Assembly (NCBI GenBank): GCA_963575645.1
Contig: OY754465.1
Span: forward strand, 55,699,901 to 55,763,900
Direction: 5' to 3'
DNA length: 64,000 bases
Source: Xanthostigma xanthostigma
Lineage: Eukaryota; Arthropoda; Insecta; Raphidioptera; Raphidiidae
The notes beneath the pieces were generated by a model, which worked only from the letters and a program-made list of their open reading frames with translations, ran no database searches and had not been told where the DNA came from. Position 1 is the first letter of the stretch. Each line of letters opens with the position of its first letter. Positions 1 to 64,000 of this stretch are shown here, piece by piece. The position numbers and the translations under genes were made by a program.

Positions 1-72
1 CAACGTGGGGCTCGAACCCACGACCCTGATATTGACAGTCGCATGCTCTACCGATTGATCCACTTGAGGTTG
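1..72 (-). pseudogene. tRNA-like sequence (SINE head or tRNA pseudogene)
   Basis: The minus strand has an A box-like TGGATCAATCGG and a canonical B box GGTTCGAGCCC 50 bp later, ending CCCCACGTTG. The anticodon arm pairs poorly and the loop has C where position 33 should be T, so it is not a functional tRNA. It sits at the window edge, so any SINE body is mostly hidden. Confidence 0.5.
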
Positions 73-820
73 TGTTCTCACAACGCTAATATGAGTATAT
101 CTAGTTAGGGCATTTCACATGAATAGAAGCTTATTTTTGAGATACATTTTGCAACATTTCTCATTAAAGCTCCGTTCCTAATGGTCGTAGCGTAATATTA
201 TATACCCTATGGCCTTCCTCGATAAATGGGCTATCCAACAAAAATTTTTTTTATCAATTTAAACCAGTATTTCCTGAGATTATAGCGCGTTCAAACAAAC
301 AAACAAACAAACTCACTCTTCAGCTTTATATATTAGTAGGTATAGATATCTTGTAAAAAAAAACATACAAAACTCGACTTTGACCAAATTCTGTCACATC
401 AAATTTAAATTAAATTTGCGAAAATTAAAAAGAAGTGACATATAAAATAACTTTTGAAAAAAAAAAACTAAAAAAAATGAAACTTCTTCAACTAGGGTCA
501 CTAAAAAGTTTTTGACGTTTGCGCCGATTTAATTACTACCACGTTTTAATTATTGCCGATCTTAAAACTTTATTATTTTACGTTTTTTAGTAACCTTTTT
601 TGAGGGTAGTTCGATTTTTAAAGGTTTTTTATTTTTTGTTCTGTTCTGCAATAAATACTCCGCAAGTAACTATGTAGTAACATTGAAATAATAATTTATA
701 CGTAAAAATTGAACATTTCTATAAATCGCTTTTATAGTTTTTTTTTTTTTTTAATTCTGTTAAGTTTATGGGTTTATGACAGGTTTATAAAGTGGTAAGT
801 TTTTAAATCACAATACTTAC

Positions 821-895
821 AATTTCCATGTATACAATTAATATACATCCCTTTCGCAACGAAAAGCAACAACAGAAACTATTCAAAATTGACAT
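821..895 (-). CDS. Gene C: first exon of a third paralogue (partial, runs off the left edge)
   Basis: A 75-bp exon with ATG at 895-893, 25 codons beginning MSILNSFCCCFSLRKGC, followed by GTAAGTATT. Length, start context, phase and donor match exon 1 of genes A and B, while only about 12 of 25 residues are identical to gene B, so it is an older copy. The upstream sequence to about position 1130 also aligns with the flanks of the other two first exons. No exon-2-like sequence is visible between 820 and 1, so the rest of the gene must lie left of the window, or the copy is a relic. The cysteine cluster (Cys-Cys-Cys) is fuller here than in A and B (Cys-Cys-Asp). Confidence 0.75.
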
Positions 896-1135
896 TTTTG
901 TTTTTGTAAATTAGCTTTTAAAAAGTTTAGTTTTCTCAATTAACGTCTACTGAATACTCATAATAATAATTAATGACGGACGGTTATAGTTCAATATTGT
1001 CCACAAAAAATTTATTAATCATCATTCAACAGATTAGCCAAGATTTAAAAACAAAAAATATAAGGATATCGATTTCATGGATACAGCTATAATAATGAGT
1101 TCGTTTGCTGCTGTGATCCGCGGACACAAAGATAA
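896..1135 (-). promoter_or_regulatory. Conserved 5' flank of gene C
   Basis: Directly upstream of exon 1 of gene C. Blocks such as CAACAGATTAGCCAAGATTT and GATTTCATGGATACAG recur upstream of gene B (6320-6690) and gene A (16869-17250). It probably contains the 5' UTR and promoter, but no clear TATA box is shared, so the start site cannot be fixed. Confidence 0.4.
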
Positions 1136-1171
1136 ACATTTCGTTGATATAACGAGTCTAGTACTTATTAA

Positions 1172-1435
1172 TATTTTTGAAGTAAAACTTCTTTAGGTAC
1201 GTTGGACTTGGGGAGTAAGCTGGTAAATGCCTGACAAAATCGTTTACGGAAGTGCATCATCGCGAACGAAATCGTTTACGGAAGTGCATCATCGCGGTGC
1301 GTGATCATTCGAGGCGAACGGTAGTTGAGAGGGAGATATAAGTTAGTTAAAATAGTAAGAGAGAGAGAGTTACGTTTCATATATTGGAAGTTGAGAGGGA
1401 GATATAAGTGAGTGCGACAAAGACGGAGCATTAAT
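1172..1435 (+). repeat. Repeat with GAAGT(G)AAACTTCTTTA start and a 32-bp tandem duplication
   Basis: Starts like the element at 7868 (TTTTTGAAGTAAAACTTCTT). Inside, ATCGTTTACGGAAGTGCATC is duplicated at 1239-1264 and 1271-1296, and TTGAGAGGGAGATATAAGT is duplicated at about 1325 and 1391. Unclassified. Confidence 0.45.
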
Positions 1436-1446
1436 CGAAATTATTT

Positions 1447-1648
1447 TTTGACGTGATAACGTCTTATAAATTGATGAATCACGTCAATATAAAACGATGA
1501 AACACCGGCTGCATGCACGAAAAAGTGTAACGTTCCTAACGTTCCGCCTGACCCTGTGCGTGATTATTAAATATGATATTCGAGCGGAATACGTTATCAC
1601 GTAAAACTATCGTCCGTAAACCGGCTTTACTGACAACCAATTTTTTGA
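1447..1648 (+). mobile_element. 'GACGTGATAACGTC' element, copy 1
   Basis: Left end TTTTTTGACGTGATAACGTC, right end ACTGACAACCAATTTTTT. Shortest of five copies. Ends form an imperfect inverted repeat around (A/G)CGTGATAACGT, and T runs border both sides. Confidence 0.7.
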
Positions 1649-1769
1649 ATAACGAATTGATATAAAAACTAAAAAAAAATTATGGGTCGCTACAAGGCGC
1701 TTTGGGTTAACTAATATAAAATCGTGGGGTGCATTTATAGTTACATTATAGTCGAAGTTGATAGAAAAA

Positions 1770-1930
1770 ATTCCAGTCAATTGGGAGACGGGACCATTCC
1801 AACTTCAAAACTATTGACACTTGATATAGTATAATAAAGAAAACAAATTGTCTGATATCGCGTGAGTAATGGCTATTATTCAAAATATTTGCTGTTCGTT
1901 GCCATGGTTACCTACTTTAGAAATATTTTT
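1770..1930 (+). repeat. Fragment of an unclassified repeat shared with 58300-58650
   Basis: Blocks GACGGGACCATTC and TTGCCATGGTTACCTAC, and the gap between them, match 58318-58630. The downstream part of the same repeat reappears at 2575-2960, so the element is split around the 3' end of gene B. Confidence 0.5.
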
Positions 1931-2322
1931 TTTAACAAAACTCGTGAAAAGAACGCTGCAGAAAATCAAAAATTTGTTTACTCAAATCAGCATTGTTTTG
2001 CATCATTAACCATAGAGATAGGGAACTGTTCTCTTTCTTAATTGCAGACACTTTCACTGTTCTCTCGCGTTCTCTATTGTAATATCTCTATGAGTTTTCC
2101 CCGTTCCACGTCCCCCGCAAAAGTGCCTACCCAACCTCCTTAAGAACACGTCAATTATTATAATTGAACTTTTTTAAGAAAACAGAAAAGAAAATTTCCA
2201 AGACAGAAACAAAAACTGTTTTTGTATTCACTGACGATGAAGAAAGTACAATTTGCAGTGACCTTTCGTATATCGAAATTGTTTCCGCCTAGGACGGGTT
2301 TCTCATAAAAAAATGTTTACGT

Positions 2323-2328
2323 TTTATT
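2323..2328 (-). promoter_or_regulatory. Poly(A) signal AATAAA of gene B
   Basis: AATAAA on the minus strand 33 bp past the gene B stop codon, in the context TTCAATAAAACG. The same hexamer occurs at the equivalent place after gene A. Confidence 0.6.
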
Positions 2329-2360
2329 GAATTACTGGCCTATACAGACAATAACAATAT

Positions 2361-5300
2361 TTAATAATTTACATACATAACCACTGCTTGAGCTCTATAG
2401 TAAAAGTGTAGTTCTTGAAGGAAACTTAATACAACCAGTTCAAAATAAAAGCTCAGGCCTGTAAACAAATGATCATTAATTGATTAATTAGGCGAGTGAA
2501 GCGAGTAACAATTTTACATTTTTGTGGTACATTTTACGAAAAAAACTAGTAAATTTCTTAGCTATGGATAAAAATGTAAAAATAAATCAAAGCATGCTTA
2601 GCTAATTTCTTTCTTACAGATCTTCAGAACAAAAGTTCAGCGGATTTATTTTTATTTTCAAATATACACATATATATTTTTTTTTTGCTTTACCCCCTCC
2701 AGAATAAATCTACTCCCTTAATTACAGCATATATCACTTCTGCGCATGCGCCGATTTCACCCAACAACAATATTATGGCTCTTCAAATTTGGTTTCAATC
2801 AGCTCATTCGTGCTCACAGACTAACAGACGCACAGATTTTTTTCCAAAATTCTGTTTTTTTTTTTTTTTTTTGGAGTCACTGGACCTCAAAACGAAAAAA
2901 TATTGAGTAGTATTATTCCCCACTGGCGGTGTTCGAATGGTAAAAATTACACCGATGTTCTTTCCCCTTGATATCGTGCAACTTTTGTCAGAAACTCTTT
3001 TTCGAAAACCCTCTATAAAATAAAAGGTGTTCGGGTTTTAAAAATCCATCCTGCAAAAATTAAGTTACCTGAATAGAAACAAAACACAAAACTGTCAGGG
3101 ATTCCATATAACGACAATTTAAACGCCATTGCAATATAATAAATCAGTTCAACCATTTTATAAACAGTCCATGTTATAATAAGACGTCTGTTCAACTGCA
3201 AGAATTAGAGACGGTAGTAAAAATTTAATACTCGAATAATTAATCATTTAGGTGTATTAGTTGTAGCGTAGATAGGCTCAGTGAAAATTTACAGTAAAAA
3301 GTGTACGCAGGTTAATCAAAAATGCAATTTGTTTTAGCAGTTGTTTCTAATAGGTAACAACAATCATGTATTGAATTTATAACTTCCCGCTTTAAAAAAA
3401 AAAAAAAAAATTGTTTTCAAAAATGGGGAAGTTATTGGTTTCACCCCGATTTTCGAAAATCGAGTTTTCGCCAGATCTCGACGTTTTGAGGTCCTAGGAA
3501 GCTATTGAAACTATTTTGGCGATGATGTCCGTAGGGCTGTATGAATGTGTGTGTGTGTATGTATGTGTGTAAACCTTTTATATCTTTTGAACGGAGTGTC
3601 TGACTGAAACGGGGTTTGAGGCATCTGACGTGATCTTGGTGAACTTAGACTTCCTGAAAATTTGAAACGATTCGGCCCAAAAAATTTTGAGAAATCTTAA
3701 AAAAACAAGTTTCAAAAATTTTTAAAAAATAGTTTTTGTAAAAAATTTTCTAAACTACTAAACCGATTAATTCCAAAAACTTATCAGCTCTTCTCCTTAA
3801 CAAACTGCGTCGATTTCCGCAAACCGCATCAAAATCGGTTCATTTGTTCACGAGATACCGTGAACGAAAAAATCGTAAAAAAGTGTTTTTTTAAAATGAC
3901 TCTTAAAATTGTTATCAGATTGATTTTTTTATAATAAATTACTTTCTTAGGCTAAAAAAACTGCGTCGATCGCCGCAAACCATATCAAAATTGGTTCATT
4001 TGTTCATGAGATAACGTGAACTAAAAATTAGGAAAAAAGTATTTTTTTTAAATTACTCGTAAAATTCTTATCAAATCGATTTTTTTGTAATAATTTACTT
4101 TCTTAGGTTAAAAAAAACTGCGTCGATTGCAGCAAACCGCATCAAAATCGGCTCATTTGTTCTCGAGATTCGTGAACGAAAAATTTGTAAAAGTGTTTTT
4201 TTTTTTTGCTCGTAAAATTCCTATGAGATCGATTTTTCTGTAATAAATTACTTTTTTAGGTTAAAAAATTGCGTCGACTGCCGCAAATCGCATCAAAATC
4301 GGTTCATTTGTTCATAAGATATCGTGAACGAAAATTTCGTAACAAAGTGTTTTTTTTGAGCTCGAAGAGCTAAAAAATAAACTTCTTGCTATATTTTATA
4401 TATTTTTGAGCGTTTTGAACTCGAAAATAGCGGGAAGTTACAGGGATGGCCTGCAGGGTCAAACTTCTTTTCAAATTTTTTTTTTGAGCTCGAAGAGCTA
4501 AAAAATAAACTTCTTGCTATATTTTATATATTTTTGAGCGTTTTGAACTCGAAAATAGCGGGAAGTTACAGGGATGGCCTGTAGGGTCAAACTTCTTTTC
4601 AAATTTTTTTTATAGCCTCATTACCAACTTTACTCCTATTAGTAGTATTGTTTCAAAAATGAGTGCCAAGACGATACCAAAGGACGCAACACCATATAAA
4701 ACTGTAAATAAAAAAAACACACATGGGAACTGTGATTTTTTCACGTTTTATAATTTATTTAAGGTAGTACCTACTGTCGGTTAGAGAGTTACTGTTCAAA
4801 ATTAAATGAAACTTGGCATATTAGTAGATTTTAATAAGATAATGATAATAAACCACCTAAAAGAGTTGACAATTAGATTGTGATCATATAATTACAGTTA
4901 GTCGTTCTAAAACTCTGTTATGTAGAACATTAAATTGTACTCACACACAGACAAATGATTTTTCTACGTAGAAAGAGATCGCTTTTCAAGCTACGTTTTT
5001 ATTAAACGTAAATAAATGTTGTCAATAAAATAGGTAAAAAAGCTTTTTGAGTTAAACGGTTTTATTCTTCAATCGATGATGAGTCACCATAAGGAGGAGC
5101 TTTGATAAAACTAAAGTAAAATAGTGAGGCTCAAAATGTTCACTTTTTTGAGATCGGAAATCATATATTTAGTTTTCGACTATGTCCTCTTCGACCATAA
5201 TGTAACTATAAATGCCTCCCCACGATTTTATTTTAGTTTCATCAAAGCCCCCTATGGTGACTCATAATTATTTTCTAATTTATAGAACATCATTGATTGG

Positions 5301-6319
5301 ACAATAACACCGTTTAACTTAAAACGCTTTTTTACCTATTTCATTTTAAGTTTTTAATGTGCTTTATTAAAAGTACGATTTGCATTCGGACGAAAGCCGG
5401 AACGGTCAGTTATTTATTATAATATTGTATTTTCATCGGAACTACAAACATATGCAAAATTTGAACTCAATCGAATAATGGGAAATAGTTGAAAAAGCTG
5501 TCGCAAGATTTGAAACAAAGATAGTAACAAAAAAATATACGGAGTCAAGCTAAATAAAACCGTAAAGCAATATCATTTCAATCGATCAATTATTTTTCGA
5601 ACAGAAACGACTTAAAATTCTACAATGCTTTTTTTGTGGAGAAATACGTGTGGTCATAGTTCAAGGTCATTGTTAAATCTGTTTTTCTAACAATGCTTTC
5701 TGCAATCCAGCATTAGACTTACCATAGTAATTCTTCTCTACGTAATCCACAAACTGTCGGTAATTCCGATCACCAAGTTTTCCTCTCAATATCTTAATAA
5801 ATTCGTCTTTACATAGTAGTAAATACACACAAATTATAAAAAAGATACACTGAATGATCTACAGAAACAATAAACATTTCCAATTGGTTGATTTATATAA
5901 TTAACTATGATATATATAATTAACTATACCATGACACTTTTATTTTCGAATTTATTCAAAGTTTATTTAATTTGCCATACGTTTGCGTATAAAGGCTTCA
6001 AGAATAGCGGGCGCTACCTGAAGACAATACTGTCTAATAAATATATATTTTGAGTACCTATACATCAGGGGTTTATCGGAGTGGATCGGAACGCCGCTCC
6101 GGTACTTTTCCCGGCACCGAAGCACTGCTTAGGAATTTTGATTTGATTTCTTGCCGATTATATGGTGTATATTATATTAAGTATGCCCTACCTAGTACCT
6201 TTCTGATTTAAATGGACTGCAAGTTTTTAAATTATAGTACTTACAATTCCTACGATTGCAACAATTTCAGCTCCTTTTCGCAATGGAATGTCACAACAGA
6301 AAGTATCCAAAATTGCCAT
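2361..6319 (-). CDS. Gene B: five-exon four-transmembrane protein of a tandem family
   Basis: Exons read on the minus strand: 6319-6245, 5858-5723, 4701-4625, 3195-3069, 2458-2361 (75, 136, 77, 127, 98 bp; 513 bp, 170 aa). Every intron is GT-AG and the phases (0,1,0,1) close the frame. The protein starts MAILDTFCCDIPLRKG. Hydrophobic segments lie at about residues 17-41, 70-94, 100-125 and 130-153, with a charged loop at 42-69 between the first two. TM1 is split by intron 1. I do not recognise a named function; a short insect membrane protein with an N-terminal FCC..LRKG motif and four TMs fits the general class of uncharacterised insect four-TM proteins (inference). Gene A has the same exon lengths for exons 1-4, with 22/25, 21/45, 16/26 and 29/42 identical residues, so this is a true paralogue and not a chance ORF. 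An AATAAA lies 33 bp after the stop. Introns 3 and 4 hold repeats. Confidence 0.85.
2575..2960 (+). repeat. LINE-like 3' fragment shared with 58650-59060 and 28255-28500
   Basis: Shared blocks include AAATCAAAGCATGCTTA, CTTCTGCGCATGCGC and a 'TTTCAATC.G.TCAT.CGT' block typical of LINE 3' regions. Lies in intron 4 of gene B. Confidence 0.5.
3381..4612. repeat. Unclassified repeat with internal tandem arrays in intron 3 of gene B
   Basis: Begins ATAACTTCCCGC and ends GCGGGAAGTTAC, an inverted terminal match. It holds four tandem units of about 155 bp, each starting near ACTGCGTCGAT (3804, 3960, 4118, 4267), and then two near-identical 128-bp units starting GAGCTCGAAGAGCTAAAA (4358, 4486). A short GT-rich tract is at 3548-3572. 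Confidence 0.7.
5047..5324. mobile_element. Foldback MITE in intron 2 of gene B
   Basis: Inverted arms: AGTTAAACGGTTTTATT on the left and the complementary block ending CCGTTTAACTT on the right. The inner arms carry GAGTCACCAT and ATGGTGACTC. Related end fragments are at 1708-1770 and 19940-20036. Confidence 0.6.
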
Positions 6320-6690
6320 TTTTATTTTTGTAAATTTGTTTTCAAAAAAACTTGATACTTTTTCGGTTAACATTTATTGAACAATAATGAGGGATGGTTA
6401 TGCGGTATAACATTGTTCACAAACAATTTTAAATCATCATCCAACAGATTAGTCAAGATTTCAAAACAAAAATCCTAAGAATAATTATGTCGGTTTCATG
6501 GTTACAAAAATGTAATGAGTTGGCTTGCTGTCATAATCTACAGAGTATCACGCATTTACATACGATACAAAATAATGAACGGGGTGCGCTTATAAAATCT
6601 GTCCATGTACTAAATTTTTTATTTAAGTTAAATGAATAGAATAGAACTTTCACGAAGCGGCAAGGCTAAGTAAGTTTTATATTCGAATTC
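6320..6690 (-). promoter_or_regulatory. Conserved 5' flank of gene B
   Basis: Aligns with the flanks of genes A and C. With gene A the similarity runs to the block CTTTCACGAAGCGG near 6657, marking the edge of the duplicated unit. Likely 5' UTR and promoter; no conserved core motif is evident. Confidence 0.4.
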
Positions 6691-6728
6691 GGCCAATGAC
6701 CGAAATAAATGCGAAAACTAGTTTTGAC

Positions 6729-7267
6729 TAGTGATGTGCCGGATCGTTAAAAACGTATATCCGCGGATACGGATCTGAATACGGATTTTTGGTTTCAAGT
6801 TCCGCAGATACGGATACGAATCTTAACTTTCTTAGAGTACGCGGCGGTAAATATTGCACATCGACCTTTGGAAAAAGACTATCTGGTATGGGAAAAAGTT
6901 ATTGACCTCTTTAAGAGTTAACTCTTATAACAGATTGTCCCTTTCCAAAGATCGATTTGCAATATTCGTTATAAAGATAGTTTTTTAGTACCTTTGAGTT
7001 ATGTACTATTGGTATGGTACTCACTACGATACCTAAATATTTGCAATATAAAGGTGCCAAATACGATTTAAAAAAAAAAAAAAAAATAATCTGAATGGAA
7101 TTTAACAGTTTTTCTTTATTAGGTACCTAATCACCTATATATATGAAATTTCATCTATGAATTGAAAATTAATAAGGTAAAAGATCCGCACAAAAACTAA
7201 TGGATACGGATCTTTCTTCTTCCTCGGATATCCGCGGATACGGATACGGATATCCGGAACATCACTA
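6729..7267 (+). mobile_element. hAT-type MITE of the GGATACGGAT family, copy 1
   Basis: Ends TAGTGATGTGCCGGAT and ATCCGGAACATCACTA. Internal subterminal repeats of ATCCGCGGATACGGAT. No clear target duplication in this copy, unlike copies 2-4. Confidence 0.8.
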
Positions 7268-7867
7268 ATATTTACTAATATTTATCAACCAATATTTACT
7301 AAACCCGAAATCTTACATTTAAACGGGTATTGAGTGTTATAAAATGAGCAAAACTATAGTTTTGCGTATTTTCAGTTGGACAAAACTAGTTCTGTCCATT
7401 TTTGAACGGACAATACTTACTAGTTCTGCTTGTTTCATTCAATCAACGTCCGAACCCGAATAAAAGTAGGGTTATGTTCTTGTCCCAAATATCCGTGAAC
7501 TGATCTATTCGGAGATCCACAGAGTTTGAGTATTACGGGCTCTTGGCTAATAGTATGGTGCAGCGACTATATTTTTTTTCATTTATAAATATACATATTT
7601 ATAAAAATCTATCCACAATTTACTGTTTTTATTTTGCAAATTTATGTCTTTTTAAATCCCCTCAGGCCGCAACCAGCATTACATGCTCGTTGTGGTCTGA
7701 GAGAAATCATTCAGTAATTTGTTAATTACATAACTGTCTATAAGGACGTTTCTCCCCTATAAATACTGGCCAGATGCCGTATTTCGGAGAGAAATCTATC
7801 GTCCATCAAACCTTTTGATTCCTTATTTAATTATCTAAGTTTCAATTGAACTTTTCTTAATTACTTA

Positions 7868-8105
7868 TTTTTGAAGTGAAAACTTCTTTAGCGGCGTTGA
7901 ACACTTTTTTGTAATGGGTAAAAAATCTTAAACTCGTGTCAGGCGTCAGGACACGTGACCTGAACTTTTATTTATACAACGTTAGACATCTAGCGTTGAA
8001 ATAACGTACATAAAAAAATGCAATCTATGATACAAACCATTTTGATCGAAAATTCGTAAGACGGTTAATATTCAAGTTTTCACTTCAGCTGGCACTCCCG
8101 GAGTG
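7868..8105. mobile_element. Short element with GAAGTGAAAACTT inverted ends
   Basis: TTGAAGTGAAAACTTCTTTA near 7872 and CAAGTTTTCACTTCAGC near 8073 are inverted. The right side continues into GGCACTCCCGGAGTGC, a small palindrome. Family of the fragment at 1172. Confidence 0.45.
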
Positions 8106-8379
8106 CAAACCTTTTTTTTTATTTTATTTGTGTTGGAGTGATTACCATTTAGTTTTGTTAATTTGTTGGTTTTGTCAAAATTATTGAATTTAAATATATT
8201 TTGTTCATTAAATTTCGTTATATTCTTTTTCTTATTTTTGGGGAGCTATTGGAGCAGATCTCCTTATAAGATCTATCCAGTTTATCTGGTGCGTTGTGTG
8301 CGTTTCCCTTGAGTTCATTGAACACTCTGTTACACCAATTTTTCCCGAGGAAAACCACACTACGTTACAATGGCAACCA

Positions 8380-9025
8380 TACAGGGTGTCCCATTAAGAA
8401 TGGGACATAGAACAACCGCTGTCTAAATTTTAATTTTGACTATAATTTATATTTTTTGATATTTTCTAAGTCAATAATGTACACTTTGTTAGTTTGTTGT
8501 AAAGTAATTGGTTTTCGAGATATTCGCAGTTAAAGATAGATAGACATGTACTTTTTATTTGTATTATTATTAATAATATTCATTTTTACAATTTTGTCTT
8601 AAAAAAACTGCGAATATCTCGAAAACCAATGACTTTACAACAAACTAACAAGTGTACATTATTGACTTAGAAAATATCAAAAAAATTAAAATTATAGTCA
8701 AAATTAAAAATTAGACAGCGGCGTAACATTTAGAAGGGGTACAAGCATTACTTACTCCTGCCGTACGCCACTGGTAGAGCGTACTGAACTAATTTTTTTA
8801 TTGTTAGGTGCATTTTATGATATTTAATAAGTGTGCCGATTTGAGAATTATACGGTGTATTAAAAAAATTATGGACATTAATAATTTTTCAGTTTTCAAC
8901 TTCAACACACCCCGTATTTCAGAAACGAGTAACATTTTATCTAAGCATATTTCGCTTAATCGTTTTATTTTGAATTGGAGAATCTGCGGTTGTTCTATGT
9001 CCCATTCTTAATGGGACACCCTGTA
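8380..9025. mobile_element. Mariner/Tc1-like foldback MITE
   Basis: Inverted ends TACAGGGTGTCCCATTAAG and its complement, extending about 40 bp. Inner arms at about 8401-8540 and 8605-8725 are again inverted. The right third (8726-8980) has no partner. No transposase remnant recognised. Confidence 0.75.
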
Positions 9026-9295
9026 TATAAACTTAGGAGGCTTGTGTATAAGCATGTAGAGTTTTCCCCGCACCACGTCCCCCGTAAAAGTGCCTACCCA
9101 ACCTCCTTAAGAACACGTCAATTATTATAATTGAACTTTTTTAAGAAAATAGAAAAGAAAAATTCCAAGACAGAAACAAAAACTGTTTTTGTATTCACTG
9201 ACGATGAAGAAAGTATAATTTGCAGTGACCTTTCGTATATCGAAATTGTTTCGGCCTAGGACGGGTTTCTTATAAAGTTATAAAAAAATGTTTGT

Positions 9296-9301
9296 TTTAT
9301 T
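9296..9301 (-). promoter_or_regulatory. Poly(A) signal AATAAA of gene A
   Basis: AATAAA on the minus strand about 40 bp past the gene A stop, in the context TTCAATAAAACA, matching gene B. Confidence 0.6.
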
Positions 9302-9342
9302 GAATTACTGACGTATACAGACAATAACAATATTTAATAATT

Positions 9343-12300
9343 TTAACACATAATCATTGCGTGACCTCTATAGTGTAGCTCTTGAAGGAAACTTATTACA
9401 ACCAGTTGAAAATAAATACTCAGGCCTGTAAATAAATGATCACTATTGGTTAATTATGCGCGCGAAGCGAGCCCTACTACTATGTAACTATTCGTACATT
9501 TTTTTGTGGTACATTTTACGAAAAGAAGTAGTGTACTTCTTAACTGGAAATACACTGTGAATAGTTAATCACTGCTGAACCAGGGCATCATGGCGCGCAG
9601 TGCAAGAATATCAAACTTTCGGCCAGTGCGGTGTATAGTATTTTTCCTTCATACCTCGGTCGTAAGTAGGCTTATTAAGTTATTAAATACATTAATTAAT
9701 TAATTACTTATTAATTACATAAAAACATAGATAAATTCCAAGCAAGCAGCTTTGAGGTTATACGTAAAAACACGAATGACAGCTGTTCACGACTATTAGC
9801 TAAAATATAATAGGGATGCTATGGAAACCACATCTAAACAACAGTTGATAGGTTATTTATACATTACTGCCGCCCACCAACGGGTAAATGTTAGACTTTC
9901 TGTCTTACAATTGATGCCGAAAGTATGTACTTTCGATCGAGGTATGAAGAAAAAATAGATGGGTTTCTATTTAAAAAAGTGAAGGTAACCTTAATGTCTC
10001 GGAGTCGTTTCCCCCAAATGAAAAAAAAAAACTACACCCTTTGCCATTGATTTCCTGCAGCTTTTGTCAGAAACTTTTTTTCTAAAACCCGCTCTATGAA
10101 ATAAAAGGAGTTCGGGTTTTAAAAATGCATCCTGCATAAATTAAGTTACCTGCATAGAAACACAAGATAAAGCTATCAGGGATTCCAAATATTGACAATT
10201 CAAACGCCATTGCAACACTAATAATCCATTCAACCATTTTATAAACACTCCATGTTATAATAAGACATATGTTCAACTGTAAGAATTAAAGATGGCAGTA
10301 AAAATTGAATAATAGTATATTGTGCGACTAGTGAGAGAAGGAGAAGATTCCACGAGCGTGAAATTTGCCGCACGAGCTTAGCGAGTGCGGTAACACGCGA
10401 GTGGAATATTCTCCTTCGATCAATGGTGCTTTTTCGTGTTCCTCTTTGATGCCAATTCTTATTTGATCGTTTCGAGAAATAATTGACTTTGAATAATTGA
10501 TTTTTCGCGATTAACGCGACATGTGTCGCGGATAAACAAAAAAGAGTACAAGTAAAATTTACGTATTTTTTGTAGTGAAATCCGTATCTGCAAAAAAAAT
10601 TAGGGGTGTCCATTTAAAAATGCAAAGTCGCCCACCGCTCCACCCGCTGGGTGGGGGAAAAAATATTTTTTACGTGTTTTCACGTTTTTTGATTCCATGC
10701 ATCGTCTAGGAGATTTTTCGGGGTTCCGGGACTTTTCTAACACCCTGTATAGCAGGAGTGCCGGGTGCGTCAAATCTATCCTTAAATAAGAAAAGTTCGT
10801 TCCAAGCAGCCAGCGAACGGTTTCGAAACCGTCACCCGCATGCGCAGTAGGTAAAACGAAGCTGTTAGTGGCGATTTTAGAACACGTTTGACCTATTGCG
10901 TATGCAGGTGACGGTTTCGAAACCGTTCGCTGGCTGCTTGGAACGAACCTAATATTACACATTTTTCAGTCTGTGTTAAGTTGGAATGTTAATAAATAAT
11001 AAAACGAAGAGCTCATGGCGACGATAACAGAAACCTTTGGTCTAGTTCATGTCCCTTTTTGAGTCCTCTTTCACCGAAAATTATGATTATGGTGTCATTC
11101 GATTCGGAATGACATCTAGATACTTTTTGAAAAAGTTGAAGTGGGGAACGAAAAGAACGACAAAGTTATAAACATTTTATTAAAAAAAGAGGGGTTGTTT
11201 TTTTGCGAATATCTCAAAAACTATTGCAGATATCTGAAATCACAAAAAAGGAGTCTGGAAGAACAGGAAATTTCCTTAAAAAAATCCCACTTCCGGACCT
11301 CGACCACCAATATTTATAACTTTAATTTAGCTAGCCCTGGCTAATTACTCGTCAGAGTAAATAGTATAAGAGCTAGCAACATCGCGAAAAAAAGAATTTT
11401 AAGACGGCTGATCTTTTGATATTCATTTTCTTATTGAAGTTTGGTGGGAATGCGGCACGTCTGGCTGCTGGGAGCGGTTGCGTTTACCTGTGCGCATCCC
11501 ATTTGTACAGGTACAAATTATAGGTAATTTATAAGTCATTTGCTAGTTTTTAAGAAGCGTCGCCCTGGTAACTGAATGTTAGTTATTATGTTATTAGTTG
11601 TGTTTACCAAAGTAGTGGAGATGATTGGGAAAAAAAGCATTTTAATATAGCTGCAATTTTAGCATGATATAGTTACGGTATCAAAGAACCTAAAATTAAT
11701 TTGCCAGATAGAAATCAAGTTGCTTAATAAGGAGCAAGACTAATTTAAGTCTTGGAGACAGTAAATGATTTTGAATTTTAAATTGGTCTTGCTCCGTATT
11801 AAACAACTGAATTTAATTACTAAAATTGTATCTGGCACGGAGTTACCAACGACAAAACTGTCTGGCACTTTAAGTTAATTTTCCTGAAAGGTTAACTAAA
11901 TATGATTATTTGTCCACTTTTGTCTTCACATAAAAATATTTTTCTTTTTCGTTACTATCACGACGAAATTTGGCTTTCCACTTTGGCAAACACAACTAAT
12001 AACATAATAAAAAACATTGCGTTACTAGGACAACGCCATCTTAATAAGTAGAAAATGACATATAAAACCTGTACAAATGGGATGCGCACAGGTAAACGCA
12101 ACTGCTCCCAGCAGCCAGACGTGCCGCATCCCCACCAAACTTGAATAAGAAAAGGAATATCAAAAGATCAGCCGTCTTAAAATTCTTTCTCGAAAACGTT
12201 GGTAGCTCTCGGACTAAAAGGCCATCTTGTTAAAATAAAAAACAAAATTTTAATTTAGAAGTGAAAATAGGGCTAAATTTTTTTTCTATGTATGCCAATA

Positions 12301-15300
12301 TTTAGCGTGTTCAAATCAAATAAAACCCATTGGTTTGTGACAATTGTTTCTAATACGTCACAAATATATATTAATTTTTTTTACACCATCATTACCAACG
12401 TTACTCCTATAAGAAGTAATGTTTCAAAAATTAGACCCAAGACGGTAAGAACCATCGCTGCACCCCATATAACTGCAAATAACAAAACAAACAAATTGGA
12501 ACTTTGATTTTTTTCACATTTTATAATTTATTTAAGGCCAGTCAAGTGCTTCAATTTTCATTAAAATAATATCGGAAGACAGTCATAGATTAACATACAG
12601 TATGTAAACACGTAAGGTGCACATAGGGAAATTAGCATTGGGAAAAAATACTTGGATCAGAGTTAGCCATGACTGCATTAATTGTTATTTCTATTGAATT
12701 ATCGTGGTAATCTTGAGGATTTCTATTTTATTTTGATTTATTTTTATTTTACTTGGCTTTTTTAACAATAAAAAGCTCTTATAAATCATTATTTTAATTT
12801 TTTTGTACAAAAATAAAACAAAAAAAAAATAAAAAAAATAAATAAAAAAAATAAATAAAAAAAAAAATATACGCGTCGACTTGAGAACCTCCTCCGTTTT
12901 TGTTTTTCGTCGGTTAAAAACAACTCCATCTGTTTGGAAACATTTCATTCAAAAATTGTCTGACTGGTATTACGTATGCGCGTTGGTAATTCAGTGACCC
13001 AATGTCGTTAGGTTCAACTCGAATAGACGGAGATATTTGATCTCGCACCATATTTAAGTATTTTTTGGGAATTGAATGTCCCATTAATAAAAAAGTCCGA
13101 TTATGTTGTAATCATTCGAATATTTTCTTCGGTAGTATACACATTCATTTTGCAAAAGAATATTATCTGTCAAATTGAAAAACAAGATTTCAAGGCTCAC
13201 TCTGATCTAGTCATTTTTTCCCAATGTTAATTTCCCTATGTGCACCTTACGTGTTTACATACTGTATAAGGTGTCTGTAAAATGGGAGAACCGTTTTAGG
13301 GTCTTCAATTTTGAAGCTTGCTGTCACTCATGAGGAACTATTTAGGTAATCAAATGAAGTCATGAAAAAAATAATGCACTTGTTTACCTAAAAACAAGAA
13401 ATTTGGTAACAGTAGATTATCTAGCTCCAATCTAATTAAAAAAAAGTATGAATTAATCTCTCGCACGTTAAAAGTGAAACTTCTTAGGTTCTAGCATTTG
13501 TTGACGATTTTATTATTTCAGTATTAGGAAATGGTTTTGTGGAAATTGTTACCGTGGCTAGAGAAAATGCTACGTATACACACATTACACACTGCGCATG
13601 CATGTAGACTGCGCTTGACGTTTCGACACAGTCGGAAAAGCGGAAAAGCGTTTCACTTTAGCGTCTGATCCAGACCAATTTTCCCTACCACTTCTAAAAA
13701 GTTTCGCTTCAAAAAAATATTGTTATGCTATGGTGCACAAAGCATTGTCAAAAAATTTGATTTGGCAACGACCTTAGATTGTAGCGATGTGTCGCTCCTG
13801 AGCGGAGCGAGTTGCTATTTTTTTTAATGACTCACTCCGAGCGCCATTACTCTGTGATTGAACTATTCTGTACTGTTGCACTCGCACATTTGCAGAGCGC
13901 ACACAGCACAGGGCACAGAGGCACTAGTGATATTTGCACGTACAGAGTTATCTTTGCTGAATCGTTTAATCTTGAATGACACACTATTTACAGTGACTTA
14001 AACCAGAGATATCTCTGACTTAAGCCATTCACATTGACGTCGTCGACAAAGATATAATATTGTAACAATAAACATTATTATTGTTAAACTTTTAATATTA
14101 TACTAGTTCATCCGAAATGCGAATAATATAAGATGAGAATCATGTGAAAATGAGCTCCGAGCTGAATGTGTATTGTGCTGTGCAATGCTACGTGACTCCT
14201 GAGCATGCATGATGACAGTTTACACCTCTGAAGTTGCACAATGCACACTTGTGTAGTGCGTACTGTCTAGTGTCGCTCCTTTGAACGACTCGCTCTGAGC
14301 GACTCTTTTTAGTGAGCACCAAACGCAAATACGTGCAATACTTGAAGCAACCCGCCAATAAATGGTACACGTACGTACAAGTCTGTGTTTAGACAAAACA
14401 AGACTTGAAAGCAATAATCTCCTAAACATAATTATATTGGTGTAAACAAATACACTTGCAATTATTTCTTGTACCAGATGTGCCTTCAATAATTACATTC
14501 AATTTTATCCTGTGTAAACAGTTGCTTACAATTTTTGAAGGTCAATAATTGCGCCAAATTTATTGCATGTAATTATTGTTCTTGTACGTACAAGAAAATG
14601 GCATCATGTAAATGGGCCTTTAGACTTACCATAGTAATTCTTCTCTATGTTATCAATTATTTGTTGGTAATCCTGATCATTAGTTTTTGCTCTCCATGCC
14701 TTCATCACTTTGTCTTTCCGTAGTAGTAAAAACAGAGTGATGAAAAAACCCGTGCTTAATATAATCTACAGAAAAAGGAAACATTTCCAAATGGTAATTA
14801 ACTATGACATAACACCCTGTTTTATTTTCAAATTTATTCAAAATCCATTTAAGGGGGTCACCCCATGTAATGGCCGGGTTTTTTGACATTTTTTAGGAAT
14901 TTGACGACCAATAAAAAGATATAACTGTTAACTTTTTGTAGGTAGGTATATATTAATATTTCAGTAGTGTGTAAAAAAAATTTCAAATATAAATCTACAC
15001 AAAAACATGAGTTGTGCCACTCCGAAGACACCCATCTTAAGAAGAAGGTTGGTAACCCTCCCCATGATTCCGACTGTTTGGCTTATCTCAAATAGAAAAA
15101 TTAAACGGCATTTTAATCTGTAATAGGCCCCACTCACGATCAAACTTCATGCCACAGTTCAGTGTTCAGTGAAGTTGGACAGATTAATCGAAAGACTGAC
15201 TGGCACCACACACAGTTCATGCAAACTGCTCAGTTTTTTAAATTTTTTGTGTTCAGTTTGGTTCAGTTGTTGGCATACACTCGTCGAGTATAGATATATA

Positions 15301-16868
15301 AAATATATATTATATACATACTATAATATTATACTATAGATAATTAATAAGAACTAAATGAGTTATTTAAATGGCGAGGATTGGCTGTTCATAGCTATGG
15401 GATTGTATTTAAAACAGGGAAATAAGAAAAAAAGAAGAATATGGGTGAAAAATTGGTTAGAAATGCGTGATTCAAGAAGTCATGTTTATTTGATTAATGA
15501 ATTACATCTTGAGCCGCTTGATTGCAATAATTATTTACGAATGAATGAATTAACTTACAATTATTTACTGGAATTAGTTACCCTATTTATTAAGAACCAG
15601 GACACAAATATGTGAAAATCTATTTCTGCACAAGAAAGGCAGCAACATTGAGATTTTTGGCTTCTGGTTGTACAAAACACAGAACTCCAAAAACTGAACT
15701 GAAAAACACCCACACACACAACAGTTTACTTGAACACTGAACACTGAAGTCGTTCAAAAATCAAGATGCATTTGATGAGTTCATGCTTGACTTCAGTGTT
15801 GGTTTCAGTGTTTATTTGTCCCACACACTATCATGCTTCACTGAACTATAAGTTTGAACACTGAACTGTTGCATGAAGTGTGATCGTGAGTGGGGCCTAT
15901 AAGCCTGTGGCAATAAGATGAACTAAGATTATTCGAAAATATTGAAAATTGAAAAATTGACAGACTTTTGAAAATTAATTTGTAAGTTTCATGATTTTTT
16001 TCGATAATTTTGCGTCGAAAAAATAGAATCACTCGGAACTTCCAAAAGATCCTAGTTCATTCTACGACTATATACATGTGTCGAATTTACCATTAAAATT
16101 TCAAAGCAATCGATCAAACCGTTTTTGAGATATCGTGGAGACAATTTTTTTTTTGAGAAAAACAGTCTTTTAAAGATTCAAGCACGATTTAAACTATGAA
16201 ATCTTAACTCAGCATCAATCTAAAAAAAGCCCACCAAAATTAACAAAAACGAAAAAAATGGATTTATCGGGTTTTGCCTGTTTACTCCTCATTTGTTTTA
16301 GAACGTCTCAAGTAACAAGCCGACGCGTGACAATAGGCTCCGTGCTCAATAATTTGAGCGCTCTGAACACCTCCTCTTCTAACAGCTGTATCTTTCCAAT
16401 AACTTGGAATATTATAAAATCATTTTGCCAACACATTCTAAACATATTTAGTAGTCAATGTATGCAAAAACAATAATTCGATTTTTTCAACCCATTACAT
16501 GGGGTAACCCCCTCAATTTGCCATATAAAGAAAAGCTAGAAGAATAGCGGGCACTACTTGAAGGGAATACTGCCTAATATATATATTTTGTAAGTATCTA
16601 CATCAGGACTTAATTTCAGCAGAAGTGGATCGGAATGCCGGTTCGGTACTTTTCCCGACAGCTGAGCACTGCTTCGGAATTTCGATTCGATTTCTTGCCG
16701 ATTATTTATAGTGTATATTATATTAAGTATGCCCTACCTAGTACCTATCTGATTTAAATTGACAAGTCTTTAAATTACTTTTACAGTACTTACAATTCCT
16801 ACGATTGCAATAATTTTAGCTCCCTTTCGCAATGGAATGTCACAACAGAAAGTATCCAAAATTGGCAT
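9343..16868 (-). CDS. Gene A: paralogue of gene B, five exons, four-transmembrane protein
   Basis: Exons on the minus strand: 16868-16794, 14765-14630, 12472-12396, 10276-10150, 9425-9343 (75, 136, 77, 127, 83 bp; 498 bp, 165 aa). All junctions are GT-AG, with the same phases as gene B. It begins MPILDTFCCDIPLRKG. TM segments lie at about residues 17-41, 70-95, 100-125 and 130-150, and the last exon reads through a hydrophobic stretch to a short tail ending in Met-Cys and stop. The last exon is 15 bp shorter than in gene B because of an in-frame difference near the C terminus. The locus is about 7.5 kb long because introns are stuffed with transposons: a TTAA-flanked element containing a PIF/Harbinger element in intron 1, a mariner-like MITE in intron 2, foldback and inverted-repeat MITEs in intron 3, and a MITE in intron 4. 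All coding exons remain open, which argues for function. Family function unknown. Confidence 0.85.
9639..9957. mobile_element. MITE in intron 4 of gene A
   Basis: Inverted arms TATTTTTCCTTCATACCTCG (9639-) and CGAGGTATGAAGAAAAAATA (-9957); outer TTTCGGC blocks also pair. Confidence 0.55.
10336..10417. repeat. Imperfect 80-bp palindrome
   Basis: GAAGGAGAAGATTCCACGAG pairs with CGAGTGGAATATTCTCCTTC, and the centre GCCGCACGAGC/GAGTGCGGT also pairs. Forms a long hairpin in intron 3 of gene A. Confidence 0.6.
10605..10751 (-). mobile_element. Mariner-like element end
   Basis: The minus strand starts TACAGGGTGTTAGAAAAGTC at 10751, a typical mariner-type terminus. The partner end is not found, so it is probably truncated. 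Confidence 0.4.
10796..10947. mobile_element. 152-bp MITE with perfect 41-bp inverted arms
   Basis: Arms 10796-10836 and 10907-10947 are exact complements (outer TTCGTTCCAAGCAGCCAGCG). Each arm contains the palindrome GAACGGTTTCGAAACCGTC, so it can fold at two levels. In intron 3 of gene A. Confidence 0.75.
11369..12210. mobile_element. Large foldback element in intron 3 of gene A
   Basis: Ends AGAGCTAGCAAC and GTTGGTAGCTCT. Long complementary arms (for example GACGGCTGATCTTTTGATAT with its complement near 12150). Complementarity continues inward for over 200 bp on each side. Confidence 0.7.
12596..13266 (-). mobile_element. Mariner-like MITE with transposase remnant, copy 1
   Basis: Inverted ends TACAGTATGTAAACACGTAA and complement, about 55 bp. 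On the minus strand an internal segment resembles the part of DD34D mariner-type transposases just before the last catalytic Asp (compare copy 2, VRQFLNEMFPNRW). Interrupted by an A-rich insertion at 12818-12870. In intron 2 of gene A. Confidence 0.7.
13280..14600. other. Intron 2 of gene A, mostly unassigned
   Basis: Between the mariner-like MITE and exon 2. Contains a small repeat scrap ATTGTCAAAAAATTTGATTT (13744; also 37000) and two facing blocks, GTCGCTCCTGAGCGGAGCGA (13791) and GTCGCTCCTTTGAACGACTC (14272). No exon-like sequence matching gene B found. Confidence 0.4.
15124..15899 (+). mobile_element. PIF/Harbinger element nested in the TTAA element
   Basis: Ends TAGGCCCCACTCACGATCA and complement, flanked by TAA on both sides (15121-15123, 15900-15902), the usual 3-bp target of this superfamily. 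Subterminal regions are rich in GTTCAGTGTTCAGTGAAG repeats. Carries a truncated transposase ORF. Confidence 0.85.
15358..15615 (+). pseudogene. HARBI1-like transposase N-terminal fragment (85 aa)
   Basis: The reading contains RRIWVKNWLEMRD and later NNYLRMNELTYNYLLELV, matching the N-terminal arrangement of Harbinger transposases (basic WV..WL block, then YLRM and LLELV helices). The DDE catalytic domain is missing, so this is a remnant or a captured first exon. Confidence 0.65.
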
Positions 16869-17251
16869 TTTTATTTTGTAAATTTGTTTTCAAAAAAACT
16901 TGATACTTTTTCGGTTAACATTCATTGAATAATAATGACGGAGGGTTACATTGTTCACAAAAAAATTTAAATCATTATCCAACAGATTAGCCAAGATTTC
17001 AAAACAAAAATCCGAAATCGTAAAAATAATTAAGTATTTCGGTTTCATGGATACAGACATGTAATGAGTTGGCTTGCTGTTATAATCTCACGCATCTAGA
17101 TACGGTACAAATAATATAACTGGGCGGGGGGGGGGTGCGTTTACATAATCTGTCCATGTACTATTTTTTTTATTTAAACAGCAAGCTTTGGGTGCGGCTT
17201 GTCTCGGGTTAAATGAATAGAATAGAAGAGAACTTTCACGAAGCGGAAATA
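16869..17251 (-). promoter_or_regulatory. Conserved 5' flank of gene A
   Basis: Aligns with 6320-6690 up to CTTTCACGAAGCGG near 17235, where a pogo/Tigger-like MITE interrupts. It contains a run of ten G at 17125-17134 and an extra 30-bp stretch not seen at gene B. Confidence 0.4.
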
Positions 17252-17711
17252 CGGTGTAAACTCCATTTAACGTCACTCGATATAACGACAAACTCCTTAA
17301 AACGTCGAAATTACTTAACTCTAGTTTGTTTACCTTGTTGCTCATACAATGATATACTCTAAAGTCTAAATAACAACACACCCAGTATAAATAACGACAA
17401 CAATACGTCAGCATTAAGCAATAAACAGTACTTGTTTGTTATTTTGTTGTCAGCATTATGCGTACCGAAGATTCTAAGAAATTCGTTTTTTTTGTTTGTT
17501 AGGATTGTCTTTCATACGTTTAGCTCAGCTGCTTATCTATCATACTCTTAGTTGCCCACAAATTTGCAAACTGTGAACATATGGCGAGTAAAAGAAAATC
17601 TTTGTGTATTGAAAATATTAATGTATTATTTCTTCTCTCCGTTTAACGACAACTCTCAAGAACGCCACAAAGTGTACAGTCCCTTGAGTGTCGCTATATA
17701 GAGTTTACACT
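17252..17711 (+). mobile_element. pogo/Tigger-like MITE
   Basis: Ends CGGTGTAAACTCCATTTAAC and (inverted) TAGTGTAAACTCTATATAGC, with the CGATATAACGAC block typical of Tigger ends. At 17581 an ATG opens MASKRKSLCIEN, like a Tigger transposase N terminus, soon lost. Flanked by TA. Marks the upstream limit of gene A homology. Confidence 0.65.
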
Positions 17712-17762
17712 ATATGCCGGTTTTTCACAATCTGACGAACTCCACTATGTGACTACGACATA

Positions 17763-18343
17763 TACAGTATGTAAACGCGTAAGGTGCACATAGAGAAATT
17801 ATTAGCATTGGGAAAAAATACTTGAATCAGAGTTAGCCATGACTGCATTAATTGTTATTTCTATTGAATTATCGTGGTAATCTTGAGGATTTCTATTTTA
17901 TTTTGATTTATTTTTATTTTACTTGGTTTTTTTAATAATAAAAAGCTCTTATAAATCATTATTTTAATTTTTTTGTACAAAAATAAAACAAAAAAACAAC
18001 TCCATCTGTTTGGAAACATTTCATTCAAAAATTGTCTGACTGGTATGACGTATGCGCGTTGGTAAATCAGTGACCCAATGTCTTTAGGTTCAACACGGAT
18101 AGGCGGAGATATTTGATCTCGTACCATATTTAAGTATTTTTTGGGAATTTAATGTCCCATTAATAAAAAAAGTCCGATTATGTTGTAATCATTTGAATAT
18201 TTTCTTCGGTAGTATACACATTCATTTTGCAAAAGAATATTATTTGTCAAATTGAAAAACAAGATTTCAAGGCTCACTCTGATCCAGTCATTTTTTCCCA
18301 ATGTTAATTTCCCTATGTGCACCTTACGTGTTTACATACTGTA
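17763..18343 (-). mobile_element. Mariner-like MITE with transposase remnant, copy 2
   Basis: Same ends as 12596-13266, flanked by TA on both sides. Minus strand 18127-17990 codes for a peptide containing VRQFLNEMFPNRW, resembling the stretch before the RSPDL(S/T)PLDFF motif of mariner-type transposases; the catalytic motif itself is absent. Confidence 0.8.
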
Positions 18344-18611
18344 TATTATCTTCGGCACAAGGTATGTTACAGGTAGATAAGAGATGGTTTCATTGAAGTG
18401 AATGGAGTGTACAGCTTAACTCAAGCAGGTCGTTGGAGCACGTAACACCTGAGCATCGGGTGGCGGCGCCGCTGGGTCGGCATCCATCCCAAGGCATCTT
18501 TCGACATTCTTTATTTCATCCATGAGCCAGGTGTCTCCTCATTAATGTCCGGACAGAAGATGTTTATTTTTAATCGGAGAAGTAATTAAGCTAATAAAAA
18601 ATAGAAGTTGC

Positions 18612-18995
18612 TATTTAAAAAATTTTTAACACAACAATTTTGTAGGAAAATTAATTCTCTACAAAAAATCTTTCATGTTTTGACGTGATAACGTCTTATA
18701 AATTGATGAAACACCGGCTGCATGCACGAAAAAGTGTAACGTTCCGAAAAGTGTCACGTTCCGCCTGACCCTGTGCGTGCAAGCGAGAGCGCAGTATAAG
18801 CGATAGAGAGTCGGTAAAAATATAGTTTGACAGCTACTAAAATCTAGGTTATGTATTATTAAATATGATATTCGAGCGGAATACGTTATCACGTAAAACT
18901 ATCGTCCGTAAACCGACTTTACAGACAACCAATTTTTTTTTTTTGTAAGAATTAATTTTTCTACAAAATTGTTGTGTTCAAAATTTTTTTATAAT
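18612..18995. repeat. Inverted flanks around a 'GACGTGATAACGTC' element
   Basis: AACACAACAATTTTGTAG (18629) and its complement (18961-18978) face each other, with the element 18678-18938 between them, as if it inserted in the loop of a foldback. Confidence 0.55.
18678..18938 (+). mobile_element. 'GACGTGATAACGTC' element, copy 2
   Basis: Left end TTTTGACGTGATAACGTC, right end CGACTTTACAGACAACCAAT then a T run. Contains the inner block CGCCTGACCCTGTGCGTGC and the right subterminal GCGGAATACGTTATCACGT. Confidence 0.75.
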
Positions 18996-19089
18996 TTTTT
19001 TCGAGTGGTTGAAATCCGGGGGGTCAATTTGAAAAGGTTACCGTGGAACTCTCGCCATCCTGTTCATCAACCTTGAAAACGGGGGGGAG

Positions 19090-19226
19090 GTCTCTAGATT
19101 AGCGCTCTGGCAAAAAAATCAAACACCCCCAAAAAATACCGACTCCTGGCTGTGACTATCAATGACAAACGTAATTTCGCGGAACCCCGGTGACTTTTCC
19201 ACGGAACCCACTTTAGGAATCGCTGC
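19090..19226 (-). mobile_element. hAT terminal fragment
   Basis: The minus strand starts CAGCGATTCCTAAAGTGGGT, followed by the paired blocks GTTCCGTGGAA and GGGGTTCCGCG typical of one hAT terminus. No partner end seen. Confidence 0.45.
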
Positions 19227-19493
19227 TCTATGGAACGTTCTGTATAGTATAGCGACGGTTCTCTGTTCATTATGTGTGCCGCCTTTGCATCCGACATACA
19301 TACATAATATGATGTTTGTATACACATAGAACACTTGGCAGAAGATATTAGTTTTTATCCCTCAGGATATATGTTTTCATCTATGGCTAATCTTTCAGTT
19401 CCGTTCCACTTTCCTTTCAGGCCGTCCGGAACGTTCAGAGAACTCCATATATATAGATACTCCAGTTCACATACAGTATGATCGATTTATTGG

Positions 19494-19935
19494 CACCACC
19501 AAAGGACCCCGCATAAACCTTATGGCATTTGGTTCTAGGTTAAATTGATCGAAAATGGTTTTATTTTATAGTTTAAAGGTCACTAAGGAAAAAGTGTCCA
19601 TGGACGCATAGCCTAAAAACCAAGAGATTTTTAGCTACAGATATGTTTAGCGAGATTTTAAATATAGGGGGATCCATTTAATTCACAAACATGTTCCATG
19701 TTCAACTTATGTACTTTTTTTTAGAAATAGAAAAATAGTCGAAACCTAGGTAAAGTGGGAAGGTGTCATCCCTGTATAAAATAATAATGTCATATTCGGA
19801 TTCAGCGCTCTCGAAAACATATTTCTCGATCTTAGAATTTTTTAAAATTGTGAAGTCAATATCTAAAATCTCGCTAAACATATCTGTAGCTAAAAATAGA
19901 TTGGTTTTTAGTTTAATCAAAATCCTCTATTATGA
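19494..19935. mobile_element. Foldback element, family of 30990-31508
   Basis: Starts ACCAAAGGACCCCGCATAAA. Arms TTTAGCTACAGATATGTTTA (about 19629) and its inverted counterpart (about 19870) pair. The right end is less complete than in the second copy. Confidence 0.55.
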
Positions 19936-20458
19936 CTCAATTATTTTCTAGTTTGTTGAGCGTCTATAATTTACAATCTCTCTCTCTATTTTCTAGTTTT
20001 CAGTACATCATCGATTGTACAATAAAACCGTTTAACTTTTTCTACCTATTTTATATATTTGTTCACCATCCGGTATGCGAGAGCGCAATTCCGTTTCATT
20101 AAATTCGTTTTTTTTTTGCCATTTCACCATGTTTCTCAGATCGCCCCAAATGGTTTGATTGAATGCTTCAAATGCAGTCTGCGCGCTTTTTGTTCAAGCA
20201 GACGAACAGCTCTAAAAATAGCTCATATATATTAGCAAAGTAAAACACAGAAATAAAGAACAGGAAAATATTACATACAAAGGATATTCTAAATTTGATT
20301 TCATGTAAAGATTGCTGAAGAAATCGCTGCAAAATTAACTTACAAGTTGGATTAAAATGAGTAACGCCCCGATTTTTTTTAACAGTTTTAAAAAAAGTTA
20401 TAAATTAGATATGCAGATGTATTTTTCTTTTTTTGATGTTTGTTCAGTTACCTATAGT

Positions 20459-21030
20459 TTTTGACGTGATAACGTCTTATAAATTGATGAATCACCAATC
20501 TTATAAATTGATAAAACACCGGCTGCATGCACGAAAAAGTGTAACGTTCCTAACGTTCCGCCTGACCCTGTGCGTGCTTTTCTCGAAAACGGCCCTAACG
20601 ATTTGGATGAAATTTACTGAAAAGGGATTTTGGGGGGCAAAAAATCGTTTTAGATAGGTCTCATCTCTCGAAAAAATCGTTTTCTTACAAATTTTATCAT
20701 TATAAAAATAAATTTTTTGACGTATGAAAATACTTAAATATTGTAAGTAGGTTTTGGAATTTTATACAATGAAACAATTGTTTTCAAAATATGGCAGTTA
20801 ATCTTTGAGACTTAAAATAAATACGAAAGAAAGAAAGTTAAAAAAAACAATTATATTATAGGTGGTCAGTAATTTTAATAAATAAAATTAACCTAAATTT
20901 GAAGCAAAAGATGCAATATCATAGATTCGAATTATTATAATTATTATATAAATTTAGGTTATGTATTGCGGAATACGTTATCACGTAAAACTATCGTCCG
21001 TAAACCGACTTTACAGACAACCAATTTTTT
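20459..21030 (+). mobile_element. 'GACGTGATAACGTC' element, copy 3
   Basis: Same ends as the other copies, with a duplicated CTTATAAATTGAT near the left end. Its middle (20580-20880) is unlike that of any other copy and resembles a LINE 3' region; 20886-20960 is shared with copy 4. Confidence 0.75.
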
Positions 21031-21551
21031 CGAGGGGTTAATCGACTTTCAAAATTTTGACGCCATTTTGTTTAGAATGTTTATAATTAAAAAAAATATC
21101 GGCTGTCGTTTTAACTGAATTAAAATAAAAAAACTTTAAAAAATTGACTCTCCTTCAAAAAAGGGCCACTAAAAAGCGTAAAATAACAAAGTTTTGAGGT
21201 CGGCACCAATTCAATATAAATAAAACGTGATAGTAATTAAATAGGCACCGACACACAACTTTGCCATTTTACACTTTTTGACGGAGGTTCAATTTCTTTT
21301 TAAAAGTTTTTAATTTTTTAACTTTTTAGTTTAAGTTTATACCACGTATTTTTGTCGCTGAATCGATTTTGATAAATTTATATGGGACGTACTTTGAGAC
21401 AAACTCTATCGAATAAAAAAAGAATCATCGAAATCGGTTCACAGTCGGCGGAGATATCGACGGACATACAAATAAATAGTGTAAATGTCACTATTTGAAA
21501 TAGTGACTTCGGATTCACCTCCGGAATAGTGAATTTAGGTGATATTTAATG

Positions 21552-21638
21552 TTCACTTAAATAATTAGTAAATTTTTATATTCACTTATATAATTAGTGA
21601 ATTTTTATATTCACTTATACGATTAGTGAATTTTTATA
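21552..21638. repeat. Tandem repeat, three 29-bp units
   Basis: Three copies of TTCACTTATATAATTAGTG plus AATTTTTATA (21552, 21581, 21610). TTCACT and AGTGAA within each unit are complementary, so each unit is itself a small hairpin. Confidence 0.8.
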
Positions 21639-21721
21639 TTCACTAATTCATATTGTGAATATTTACTAATTCTGCGTGGTAAGATTCTAGTAGGTATTGA
21701 CAAATAGTGAATATGCACTCT

Positions 21722-22232
21722 TAATAGGTCATATGCATAAAACTCCAAATTGGTTAAAATTTTTATTTCGAAATATATTTTAGTTCTTGATCATAACGTA
21801 ATGGTTATTTTATTAATCTAATCACTGAAAAAAATACAAATAATAAAAAAGAAATGTAGAAAATAAGCGCTATTTTCGAATTTTCAAAACGCATCGTGAC
21901 GTCAGAGTATATATCAACAACAGTTTTCATGACGACTGTGTCGTCTCACAGTAAGATTATGTCAGTATTTAGAGAAAACAACAAATAAACTTCATTTAGA
22001 ACATTGACAATTTGACATCAAGGTTGGCATGCATCCGTATATCATGACGTCACATAAGCCCGCGAACATGGCCGATTGTTTAAACTGTCTATTTTTGAAT
22101 GTGCAATTTAATAATTTTTTTCTTATGATAATATTACATTTTTAAATGATTATCAATTTTTTTCCGTATTATGGTTTACTAAATAATCTATTAAAAATAT
22201 AAAAAAAAAATCATGCATATGACCTATTAGTG
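21722..22232. mobile_element. MITE with TAATAGGTCATATGCAT ends
   Basis: TAATAGGTCATATGCAT at the left and ATGCATATGACCTATTA at the right. No target duplication recognised; superfamily unknown. Confidence 0.6.
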
Positions 22233-22407
22233 AAAAATCACTGATTCATGTTTAGAGAGTAGGTGCTGCCTCATATCGGTTGCAAATATAAACTGATTTT
22301 GATGATTTTTTACTATTAAATAGAGCATACTGTAAAGGTGGTTTCAACAAAACTTTTATTTAAATCGGATCAGCATTTTTTTCTAGTTTAGTAATACAGT
22401 AATAAAA

Positions 22408-22798
22408 TATCGTCGTTGGTTCTGTAATAGCTCCTATGTGCATAGTTGGCAGATTTTATGTATTTTAGATGAAAAGATTCAGGAAACGGAGCTCTATACA
22501 CTATAAGTAATACCTCCAAATTAATTTTACAGTAACGAACAAGGGGAAGTAACTCTTAAGTGAAAAGTTGTATCAAATAATTCCTCCCATGTGCCAATAA
22601 ATTCGAAATTAACGTTAAATATTTTTTAAGAAAATACATCGTCTTAATTAAACGTGTATAGTAAAGATAAGTATGAATTAGTAATATACCTCTGAAATTG
22701 CTAGTTCTTACCATCCATTGCTGAAATAACCACATTTTGGCCTTTCCTGCAAATTTTACTTTTTGCACATAAGAGGTATTACAGAACCAACGACGATA
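22408..22798. mobile_element. 391-bp MITE with 35-bp inverted ends
   Basis: TATCGTCGTTGGTTCTGTAA and its complement, extending to TATGTGCA/TGCACATA. Consistent with a TA-targeting family. Confidence 0.7.
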
Positions 22799-23109
22799 TA
22801 CTGATTAGTAGATTAATTACAAACGTCCGACAGTTTAGGTCATTAGAATCTGTATAAAAAAATTTATCAAAAGAAAACTAAAGGGAGATATGGAAAAATC
22901 TTAATATGGCGCATCTATAGGGGCTCGGCTATTTTCAAATCATTTGCAATAATATATTATGTGTGTGTATTTCCAAATAAACAATTTTTTAAAATACATT
23001 TTCACTTATATGAAATACGAGTAAGAACAAAAGTAATTACGGATGAATCCATTAAAACTGAAAAGTCACTCATATTTCCCTGTAATTTATTCTCGCTTCA
23101 TATACATAT

Positions 23110-23668
23110 TAGTGATGTGCCGGATCGTTAAAAATGCATATCCGCGGATACGGATCTGAATACGGATATTTGGTTTCAAGATGCGCGGATACGGATACGG
23201 ATCTTAACTTTCTTAGAATACGCGTCGGTAAATATTGCACATCGACCTTTGGAAAGAGACTATCTGTTATGGGAAAAAGTTATTGACCTCTTAATTTAAG
23301 AGTTAACTCTCATAACAGATTGTCTGTTTCCAAAAATCGATGTGCAATATCTCATTATAAAGATAGTTTTTTAGTACCTTTGAGTTATGTACCTACTATT
23401 AGTATGGTACTCACTACGATAAATGTTTGCAATATAAAGGTGTCAAATACGATTTTAAAAAATAAAAAATAATCTGAAAGGAATTTAACAGTTTTTCATT
23501 ATTACCTAATCACCTATATATATATAATAAAATTTCATCTATGAATTGAAAATTAATAAGGTAAAAGATCCGTAAAAGATCCGCCAAAAAACTAACGGAT
23601 ACGGATCTTTCTTTTCCCTCGGATATCCGCGGATACATATACGGACACGGATATTTGGCACATCACTA
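23110..23668 (+). mobile_element. hAT-type MITE of the GGATACGGAT family, copy 2
   Basis: Ends TAGTGATGTGCCGGAT and TGGCACATCACTA. Perfect 8-bp target duplication ATACATAT (23102-23109, 23669-23676). Confidence 0.9.
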
Positions 23669-23880
23669 ATACATATATAACATTCTTATTTTCATATCAT
23701 AAAGCCATTCCACAAATACGTAATAACATTCGGTCGGTGTTTATGAAATGAATTCTGTAATAATTATCCACAAGACAAATGAACTAACGATGAGGATGCT
23801 GACCTTCGCATTACACGATTGTGTCCGAGGGTGCGTTCAGAATGAAATGAAAATACCCATGGACATACGATTGCCAGATC

Positions 23881-24315
23881 GAAATCTAAAGGCCGCTGCA
23901 CACGATGCTGGATTTGCCGCTAGATTCCTTGCAAGATTTAACTATACTAATTTTCTAGCGCTGGTTTTCTTGATTGCTGTTATGTGCTCGCTTCACACGA
24001 GACGTCTTTTCAGGCTTGCTTTGTAGGTAGATACGATGTTTATTGTCTCTGAACAGAACACACACTATGGCACAGTGATTGTTTGTGGGCGATTGTTCAT
24101 GTCGCCCACGTGACAAGATACTGTTTCCTGGTTGGTTCTTGCTCAGAGCAGGCAGAGGACTAGCAAGAAAAATAGCTCCAGTCTTATTTTAAAATCCATC
24201 TTGTGACCTAGCAGGCGAGCCCGCAGTGACGTTATTTCCAGCCTCGGCGCCAGCCTGCCGGCCAGCAGAAGTCTCAGCAGTTTTCCAGTCTCGTGTGAAG
24301 CGGCCTTAAGATTTC
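23881..24315. mobile_element. Element with AAGGCCGCT ends
   Basis: GAAATCTAAAGGCCGCTGCA and (inverted) GAAATCTTAAGGCCGCTTCA. GC-rich centre. A related right half is at 39050-39262 and a terminal scrap at 29385-29405. Probably hAT, not certain. Confidence 0.6.
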
Positions 24316-24459
24316 CAGAAAGTTTCTAAAGTTATGGTTGAAAAATTGATAATTAAATTAACCATACACAATTTATTTCAACGATACTCACTATAGTTAT
24401 CAAGCGTCTACAATCCACACTTTATTAGTAGGTATATATTTATTTAGTTGGTACTATGA

Positions 24460-25224
24460 CAGTGATGGCGAACCTTTTTTAAGAAATGGGCCAATTTTGT
24501 AAATTATTTTTTTTCGTACTAGCTCGCAGGCCACTGAGTCAGTGGCGTTACTTGTAAAGGGAGAGGGGGGATGGTTAATACTATTTTTTTTCGAAACTTT
24601 TTTGGACGACACACGACGTTTTACGACCATTCTAGATTCAGCGGGTTTTTTTCTATAAGCATGATGATTTTGCCAAAGTACCAAAAGATTTCATTTTTCG
24701 TCAAAAACCGCCATTTTTTTAAAGGGTTATGCCTTGAAAAAATTGCAAAAATCGAATTCTTTAATATACTTTTGAAATTAAGAATGCTTATAGGAATAAT
24801 TACGCTGAATTCAATGAACGTAAGCAAACGTCTGTATCTCTTTTAGTTTAGAAACTACGGCCATTCGAAAGTTTTATGATTTTCTGAAAACTATAAACGC
24901 AAATAACTTCTAAACCAAAAGACATACATAGTACATACGTTTGTTTGTGCTCAGTGTATTCAGCGTGTTTTTTTCTATAAGCATGATGGTTTTGCCAAAG
25001 TTCCAAAAGATTTCCGTTTTTGTCAAAAATAGCTTTTTTAAAGGGGTTATGTCTTAAAAAAATTGCAAAAATCGATTTCTTTCATAATATACTTTTTAAA
25101 TTTAGAAAGCTTACAGAAAAACAGTAACAGCTCTTAGTAATGCAGTGTAAGCAGCAAGTCTTTAAAAGCTTTTAGAATGCTCGTCTGCCACGCCGGCGCC
25201 CTGTGATCGATGACTGGCCGATGC
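24460..25224 (+). mobile_element. Composite repeat: hAT end plus tRNA-Gly-like tail, copy 1
   Basis: Starts CAGTGATGGCGAACC. A block of about 330 bp beginning TCTATAAGCATGATG is repeated in tandem (about 24652 and 24975). Ends in the tRNA-Gly-like segment at 25173-25224. The inverted second copy is 55669-56366. Confidence 0.65.
25173..25224 (+). pseudogene. tRNA-Gly(GCC)-like 3' part
   Basis: TAGAATGCTCGTCTGCCACG is nearly identical to the D and anticodon arms of insect tRNA-Gly(GCC); the segment ends GGCCGATGC like the acceptor. The T arm is degraded and the 5' third missing. Confidence 0.6.
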
Positions 25225-25960
25225 AACTATCTTTCTCGACTGTAAAAAAGTATTTGTATTCCTGTAAATAAGGCATTTTAGTAGTGTGCCTGATTCACGA
25301 ACTCGCCTTGATCCCGACACCGTTTTGTGAGCCATCCTGTATATGAATTATGTATATGGATGTACCATTTTGATAAAAAGGAATCCCACGTGACCGTACG
25401 TAATGCGTAGTGATAAATATTATTCGAATTTATATTCATAAGGGTTGGAAACACGAATTTTACATATTGCGCGTATTGTGGAACATGTGCGTGGTTACAT
25501 AACTCATTATCTATATGGGTGGGTTTGTCTATGCGTGATTAGTGATAAACGACCGTCGATTATCAATTTTTAGTGTATTTTCCAGGGTTCCGACGAACGG
25601 TGACAGGTCCTCTATGAGCACTGCAGAGGTGCAGAACAGCCAAAATCGTATAGTCACTTCATAATTTTAGAATGAATCATATTTTTTATTGCTCATGCGG
25701 GAAAGTGGTATCTTTACGCATGCTGTTACGGTTGAAAAGTGGCTATTTTCATTTGCGTGCGCAAACTATAGTTGTCGCACTGAAATTATTGTTTGCCGCA
25801 CGCAAATTCAGAGTTACCATAGTTACCAATACTGAATGTGACAGCAAAAAATGTGTATTTTAAAATTGAACATTTGCTCTGGGAATTTAATTTATTCGTA
25901 ATAAAAAATAGTATGTGCAACTCGTGCGGCATTGTCGCACTAGAGTGGCACAATATACTA
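25225..25960. other. Unassigned, no gene seen
   Basis: Low-complexity-free AT-rich sequence with a palindromic TTGCGTGCGCAAAC at 25754. The 63-aa ORF at 25672 shows no recognisable domain. Confidence 0.3.
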
Positions 25961-25973
25961 TTATCACGTTTAT

Positions 25974-26081
25974 TCAAATCTTTGATTAACGTCTGATTAG
26001 AACTCTTCAATAAATAAAATTATCGACCAATTTTTCAGACAAATTATTTGTCCGAAAAATTGGTCGATAATTTTATTTATG
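25974..26081 (+). mobile_element. Hairpin insertion H1 with 11-bp target duplication
   Basis: Starts CAAATCTTTGATTAACG, then a near-perfect palindrome centred near 26045 (arms AATTATCGACCAATTTTTC). Flanked by ATCACGTTTAT at 25963-25973 and 26082-26092. Confidence 0.7.
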
Positions 26082-26262
26082 ATCACGTTTATATTAACTC
26101 GCTTTTCGTGTATGTCGGATGGAACTCTGTAATTGATTTTAAACTAACTTCCAGCTTCCTGGTGAGATAGTGACCTTAAATTTTTAACATAACTCAGACT
26201 TAGATGATAATACGATAAAATTCATTCTTACTTATTTACCGTTGTACAACGCCTTGCAATCA

Positions 26263-26335
26263 TTGGTCGTAGCTCAGTTGGTTAGAGCGTCGTGGTAACA
26301 ACGCGAAGGTCGCGGTTTCGACCCCCCTATGGGGC
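26263..26335 (+). pseudogene. tRNA-Ile(AAT)-derived pseudogene with anticodon AAC
   Basis: From TAGCTCAGTTGGTTAGAGCG to the 3' end, it matches insect tRNA-Ile(AAT) closely. A box and B box (GGTTTCGACCC) are present. The anticodon loop reads GTAACAA, so AAT has become AAC (Val). The 5' acceptor strand TTGGTCG no longer pairs with ATGGGGC and the T stem is broken, so it is unlikely to be a working tRNA. No SINE body follows. Confidence 0.75.
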
Positions 26336-26973
26336 ATATGATATTTTTATTTTTTTTAACGAATTTATGTTTTTACTACGTGTCTATTAACTAAAAAGAA
26401 GAAAATAATAAAATAAATAAAACAAATTTTTAATATAGACCACGTTTTTAAAACGAACAAAAAGTATATAGGTATATATTTTTTTTAACTACATAGTAGG
26501 ATTTGAAACGAAAAATGTGGGGCGCATTATTCGTTTTATCTCATAAATAGATTTTTTCATTGATAGCTACTCTCTACACTTCTTATAATATAACTGTCGC
26601 ATGCGCCCCAGTTTTTCTCTTCAAATCCTACAAGTTAAAAAAATTAATTTATACTTTTTAGTTCGTTTGAAAAACGTGGTAGGTACATTAATTTATTTAT
26701 TTATTCCATATTTATCCAATATTTAATGTTAGGAAATAGTTTGATAGCTACAAACTTAACGCTAAAGTTCAACAATCACTGACAGCTACCGCAAAACTCG
26801 CGTGTGTTCTGTGTGGCAGACTTTCTTGCGTTCAGGCGCTGTTCTGCGTTCCGAAGCAGCACATGAAACGTCATCATCAGATATCATTGGTATCCACCGT
26901 GCAACTCTTGACCCACAAGTTAAATAGTGTAATTTAGATCGGCTTTGAGCTGCATTTACCGTCAGCACATTGG

Positions 26974-27002
26974 TATAAATAAGCATCTATCACTGTCATC
27001 AG
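26974..27002 (+). promoter_or_regulatory. Possible TATA-Inr core promoter
   Basis: TATAAATA at 26974 and TCAG at 26999-27002, with the A 27 bp downstream of the TATA start. Upstream of the ORF at 27074. Sequence-only prediction. Confidence 0.35.
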
Positions 27003-27073
27003 CACGACACACGGCTTATGGCAGTAGTGATTAGTGTTTGTTGTCAAAAGTTAATAATTAAAACATCATAAAC

Positions 27074-27283
27074 ATGGATGCGATTAATAATTTAATTAAC
27101 CCCCTTCCCTCCTCCATTCTTAATCCGCGCTATGCGGTTGATTCTGCAGAACACCCTATTAAAATATCCACGCGCCAACATATCCGCATTCGCAATATGC
27201 GAAATATCCGCAACTTCTCAACGTTCGCATCTTTGAAAGTATTTTTACTAATCGTTTTCAACATAACAACTAGCGCAGGATAA
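27074..27283 (+). CDS. Possible small protein (69 aa), unknown
   Basis: ATG in a good context (AAACATGG), 72 bp after a putative start site. The product begins MDAINNLINPLPSSIL, has an Arg-rich middle with RIRNMRNIRN, and ends in a hydrophobic run, FLLIVFNITT. No homologue recognised and no repeat recognised here. Codon evidence is weak; it could be noncoding transcript or chance. Confidence 0.3.
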   Translation: MDAINNLINPLPSSILNPRYAVDSAEHPIKISTRQHIRIRNMRNIRNFSTFASLKVFLLIVFNITTSAG

Positions 27284-27717
27284 GGACACTGTATTTTACC
27301 TGATGTATTGTTCCCGACATGTTCCAGAAAAAATTAATCCGACGGACAGTGATATATTGCTTGTGATTAATTAAACACGCTTTAGATCTATAGAATTGGA
27401 ATAACCGCCGTGTTTCTTTTGTTCACAAACTTCTCGTTCAGCGGTCTTCAACCGATGCGTAGGTATCGAATTAATTATTAAAAATAATCGTGATTAATAC
27501 CAATCGGGTTCAGTCTTGTATACAAGAAATTATGGGTAGGATAACGGGTCTGGTCTCTGTACTAAAAGTCAAGGATAGTAGATTACAACAGAGCAGGGGC
27601 GGATGGGCCCACAGGGATTTTGAGAGTTCTTCCAGTAGGCCGAGGCCCACCGAGGTCGGTATACACCGATTGCCTGTATTAGTTTATATTTTTTTTTGTT
27701 TCCGAGGATGATTTTAT

Positions 27718-28692
27718 TTTTGACGTGATAACGTCTTATAAATTGATGAATCACCAATCTTATAAATTGATAAAACACCGGCTGCATGTTCGAAAAAGTG
27801 TAACGTTCGTAACGCGTAACGTTCCTAACGTTCCTAACGCGTAACGTTTTTTGCTAATTTCTCGCTCAATTTAAATCAGATCGGTTTGAAACCAGTCTTA
27901 AACGAAAGAGGAGAACATTTTACATAGATTTCGTATAACAGAATTTGCCTAAACAGTTTTTTTATACAAATTTATATAGAAAAATAGCTGTATAAATGCA
28001 ATGTTGTCTAATGCATGGCGCGACGCGGTCGGTCGTCTTTGTTTGCCGTACATGGAAATTAGAAAATAACGTATGTCTTGTCTTAACATGAAAACGGCTG
28101 CATTTCTAATGTTTAATTCAATTTTTTGACATTAGTATTTTGTGAAATGCAACGCCTTCTAAGTTAAGTATTGGAATAACTAATTATTATTAGAACATAA
28201 TACTTTGTAAGTTGCAAACGTCACTTTTGACATTTCTTATCATTCCGACACCAAGGATAAGCGGATTGAAACCAAATTTTGGGAGGATGTTTGATATGCA
28301 AATATGAAGTGGCCTATTGTTTTTGGGGAACATCGGCGCATGCGTAAAAGAATATATCTCTTATAATGATGTTTTATATAATAATAATATAGTTTTTAAA
28401 ACGGTTTTTACTCTATCTATTTTTACTAGAAATTTTTGTAAATTTTTTGGGGAAAATCGGCGCATGCGCAAAAGAGATACATGCCATAGTTGTTTTTTAT
28501 ATAATAATAGTGTACTTTTTATAGTGTTTTATTATTGTACTTAATAAAATTTACCTAAATTTGAAGCGAAAGATGCAATATCATAGATTCGAATTATTGT
28601 AATTATTATATAAATTTAGGTTATGTATTACGGAATACGTTATCACGTAAAACTATCGTCCGTAAACCGACTTTACAGACAACCAATTTTTT
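27718..28692 (+). mobile_element. 'GACGTGATAACGTC' element, copy 4 (longest)
   Basis: Same left and right ends, 975 bp. Near the left end ACGTTCCTAACG-type blocks are reiterated. The middle includes a LINE-like fragment (28255-28500) and a 75-bp block shared with copy 3 (about 28553-28625). Confidence 0.75.
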
Positions 28693-28699
28693 GATAGAT

Positions 28700-29020
28700 A
28701 TAAAAACCAACCACAATACTGCATACGGCCATCTAACGGCTTTAATTTTGAAACAACGTCACAGCAATGCTGCATGATGCCATCTGACGGCTTAGCTCAA
28801 CGCTTTTGCTACTTGCGTCTCTATATGACAATTTTAGTAAAATATTTCTTCGATCTGTCATCTGAGCTTCATATTGTAATACAACAAAAAGAAGAACGTT
28901 ATAAGCAGTGTGCAAAATTAGAAACGAATTGAATACCTGCAATCATATTTAAAAAATAATTTTGTTAAGTGATAATTATTATACTTATTTAGTGCGAATA
29001 ATTCGCACAGGTCACACTAG
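28700..29020 (+). mobile_element. Helitron, 5'-truncated copy
   Basis: Ends with hairpin GTGCGAATAATTCGCAC, 8 nt, then CTAG followed by T: the standard Helitron 3' end. The body matches 40900-41249. Confidence 0.75.
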
Positions 29021-29121
29021 TATTTATATATTAAGAGAATTGCAAGCCTTGCGTTATAAGTAAGAACAACCTATTTTTATAATTGTTGGAATCAGCTAGC
29101 TAGCAGTTCAATTGATATATT

Positions 29122-29307
29122 CAAGTAAATAAAATTGTCGGCCAATTTTTCTCAGACCATACGATATATCCACAAAAAATAATAAAAATACAAATCAATA
29201 TAACACAAGATGTTTTTATTTTTTGTCAAATATATCGTATGGTCTGAGAAAAATTGGTCGACAATTTTATTTACTTGAAGAGTTCTATTCAGACGTTAAT
29301 CAAAGAT
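29122..29307 (-). mobile_element. Hairpin insertion H2 with 15-bp target duplication
   Basis: Arms of about 48 bp (29122-29170, 29234-29280). The minus strand starts AATCTTTGATTAACGTCTGA as in H1. Flanked by TTCAATTGATATATT at 29107-29121 and 29308-29322. Confidence 0.75.
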
Positions 29308-29419
29308 TTCAATTGATATATTACTAGATGCTTACTGTATGTACCTATATCCACTACACTAGCACGGAATCTAATAGCGTTTTTAGCCTCGTGTGTAGCG
29401 GCCTTTAGTTTGATTGGTC

Positions 29420-29790
29420 GTTAAAAGTTAGAAAGCGCTGTTTGACACCGATCTCGAGTCATAGAAAAGTGGAGTCAGACGACGTTTGAGCCCCGTTGAC
29501 GCGATTCCGCCGACATTGAGCTCACCGAATGTCGTCCCGTTCAAGCCGAGACAACAATGCCATTGTATATTGGCTGCCGGCGCTCCGAGTACTTTCCTAC
29601 TTCTTACAAAACCGACTCTACAATCTATAATACCCACATATACAATGTGTACAGACCTACCGACAATTGTACTAACGTCTGACATCGTAACGTACAGGAC
29701 ACAGGTCGGTCCAGAAATCACTAACCCTTCGTTTCTTAAGATAGCGTGGCTGGTGTTGCAAAAAGATACACATAGAAGTAAATGAATGCC
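29420..29790. other. Balanced-GC stretch open on both strands, unassigned
   Basis: ORFs of 99 aa (plus, 29486) and 97 aa (minus, 29721) overlap. Base composition differs from its surroundings. No motif recognised; may be an exon of an unseen gene or a captured fragment. Confidence 0.25.
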
Positions 29791-29798
29791 AAATCTTT

Positions 29799-30112
29799 GA
29801 TTAACCTCTGATTATAGAACTCTTCAATAAATAAAATTATCGACCAATTTTTCAGACAATATAATATTAACAAAAAAATATAATTAATACATTAACGTTT
29901 CAATCCGGATTTGGACCTTCTTCAGAACTGATCTAAAAAATATAAAAAATAATTAATATTTAAATTCTAATTATAGCTTTTTATAAAATCTTTCAAAATT
30001 ATTAATGATTATCAAAATAATGAAACAATAATAACGAATTGAAACGTTAATGTAATAATTATATTTTTTTGTTAATATATTGTCTGAAAAATTGGTCGAT
30101 AATTTTATTTCT
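29799..30112 (+). mobile_element. Hairpin insertion H4 (long form)
   Basis: Starts AAATCTTTGATTAACCTCTG, contains the ATCGACCAATTTTTCAGAC arm and its complement at 30081-30110, and inside them ACATTAACGTTTCAATCCGG facing an inverted counterpart near 30040. No obvious target duplication. A 35-bp A run follows at 30219. Confidence 0.55.
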
Positions 30113-30214
30113 ATGTTACGGTGGTGTCGAAAACAACCCGTCCATTTACTTCTATGCAAAATTTTTTGTGACGTCATCCTCCGTCATATTACGGCGGATA
30201 TATTCCGGTATCAC

Positions 30215-30218
<4 letters not shown>

Positions 30219-30246
<28 letters not shown>
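30219..30246 (+). repeat. Poly(A) tract
   Basis: Run of 28 A, possibly the tail of a retroposed sequence, but no source element is recognised upstream. Confidence 0.6.
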
Positions 30247-30247
<1 letters not shown>

Positions 30248-30989
30248 AAGGGCTTTAGGGGAAACAGATCGTTGGTCTGCAACTAACGTTTGCTAACCCG
30301 TTCCTCCACCACATTAATACCTGCCCGTCCACCATGCGGCAATAAAATGTGGTGGAAGAACGTAGCAGTTAGAAGTTCAAAATAAAAAAATACATTCAAT
30401 GATGAGACAACATAACAGTACAGAAAAAACCTCATTCATATGAGCTCCAGCCAACGATTCCTTTCAAATTCGTACATGCGACTGTCGGTCGCCGGGCAAG
30501 GGTTTGTTCACTTTTGACTCACAACGTACGGCCGTATAGAAAAAAGAAACGTACAATTTTTTTTGAAGAAAATGGGATTTACTAATCTACTTAGATTGAG
30601 AAATTTTATAGTATAATATTATAAATAGGTAAAGTTTGTAAGTTTGGATGTAGGAGGTAATCTCACAAACTACTCATCCGATTTCAAAATTTTTTTCACC
30701 AATATTTAGAATGGACCTTAAGAACGGACAAAGCGCTTTTCTTGGACACTAATTTTTCAACGCAATCTATACTAATATTATAAAGAGGTAAAGTTTGGAA
30801 GTTTGGATGTAAGAAGTAATCTTCGAAACTACTCATCCTATTTCAAAATTTTTTTCCACCAAATTTTAGAATGGACCTTCAGGATGGACATGGGCTATAT
30901 AACATCGCGTTAAAATAGAAGCGCTTTTCGTGGAGACGAAAAAACGGCGGCTGGTATTTCTAAATCGAGATTTAGTGTTTTTCAATTTT

Positions 30990-31508
30990 AAAGGACCCCG
31001 CACAAATCTTATGTGATTTGGTTCTCGGTTAAATTGATCGAAAAGTTTTATTTTATAGTTTAAAGGTCACTAAGAAAAAGTTTTACATGGGCGCATACTC
31101 ATAGCCTAAAAACCAATAAATTTTTAGCTACATATATTATGTTCAACGAGATTGTAGATATAGGGATATCCATTGAATTCACAATCTTAAAAAATCCTAC
31201 CTCTAGAAATAAGATTTCGAGTGCGCTGAATCCGAATATGACATTAGAGTGCCACCTTCTAACATTACATAGTTTTCGACTATTTTTCTATTAAAAAAAA
31301 GCACAAAAGTTGAACATGGAACATGTTTGTGAATTAAATGGATATCCCTATATCTAAAATCTCGCTAAACAAATCTATTGCTTTTTAGGCTATGCCCGCG
31401 TGCCGCGTGGACACTTTTTCTTAGTGACCTTTAAACTATAAAATAAAACCATTTTCGATCAATTTAACCGAGAACCAAATCCCATAAGGTTTTTGCAAAG
31501 TCCTTTGG
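30990..31508. mobile_element. Foldback element, full copy
   Basis: Arms AAAGGACCCCGCACAAATCT and (inverted) CCAAAGGACTTTGCAAAAAC, then GGTTCTCGGTTAAATTGATC and complement. The whole 519 bp folds on itself. Confidence 0.7.
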
Positions 31509-31559
31509 ATTGCACAAACCATTGACAGAAAGTACGTCACTATAAATCGATTCAAGTAC

Positions 31560-32060
31560 GATTCCAATCAACAAGTTCTTCTTAAGTCGACGACTATTGG
31601 CCGCTAATCATCCTGCATATATAAAACTGAACTACAAAATGGCGACGAGGAAACAAAGTAACGTTGCAGAAGTGGGATGGTAAAGAGAGAGATCGATGTG
31701 GGTAAATAGTTAGAGTGAACCTGTGTAAACCACAAGCTCGGTGGAAGGTGGAAAGGTCGTCGTTTGTATCCTGTCGAATGCTATATAAATCTCGGGCTAT
31801 TCATTTATCTGCCCTCCTTCAACGACAAGGGGAGGGGAAACGAGTGACGGAGACTGTGGAAGTTAAGTCGACGGCAAGTGTACGTCCCGCCGCCGTTAGC
31901 AAAAGCTATTCCTATCTCCCTGATCGATATATATTTATGCAAAGATCGAGACGCGGAGATTCTGGAACCAGAACCTGACCTAGAAATGCTCGCACTAGAG
32001 CATCCGTAATCGTATTTTACCATTCGAATTCCCAACAAGTGAGGTAATATACGAATTAAG
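31560..32060. other. Unassigned stretch with TATATAAA and 87-codon ORF
   Basis: CATATATAAAACTG at 31616 precedes an ATG (31639) with only 14 codons, and the 31715-31978 ORF is unremarkable apart from higher GC. No repeat recognised. Possibly a transcribed unit. Confidence 0.25.
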
Positions 32061-32349
32061 GTCAAAATTCACTTTTACAAAAAATTTCGTTTTAAGGTAG
32101 TACGAGCACCAAGGCAATTTTAAATAAAAGGTTTGATTTTTTTTATATGAAGTTGGACTAAGTCTAAACCAAGACTGAAAATTTTAGGGGGGGGGGTTGC
32201 CCGATAATTTAAATAAATAAATGACTTCAAAAGTGGGCGTATTTAACATTTCCTTTATGGTAAAACGGTAGATGGATGATATTTGTTTCATTGATTTCTC
32301 CAAAATAGTCGGTGGAAATAAAAAAAAAACTATTTAAATTAAAGTTAAA

Positions 32350-32475
32350 ACCTTAATAAATTATTGAAACCAAAAAAAAACCCGTTGTGCCCGACTAATT
32401 AAAAAGATTAAATATCTTTTTAATTAATCGGGTACAACGGTTTTTTTTTTTTTGTTTTCCATAATTTATTAAGGT
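32350..32475. repeat. 126-bp hairpin
   Basis: ACCTTAATAAATTATTG at the left pairs with the right end AATTTATTAAGGT; inner arms CCGTTGTGCCCGACTAATTA and complement. Preceded by a G run at 32190-32199. Confidence 0.65.
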
Positions 32476-32870
32476 GACGCGCAGTTCAAGGCTCTCAAAC
32501 TGTCTGCCCGTGTGGTGTAATACAGGTACTATTATAGAATAAGTAAAATGTTAATTTTCCTATAATCCGGCACTGTTGCGGTTTGCCGATAGACACGCGT
32601 ATTGATTCGACGTCATTGATCTGATTACAAATTGTACTACATTATGCAACCCTTTACACAGATTCAATTAAAGATTTAATTTAAATTACTTCAATCGATT
32701 CAAACCGAGTTAAAATTAACCTACAACAAGGGTTGAAATAAATATTACGCCCAAGAAGCGACAGAATGCACCCCAGTCTCTTTTTAATTAATTACACGAA
32801 ATGCACTCACTTAAAATCACCTTTTTAGGCACGACCCCCTTCAAAATAGCTGATTTCCAAGTATGTATAC

Positions 32871-33609
32871 TTTAAGCCGGCACATCACATGGCTATTTGT
32901 ATTTGTGTATTTGGCATATTTGGCAAACAATTACTAAGTGTGGACAGTCTATTTGACAACACTCATACACACACACACACTTACATAATGCTTAATTGAT
33001 TAAAATGGCATTTAAATAAAAATCAGCTTGCAAGCCACGTTGGTATTAAAAAATTGTTTCCCCTCGAGACAGGTAATATGATTACCTAGTGAGGGGGAAA
33101 ATATTTCAAGATTTATATTGTACTGATTTATATTGTATTGAAAACAAAAGAAATAAAAATTTATTATTATTATTATTATTATTTGCATATTTGACAAATA
33201 AGGCCAATACCAAATACACGTTACCGTGCGCTTGTCGGTTTTTCGAGGCACATCAAAGGAGTCAAATAGGCAAATACGCAAATAAACCGTCCACACAATG
33301 GCCATATTCAGAAGCGCACGCGCCATGAACCTGTACAGACGTGCAGTATTTTTGTGTCTGTGCTGTGAGCGAGAACTGGAACAATTACTATTGAAAATGA
33401 ATTGGGACCATGAAGCAGGGCTAAAATTTCTGGAATTTTGAACCTTGCGTTCTGCTGCCAAATGTTTGTGTGATTGCTATTTGACTTCCATGTGTGGATG
33501 GCCGTATTTGCCTCTATTTGCATGTTTTACTTGAACGTCATATATTTTGTCAAATACAACAAGCACCCAATAGCGAACACAAATAGCCATGTGAAGTGCC
33601 ACCTTTAGA
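32871..33609. mobile_element. Element with GGCACATCACATGGC ends
   Basis: GGCACATCACATGGCTATTT and (inverted) GGCACTTCACATGGCTATTT. Multiple internal (CT)ATTTG repeats. A LINE tail is inserted at about 33070-33186. Confidence 0.6.
33070..33186 (+). mobile_element. LINE 3' tail
   Basis: Ends GAAATAAAAATTTATTATTA with (TTA)n, the usual 3' end of Jockey/CR1-type LINEs. Only the last hundred bases are present. Confidence 0.5.
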
Positions 33610-34143
33610 TAAATAATTGAAAGGGATATAGCTTTGCTAAAAATGTTTGCTTGCTTGTGAAAACCAATCTATATCAATGTCGAATTGCAGCTGATCTTTC
33701 AATTAAGTATGTAATTGATAAATCATAGAAGAAATGACACATTCCAAGTCATTGATGTTTAATGATATAGGTAAAAAAAAATAAAATTAGAAATGAGTAT
33801 CGGAGTCAGTTTGCACCCGACAAGTTATTATCTGAGCCGACATTTGCGATCGCAGCCAAATTACTCGAATTTGCTGTGAATGAATAAGTGTTTTTTTTTT
33901 TATTTCGAACTGTATACAAATTTTAAGAATATTTAAAGATGGTTAAGCAGTGTTTATGTACGCAATAAATCACGAAATTATCCCAACCTGAAATCACTTC
34001 GGTGTCCGTCCGTCGATCTGTCACAAGCGATTTTCTTTCAAACCATTTGAAGTAAAAATTTGAACTTTAGCACAGAGATAGAGTGTCTTGGCCCAATCAC
34101 AGACGTGAAGTATAAAAAGTTGAATTATTTCAAAAATATATAG

Positions 34144-34192
34144 AAATTCAATACATTAACGTTTCGGTTCGAAACGTTAATGTATTGAATTT
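34144..34192. repeat. Perfect 23-bp-arm hairpin
   Basis: AAATTCAATACATTAACGTT.. (34144-34166) and its exact complement (34170-34192) with a 3-nt loop. Followed at 34216 by GTCTGAAAAATTGGTCGAT, the H-family arm, so it is the end of another hairpin insertion. Confidence 0.75.
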
Positions 34193-34631
34193 ATATACTT
34201 TTTGTTAATATATTTGTCTGAAAAATTGGTCGATAATTTTATTTATTTTTAAATTTTATTTAATTAATTCAAAAGCCCCGTTAACACACGCAAAGAAATG
34301 ATAGCACGATTGCATCCCAAATAATTCGCGGAAGACCCTCATCGCTACTACAAGCATGTAGGCTACGACACACTTGCATTTTTGTGTCCAACAAAACGGG
34401 GACAACTTCGAATAATTTCTGTGAATACTTGATAATGACATAACATATTTCCATAGTGACATAACATAACGCTAGGACCGACCTCAAAAGATAAAATTTA
34501 ATAAAACTTTGAAAGCCCGTTTGTCTTTCAGTTTTGAGTTAGTTGAAGTATACATATGTTCATCTATTTGATATCTACACGCTGTTAAAAAAAGGAATAA
34601 CTTAAAAATCACCTGTATAGATGTCACACCT

Positions 34632-35070
34632 GTGACAGGTATAAACATGTTTTTTTTTGAAAAACAGTGCCATCTGCTGGACGTTAAAACAACATACGCT
34701 ATATTATTTAGAAGATATTTTTTATTTACTGCTCCCTTTTTGTTTAATATATTACCTATCCATATTCAAAATTGTAACAATAAAAATATTTTTAGTTCCT
34801 TACTCAAAACTTGCCAGTAAAAGGTATATAATGTGCTTTAGTTTTTCTTTTGATATTACATTTATTTTTTTTCTATTCAAATGTTTTGTGTCCAGGGTAA
34901 TTCAACCCACTTAAGCTTTAATTAAAATGTCCACATCATCTCTTTTTTTCTTAATGGTTCCTTCAGCACAGGTTTTCCTTGGAAGGAACCTATATACTTT
35001 CATTTATGTGTATTTTGTTTGTTTATAAATAACTGTATTTTCATGGAAGTAATAAATTATTATTATTACT
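34632..35070 (+). mobile_element. Non-LTR retrotransposon 3' end with RT C-terminal remnant
   Basis: In frame 34632-34817 the product includes FNILPIHIQNCNNKNIFSSL, matching the 'FN.LP..I......FK..L' motif at the C terminus of LINE reverse transcriptases. A 3' UTR follows and the piece ends in TTATTATTATTA (35049). Confidence 0.55.
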
Positions 35071-35219
35071 AAATATTTTACGGGAATTTTCACTTTTTTT
35101 AACTGAAGTTTCCTTCACAGATAGCGAGCTAATCACAACTTTCGTCTTATCATTATCTTCAGACGGGAAATGAAATGTTCGTAACTTAATTTCTGGACAT
35201 CTTGTTTAGTCATGTAAGC

Positions 35220-35680
35220 AAAACTTGCCTATGGAGAGCGTATGAGCGACGGACGGCGAGCTCAGCGGCAGCCGGCGGTTCGGATGTATGTAATTTTTCA
35301 TCCATTCAAAGTCAAGTCCCGACGGTGGCGAAGGCGGCCGGTGGTTCTGGGGTCTGGTCTGGTTTCGGTTGCACGAACACACACACACACAAACGCACAC
35401 ACCAACACACATACACACAGACACACATCAACCGACCGACCGACGTAGTGACGCGCATTTCAAAAGCCCGCGCGTCCGTCGCTCCGACATACAGAGATCC
35501 CACAACGGCTCTATCGTCACGTTACCGCAGGACCGCATTCCACCCCCGAAACACTCACGCCGCGTCGTCATCGCCGTGCTTAGAAATTGTACAGCCCTGG
35601 TGGGATCTAAAACTGCGGTCTATGTAGAGAGTAAAGCGCTACAAAGTCGCCGGCATAAGGACTAGGCGCTGCGAGTTCTG
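35220..35680 (+). other. CpG- and GC-rich island with CA-repeat
   Basis: Strikingly GC-rich against AT-rich surroundings, with many CG dinucleotides (GACGGACGGCGAGCTCAGCG, GCGCGTCCGTCGCTCCG) and an ACACAC tract at 35378-35430. Open in several frames (up to 141 codons on plus) but none is recognisable. It may be a promoter or first exon, or a GC-rich mobile fragment. Confidence 0.4.
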
Positions 35681-35796
35681 TATATGTAAATTATTTTGAC
35701 ACAGCATTCTATAAAAATATAGGTACTCTACATGCATAATTAATGCAATGGTATTTTAACATTTTTCAATTTGCTATTTGTATTTATAAAAAGGGA

Positions 35797-37010
35797 AAAA
35801 ACCGGCCAAGTGTGAGTCGCACTCGCACACGAAGGGCAAGATATCACTATGTACTTTTAACACGCATGACCAATACCAGCTTAGTCGGAATTTTTCTTTT
35901 AATTTAGTCATTTTGAAATTTTCCGTCTTGGTTTTATTTTTCATTCTCGTGTAATTTTAATAGGCCTTAAGTCCAATCATATATATATATATATATTAAT
36001 ACGCTAAGGTTAAGATGTTTGCCTCCCTTTTTAGAAAAAACCTCACAATTTCTCCACATAAATTATATATCATTTTACAGAAAATTGCTTGCTCTACTGA
36101 CATCGACAACTAAAAAATTTATTATTGCTTTTGTTTTTGTAAATTAATTAATTATTAAACTTATTGAACAACGTCTGCCATCTGACGGCTTTAATTTTGA
36201 AACAACGTCAACACTTCGATCTGTCATCTGACCTTCATATTGTAATACAACAAAAAGAAAAACGTTATAAGCTGTGTGCAAAATTAGAAACGAATTGAAT
36301 ACCTGCAATAAATTTTGATTCATTAAATTGAGTTGAATGATTTATTTACATAATATATACATTAAGGCACATAACAGCATACTGCCATCTGACGACTTTA
36401 ATTTTGAAACAGCGAGCAACGCTGAACAACGTCACAGCAATGCTGCATAGTGCCATCTGACGGCTTAGCTCAACGCTTTTGCTACTTGCGCCTCTATATG
36501 ACAATTTTAGTAAAATATTTCTTCGATCTGTCATCTGAGCTTCATATTGTAATACAACAAAAAGAAGAACGTTATAAGCAGTGTGCAAAATTAGAAACGA
36601 ATTGAATACCTGCAATCATATTTAAAAAATTATTTTGTAAAGTGATAATTATTATACCTACTTATTTAGTGCGAATAATTCGCACAGGTCACTCTAGTAT
36701 TAGCTTAATCGGAGATTTTTTTAATTTGTAAGGCGACCATTTTGAAATTCGCCATCTTTTTTCTTTCATTTTCGTATATTGTCAATAGGACTGAACACGC
36801 ATGTTTAATACCAGCTTAATCGGAGATTTTTTTTAAATTTGTATGACAGCCATTTTGAAATGCGCCATCTTGGCTTTAACTTATTTGTTGTTATAGCGGC
36901 AATAGAAATACACTCTGTAAAAATGTCAACTCTCTCTCTTTCTCTATTACGGTTCATGAGATACAGCCCGCTGACAGACAGACGGTTGCAGAAAGGATTG
37001 TCAAAAAATT
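35797..37010 (+). mobile_element. Retroelement of the 'GGCCAAGTGTGAGTCG' family, interrupted by a Helitron
   Basis: Starts ACCGGCCAAGTGTGAGTCGC and ends CGGTTCATGAGATACAGCCC then GACAGACAGACGG. About three tandem units of roughly 100 bp containing CCAGCTTAATCGGA and CATTTTGAAAT..GCCATCTT. A Helitron is inserted at 35977-36697. Confidence 0.55.
35977..36697 (+). mobile_element. Helitron, 721 bp, with internal duplication
   Basis: Begins TC after A (TCATATATATAT..), ends CTAG before T, with the GTGCGAATAATTCGCAC hairpin 9 bp upstream. The body block CCATCTGACGGCTTTAATTT to GAATTGAATACCTGCAAT is present twice (36176-36310, 36381-36617). Confidence 0.85.
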
Positions 37011-37701
37011 TGATTTAACAGCGGCTTTAGATTGTGAACATATTTCTCCATATAGTTTTCTCGATATTTTATTTTAACAAATGAGTTAAATACAACTCTG
37101 TATGCTCCATTATAATGAACACAAAAAATTCATCTATCATTAAGCAATTACATGATGTTAAACATTATAATAATACAGACAAGTCATATGCTAATAAAGA
37201 AACTCGTAGCTAACTAATGAAGTTTAAATTTTTTTTATAAATCAAATTTGAGCTCCGTCATTCGTAAAGTTTAGCAGTGATTAACGAGAATGTATTTATA
37301 ACGTATAGACTAGTACAGGCTAGGCTACTCCCTCTACAGCTCTATAGCAGGGGTGTCAGACTGATTTTCCTAAAGGGCCATTTATAAAATTTAGGGTGTA
37401 TTAGCGGGCCAGACTAAATTAAAAACGTAATAAAAAGTGTAAATAATCTTGAGTTTGAGGATCCAACAATTTTAAAAGTAAGTAGCGGCACCAAATGCCG
37501 TCTAAAATCCTCACTGGATCATGAGCGTAGATAGAGGGTGAAGGTAAAGGGGGTAATTACCCCCCAGGATCATAATAATAAAAAAACTGAAAATAATACG
37601 AAAACCTGGCTAAAAAATAAAATTTAGAAATACTTCTTGAAAAACAATTTGTAAAATTGGTTTGGAAATTAATATTTTGCTTGACACCTTTCTTCGTGAT
37701 A

Positions 37702-38825
37702 TACAGGGTGTCCCTAAAAGGTCTTTACAAAAGCCTACCACATATTCTTCAGGCCAAAACAACTCGATACAAGCAAACTTACCTCAGTACAAAGTTGCTT
37801 AGTTTGGGCGCTAGACGGCTCTTAAGTTACAATTTTCAAATCGTTTTTGCTTTATAACTTTGAAACGGCTCATGAGATTTTTCTCAAATTTGGTACGTTG
37901 GCATAGCTTTATTGGGCAATAAAACCCATATCATTATAATGATGAATATCATTCCAAGGGCGTAGAACTTGATTTTTTCGATAATTAAACATCTAAAACT
38001 TCTACGCCAATGGAAAAAAAATCAGTTTGAGTATGAAATCTGGCTCACGCGACTCATTTACTACAAAAAAGGTACTCTTGATAAAATTCGATTACTCTCA
38101 TAGTTTCGACAAAATTTTAATTTTAGTAATTTAGAGCATAATTAAATATTAAAACTCAACTGCAGCAAAGGTTGGGTGGCTGGGTACGCGACAGTGATAT
38201 TCATACCCAGCCACCCAACCTTTGCTGCAGTTGAGAGGCGTCTTCGGGAGATCGGTCATTTTGCTCCTAGAACTGGTGATTATGGAAGACAGCGTTTTGT
38301 GAGGATTCCTGAAGTCGAAGAAGATATTTTAGATTGTGTTGAAGAAAATCCAGAATTGAGTACTAGAGTTTTAATATGTATTTAATTATGCTCTAAATTA
38401 CTAAAATTAAAATTTTGTCGAAACTATGAGAGTAATCGAATTTTATCAAGAGTACCTTTTTTGTAGTAAATGAGTCGCGTGAGCCAGATTTCATACTCAA
38501 ACTGATTTTTTTTCCATTGGCGTAGAAGTTTTAGATGTTTAATTATCGAAAAAATCAAGTTCTACGCCCTTGGAATGATATTCATCATTATAATGATATG
38601 GGTTTTATTGCCCAATAAAGCTATGCCAACGTACCAAATTTGAGAAAAATCTCATGAGCCGTTTCAAAGTTATAAAGCAAAAACGATTTGAAAATTGTAA
38701 CTTAAGAGCCGTCTAGCGCCCAAACTAAGCAACTTTGTACTGAGGTAAGTTTGCTTGTATCGAGTTGTTTTGGCCTGAAGAATATGTGGTAGGCTTTTGT
38801 AAAGACCTTTTAGGGACACCCTGTA
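37702..38825. mobile_element. Giant palindromic mariner-type element (innermost)
   Basis: Ends TACAGGGTGTCCCTAAAAGG and complement, flanked by TA. Arms of about 440 bp (37702-38146, 38382-38825) are nearly exact complements. A second short pair TGCAGCAAAGGTTGGGTGGC / complement lies at 38161-38186 and 38205-38230. The only unpaired DNA is the small loop and a 150-bp coding bulge. Confidence 0.9.
38176..38385 (+). pseudogene. Transposase N-terminal helix-turn-helix fragment in the palindrome
   Basis: The 150 bp unpaired segment (38231-38380) is open and codes for RRLREIGHFAPRTGDYGRQR followed by RIPEVEEDILDCVEENPELS. This matches the HTH linker of mariner/IS630-type transposases (RL.E.G......GR....R.PE.EE.....EENP..STR). 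It stops where the right arm begins, so no catalytic domain. Confidence 0.7.
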
Positions 38826-39049
38826 TAGGTATATTATATTGATTTGTTTTGTTTTACCCCCCACCCCAGAAAAAAAATATTTACGCTCTTGCACTGGATA
38901 GATCTGGTCTCAGGCCGTATCTTTGACATCACTGCTAGAGCTCAGCGTACGCTCAGGAGCGGATCTATAGACACTATTTCGGGGCCCGACTTTCTTTTAA
39001 ACAAGCATTTTACATGGCGAGAAAAAAAAACATTTATGGCAAAAATGAC

Positions 39050-39262
39050 GGAGCAAGATACTGTTTGCTGATTGGTTCTTGTTCAAAGTTAGCAGAGAAA
39101 AAACACGAAAAATAGCCTCGGTTCTAATTTTAAAATCCATCGTTTGATCACGTTTGCGAGCCCCCAGCGACGTCATTTCCATCTTCATAACTACCCGCCA
39201 GCCAGCACAAGTCCCAGCAGTGTGGCAAAACCAGCCTGGTGTGCAGCGGCCTTTAAAGTTTA
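39050..39262 (+). mobile_element. Right half of an AAGGCCGCT-ended element
   Basis: CAAGATACTGTTTGCTGATTGG to GTGCAGCGGCCTTTAAAG aligns with 24115-24310. Confidence 0.5.
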
Positions 39263-39485
39263 TATCCACGAGTCGCTTTTGTTAGCGACAATAAAATTCA
39301 GAATACAAACATCTTTTGTTGCATTTATTTAAAAAAAATTGCATGGTTGCGCCGGTTATTTGCAATCAATAACCCAATAATCATTTCGATACGTATCTAT
39401 AAAGTCACCGTAAACTAACTGATCGATCCATTTATTTAGACGTCTTCAACAGATCATGCGTTTCGCTCATGCAAAATAATTATCT

Positions 39486-39545
39486 CCAGTGGTGGATTTA
39501 CGCATGGACAACACAGGCTAGGCAATTTTTTAGGGGCGGTAGATT
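39486..39545 (+). mobile_element. hAT end fragment
   Basis: CAGTGGTGGATTTACGCATG resembles hAT 5' termini (CAGTGGTGG...). No partner end located before the next element. Confidence 0.35.
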
Positions 39546-39818
39546 CTGAGAATATAATTTTTTTTAATGTTATATCCTTCAGAATGGTCACAGAAATTGA
39601 AATATCTACAGTGTTATGTTTAGAAGACTTTCACTGTCACCCAAATATCCAAGTCGCAGTTCTACTGACGTAATACAACACTGCTTCTATTTGAATTTGA
39701 CTCTATTCAATAAATAGAGTAACTCAGTAACTGTGATCCATTGAATATGGAAAAACTACGTTTTTACTCAAACATGGATAACTAGTAGAATTTTTTTTAT
39801 TTCAGCATTTTGTAGAGA

Positions 39819-39962
39819 AGGTCCCTAGTACTACTAAATCCGTGAATCAATTATTTTCCATTCGTTTAAACGCATTCTCATAAAAATTGGATTTCATTTA
39901 ATTAATGTTTAAACGAACATATCTTAGAAAATAATGAATTCACGGATTTAGTACTGAGGACC
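39819..39962. mobile_element. Foldback MITE, copy 1
   Basis: AGTACTACTAAATCCGTGAA and TTCACGGATTTAGTACTGAGG face each other, with inner ATTCGTTTAAAC and GTTTAAACGAAC arms. Second copy at 47271-47404; flanking TTTAATTCTCTACAAA is also shared. Confidence 0.7.
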
Positions 39963-40735
39963 TTTTTTGTGGAAAATTTAATTCTCTACAAAATTCTGTT
40001 ATCAAAAATTTAAAAAAAATCTATCAGCTATCCAATCTATCCATGTTTGAATAAAAACATTGTTTTTTCCATGTTAATTAAATGGGAAACATACTCGGTT
40101 TGCGCCGTTCACAGGCTTAATCTAGGAAGCTGAAATTTAGAGAGATTTTTTTTAGGGTCAATGCTAAAATGGGACCGAAAAAAGATAAATAAAAAACACC
40201 CTACTATATAGTACATAGAGACATTTTTAGTTCTTCAACGCAAACTCGAACGTGTTAAATATTGCTGCTTGCAACTTGAAAGTACACATTACCTGTGAAC
40301 TAGCGTTTAATATAAAACAGTGGAAAGCAAAACAATATAGCCGCATCCATTCATACAGCATCGAACTGCACACTGCGATTGGCTAGTTAAAAACAAAACG
40401 ACATCACGTCATGCTACAATGCGTCCAACGTTTTATTTAATTATATCAGTATAGTGTTGCTCGACACGACTGTCAACTTTTGTTCAAGGTACGTTTTCTC
40501 TATTGTTTTGTTTTCATTTTCAAATTACATTTTGTCATCATGCTCACCGACAAGAGCTAGGGATGTTCAATTAGATTTTTTTTTTAATTTTTAACACACT
40601 ATAATTTCCAGCAAAAAATTTAGTACAGAAATTTTATTTATCCGTAACCGGTTGGACCAATGTATTTATGTTTTTAAAAGATCGCGCACACTTGTCAAGC
40701 ATAAACCAGCACGACCTGCTACCTAGTTACTAGAA

Positions 40736-41249
40736 TCATATATTATATTAATACCCTAAGGTTAAAGATGTTTGCCTCCCTTTTTAGAAAAAACCTCACA
40801 ATTTCTCCACATAAATTATATTTCATTTTACAGATAATTGCTTGCTCTAGTGACATCGACAACTAAAAAATTTATGATTGCTTTTGTTTTTGTAAATTAA
40901 TTAAAATACAGCAACGCTAAACAACGTCTGCCACCTAACGGCTTTAATTTTGAAACAGCGAGCAACGCTGAACAACGTCACAACAATGCTGCATGATGCC
41001 ATCTGACGGCTTAGCTCAACGCTTTTGCTACTTGCGCCTCTATATGACAATTTATTTTAGTAAAATATTTCTTCGATCTGTCATCTGAGCTTCATATTGT
41101 AATACAACAAAAAGAAGAACGTTATAAGCAGTGTGCAAAATTAGAAACGAATTGAATACCTGCAATCATATTTAAAAAATAATTTTGTAAAGTGATAATA
41201 ATAAATATTATACTTATTTAGTGCGGATAATTCGCACAGGTCACACTAG
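40736..41249 (+). mobile_element. Helitron, 514 bp, complete ends
   Basis: A|TCATATATTATATTAATACC start, ...GTGCGGATAATTCGCAC + AGGTCACA + CTAG|T end. Inserted between A and T as Helitrons do. Confidence 0.85.
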
Positions 41250-41568
41250 TATATATGTATAATCTACAAATTCGGACGATGACGGATCGGGCCGCTAGTA
41301 TACCTACAATAATTTCTAGGAAAAGAGTTTTTCAAATAGGAGGCAAACTATTGTTCATAAAAAAAATATTTTTTCTTTAATCGTCTTTCAAAAATAGGTG
41401 ATCAATAAATAAAATGCCATTTTTAAATTACTTAATTGTAAACTTTGTACACCCTAAAAAATTCTTTAAAAAACTTCATTTTGTATGCGTTTGTGATCCC
41501 TTAAAAAAATGTCTAGACCACTTGACTTAGAGACTTGAAATTTGAAATGAAGCTATGTCGCTGGGCAT

Positions 41569-42094
41569 CAGCGTTGCCAGACGTCCCGATTTTGGCGGGA
41601 CGTCCTTTTTTTCAAGTCAAAATTAAATGTCCCGCGCGGGACAGGCTCAGTTCCGCTTTTCGGGGATAACTTTAAAAGAAGTTAAATCTTCACAGAAATA
41701 TCATGAATAAAGTAATTCTTACAAATAATTATTCTCTTATTGTAAGTTGCAATTTGTATAACACTCACTTCACAGACTATTGTTTGAAACGCCATATAAT
41801 TATTAATAAAACTTTTTTGATTTTGATTTGACGAATAAGACTCAACTATTTAACGATAGGGTAAATCTGATTTAAAATATCATATTTTTATTAAAATACA
41901 TTTTCTATGGCTATTTTTGCTATCTATTGTCACGTAAACGTAATTTTAATTCAAATAAAAAGATAAGTAGGTATTTGAAAACTTCTGATTATATACGTTT
42001 TTTTACTATGTCCTGCTTTCGACTAAAGAATCCCGCTGTTTTCACTCAAAGAGTTCCAAAATCCCGACTTGGCAAAAAAAAACTGGAAACGCTG
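41569..42094. mobile_element. hAT element, 526 bp, with perfect 8-bp duplication
   Basis: Ends CAGCGTTGCCAGACGTCCCG and (inverted) CAGCGTTTCCAGTTTTTTTT. Flanked by CTGGGCAT at 41561-41568 and 42095-42102. Subterminal GTCCCG/CGGGAC palindromes. Confidence 0.9.
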
Positions 42095-43049
42095 CTGGGC
42101 ATATACAGTTTAAATAGTTTTTTTTTTAACTCGAAATTTATTGTCGGAAACTGCTGAGGTGTATTTTTTTTCTACTTCAAAGTAAACTGGAATTGTTCAT
42201 GCATGTTTAATCAAATGGCAACACATTTTTTTCTGCACTTTCGAAATTACCATTTCTTTCTCTATAAATTCACATACAATTTTCATAAGGTTACGTAAGA
42301 AAATATTCGAAGAAAAACGTTATCAATTTATTAATTAAATACACAGTAATAATTATTACTAATAATTTACTCATATGTGAAGTGCTATGAGAAATAAGAT
42401 TTCCTGGAATATTTTCGTATGCAACCTTACGAAAATTTTATATGAATTTATAAAAAAAATGGAAATTTCGAAAACGTAAAAAAAAAACTTTCGGTAAAGT
42501 TAAAATTAGAAACACTGCAAATAAATAATCGTTTCCAAAATTGAAATGAATAAACCAATAAAATGCATCCATTCTACGTTATTTTCTTTTTATTATTTTC
42601 TTTTCCCGACAAAAACAGTTTTTAATAGCATTTGCATCGTATTTAAATATAAAAAAAAATTGAATTTCAAGTCACAAAATAACAATTTTATGTATGCAGG
42701 CACAATATAATTTATACAAAATAAAATCTATCGGGAGAAAAGTTAAAAAAAACCGTTAAGGCAAGTATAAAGTTTCCGAACACCACGTCTATAAAAAAAA
42801 CTTCACAACGTGAGCTGACACCCATTATATATACATCCAAAGACAGAGTTATTTATAGAACGGAAAACTTAGATACGCTTTGGAGTGACTTTGAGAAGCA
42901 CATTGAAGGCCAGTCATGTTTTTCATTATGCAAAACTTAGAAATAATTGAATCATTTTTTTTTTGGTTTTGAAAAAAATATTTTATGTACCTACCGATCG
43001 AGTTCTTTTTGTCATGCATTTTATAGGGAAAAAAATATTGTTTTTCGAG

Positions 43050-43202
43050 AAATAGGGCGTGACAAACAAGGCGAAATTTTCTTTTAAAAAAACACGATCC
43101 GTCGTGGGACGCCTGACAGATGTGAAACATTTTAAGCGTCATTCTAGTAACTAAATTTCGCCCTGTCAACTAACGCAATTCCAGTAAATAACGCCCTGTA
43201 CC
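43050..43202 (-). mobile_element. Mariner-like element end
   Basis: The minus strand starts TACAGGGCGTTATTTACTGG at about 43202, a mariner-type terminus. The other end is not recognised. Confidence 0.4.
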
Positions 43203-43523
43203 TACATCATTACTATGCGAATTTAATTAATAAATTGAAAACGTTTTACTCGAATATTATTTCCTTATGAAAATTTATGGATATGAATTTTTAGAAAAAA
43301 AATGGAGATTTGGAAAATGTAAAAAAATATGTCGCTATTTAAAAAAAAAAATGCATGTACACTTCAGAGTTCAGGCTGAGTTTGAAATACAAATAAATAT
43401 AGGTACCTCAGCAGCTTTCGATAGTAAATCTCGAGTTAAACAAAAAACTAATTCAATTTTTTTGCATCTAGTATAGGATAAAGGAATTATTCACAGAGTT
43501 TAATTAAAAACGACAATAAAGTT

Positions 43524-44075
43524 TGTACAAAAAATTTACAAAACTATATACACAAACCTTCCTCGTTTATCGCTCTTTTTATTAGTGAAAACCGTTTCAA
43601 AATCCGTTGCGTGGTTTAAAAGAAGTAAAAGAAACAGACAGAGGCAAACAGCGACTTTGTTTTATACTATTTAGATATAGAGATTTTGACAAAACACCGT
43701 CATAGTTCAGCCGTTTTGTACAAAATATTTACAAATTACATACACAAACCTTCCTCGTTTATCGCTCTTTCTATTAGTGAAAACCGTTTCAAAATCCGTA
43801 GCGTGGTTTAGAAGAAGTAAGCGGAGAAACAGACAGAGGCAGAGAGCGACTTTGTTTTATACTATTTAGAGATAGAGATTTTGACAAAACACCGTCATAG
43901 TTCAGCCGTTTTGTACAAAATATTTACAAATTACATACACAAACCTTCCTCGTTTATCGCTTTTTTTATTAGTGAAAACCGTTTCAAAATTTGTTGCATG
44001 GTTTAAAAGAAGTAAGCGGAGAAACAGACAGAGACAAACAGCGACTTTGTTTTATACTATGTAGTGATGATAAAA
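43524..44075 (+). mobile_element. RTE-like LINE 3' tail repeated three times in tandem
   Basis: CACAAACCTTCCTCGTTTATCGC starts at 43551, 43743 and 43938 (periods 192, 195 bp). Each unit contains GTGAAAACCGTTTCAAAAT, a CAGACAGAG block and CGACTTTGTTTTATACTAT, the signature of RTE 3' regions. Confidence 0.7.
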
Positions 44076-44559
44076 TTTGTAAAACAGTTAACCGAACCAA
44101 AATTAATTTGAGTCCTCGACGCTGTATAAACGAGTTTATGGAGGCGAACTTTTATTATTATAAATCTTATTGGAGCTTTACTGTACACAAAAATAGTAAT
44201 AAATAACTTACCGCAACGCTTGTATACTAATAAAATGATGTCAACCCACCTGAAAAAAAAAGTTATAATTAATATTGAAAAAATAAATATGAGAATATTA
44301 ATACTCAGGTCTAAAACGCACCTGAGTCTTGTTCAGAAGCGTGCGAATAAAAGAGGAGAGAAAAAGCTAGATATAATGTATTACGTAACTTTTTGTCTTC
44401 CACTAACAATAGAGTACCTATATACTATAGAGTAACATTAAAATTGGAAGAGGGCATGAGCTCGGATTTATCTGAATAAAAAAAAAGTGCTATCGAAATA
44501 TGTGTAGCAATCAAATGGTTGCAGCGATCCTTTTTTGAAGGAGGTTACATTTTTTTTTT

Positions 44560-44740
44560 TTAATGAAACCGAAGAGTAACCGTTCACGCTTACAATAACT
44601 TTTGCAGTATTTCTTTGATTTTCGTTAATTTTCTAAAAAGTTACTGAACCAATTTTGCTATCGAATAAAAATTATCGAAATCGGTTCACAGCCGGCAAAA
44701 ATATCGACTGATACACATAAAAAAACAAAAAAACAACAAC
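44560..44740 (+). mobile_element. LINE 3' UTR fragment
   Basis: ATCGAAATCGGTTCACAGCC then a GACTGATACACATA block, paralleled at 21395-21475 (ATCGAAATCGGTTCACAGTC). Typical host-independent LINE tail. Confidence 0.45.
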
Positions 44741-45800
44741 AATAATAATAGTTCTCTTTATTTAAAATTCCCAAGGAATATAATAGCGTCATATAAGTTA
44801 CATTAAAAATTTTCATTAAAAAAATCATCAATTGTATATAGGCAATTAAGGGCAAGTAATTATTTTATTTTTAAATTTTGTGTCGGGCATTGAGATTCCC
44901 TTCTTTTTTTTTGGAATCGGTTAAAAAGATGTTAGATTTTATGCCATCGCACAACAAACTTACTGCCTTTATCTTTTTCATATTAGAAGCTTTTCTTTAA
45001 CTTTTGTGTTAGCCGTAGTCGAATTTTTTGTTACTTTATTGAATTTTTCGTTCTTGTTTCTTTTATGTTTATTCTGAAAGTTACCCGACGTCAACACAAC
45101 GGTAATGTTGTTTGAATGTTTCACCGAACAAAATGGATATAACAACGGGCGAGATAAAAATGACGTTCCAACTTATGCATAATATGAACGTTTCAACTCG
45201 AATGTGTTTGACGCACGACAACATAACCTCATTTCTCAAACCCAACTACAGTAGAGAGTTTCTCGAATATCCCGGAATGCAAGACGATTATTCAACAATT
45301 GATTTTTTTTACATATTTAAATGGACAGATTCCATATAAGTTATACCTATAGCAAAACCACGATTGTTATTTTTTTTTACTTCAATTCAAAAAAACATTT
45401 TAACTACGTTCCTATACCTAACGGTGCTAAAAACCTGTGTGACGTCCGTTTTGTAGTCACGTGATGTTTTAAAAAGCTTTATACATTTAAATTAATTGGG
45501 CATTAATTAATTACCTATGACTTAATATTTTTTCCCTTTCGGTATTAAATATTTTTTTATGATAAATTATTAAAAAAATTAGTAATTTATTCTTAATTCA
45601 CAAGCCCAATTCAGACCGCTCTGCCACATAAATTCAAAAAAATATAAAATTTAAAAACAAAATTATTATATTAAGAAGTTTCACTTCGTTTGTGTGTTCC
45701 GCGACACATGATTTATTTAGTATTTTCTTAATAAATTGAAAATCCAATTAATATTTTTATAGTTTCTTAACGTACAGTCAACAAATATGGTATTTAATAT
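44740..45800. other. Unassigned; one 75-codon ORF
   Basis: Apart from a 75-codon ORF at 45112-45339 with ordinary amino acid composition (unrecognised), only AT-rich sequence and a GAAGTTTCACTTC motif at 45676. Confidence 0.25.
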
Positions 45801-45819
45801 AGACATGCTATGTTTCTAT

Positions 45820-46352
45820 TAGTGATGTGCCGGATCGTTAAAAATGTATATCCGCGGATACGGATCTGAATACGGATTTTTGGTTTCAAGATCCGCGGAT
45901 ACGGATACGGATCTTAACTTTCTTAGAGTACGCGGCGGTAAATATTGCACATCGACCTTTGGAAAGAGACTATCTGTTATGGGAAAAAGTTATTGACCTC
46001 TTTAAGGTTTAACTCTCATAACAGATTGTCTCTTTCCAAAGATCGATGTGCAATATCTCATTATAAAGATAGTTGATTTAGTGCCTTTGAGTTATGTACT
46101 ATTAGTATGGTACTCACTACGATAAATGTTTGCAATATAAAGGTGCCAAATACGATTTAAAAAAATAAAAAATAATCTGAATGGAATTTAACAGGTTTTC
46201 ATTATTACCTAATCACCTAGTATATATATAAAATTGCATCTATCAATTGAAAATTAAGAAGGTAAAAGATCCGCCATTCGCCAAAAACTAACGGATACGG
46301 ATCTTTCTTTTATCTCGGATATTCGCGGATACGGATATCCGGCACATCACTA
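45820..46352 (+). mobile_element. hAT-type MITE of the GGATACGGAT family, copy 3
   Basis: Intact ends TAGTGATGTGCCGGAT / ATCCGGCACATCACTA. Duplication GTTTCTAT / GTTTCTAG (7 of 8). Confidence 0.9.
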
Positions 46353-46379
46353 GTTTCTAGTTGCGTCAATGAATAACAT

Positions 46380-46435
46380 AAAAGTGTCCATGGTGGACAC
46401 GTTTATGTTTACGGTGGACACTTTTATGTCCACGG
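46380..46435. repeat. Small GTGTCCA/TGGACAC inverted-direct repeat cluster
   Basis: AAAAGTGTCCATGGTGGACAC and GTGGACACTTTTATGTCCAC alternate, giving overlapping hairpins immediately right of the hAT. Confidence 0.5.
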
Positions 46436-46741
46436 TTTCCCACAATTAATAAATATTTCTTAATTTTGTTACATATTATATTAATTTTATGTTATTATCA
46501 CTTAAAAAAAAATTATAAGTAAGTAAACTGTTAAAACATTTTTTGGCATATTGACATATATTTATGATAGCATTATGAAAAAAATAACAAAAATATGTAC
46601 TTTTTTTACAAGTTTTTACTGAATATCGTATGAAAAATCTATTTTTACAAAAATAACATAAACATTGTTTAAACAATATAAATCCTTTCATCTCCTCTCC
46701 AAAAGGTTTCTGATTTTTAATAATATAAAAAAGCAAAATCA

Positions 46742-46981
46742 TCAAAATCGAAGCCATTCTTGAGGACTTAGGAATATTACCTGTTTCAGGTAGGTACGCG
46801 ACAAAAAGTCACGAAGATTGCACTTAATATTTTTAAAATTGTCAATATTTTTAATCGATGAAGGCAGTTTATTAAAAAGTTTGGTACTTGAACTATATGC
46901 TATATAAATAACGATGTTCCAACGACTGTTTTCCCGGCTATTTTTTCGTAGATCCTTTCTCGTGTAAAAGTTTAAATACAT
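46742..46981 (-). pseudogene. LINE reverse transcriptase C-terminal fragment
   Basis: The minus-strand product has KLFNKLPSSIKNIDNFKNIK then LRDFLSRTYL, the characteristic C-terminal end of CR1/Jockey/I-type reverse transcriptases. Open for 79 codons; catalytic motifs lie outside the remnant. Confidence 0.6.
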
Positions 46982-47270
46982 TTTTTTATTTTAATCTTCA
47001 ATAATACAAAAAAAACAAACAATAAATAGTACTGTCCCAAAAAAACTGTTTAAATATCACAATATATAAACGACGTGGTGGAGGCGCCGTATCGAATATG
47101 GCGGAAGTATCGGGTCTTTTCTGAAATACGTTGGGTCAGAAAAATTTGGGAATGACCGTGGCTTGTGACGGCATATAATATTTCTCTGTAAATTAGAAAT
47201 TCCTAAAGATTAAACAGCCATCATCAGATAATTTTGTAGATAATTAAATTTCCCACAAAACAATGATCTT

Positions 47271-47404
47271 AGTACTAAAACCGTGAATTCATTATTTTCA
47301 AAGATATGTTCGTTTAAACATTATCATAAAAATAGGATTTCATTTAATTCTTAAATTTAAACGAACATATCTTTGAAAATAACGAATTCACGAATTTAGT
47401 ACTA
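47271..47404. mobile_element. Foldback MITE, copy 2
   Basis: AGTACTAAAACCGTGAATTC with its inverted counterpart; inner arms AAAGATATGTTCGTTTAAA. Same family as 39819-39962. Confidence 0.7.
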
Positions 47405-48424
47405 AATGGAAAATTTAATTCTCTACAAATTGCTGCTATCAAAAAAAATCTACCAGCTATCGATGCTTGAGTAAAAACGCCGTTTTTCCCGTGTTAATTA
47501 AATGGGGCCATTCAAAGACCAAAGATCTAGCGTTAACTAATATAATTGGCTCTCGCATGATGTGAAAAAATCAGTTACCAATGCTATAAGTATTAGAATG
47601 ATAGTTTGATAGTTGTGTCACTGTGGTGTAATGTAACTCAGTCCGCCGCGAGAGTGGAAAGATTCGGGGTTCGTATCACGACGGTGACATTGTTTGTTAA
47701 AAAAAATAAAACTAATTTTTCTATGTTGATAGCGTTGTAACAATGGGTGTTTCTTAACAATTGTAGCAAACTGTAGTTACTCTGTAATATATTATAATAA
47801 TTACTAACTGTAACATAACTCATCTAAATTATTATTATATTATTAAGTTAAAATTTTGGGAGAAAATAAAAAAACACTTTACTGTACACAGGTGCGTCTG
47901 AAATTGAAATTATCTAAGAGCATTGTCAAATCTGATTTACTGTCAAAATGTTCTGGAGCCCAGCATTCTAAGGTAAGATGTTCAATTGGTCATAACTATC
48001 ATAAAAAATATTATATAGCTTTTTTCATTGCTTCTATAGCTGAACAATAAACGAAAAACAAAACTTTTGTTCCACTCCCATTTATTTTTGAACACTGTGA
48101 ACACAAGGAGTAAATGCGACGCGGCAAATTGCTACCGTTTGCATGACGAAATTTATTGAAACAAAAGACCCTCTGTATAACTAAGGTCCACGGCGTTATT
48201 ATCTAGTTCCATGAATATAACGGAGTTTTATGCGAAGTCATTTTCCGCAAAATATCACTTTTGAACTGTCCTTTTTCGTTGGTCATTAACACAAGTTCCT
48301 ACCTTCTGTAAAATAGCTGCCTTTCATGCATCTGTCATATCCGCAAAGTTTCATACCCACAGTATGTTGCAGGAAACCTCGATTCCCAACGATTTTAAAC
48401 TCTGATATCAAATATTTATAGTTT

Positions 48425-48840
48425 GGTTACCGAGCGTAGTCGTGAGAGCACTAGCCTCGCATTCGAGAGGTACCGGGTTCGAATCCCGGCGAAGGTAGAT
48501 GTGGCTGGGACTTTTTCCAGCTGCCTTTCGCCGAGAAACGGTAATTCCTATATCGGACATCTTGTTGACGTATTCCGTGGTTTCCCTCAATAATTCCAGA
48601 TAAATATCGAGATGGTTCCTTAGTCAAAGCCATGGTCGATTACCTGTCAAACTCCTATGCCCGAAATTTGCCTACCTTATCCTAAAGTCCTAAAAATTCC
48701 TTCATGCACCCATTGCTATTAATTAAGTAGAAGTTTAAAAATGTAGAAAATAAAGTGTGATAGATGGAAAATAGTAATGGTGCGTATGGCGTCTGTTATG
48801 ACATAAAGTCGCGAAACTTTTCGAAAAAACAAAACGCTTA
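48425..48840 (+). mobile_element. tRNA-derived SINE, copy 1
   Basis: The head at 48425-48497 has B box GGTTCGAATCC, and the arm GAGAGGTACCGGG resembles tRNA-Ala, with CGC at the anticodon position. The body (ATATCGAGATGGTTCCTTAG, TATGGCGTCTGTTATGACAT) is shared with the inverted copy at 52166-52559. Confidence 0.75.
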
Positions 48841-49427
48841 AAAATTATCACCAAAAGGATCGTTCAGAAAAATCACGAACATTGAGAATTAGGTGTAGAT
48901 TGAACGCAAATTTAACATGATTACAAAAACTCTAGCGCGGTTAATTGTTATAAACATGAAAATCATTTTCTGTCAGTCGGCCATTTTGGGTCGATTTCAT
49001 TGTTATTTCTCTCTAGCACATGTGTACAACTGATTGCGGTACTAAATCCGAAGACTTTAGGAGACCCTAGTTGAGAGTTCCCTCAGAATATTTGCGTCGG
49101 CCAGTAAACGCGTTCTTTTGTTTAACAATGATGCATTGCAACTTTATAATAACATAATACCTAGATTTGTTGTGTTAACTACACACTAATATTCACGTTC
49201 CATAGGTGTTATATCCACTATCTAGTAGCTAATAGGTAGTAGTCAGAGTAGATACTACTACAACACCAGATACTTATGGTTCTGTAACGTTTGCATTATA
49301 TTGCCAAACCGATAATGCTTAAATTTCAATTACATTGCTGTAATTACAAAGTGCAATCAATAATCCCTCAATTAATTTTATGCAAAATGTTGCTGCTTGT
49401 TTTGTTTCTTTATAAACAACTTGCTTT

Positions 49428-50257
49428 TACCCGCGACTTCGTCCGCGTGTCGAATCAATGTGTACAATTGATATAAAATTGATTTAAAAATTCATAAATT
49501 AAAGCAAGATTCTAATTTAAGACGGCCCTATAAACAATGTTTTTTGTTTTGCCATCTTTTGCAAAAACAAAAATTTTGTGAATTTGATACACGTGAGCAA
49601 GCCACATACAGCTGGCAGTGCAAAAAACATGGTTTTTCTCAGCGAATGCCAGCTACCCTAACTGTTTGCCGCTGGTCTTTGTTAATAGGTATTCCGAATG
49701 CAGTTTTTAATGGAAATTGTATTCTTTTAAATTGAAAAGGCGAATCCGTTTGTATAATTTGTATTCGTGGTATAAAAACACTCTCTCCTTTAGATTTGCC
49801 ACTAATAATTATAATAGTCCTAACAATATTTCGACCCAGATGAGAAACTTGTAAACGTGTACCATTACACAATTTGGCCGAATCAAGATTTCGCATTAAA
49901 AGTATTAGAACATCCCACTTTTAACTTTAATTTATTAGAAAGCATTTAACCCTCTTATGGTCAATTTATAAAAAAAAGTAGTTTATGTCCATCCCCAGAG
50001 TTTAGACTATGTTCATATTAAATTTCATCACAATCGGCCCAGAGGTCTGACCGTGAAACCGTAACTTCATACAATACTACAATCCCCACTTATCCCCATA
50101 GGGCTTGAGTTTAAAAAAAAAACAGGCTATGCCCTTCCCCAATCTTCCAACTATCCCCATATTAAATTTCATCGTAATCGGCCCAGAGGTTTGGCCGTGA
50201 AAGCGTAACAGACATACAGACTTACTTACTTTCGCAATTATAATAGGTAATAGGTAT
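49428..50257 (+). mobile_element. RTE-like repeat with CCCGCGACTTCGTCCGCG head, carrying Helitron debris
   Basis: Starts TTTTACCCGCGACTTCGTCC and ends in AATCGGCCCAGAGGTTTGGC + CGTGAAAGCGTAACAGACAT + TTTCGCAATTATAATAGGTA, a 3' region common in insect RTE-type repeats; the ATTTCATC..AATCGGCCCAGAGGT block is present twice (50030, 50168). Helitron helicase remnant lies inside at 49512-49918. Confidence 0.55.
49512..49918 (-). pseudogene. Helitron helicase (PIF1-like) C-terminal pseudogene
   Basis: Minus-strand reading: LRNLD-like LLMRNLDSAKLCNGTRL, then a VFIPRIQII block, PFQFKRIQFPLKTAFGIPIN, then a stop after AGIR, next frame CQLYVACSRVSNSQNF, then a frameshift to FVFAKDGKTKN and a TAG stop at 49514-49512. 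This is the order of the last motifs of Helitron helicases. The TINK.QGQT motif reads PINKDQRQT, so the conserved Gly is lost. Dead copy. Confidence 0.85.
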
Positions 50258-50404
50258 ACAATGTACTATATTGCATACCCGCCTATAAAACAACTGTTTT
50301 TGTTTTACCAAGTACATAGGGGTCGTCATTTAGCACTAGTGCGTAAACTAAAACAAAAAAATGCGATCTCACTAGGATCGATACCAATTTAGCTCGTATC
50401 GAAT

Positions 50405-50545
50405 TCAGGGTCGGTCTGGGACGTAAAAAATGACCGGGAAAATTGTCAAACGCTTCTACGAGACCGTGTAACTAAGAAGAAAAAAATCCGGACCGGACTG
50501 GACCGACCCAAAGAGGACCGGTCCGACAGTCCCGTTATTCTCTGA
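50405..50545 (+). mobile_element. Possible hAT end, GC-rich
   Basis: CAGGGTCGGTCTGGGACGTA followed by multiple GGACCGG motifs (50488-50522). Resembles hAT termini of the CAGGG..GGTCTGG type; other end not found. Confidence 0.35.
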
Positions 50546-51000
50546 GGCCAGAGCGACGCTGATCGAATGGATCGATTGATTTCATTTGCTAAAGACACGT
50601 AACGTGTGATTTTGAATTCTTAAGCGAATGAAACAATTTGAAGAAAAAAAAGCTGGTATTAATTAACGAACGCGTCAGAGCTTATGTGGCGTGCACGTGG
50701 GGGCGGCAGCGGTGGCGGCGATGGTGAGAACGACGGTGTGCGCGCAGAGACGCCTCCGGTGAAGGTTACTGTTGCGTGTTTACACGTTCAGCTTGATCAA
50801 TAAGCAGTTATTAATAGGCTACGAGAAGCTTTTAAAATGTCTAGTCATATATACATAGAGCACATCTACAGGATGGCGATTACATCGCTGGCCAACGCCC
50901 GAGCACGACATAATTTTAGGTTATGTTGTTTCAATATGGCTTCATTATGCATCAAGATGGCGTTCACATTCACTTCGTTATAGCTATAACTAGTCTAGTC

Positions 51001-51306
51001 CAGTGATGTCAAAGATACGGCCCGTGACCAGAACCTATCCAGTGAGGATTCCAATCTATTCTGAAAATAACTATCTCAAAGATGACACCTGACATCAATG
51101 ACAAGGGACCTCAGACGTCTGGATCCTCAAGCTCAAGATAATTTATCCTTTTTAGTACATTTATATGAAAATTGATTTAAACTAAATAAATAAGGATTCT
51201 AATTTAGTAGGTATGTGTTTTAGTTTTTCATTTAGAGTCTGGCCCGCTAACACACCTTAAATCTTATAATTAATGGCCCTTTAGAAAAATCAGTCTGACA
51301 CCCCTG
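51001..51306 (+). mobile_element. hAT MITE, uninterrupted copy of the 37.3-kb family
   Basis: Ends CAGTGATGTCAAAGATACGG and (inverted) CAGGGGTGTCAGACTGATTT. Flanks GTCTAGTC / GTCTACTT (6 of 8). Confidence 0.8.
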
Positions 51307-52165
51307 GTCTACTTGAGAAGTGAGTTTTTAGCTAAAAATAGTACCAAGTCCAAAGAAAAAGAGCATTAGTTTATTCGATTCGGAAAAATATTTCGAAAAA
51401 GACGTTTGTATGATTTTTTCGCCGAAAAAAATTGCATTTGTTATTAACAAAAAACGAAAAAATTTTTGGCAATTACTCAAAAACTATTTAGGCTATTTAC
51501 AAATTCGTACAAGAGAGGTTAGGTTTTACCAAGATGGCGACTTCTGAATTTATCAAGATGGCGCCTAAATTAGAACTTAACTTACACCGCTAATGAATAA
51601 AAAGTTTAATACGCAAAGACTGGTTATTTAGGTCTGACCAATACGGTGTTAATTTTTTTATAGAATAAAATAAAATACATTGTTATACTGTTTCCGAACA
51701 TTTACAACCCTTTATTCTACAAGACACTAAAAAAGCGACAATTAAAACAATAATAAAGTAGCCGAGTAAATTAACACCGTGTATAGACATTTAAACAAGT
51801 AAGGTGTAGATTATCTTTTAATACGAGGTGTAAATACTCAAAGGAAACTTCAGAGGAGCTGTAATAGCGCTTTCACAAATACATTTTTCAACTTGCAACG
51901 AAAAACGAATTAAATAAGTTTTTAGTGTGCTTTATTAAAAGTCAGTTAGTTATTATAATATTGTATATTGTGATTGGAACTACGTACGTATGCAAAATTT
52001 CAGCTCAATCGGAAACAGGGAAGTTGCAAGATTGTAAAAACATTCGCCCGCTGCCATACTGCCTTTGTAGACAGTTGTAGACGAAACGTCAGGTAAGAAA
52101 TACCAATGGACTACGCCCTAGAAGCGCGGAAATCAAAAAGATTTAGAATATAATCAGTTGAAATA

Positions 52166-52559
52166 ATAATGCGTTTAACGCCCGTTTCTCGACTTTACGT
52201 CATAACAGACGCCATTCGCACCATTTTTTCCATCAATCACACTTATCGTTATTTTCTACAGTTTTAAACTTCCACTTGAATTAATAGCAATGGGCGAATT
52301 AAGGAATTTTAGGACATTACGATAAGGTAGCCAAATTTTGAGCTTAGGAGTTCGACAGGTAATCAGCCATGGCCTTGAATTAGGAACCATCTCGATATTT
52401 ATCTGTAATTACTGAGAGAATAAACCATGGAAAACCTCAACAAAATGGCCGGTGCAGGAATTACCGTTTCTCGGCGAGAGGCGGCAGGAAAAAGTCTCAG
52501 CCACATCTGCCCCCGCCGGGATTCGGACCCAGTACCTCGCCACCCCGCTCGGTGAATTA
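52166..52559 (-). mobile_element. tRNA-derived SINE, copy 2, with 9-bp target duplication
   Basis: Inverted relative of 48425-48840. The tRNA head (52503-52553) lacks about 22 bp including the anticodon loop but keeps GGTCCGAATCC. Flanked by GTTGAAATA at 52157-52165 and 52560-52568. Confidence 0.8.
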
Positions 52560-52899
52560 GTTGAAATACGCTCAGCAGTTTATAAGTTCTCGACTTTTTT
52601 CCGTTATGGTAACCAGAATACCCAGCTCGAGCGTAGCGGTGGACCGATATCTGTCCCATAAACCAATATGGCGTCAGCTACTGGGTAACACACACACGTT
52701 CTTGGCTTACATGTGTTTAGTGTCTGTAAAGTTAAACAACCTTTGTAACTATGGCGAAAATAAGTGAAAAGAACTGAAGTATTCCCAGGTAGTGATAACA
52801 GCGCTATCTCGCGTGCGCTAGAAAACGGTCCATCTCGAAACACAACAAGGTCTCCTAGTTACGTCTTTCGTGGATATGGAGGAAACAAAGTCATAGAAT

Positions 52900-53848
52900 C
52901 AGTGCCGGATTAAGACTCCTTGATGCCCTAATCATTTCTTGCCTATGGGCACCCATCTCTAATAGCGATCTAAAAAAATTCTAATATTATCTGTCTGTCC
53001 TGTTAAAAAAAATTTCAAATTGTGAATGTCATTATAAGCTTAAAAATGATAGAAAAAAGTTAAAAAGCATAGAATTTTAGGGAAAAAAATTGAATTTTAC
53101 AATCCATGCTCTCATTGAAAATTTTACTGTCTATAAAATCGGTCCTTAGACATTTTTATACAGTCAATTGAAAAAAAAGTTAAAAAAAATGTAAAAAACA
53201 TTACGTTTTCATTTTCAAAAATAAACTATTATTTTTTTAATTTCTGTACTTCTGAAGGCAGTTTAATATCAGTAGATAACATTTTTGAGAACATGACAAA
53301 AAGAAAAATAAAAAAATTGGTTGTCTGTAAAGTCGGTTTACGGACGATAGTTTTACGTGATAACGTATTCCGCTCGAATATCATATTTAATAATACATAA
53401 CCTAAATTTTAGTAGCTGTCAAACTATATTTTTACCGACTAATAATTTGATCAACCAAAGCAAAATACACATTTTTAAGCAATTATAAAAGACATTTAAA
53501 AGAATGTATATATATTATACATTTTTTAACAAACCGTATAATTTATCTGGCCATCTGTCAGATGTAGCTTTCGCTGGAACAGCCGAAAAAAATGTTGAAC
53601 GCACACTACTCTCTGACGTCACGCGAGAAGAGAGAGACTATCGCTTATATCGCGCTCTCGCTTGCGGAACGTTACTCTTTTTCGTGCGTGCAGCCGGTGT
53701 TTCATCAATTTATAAGACGTTATCACGTCAAAATTGACACGGTCTGGTGAGGTACTACTTTTCATTTCTGAGTTGTGATATTTGGTGCCCCCTGAGACGT
53801 GATGCCCTAAACAGTTGCTTATTTTGTTTATAGGTTAATCCAGCACAG
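52900..53848. mobile_element. hAT element carrying a 'GACGTGATAACGTC' insertion
   Basis: CAGTGCCGGATTAAGACTCC at the left and (inverted) CTGTGCTGGATTAACC at the right; both sides carry GATGCCCTAA blocks. Flanks CATAGAAT / CATGGAAA (6 of 8). Interrupted at 53312-53733. Confidence 0.6.
53312..53733 (-). mobile_element. 'GACGTGATAACGTC' element, copy 5
   Basis: Reverse orientation: AATTGGTTGTCTGTAAAGTC at the left, GACGTTATCACGTCAAAA at the right. Contains the internal GACTATCGCTTAT..CGCTCTCGCTTGC block seen in copy 2. Confidence 0.75.
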
Positions 53849-54178
53849 CATGGAAATAGAAGAATCGATAAGGAACTGTTTACATTTCAATGCATGCGGC
53901 ACAAAGGCGGCGAGCATTTTTCTACTTGGGAATTATTAAACTGCAGATAAGCATCTCTCGTACACTGCCTACCTCGACATTCGCTTTGCACTGTTGTACA
54001 CGAAAGTCAGTTCATAACAACACGCAGTTAAAAACGTCGGTTCTGATAGTGTCATGCACAGATTGTATTATATTAAATGCCAAAACACGGACGAACGCAC
54101 ACGACACGCCCTACAGGCTGTCCAGAAATTTTCGACGTTATCTATTGGGATTTTGCGTGGAGTCTGAGCCATAGAGAT

Positions 54179-54678
54179 TAGTGATGTGCCGGATATCCGT
54201 ATCCGTATCCGCGGATATCAGAGGGAGAAGAAAGATCCGTATCCGTATCCGTTAGTTTACGGGCGGATCTTTTACCTTATTAGTTTTCAATTCATAGATG
54301 AAATTTTATATATATAGGTGATTAGGTAATAATGAAAAACTGTTAATTTCCATTCAGATTATTTTTCATTTTTTAAAATCGTATTTGGCACCTTTATATT
54401 GCAAACATTTATCGTAGTGAGTACCATACAAATAGTACATAACTCAAAGGTACTAAAAAACTATCTTTATAATGAGATATTTCACATCGATCTTTGGAAA
54501 GAGACAATCTGTTATGAGAGTTCACTTTTAAAGAGGTCAATAACTTTTCCCCATAATAGATAGTTTCTTTCCAAAGGTCGATGTGCAATATTTACCGCCG
54601 CGTACTCTAAGAAAGTTAAGATCCGTATTCAGATCCGTATCCGCGGATATACATTTTTAACGATCCGGCATATCACTA
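54179..54678 (-). mobile_element. hAT-type MITE of the GGATACGGAT family, copy 4
   Basis: Reverse orientation, 500 bp. Perfect 8-bp duplication ATAGAGAT (54171-54178, 54679-54686). Confidence 0.9.
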
Positions 54679-54913
54679 ATAGAGATATAACAATAGAGCT
54701 TAAGGGAATCAAAACCTATGGCAGTGATAGCGAACCTATGACCCGCGGGTCAGGCTTTTTATATGATCCACACTTTTATTTGTATAAACTCATTTTTTAT
54801 GTCATAAAAGAGAGAATAGGCAATAATACAAAAAAATACAACCAATTTCGAGTAGAACTCGCGCCAAGTGTTCCGTACTGTTAGTTCATAAAAATTAAAT
54901 TTATCATGTAATA

Positions 54914-54963
54914 CAAATCTTTGATTAACGTCTGAATAGAACTCTTCAAATCAATAAAATTTA
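54914..54963 (+). mobile_element. Hairpin-family insertion H3, short form, 14-bp duplication
   Basis: 50 bp: CAAATCTTTGATTAACGTCT .. CTCTTCAAATCAATAAAATT. Flanked by TTTATCATGTAATA at 54900-54913 and 54964-54977. Lacks the hairpin part present in H1, H2 and H4. Confidence 0.7.
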
Positions 54964-54985
54964 TTTATCATGTAATAAGTCCATA

Positions 54986-55454
54986 TACAGCGTGTCCACG
55001 AAAGTTCTTTACAAATGGATTTTTTTTATTATTAATTATTGGGGGAAATTTTTTTTTTTGTGGAAAAGTTCTGCTTCATCCAAAACCTCTAAAACAGCAA
55101 AGAAAATTTTTGAAGGAGAACTGTTCTTTGTATGAAGAGAGATGGAGGACATGTTGAATTCTGATTTATTATTCTGAATAAATAATTACTTAGAAGTTAT
55201 AGTTATGTTATTATTTTGAATTAAATTTGATTATGTAACTAAGTTTGCGAAAATCTTGATTATCACAGATAATTTTTATTTTTAGTAAAATAAAACGTTT
55301 TGATTTCTCTCGTATAACTTTAGGTCGAAAAAAATTTTCTTTGGTGTTTTAGAGGTTTTGGACGAAGCAGGATTTTTCCACAGAAAAAAATTTTTGCTTC
55401 AATAATTAACAAAAAAAAATTCCATTTGTAAAGAACTTCCATGGACACGCTGTA
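54986..55454. mobile_element. Mariner/Tc1-like MITE, 469 bp
   Basis: Ends TACAGCGTGTCCACGAAAGT and (inverted) TACAGCGTGTCCATGGAAGT, flanked by TA on both sides; complementarity runs over 130 bp (AAACCTCTAAAAC and GTTTTAGAGGTTT). Confidence 0.85.
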
Positions 55455-55668
55455 TAAAATCATAAATTTATGATTTTCGGATTTTTTTCTTTACTTGTGC
55501 TATGTAACCTTCTTTCGCGCCAAACAAGATTCTAGGTTAACGGGAAACATTAAAAGTTTTGATAAGTGAGTCAGTATAAAAAAATTAATCATTAATAATG
55601 CAATTCTAAAAATAAAAAATATATATAAATAAAGTTATTTGCAATTCTAAAAACAAAAAAAAAATTTC

Positions 55669-55741
55669 ATCGGCCAGTAATCGAGTACAGAGCGCCTGCG
55701 TGGCAGACGAGCATTCTACCACTGAACCACCGTCACCCTTA
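55669..55741 (-). pseudogene. tRNA-Gly(GCC)-like sequence
   Basis: The minus strand has CGGTGGTTCAGTGGTAGAAT and CTCGTCTGCCACGCAGGCGC, matching tRNA-Gly(GCC), with GCC at the anticodon. The T loop (TACTCGATTACT) and the acceptor no longer pair. Same position relative to the composite repeat as 25173-25224. Confidence 0.65.
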
Positions 55742-56384
55742 AAGACTTGTTACTTACTGTTTTTACTATTAAAGAATTCGATTTTTGTAATTTTTTCAAG
55801 GCATACCCCTTTAAAAAATGCGTTTTTTGACCAAAACCAGAATCGGTCAGAACTTTTGCAAAATCATCATGCTTACAGAAAAACACGCTGAATCCAATAA
55901 GCACAAACAGACGTCTGTATGTCTTTTAGTTTAGAAGCTATTTGCGTTTATAGTTTTTAGAAAATCATATAAAACGTTCGAATGGCCGTAGTTTCCAAAC
56001 TAAAACAGATACAGTCGTTTGCTTATGCTCATAGAATTCAGCGTAATTTTTTCTGTAAGCATTCGCAATTTCAAAAGTATATTAAAGAATTCGATTTTTT
56101 CCATTTTTTTAACAAAAAGCGATTTTTGACCAAAACCAAAATCTTTCGGAACTTTTGCAAAATCATTATGCTTATAGAAAAAAAAACACACTAAATCCAG
56201 CATGGTCCTAAAACGTCGTGTGTCGTCCAAAAAAGTTTCGAACTAAAAAAAAATAGTATTTAACCATCCCCCAAACTCCCTTTACAAGTAACGCCACTGA
56301 CCTAGCTAGTACTAAAAAAAAATTAACAAAGTTTGACCCACTTTTCAATAAGGTTCGCCATCACTGATCTATAGGGCACTTTCC

Positions 56385-56480
56385 GTTGACATAGAATAAT
56401 GAAATTTGGCAAGAAGCAATGTCTTATAAAGCGCAAGTAAAGGGAAAAAACCGAAAACCGTTAATTTGTAGTTACAACTC
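56385..56480 (+). mobile_element. LINE-like 3' region fragment
   Basis: GAAATTTGGCAAGAAGCAAT and AAGCGCAAGTAAAGGGAAAA form a block frequent in insect non-LTR elements. Confidence 0.4.
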
Positions 56481-57124
56481 AGAAAAAAGTAATGTTTTTA
56501 AACCACAACAACATGCTACGCACGTACACAGTAACAATTCTAATACAAAACTAGCGTCCGCTACCGGTGCGTTTATACAGAGCAATATGAGAACTCTCGC
56601 ATACATCACGGTACCAAAACTAGGCTATCAGATATAGCCACGAGGTACAAAACAGTTCAGTAGTCCATCTGAACTTATTGCAATTACGCGCATAGTTAGC
56701 AAACTGACCGCAACGTTTGTCGTTGTTTGGCGACAAGTTTTCCAACGGCTAAGCGAAAAAATCTTCGAGACTCGATTCCCGTGTTGGACGAACTATTTAC
56801 GTATCTACAAATTTGTAGGGAACCCTCGGTGCGCAAGTACGCGCACTCGGCCGGTTTTTTTGAATTTCGGAAACACAAAATCGTTTCGACGTAATTTGCA
56901 ACATGTTTTATTATCATGAAAATTTTATTATTGAAATTAAATTGCCGTAGTGGTTAATGACGCAGGCAATTAAATGCAAATGAAACTTTGTAAAATTAAC
57001 GACTCGTTTATTCGCATCGTGATATATAGGGCAAATGATTCACTTGTCGACATCAATCAAACAGCCGTAAAGTACAGTATTAATATTTGAACGAATTAGG
57101 GTGCGAATTTGTCGGCACAAAAAA

Positions 57125-57420
57125 AAACGAACGATGATTAATAGTACAGGTAATAGAGAATTTTTTTCTGCATTATCCTACAACTTTTTTTCGTTTTCTT
57201 AAATAGGTTCAGTATCACGTACTGACCCTAAATGCACAAAATCCTTACAAATTAGGCGGACGGAAGTGCCGCCATTTTGACAAAAACCGTTTCAGCCTAT
57301 ATCTCCCTAACCGTACACTTGAGGCCCAAAAAGGTAATACCTTTATTGTAGATAAATAAATTTACTATCTTTTTTGTTCAATAATTTTTTTTGTATCACT
57401 TACCGTTTACGATTTATTCA
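57125..57420 (+). repeat. Unclassified dispersed-repeat fragment
   Basis: GTGCCGCCATTTTGACAAAA followed by CAGCCTATATCTCCCTAACC has the character of a 3' UTR of a dispersed element. No ends found. Confidence 0.35.
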
Positions 57421-58299
57421 ACTATTACGATTTGTTTATTGACTTTTGAACCCATATCTCTTCTAATAATTGTTTAAACAATAAAATGCTAATGACAAGT
57501 TTTAAATCTACAAATTTTCTACAACTTTTACTTTAAACTTTTTTTTTCTAAAATTAATATTTTTCTTAGTTCTATTTAAAGAAGTGATAACCATAGGATA
57601 ATATTTCACTACTTTTATAGAAAAACTTTTTTTTGGCAATCAACGATTTATGACAAGTAGGACTAACCAGTTTACTTAAAAGTCGTTTTAGGTACGTACT
57701 TCCCAAAAGCTCACCGAATTTGGTTGTTTTGTAATCGTTCAAATAAATTTAGATGCGCGCTGTATGTAAATATTATTTTTGCCTCGAGTCAGCGATTGAA
57801 AATAAAACATGTTAGACTTCTGACAGCACTTTATAAAAAAAGTGTATTTTTTCTACCTCTTCCATAATGGTTTTAATACGGCCATTTTGTAATTGATGTT
57901 TTTGATAAAAACAAAAGTTGTTTTGATAACGAAGATAAAAATCAGCAGCGAAACAAACGCCGCTTTTATCGTCAATGCATGCAAATTTTAAACATCATTT
58001 GGATTTAACTAAAAAGGGGGAACCGGGATTTGTAGAGCGCTGTGTTGGCATTAAACTGACGTTTTGTTATAAAATTAATTAATTTACAACGCAATACAAA
58101 CACACATTGTGACTAAACTGCAAAGCAGTATGTGAAAATAATTTTAAATAAACATTTTTTGAAAGAAGTTTCTTTTCACGCACGGAAATATTAATATTAG
58201 GGGAGAATGGGGAAGTCCCGATCACCTAAAGGAATTTCTCGCTAGAATAAAATCTAATTACCTGAAATTAAAACTGTGTACCTGCGAGAATTAATTGAA

Positions 58300-59070
58300 A
58301 CAAACAGCCAATTGGATGACGGGACCATTCAACTTAAAAAATATTGACATTTGATATAGTATAATAAAATACGAAAAATCGGTGATATGAAAGTCACGTG
58401 GTCACAGAACTATAAAACTTGGAAACTGGCCTCATATACACGGCGTTATATGGGAGACAGTCAAAATCAATGTATAAGAATACGTTAGAGATTCGTCGGC
58501 ATTTAGCACAGAAAAGAATCTCTAACGAGATTGTTCGATAAAATAAAATTTCTAATATTGTGTGAGGTGACGCGGGTAATGGCTAGTATTCAATATATTT
58601 GCTATTCGTTGCCATGGTTACCTACATAATATGTTGCACGTCATGTAAAAAAAATCAAAGCATGCTTAAGTAGTTTATTTCTGACAGATCTACAAAACAA
58701 AAGAACGGCTAATTTTTTGTATTTTAAAAATATTTCCGAAACTTTCTTAAAAAAATAAATAGAATAAGTAAACCGTTATGAAAAGTATATCATTATTATA
58801 TAAAAAAACGTCATTATAGTATATATGTCTTCTGCGCATGCGCTGCATTTCTCCAAAAACAATATTCATATTTGCATACCAAACATCCTGCCAAAATTTG
58901 ATTTCAATCCGTTCATCCGTTTGACCCGTATCGTGCTAACAAACAAACAGAAGCAACGTTTTTCCAAAAATATGTATTTTGGATTCTGGGGACGTCAAAA
59001 CTAAAAATATTGTAAAATTTTGACCTAAAATAGTACCCTTCCCCATTGGTGGAATAGAATGGTAAAAATA
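58300..59070 (+). repeat. Contiguous copy of the repeat split at 1770-1930 and 2575-2960
   Basis: Shares GACGGGACCATTC, TTGCCATGGTTACCTAC, AAATCAAAGCATGCTTAAG, CTTCTGCGCATGCGC and the TTTCAATCCGTTCATCCGT block, in the same order. Likely a non-LTR 3' region. Confidence 0.5.
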
Positions 59071-59149
59071 GTTTACTGTACATGTTTAAAATTAGAGGGT
59101 CACTAAGGCTGCAGTTTTCAGTAGAAATTCGGAAATGGAAAAATATTTT

Positions 59150-59200
59150 ATAGCAGAACAAAATTTGACCCACTTCCCAAAAAGATTCGCTATCACTGGT
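59150..59200 (-). mobile_element. hAT end of the CAGTGATAGCGAA type
   Basis: The minus strand starts CCAGTGATAGCGAATCTTTT and continues into GGGTCAAATTTTG, as at the 56366 end. Isolated scrap. Confidence 0.45.
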
Positions 59201-59249
59201 TATTAGCTCTAAATACAATAACAATTAACAACAATAGAGAAACGATGGC

Positions 59250-61340
59250 ACACCTAGTAAAGGCGTCAAAAGATGGCACAACGATGTCGGTACCAAACGT
59301 AAAGGCGGCCGAAGAACGAAGTAAAGAACGGTACGATATACCCTTGCTTACACCACATTATAGTTGGATAACTATTGAGCGATCTGGCATTAATGTTATT
59401 TTGTTATCCGGAATGGTAAAAAAATATTTTTAAACGGTTTCATTTAGCTAGACCGCGTATCTATATATTTAAAACACAAGCCCTAAATCTCTAGACAATC
59501 CGCCAGCCATCCCTACTAAACCGATTGACACAATTTTTTTTAAACTGAAGCCTTTATTCCACAGATATGTTATCGCTATTTTTTTTTGGTGAAATTTCTT
59601 TAAAAGGGGTGATTTCAAACGATAATAGTAAAAATGACGAGGGAGTAGCGGGGTGAAGAGGAACGTAAAGAGAGGAAATCCTTCGATGTTCACGAGACAT
59701 GAGTGTGAGAGAAATGCAAATATGTACGTATGTCGGAGATTTTACAAACAGTTTGACAAGTCGACTTTGACAATTGAAGTGTATATTTTTAGTTCGTTTT
59801 TTAGCGCAAATATTCCAAATATTAATACACAAATAAATTTTATTTTATTTTCCAAATAATTTAAGAACGTGTAAGGTTATGTTAATTTAATGCCAAAATA
59901 GATTTTTTAAATATTACATGGACTGTACCAAGTCTAAAATTTGGTCTCAGATCAGAAAAAAATAGTGAAAATCGTAAATGTATCAAATGAGGTTAGATTT
60001 TCTAAAAATGAATTGTGACAGCTCTTGCGGGGTAACCATGACAACGATGAAAGCTAAATAAAAAAAAAAAAAAACTGTAAATGGAAACTAATGAGGAATA
60101 AAATTATTGTCGTAGGTCTGTATCAAAATATCGTTTTTTTGAAAACAATATGAAAATACATGCAAAAGGTTTTGCACGGGTACACTAGTATTCGCTTATA
60201 TTTTTATAACTATCTTTGTTTCAAATCTTGCGGAAATTTTTTCAACAACTTCACGTTATCCGATTGAGCTGAAATTTTGCATATATGCATGTAGTTCCGA
60301 TGTCAATACAATATTATAATAACTAACTGATGGACCGGCCAGTTAGTTATAGCTTGTGTCCAGTTCTAGTCCCTAGCTTGTCAGCGCTCTGGTCTGAACG
60401 GACTGTTGGTTAACTACAAAGATTGGACATGCAAAGTTATTATATACCGATATGGACGCTGATCGACAGGCCAAGCCATTTACACATAGAGCGGTGGGTA
60501 CTGTGCGATCGGCGAAAGAAGACCGGTGGGGAAAGGGCAAGAAGTCGTTGATGTGTTCCCAAATTATCGGAATTCATAGGCGGCGCATAGCAAGGCATGC
60601 AAACAATGTATAGCTTTAAATTTTAAGGCATTATTTTGAGCCTCTAACTCGCACATTTTAATTACATTCGCTATGAGCTCCCTAGCGCCACTTCTAACTG
60701 TTTTTCCCTTTTTACTTTCCATTTTGATGATATTCAGACAACACCCCTCAACTTAGTCCGTGAACGCACACCTATGTACTGTCTGGTGTATGATTTTTTT
60801 GTACTGTTAGCAAGTGTCGCTGTGTAGTCGTACAGCTATGGCAATAGTACAATTATCGCGACACGACAATTGCGACACGTTTGGTCGACTGGACTCCCTT
60901 ATTGCATAGAAGCGGTTCCAGGATCATTACCTTTTACTAATATAAAATACATGTGCGCTCTTCTGCAATAAGGTCATAGGACTACATTCCATAGACCGGT
61001 CTTCTTTTAAAAATCCAACAGTACATCGTGAGAACAGCTGGGTATTATATTGAATAGTTTCGACAATCCGCTCATGGACTGCCTAGAAACACACCTAACT
61101 AACATATCAATACAAGTCGGTCCAATAGATCTGCACTGGTCGCTAAACCGTTGACTGCGCTCTATCGGTAGCTTTTGTCAATGGCATGAGTTCGCGTAAA
61201 AAGAGTGTGGTACCGGTTTGAGTGTGTTCATAAAGAAAACATGGGTTGTACTACCATGTTCATAGTGTAACAGCATGAAACTTGAATAAATAGAAGCGAA
61301 CTATCAAAAGTGTTGAAGGTTAGGTGAAAATCAGCTATTT
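59250..61340. other. Unassigned region, no supported gene
   Basis: The ORF at 59245-59433 (62 aa, charged, KDGTTMSVPNVKAAEERSKE) is unrecognised. The rest has no repeat ends that I can pair; a run of A at 60060-60073. Confidence 0.3.
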
Positions 61341-61349
61341 TATAGGAGG

Positions 61350-61674
61350 TATACGCGCCACGGATCTAAAAGGTTCGGAAGTTAGTCACAAACAGCGTCG
61401 CAAAGGCACATTTTAGAGCCGTTGATACTCCCACCACCTCCCAGCTACCTGCACGGAACGTGCGCTCGCGGCGATTGGACGTGATCGCTCGTTGCCTTTG
61501 TCACTTGTCGCTTCCTGCTTTAAAGTACAGTCGAGTACGCATTTGTCAAGTTGTTATTGCTATTTTAGTTTTGTTGAGTTGCGAGTTTGTAGTTTTTCAA
61601 CAGACTGTACAAGCGCAAGCCCGCATTCGCATGTAACTTCCGAGCCTTTTAGATTCGTGGCGCGTATTATACGT
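61350..61674. mobile_element. Inverted-repeat element with GCGCCACG ends
   Basis: ATACGCGCCACGGATCTAAA at the left and (inverted) ATACGCGCCACGAATCTAAA at the right, arms about 38 bp. GC-rich interior including TCGCGGCGATTGGACG. No target duplication assigned. Confidence 0.6.
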
Positions 61675-62109
61675 GCAAAAAATGAAGTATGTATATCTTG
61701 TTCGTAATGATATTATGACTCTAATGACTGTCAAATCTCGCTTTGTCATAATGTTCCTTTATCATCAAACTGTGGGAAAGCCACCTACCTATTTCCTACC
61801 GCTGTATCGACATTTTTCAAACTAATTAGTATAAAACATCACATATGCTTAATAAAGCAACACTATATGAATAGGTGTAGCTACATTTTTGTAAAATGAG
61901 GCGAATTAAATTTAACTATAAAACGTGTAGGACCTTGTATCTATTTCAATAAATATAATAATTGTTTAATTTGACAATTTTGTTAAAAAAAATTTGTATT
62001 ATTTAAATATTACAATAAATTCATTCTCGAACAAGATACATAAACTAATATTTCAGCAGGCATTAGTATCTCATCAGATATATAAAATCTCAAAAGTAGC
62101 CCCCTCCAT

Positions 62110-62353
62110 CAGTGGCGTAACTATACCGTTTGAATCATCCGATGGGGCCCTCCCTCAATTTAAAGAAGCTCAACCAACGTTATACATTTTTTTGTTTTAT
62201 TTGTGTATATCACTTTAGTAGGTAACTTAAATTAATTGAATACAAATCTAATAAATTTTACTAAATTTTGTAATAATAAATGTTGGGATCCTCCTGTGCT
62301 AACGGACTTTTTGGGCATTTTGCCCGTCCTGTCACCCTATTGTTACGCCACTG
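62110..62353. mobile_element. hAT MITE, 244 bp, perfect 8-bp duplication
   Basis: Ends CAGTGGCGTAACTATACC and (inverted) CAGTGGCGTAACAATAGG. Flanked by CCCTCCAT at 62102-62109 and 62354-62361. Confidence 0.9.
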
Positions 62354-62399
62354 CCCTCCATGCTCATAAAGTTTGACAGCAGCTGTACTCTAAATTTAC

Positions 62400-62830
62400 A
62401 AATAAAAATGTAGTTGTGCGTGGACTGAATCGGTGTGTTAGTAACGTGTCACGCTATGAGCAGTCCTTGAGTGTATGGTCGAAGGTATTTGTTGAGTACT
62501 GCAGAGGATGTACCTTTTACTATACACTGTGTGTTGTACGCTTGGCTATATACGGTGTGAGTGGCGACGTCGCCTGTGGGATCGATGTTGCTATATCCCA
62601 GGGTACGTGTTGCCGCGCTATCCCGGAGAACTCTGTATGACCGGCTCGGAGAGAGTGGCAGTGCGCGCGACCGCTGCCTGCCTGCCTTGCCGTACACCGG
62701 AGTGATCCGGTTACGGTGAAACCTCGACAACGCTGTCCGCATATCATCACGCCGTACGCCTGTTGATTGTAGTTGGGAATAATTGTTGATTTTAATAATA
62801 ATCGAATTAAAACTATTAATCGAATGATTC
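62400..62830. other. GC-rich stretch with overlapping ORFs, unassigned
   Basis: 62480-62760 is GC-richer than its surroundings and open on both strands (74 aa plus, 127 aa minus). No domain recognised in either. Could be an exon, UTR or an old mobile fragment. Confidence 0.25.
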
Positions 62831-63639
62831 ATTCGAAATGACTCCTTCGCATGATGTATGATATTAATACGTGGTGTGAATAAACGAATGTTTTAACTCT
62901 TTGATATACACCCGAAACTTCTACTATCGCGGCGGATGGGTTATCAATTACTCTACCATGACAAATCCGACCAAGTATTAATCATTCACATACTAAAGCA
63001 TATTTACAACTGTATATCACATACGCTCCGGGAGCTAATTTTTACTTTATGATTTATGAACCCTCAGTCAAACGAGAGCTACTTTCAAGTGTAAATCAAA
63101 AGTGAAATTCTTTACTACAGTTAAAAGTCATTTATACATTGTTTTAAAATGTGCTTTATTATCGCTTTGTGCGTCAGAGCTGACTTTCGTTCATATAAGA
63201 AGTTATATCTAAGTTAATTTCACACGAAATCCATTCAAATTGAAGCTTTTTGAAAAGAGGAGATTCTAATCTATAAAACAGAACTATTTTTAAATCAATT
63301 CGAGTTCATAAATACTATTAAAATTGTAATTGAAAATCACAAACAGCAGTTGTCGGTTGGTCTGTACGTATGTACGTACGTCACGACTCTACAGATCGCA
63401 ATTTTGGTCGGATTGCCTTGGGTTATATTTTATTCACTTTGTTTACTATCAGACCAGAACCCTATTTAAATTCACTAAAATGTGTTCAGTAATTTAATTT
63501 TTATAAACAGTTTTATTTTATTATTTTTGACAGCTAATAGTTTAAAAAAACAATATAATAATTGCTATGTAAATATAGTGTAATCCATAAAACAAGTGCT
63601 ACACTTCTATACCGTGTTAACACCACTTCACTTAGTAGG

Positions 63640-63715
63640 CTTCGTGGCGTAATGGTTATGCCGTTGGATCCCCAAGGGCCAGGTCCTGGGTTCGATTCCT
63701 TACGAAATAATTGAT
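63640..63715 (+). pseudogene. tRNA-like SINE head
   Basis: GCTTCGTGGCGTAATGGTTA (A box TGGCGTAATGG) and B box GGTTCGATTCC, resembling tRNA-Arg. The anticodon arm does not pair. A T-rich tail follows to the window edge. Confidence 0.55.
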
Positions 63716-64000
63716 GGTTTTCTTTTTTTTTTATTTTTATTTTGTTTTATTTTATTCCACTTGATATTAATTATATATTATATTATGTATAGTTCTTAAT
63801 TTTTTTTATTTTTGCAAACTTAAAAAAAATATTTTTTCAATTTTTAATTATTTATTTCTTTAAATTTTTAAATCTTTTTAAATTTATTAAAAATATTTTT
63901 TAATTGTTATTTTTTTATCATACAGTGGAAAACTTGCTGGATGTGCACTTTTGGTTTTGCCAACTATTTTTCTTATATTGCATTGTAGCTGTAACAATGT

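Follow-up and report, generated by a model that had tools for sequence, protein, structure and literature searches.

The locus analysed here raised the question of whether a series of short exons scattered over one strand forms genuine genes and, if it does, to which protein family these genes would belong. The window (the whole 64,000-nucleotide stretch of DNA, G000:C2:55699901-55763900) was taken from a 623.3-Mb assembly of 28 contigs and was examined together with 100 kb of flank on its left and 40 kb on its right (203.9 kb in total). Among the titles listed from the open-access literature, none concerned this array.

A tandem array of five-exon genes

DNA comparison within the window and with its left flank placed three genes, A, B and C, on the minus strand in one tandem array (Table 1). 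Within the window, this comparison returned five colinear blocks common to 9059-17249 and 2092-6663, with a further 5' block beside them at 788-1118. Reading of the colinear blocks yielded two five-exon genes with spliced products of 165 aa (A) and 170 aa (B), the size range that the first-pass annotation had put forward, and the FCC..LRKG N terminus that it had described is borne out in the array genes. Its claim that A and B have the same exon lengths and phases holds for the phases of all four introns and for the lengths of exons 1 to 4 (75/136/77/127 nt) but not for exon 5 (83 vs 98 nt), so that "identical lengths" is true for four of the five exons. All 12 introns of A, B and C (319-2981 nt) are GT-AG with phases 0, 1, 0 and 1, and in each gene an AATAAA starts 26-42 nt past the stop codon. 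Protein identity is 65% between A and B and 35% between C and either of them. As had been anticipated, single-frame ORF calling misses the genes: none of the five ORFs of at least 120 aa in the window corresponds to an array gene, and the one at 10239-10613 overlaps exon 4 of gene A by 38 bases in a different frame.

Besides the array, the window contains one tRNA (48412-48497), located apart from it, and gave no Rfam match. Nearby lies a frame of LINE type that encodes reverse transcriptase and RNase H; along with the spliceosomal introns it marks the source as a eukaryote, and the gene family suggests an insect.

Table 1. Features of the array genes (window positions unless marked G000:C2).
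Feature	Position	Strand	Length	Remarks
Gene A 5' block	16531..17249	-		Upstream, exon 1 and start of intron 1; ~82% identity to 5991-6663 of B
Gene A exon 1	16794..16868	-	75 nt	ATG, GT donor; starts MPILDTFCCDIPLRKG
Gene A exon 2	14630..14765	-	136 nt	AG/GT
Gene A exon 3	12396..12472	-	77 nt	AG/GT; contains LLLIG
Gene A exon 4	10150..10276	-	127 nt	AG/GT; ITW at the position of LPW in D10
Gene A exon 5	9343..9425	-	83 nt	Includes stop; IYFQLVVISFLQEL
Gene A AATAAA	9296..9301	-		Begins 42 nt past stop
Gene B 5' block	5991..6663	-		Counterpart of 16531-17249 of A
Gene B exon 1	6245..6319	-	75 nt	
Gene B exon 2	5723..5858	-	136 nt	
Gene B exon 3	4625..4701	-	77 nt	
Gene B exon 4	3069..3195	-	127 nt	
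Gene B exon 5	2361..2458	-	98 nt	Includes stop
Gene B AATAAA	2323..2328	-		Begins 33 nt past stop
Gene C 5' block counterpart	788-1118			70% identity to A, 72% to B
Gene C exon 1	821..895	-	75 nt	Only C exon inside the window
Gene C exon 2	G000:C2 55699199-55699082 (window -701..-818)	-	118 nt	
Gene C exon 3	G000:C2 55698762-55698686 (window -1138..-1214)	-	77 nt	
Gene C exon 4	G000:C2 55695704-55695581 (window -4196..-4319)	-	124 nt	
Gene C exon 5	G000:C2 55694477-55694392 (window -5423..-5508)	-	86 nt	

Extension to the left, where the rest of gene C had been expected, completed it as a five-exon gene of 159 aa with the same intron phases as A and B. Exons 2 to 5 were located by DNA comparison with A and B (best E = 6.9e-6, 1.5e-6, 8.1e-6 and 6.8e-10, respectively); they are colinear, on the same strand and on the predicted side, and their ends were placed by eye at frame-keeping GT-AG sites. 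The same DNA search also returned two unrelated matches (1.1e-4 and 8.6e-4). Short exons, introns of up to 3 kb and the fitting by eye of exon ends in C and in D10, a relative described below, could be taken to mean that the gene models are chance assemblies of short open stretches. We consider this highly improbable, given that the remaining exons of C were found where predicted, that D10 has the same structure and that a second relative, R, is one uninterrupted 166-aa frame. The comparisons confirm that the three array genes look real at the level of DNA, and the tandem array of five-exon minus-strand genes put forward by the first-pass annotation stands, with A and B in the places proposed and C now complete.

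A profile of A, B, C and R revealed no fourth copy of the array gene in these 203.9 kb. In this search the 15 array exons reached E <= 3.2e-6 and the next segment 0.055, the array exons scoring high by construction since they were included in the profile. The motif CC..[LIVM][RK][TKS]G, searched in six frames over the same 203.9 kb, was found at the three first exons only, and a weak match that reads CICFILRTGVIWI, lying about 50.9 kb beyond the left edge of the window, was discarded as it showed no gene structure.

Frame integrity and rate of change

Start codons, frames and splice sites are intact in all three array models, with no stop, frameshift or splice-site loss despite a difference between A and C at 44% of sites, and the coding length differences among the three genes are all multiples of three. 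When neutral change was simulated without indels, 1.0% of 20,000 runs left both A and B with a start codon and free of stops; the same held in 9 of 20,000 (0.045%) for a sequence at the A-to-C distance, with every A/C change placed on one lineage. These observations argue against the array being decaying or unconstrained, that is, gene-shaped sequence with no function, and we regard this reading as distinctly unlikely. The pattern of substitutions, in contrast, speaks in its favour: dN/dS was 0.86 for A/B (bootstrap 0.52-1.48), 0.72 for A/C (0.46-1.10) and 0.85 for B/C (0.55-1.29), values which are not distinguishable from 1, as all the intervals span it, so that amino-acid constraint is not demonstrated. 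A/B changes by codon position (39/27/29) do not put third positions in the lead, and exons 2 and 4 are less alike between A and B (69% and 84% identity) than the adjacent flank (78% just before exon 2 and 91% just after exon 4).

Differences between A and B over the aligned coding sites of exons 1 to 5 (4/75, 42/136, 19/77, 20/127 and 10/83) are distributed more unevenly than expected by chance (chi-square 26.6, 4 d.f., p 2.4e-5). Between the two genes, the sequence flanking exon 1 is 93-95% identical and that flanking exons 2 and 3 56-78%; identity is 55% before exon 4, and exon 5 is preceded by flank at 73% and followed by flank at 89%. As judged from these alignments, the array changes fast and exon 2, with the predicted first loop, changes most. 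Gene conversion of the ends of A and B would explain the uneven divergence; alternatively, it may stem from a first loop that changes quickly. The high dN and the contrast between exon 2 (42 of 136 sites different) and exon 1 (4 of 75), along with the tandem arrangement and the existence of the intact intronless relative R, would also suit proteins of the same family with another job, fast-evolving in immune, reproductive or host-directed contests instead of acting as junction scaffolds. This is unlikely in our judgement: the whole-gene dN/dS does not exceed 1, and gene conversion can also yield uneven divergence among exons.

Relatives in the same genome and the family of the array

Protein queries with B, C, R and D10 were run against the whole genome; the B query missed C and the R query missed A, B and C, so this search is insensitive to short exons. 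Homologues of the array are present elsewhere in the same genome, on contigs C7 (R) and C10 (D10). R, reached through a weak genome match of protein B (E 4.2), is an intact intronless frame of 166 aa (C7:26535593-26536102) which starts MPILDFCCCGFTLRKG and has M.IL, CC, LRKG, LLIG, W and S..Q in common with A, B and C, with AIS instead of VxS. Comparison of R with the array by hhalign gave 96.4%, a value confined to the first 36 residues. Possibly R is a retrocopy; no poly-A tail was seen in the short stretch of flank that was read, and a five-sequence tree joined it with D10 (support 62) and did not indicate its parent gene. A genome scan with the first-exon pattern returned eight places, of which four are chance matches lacking LRKG and the others are A, B, C and R. 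Two other matches were set aside: C6:44055260 (E 0.014 to C), whose frame contains two stops, and C1:27829985 (E 4.0 to R), which looks like a receptor frame.

D10 was found via a weak match of R at C10:33712996 (E 3.8). Its model of 151 aa (exons of 75/100/86/121/74 nt, GT-AG introns, phases 0, 1, 0 and 1) was made by hand, with exon ends set by eye to suit A and B and exon 5 selected from four candidates by its fit to the family. All four introns agree with those of the array in phase and alignable place, and exon 1 has 75 nt in both. In our own reading, the common places lie after residue 25, after the YY pair, three residues past the G of LLIG/LIVG and in the codon that lies four residues ahead of YF. 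BLASTP aligned D10 with C at 25% over 146 aa, and hhalign gave 93.7% over 142 columns for D10 against A, B, C and R, with E-values that flatter because both search spaces were tiny and BLASTP was run without composition correction. Descent of the array and D10 from the same stock is well supported by gene structure.

D10 provides the link to a named family, since it passes DUF4728 with 27.3 bits against a cut-off of 26.7, a margin of 0.6 bits, and its TM3 begins with PW, the motif known from the pasiflora and Fire exit tetraspans. At a second locus on C10, the joined product of exons 4 and 5 scores 34.7 bits to DUF4728, a value that depends on taking two exons separated by about 9 kb as one gene; singly these score 18.8 and 17.6 bits, both under the cut-off. 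The split between exons 4 and 5 of this locus falls, as in A and B, within the glycine codon that precedes YF. A single-frame match on C9 also passes (28.3 bits, and 29.2 in the genome search). PW and VxS are present in all three of these DUF4728-scoring proteins, and the DUF4728 genome search gave matches in none of 14 control genomes. DUF7027 (PF22954) is the second Pfam match of D10 (18.7 bits) and the best one of R (16.1 bits), in both cases below its 27-bit cut-off; weak matches to it were also found in 4 of 14 control genomes.

The search of the spliced proteins against Pfam, which had been proposed as a check, came back without any family above cut-off for A, B or C, and none of the three matches DUF4728 or DUF7027 at E up to 10. 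Sub-cut-off matches were to unrelated families (four for A, E 0.0075-0.21; one for B, 0.023; none for C). In NCBIfam, for which A and R served as queries, each of the two had a single weak match, the search of solved structures gave chance matches only (E 0.38 and 4.2), and a scan of viral contigs produced 125 pattern matches, none of them a relative of the array.

We take the pasiflora proteins, septate-junction proteins of the fly, to be members of DUF4728 (PF15860). In the open-access literature the term DUF4728 was found in another paper and not in the pasiflora paper (PMC4582180). The latter deals with a family of tetraspans that has nine members in Drosophila, and gives Pasiflora1 as a protein of 169 aa without signal peptide and with both termini inside. 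According to the same paper, PW opens TM3 and VxSQYQ closes TM4 in Pasiflora1, Pasiflora2 has VxS only, and seven more diverged members have only PW in common. Set against that description, the array resembles the family in size (159-170 aa vs 169 aa of Pasiflora1), in hydrophobic profile, in the W opening TM3 and in the VxS closing TM4, and its five-exon structure resembles that of D10, the genome's own DUF4728-scoring gene. It differs in the loss of the P of PW (TW, TW and IW in A, B and C, aligned with PW of D10, the W being kept in all three), in lying below Pfam detection, and in its LRKG and LLIG signature and VxSxxQ, found in all three proteins, for the full VxSQYQ, found in none. Judged strictly, A, B and C fall outside the family, on the Pfam cut-off as well as on the PW motif. 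The evidence supports assigning the array, as a candidate, to the wider DUF4728/PW-tetraspan kind, with the family named through D10.

LAPTM4 proteins are four-pass proteins with a cysteine-rich N terminus of the form CC..VRTG before TM1. This resemblance to the N terminus of the array, and the faint similarity that LLIGV..LI..W shows to LLVYGAVKGKPTHLLPF when aligned by eye, would suggest that the array belongs with the LAPTM4 (Mtp, PF03821) lysosomal cargo adaptors. However, none of the three array proteins matches PF03821 in Pfam, and the PF03821 genome search pointed elsewhere, to a C6 locus with scores of 22.9 and 21.5 bits that stay under the cut-off of 25.2, and missed the array. By eye, the LAPTM4-like frame on C6 is unbroken at the place of array intron 3, and D10 scores DUF4728, with DUF7027 below cut-off, and not Mtp. 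A LAPTM4 affiliation is in our view improbable.

Predicted topology, putative role and significance

Column-averaged hydropathy of A, B, C and R showed four maxima (around columns 27-33, 90, 114-123 and 147-150), two of which fall within one long hydrophobic stretch (columns 75-130), and a polar stretch at columns 45-66. Gene B protein alone gave three segments with a 19-residue window and a cut-off of 1.6. By analogy with known tetraspans, whose layout is four TM segments with a larger first loop, the array proteins likely have the four TMs that the first-pass annotation assigned to them.

The reading we favour, with some reserve, is that A, B and C are tandem duplicates encoding small, probably four-pass membrane proteins which are divergent members of the DUF4728/PW-tetraspan family. 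It builds on the gene models, their arrangement in an array and the gene structure common to them and the DUF4728-scoring model D10, all of which can be read in the DNA itself. Proteins of this kind would reside in the cell membrane with both ends cytoplasmic, and the adjacent cysteines before TM1 may carry lipid. As in other small tetraspans, they could assemble side by side (cis) and might have a scaffolding or organising role in the membrane of epithelial or glial cells. We put forward more tentatively, as a possible but doubtful extension, a lineage-specific tetraspan subfamily without PW, with a near-neutral or diversifying first loop, 5' and 3' ends homogenised by conversion and an intronless offshoot, which would be driven by contest and derive from junction-scaffold stock.

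The array probably adds genes to a known family, noteworthy for their fast change and for the loss of PW. Small membrane genes with many exons and fast change easily escape annotation, and those described here are invisible to Pfam as well; where profiles failed, it was the intron phases in common with a detectable relative that pointed to the family. On C10, first exons like that of D10 lie in a cluster (33.65-33.77 Mb), which points to more than one expansion of the family in this genome. If expressed, the array would represent a tetraspan family of the septate-junction type in the course of diversifying.

Repeats in the window and neighbouring genes

The first intron of gene A, one of the tandem five-exon genes of the array, harbours a dispersed repeat with at least 39 additional matches elsewhere in the genome at 75-87% identity, a count that is a lower bound given that 40 of 347 candidates were scored. 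The window also contains a tandem repeat and four copies of a repeat of ~550 bp, the latter showing internal inverted similarity and 85-89% identity of its copies to the first one.

Parts of a phosphoinositide phospholipase C gene, including PI-PLC-X, PI-PLC-Y, C2 and EF-hand-like regions, adjoin the array ~13-19 kb past the end of gene C. To the right of the window lies a LINE-type frame carrying endonuclease, reverse transcriptase and RNase H.

Coordinates of repeats, neighbouring genes and array relatives (L, stretches outside the window; G000, this genome assembly)
Feature	Location	Strand	Details
Dispersed repeat	window 16000-16534		gene A intron 1
Tandem repeat	window 43522-44068		195-bp unit, 2.8 copies, 92% matches
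~550-bp repeat	window 6721-7267, 23110-23671, 45812-46352, 54177-54678		four copies
Phospholipase C parts	L016:5336-6691, L017:1065-1712	minus	
LINE-type frame	L019:2070-5726	minus	1219 aa
R	L032 / G000:C7:26535605-26536102	minus	intact, intronless, 166 aa
D10-residue-1 matches	G000:C10:33670848-33766831	minus (all nine)	n=9, span ~96 kb

Array relatives elsewhere in the genome

A genome search with R, the intronless array relative, returned only R itself and two weak matches (E 3.8 and 4.0), and missed A, B and C.

Searching with D10, the 151-residue DUF4728-type gene model, placed 25 of the 26 matches on contig C10, and nine, D10 included, started at D10 residue 1 with E <= 0.001. The C10 matches point to a larger cluster of putative DUF4728-type genes in the same genome as the array.
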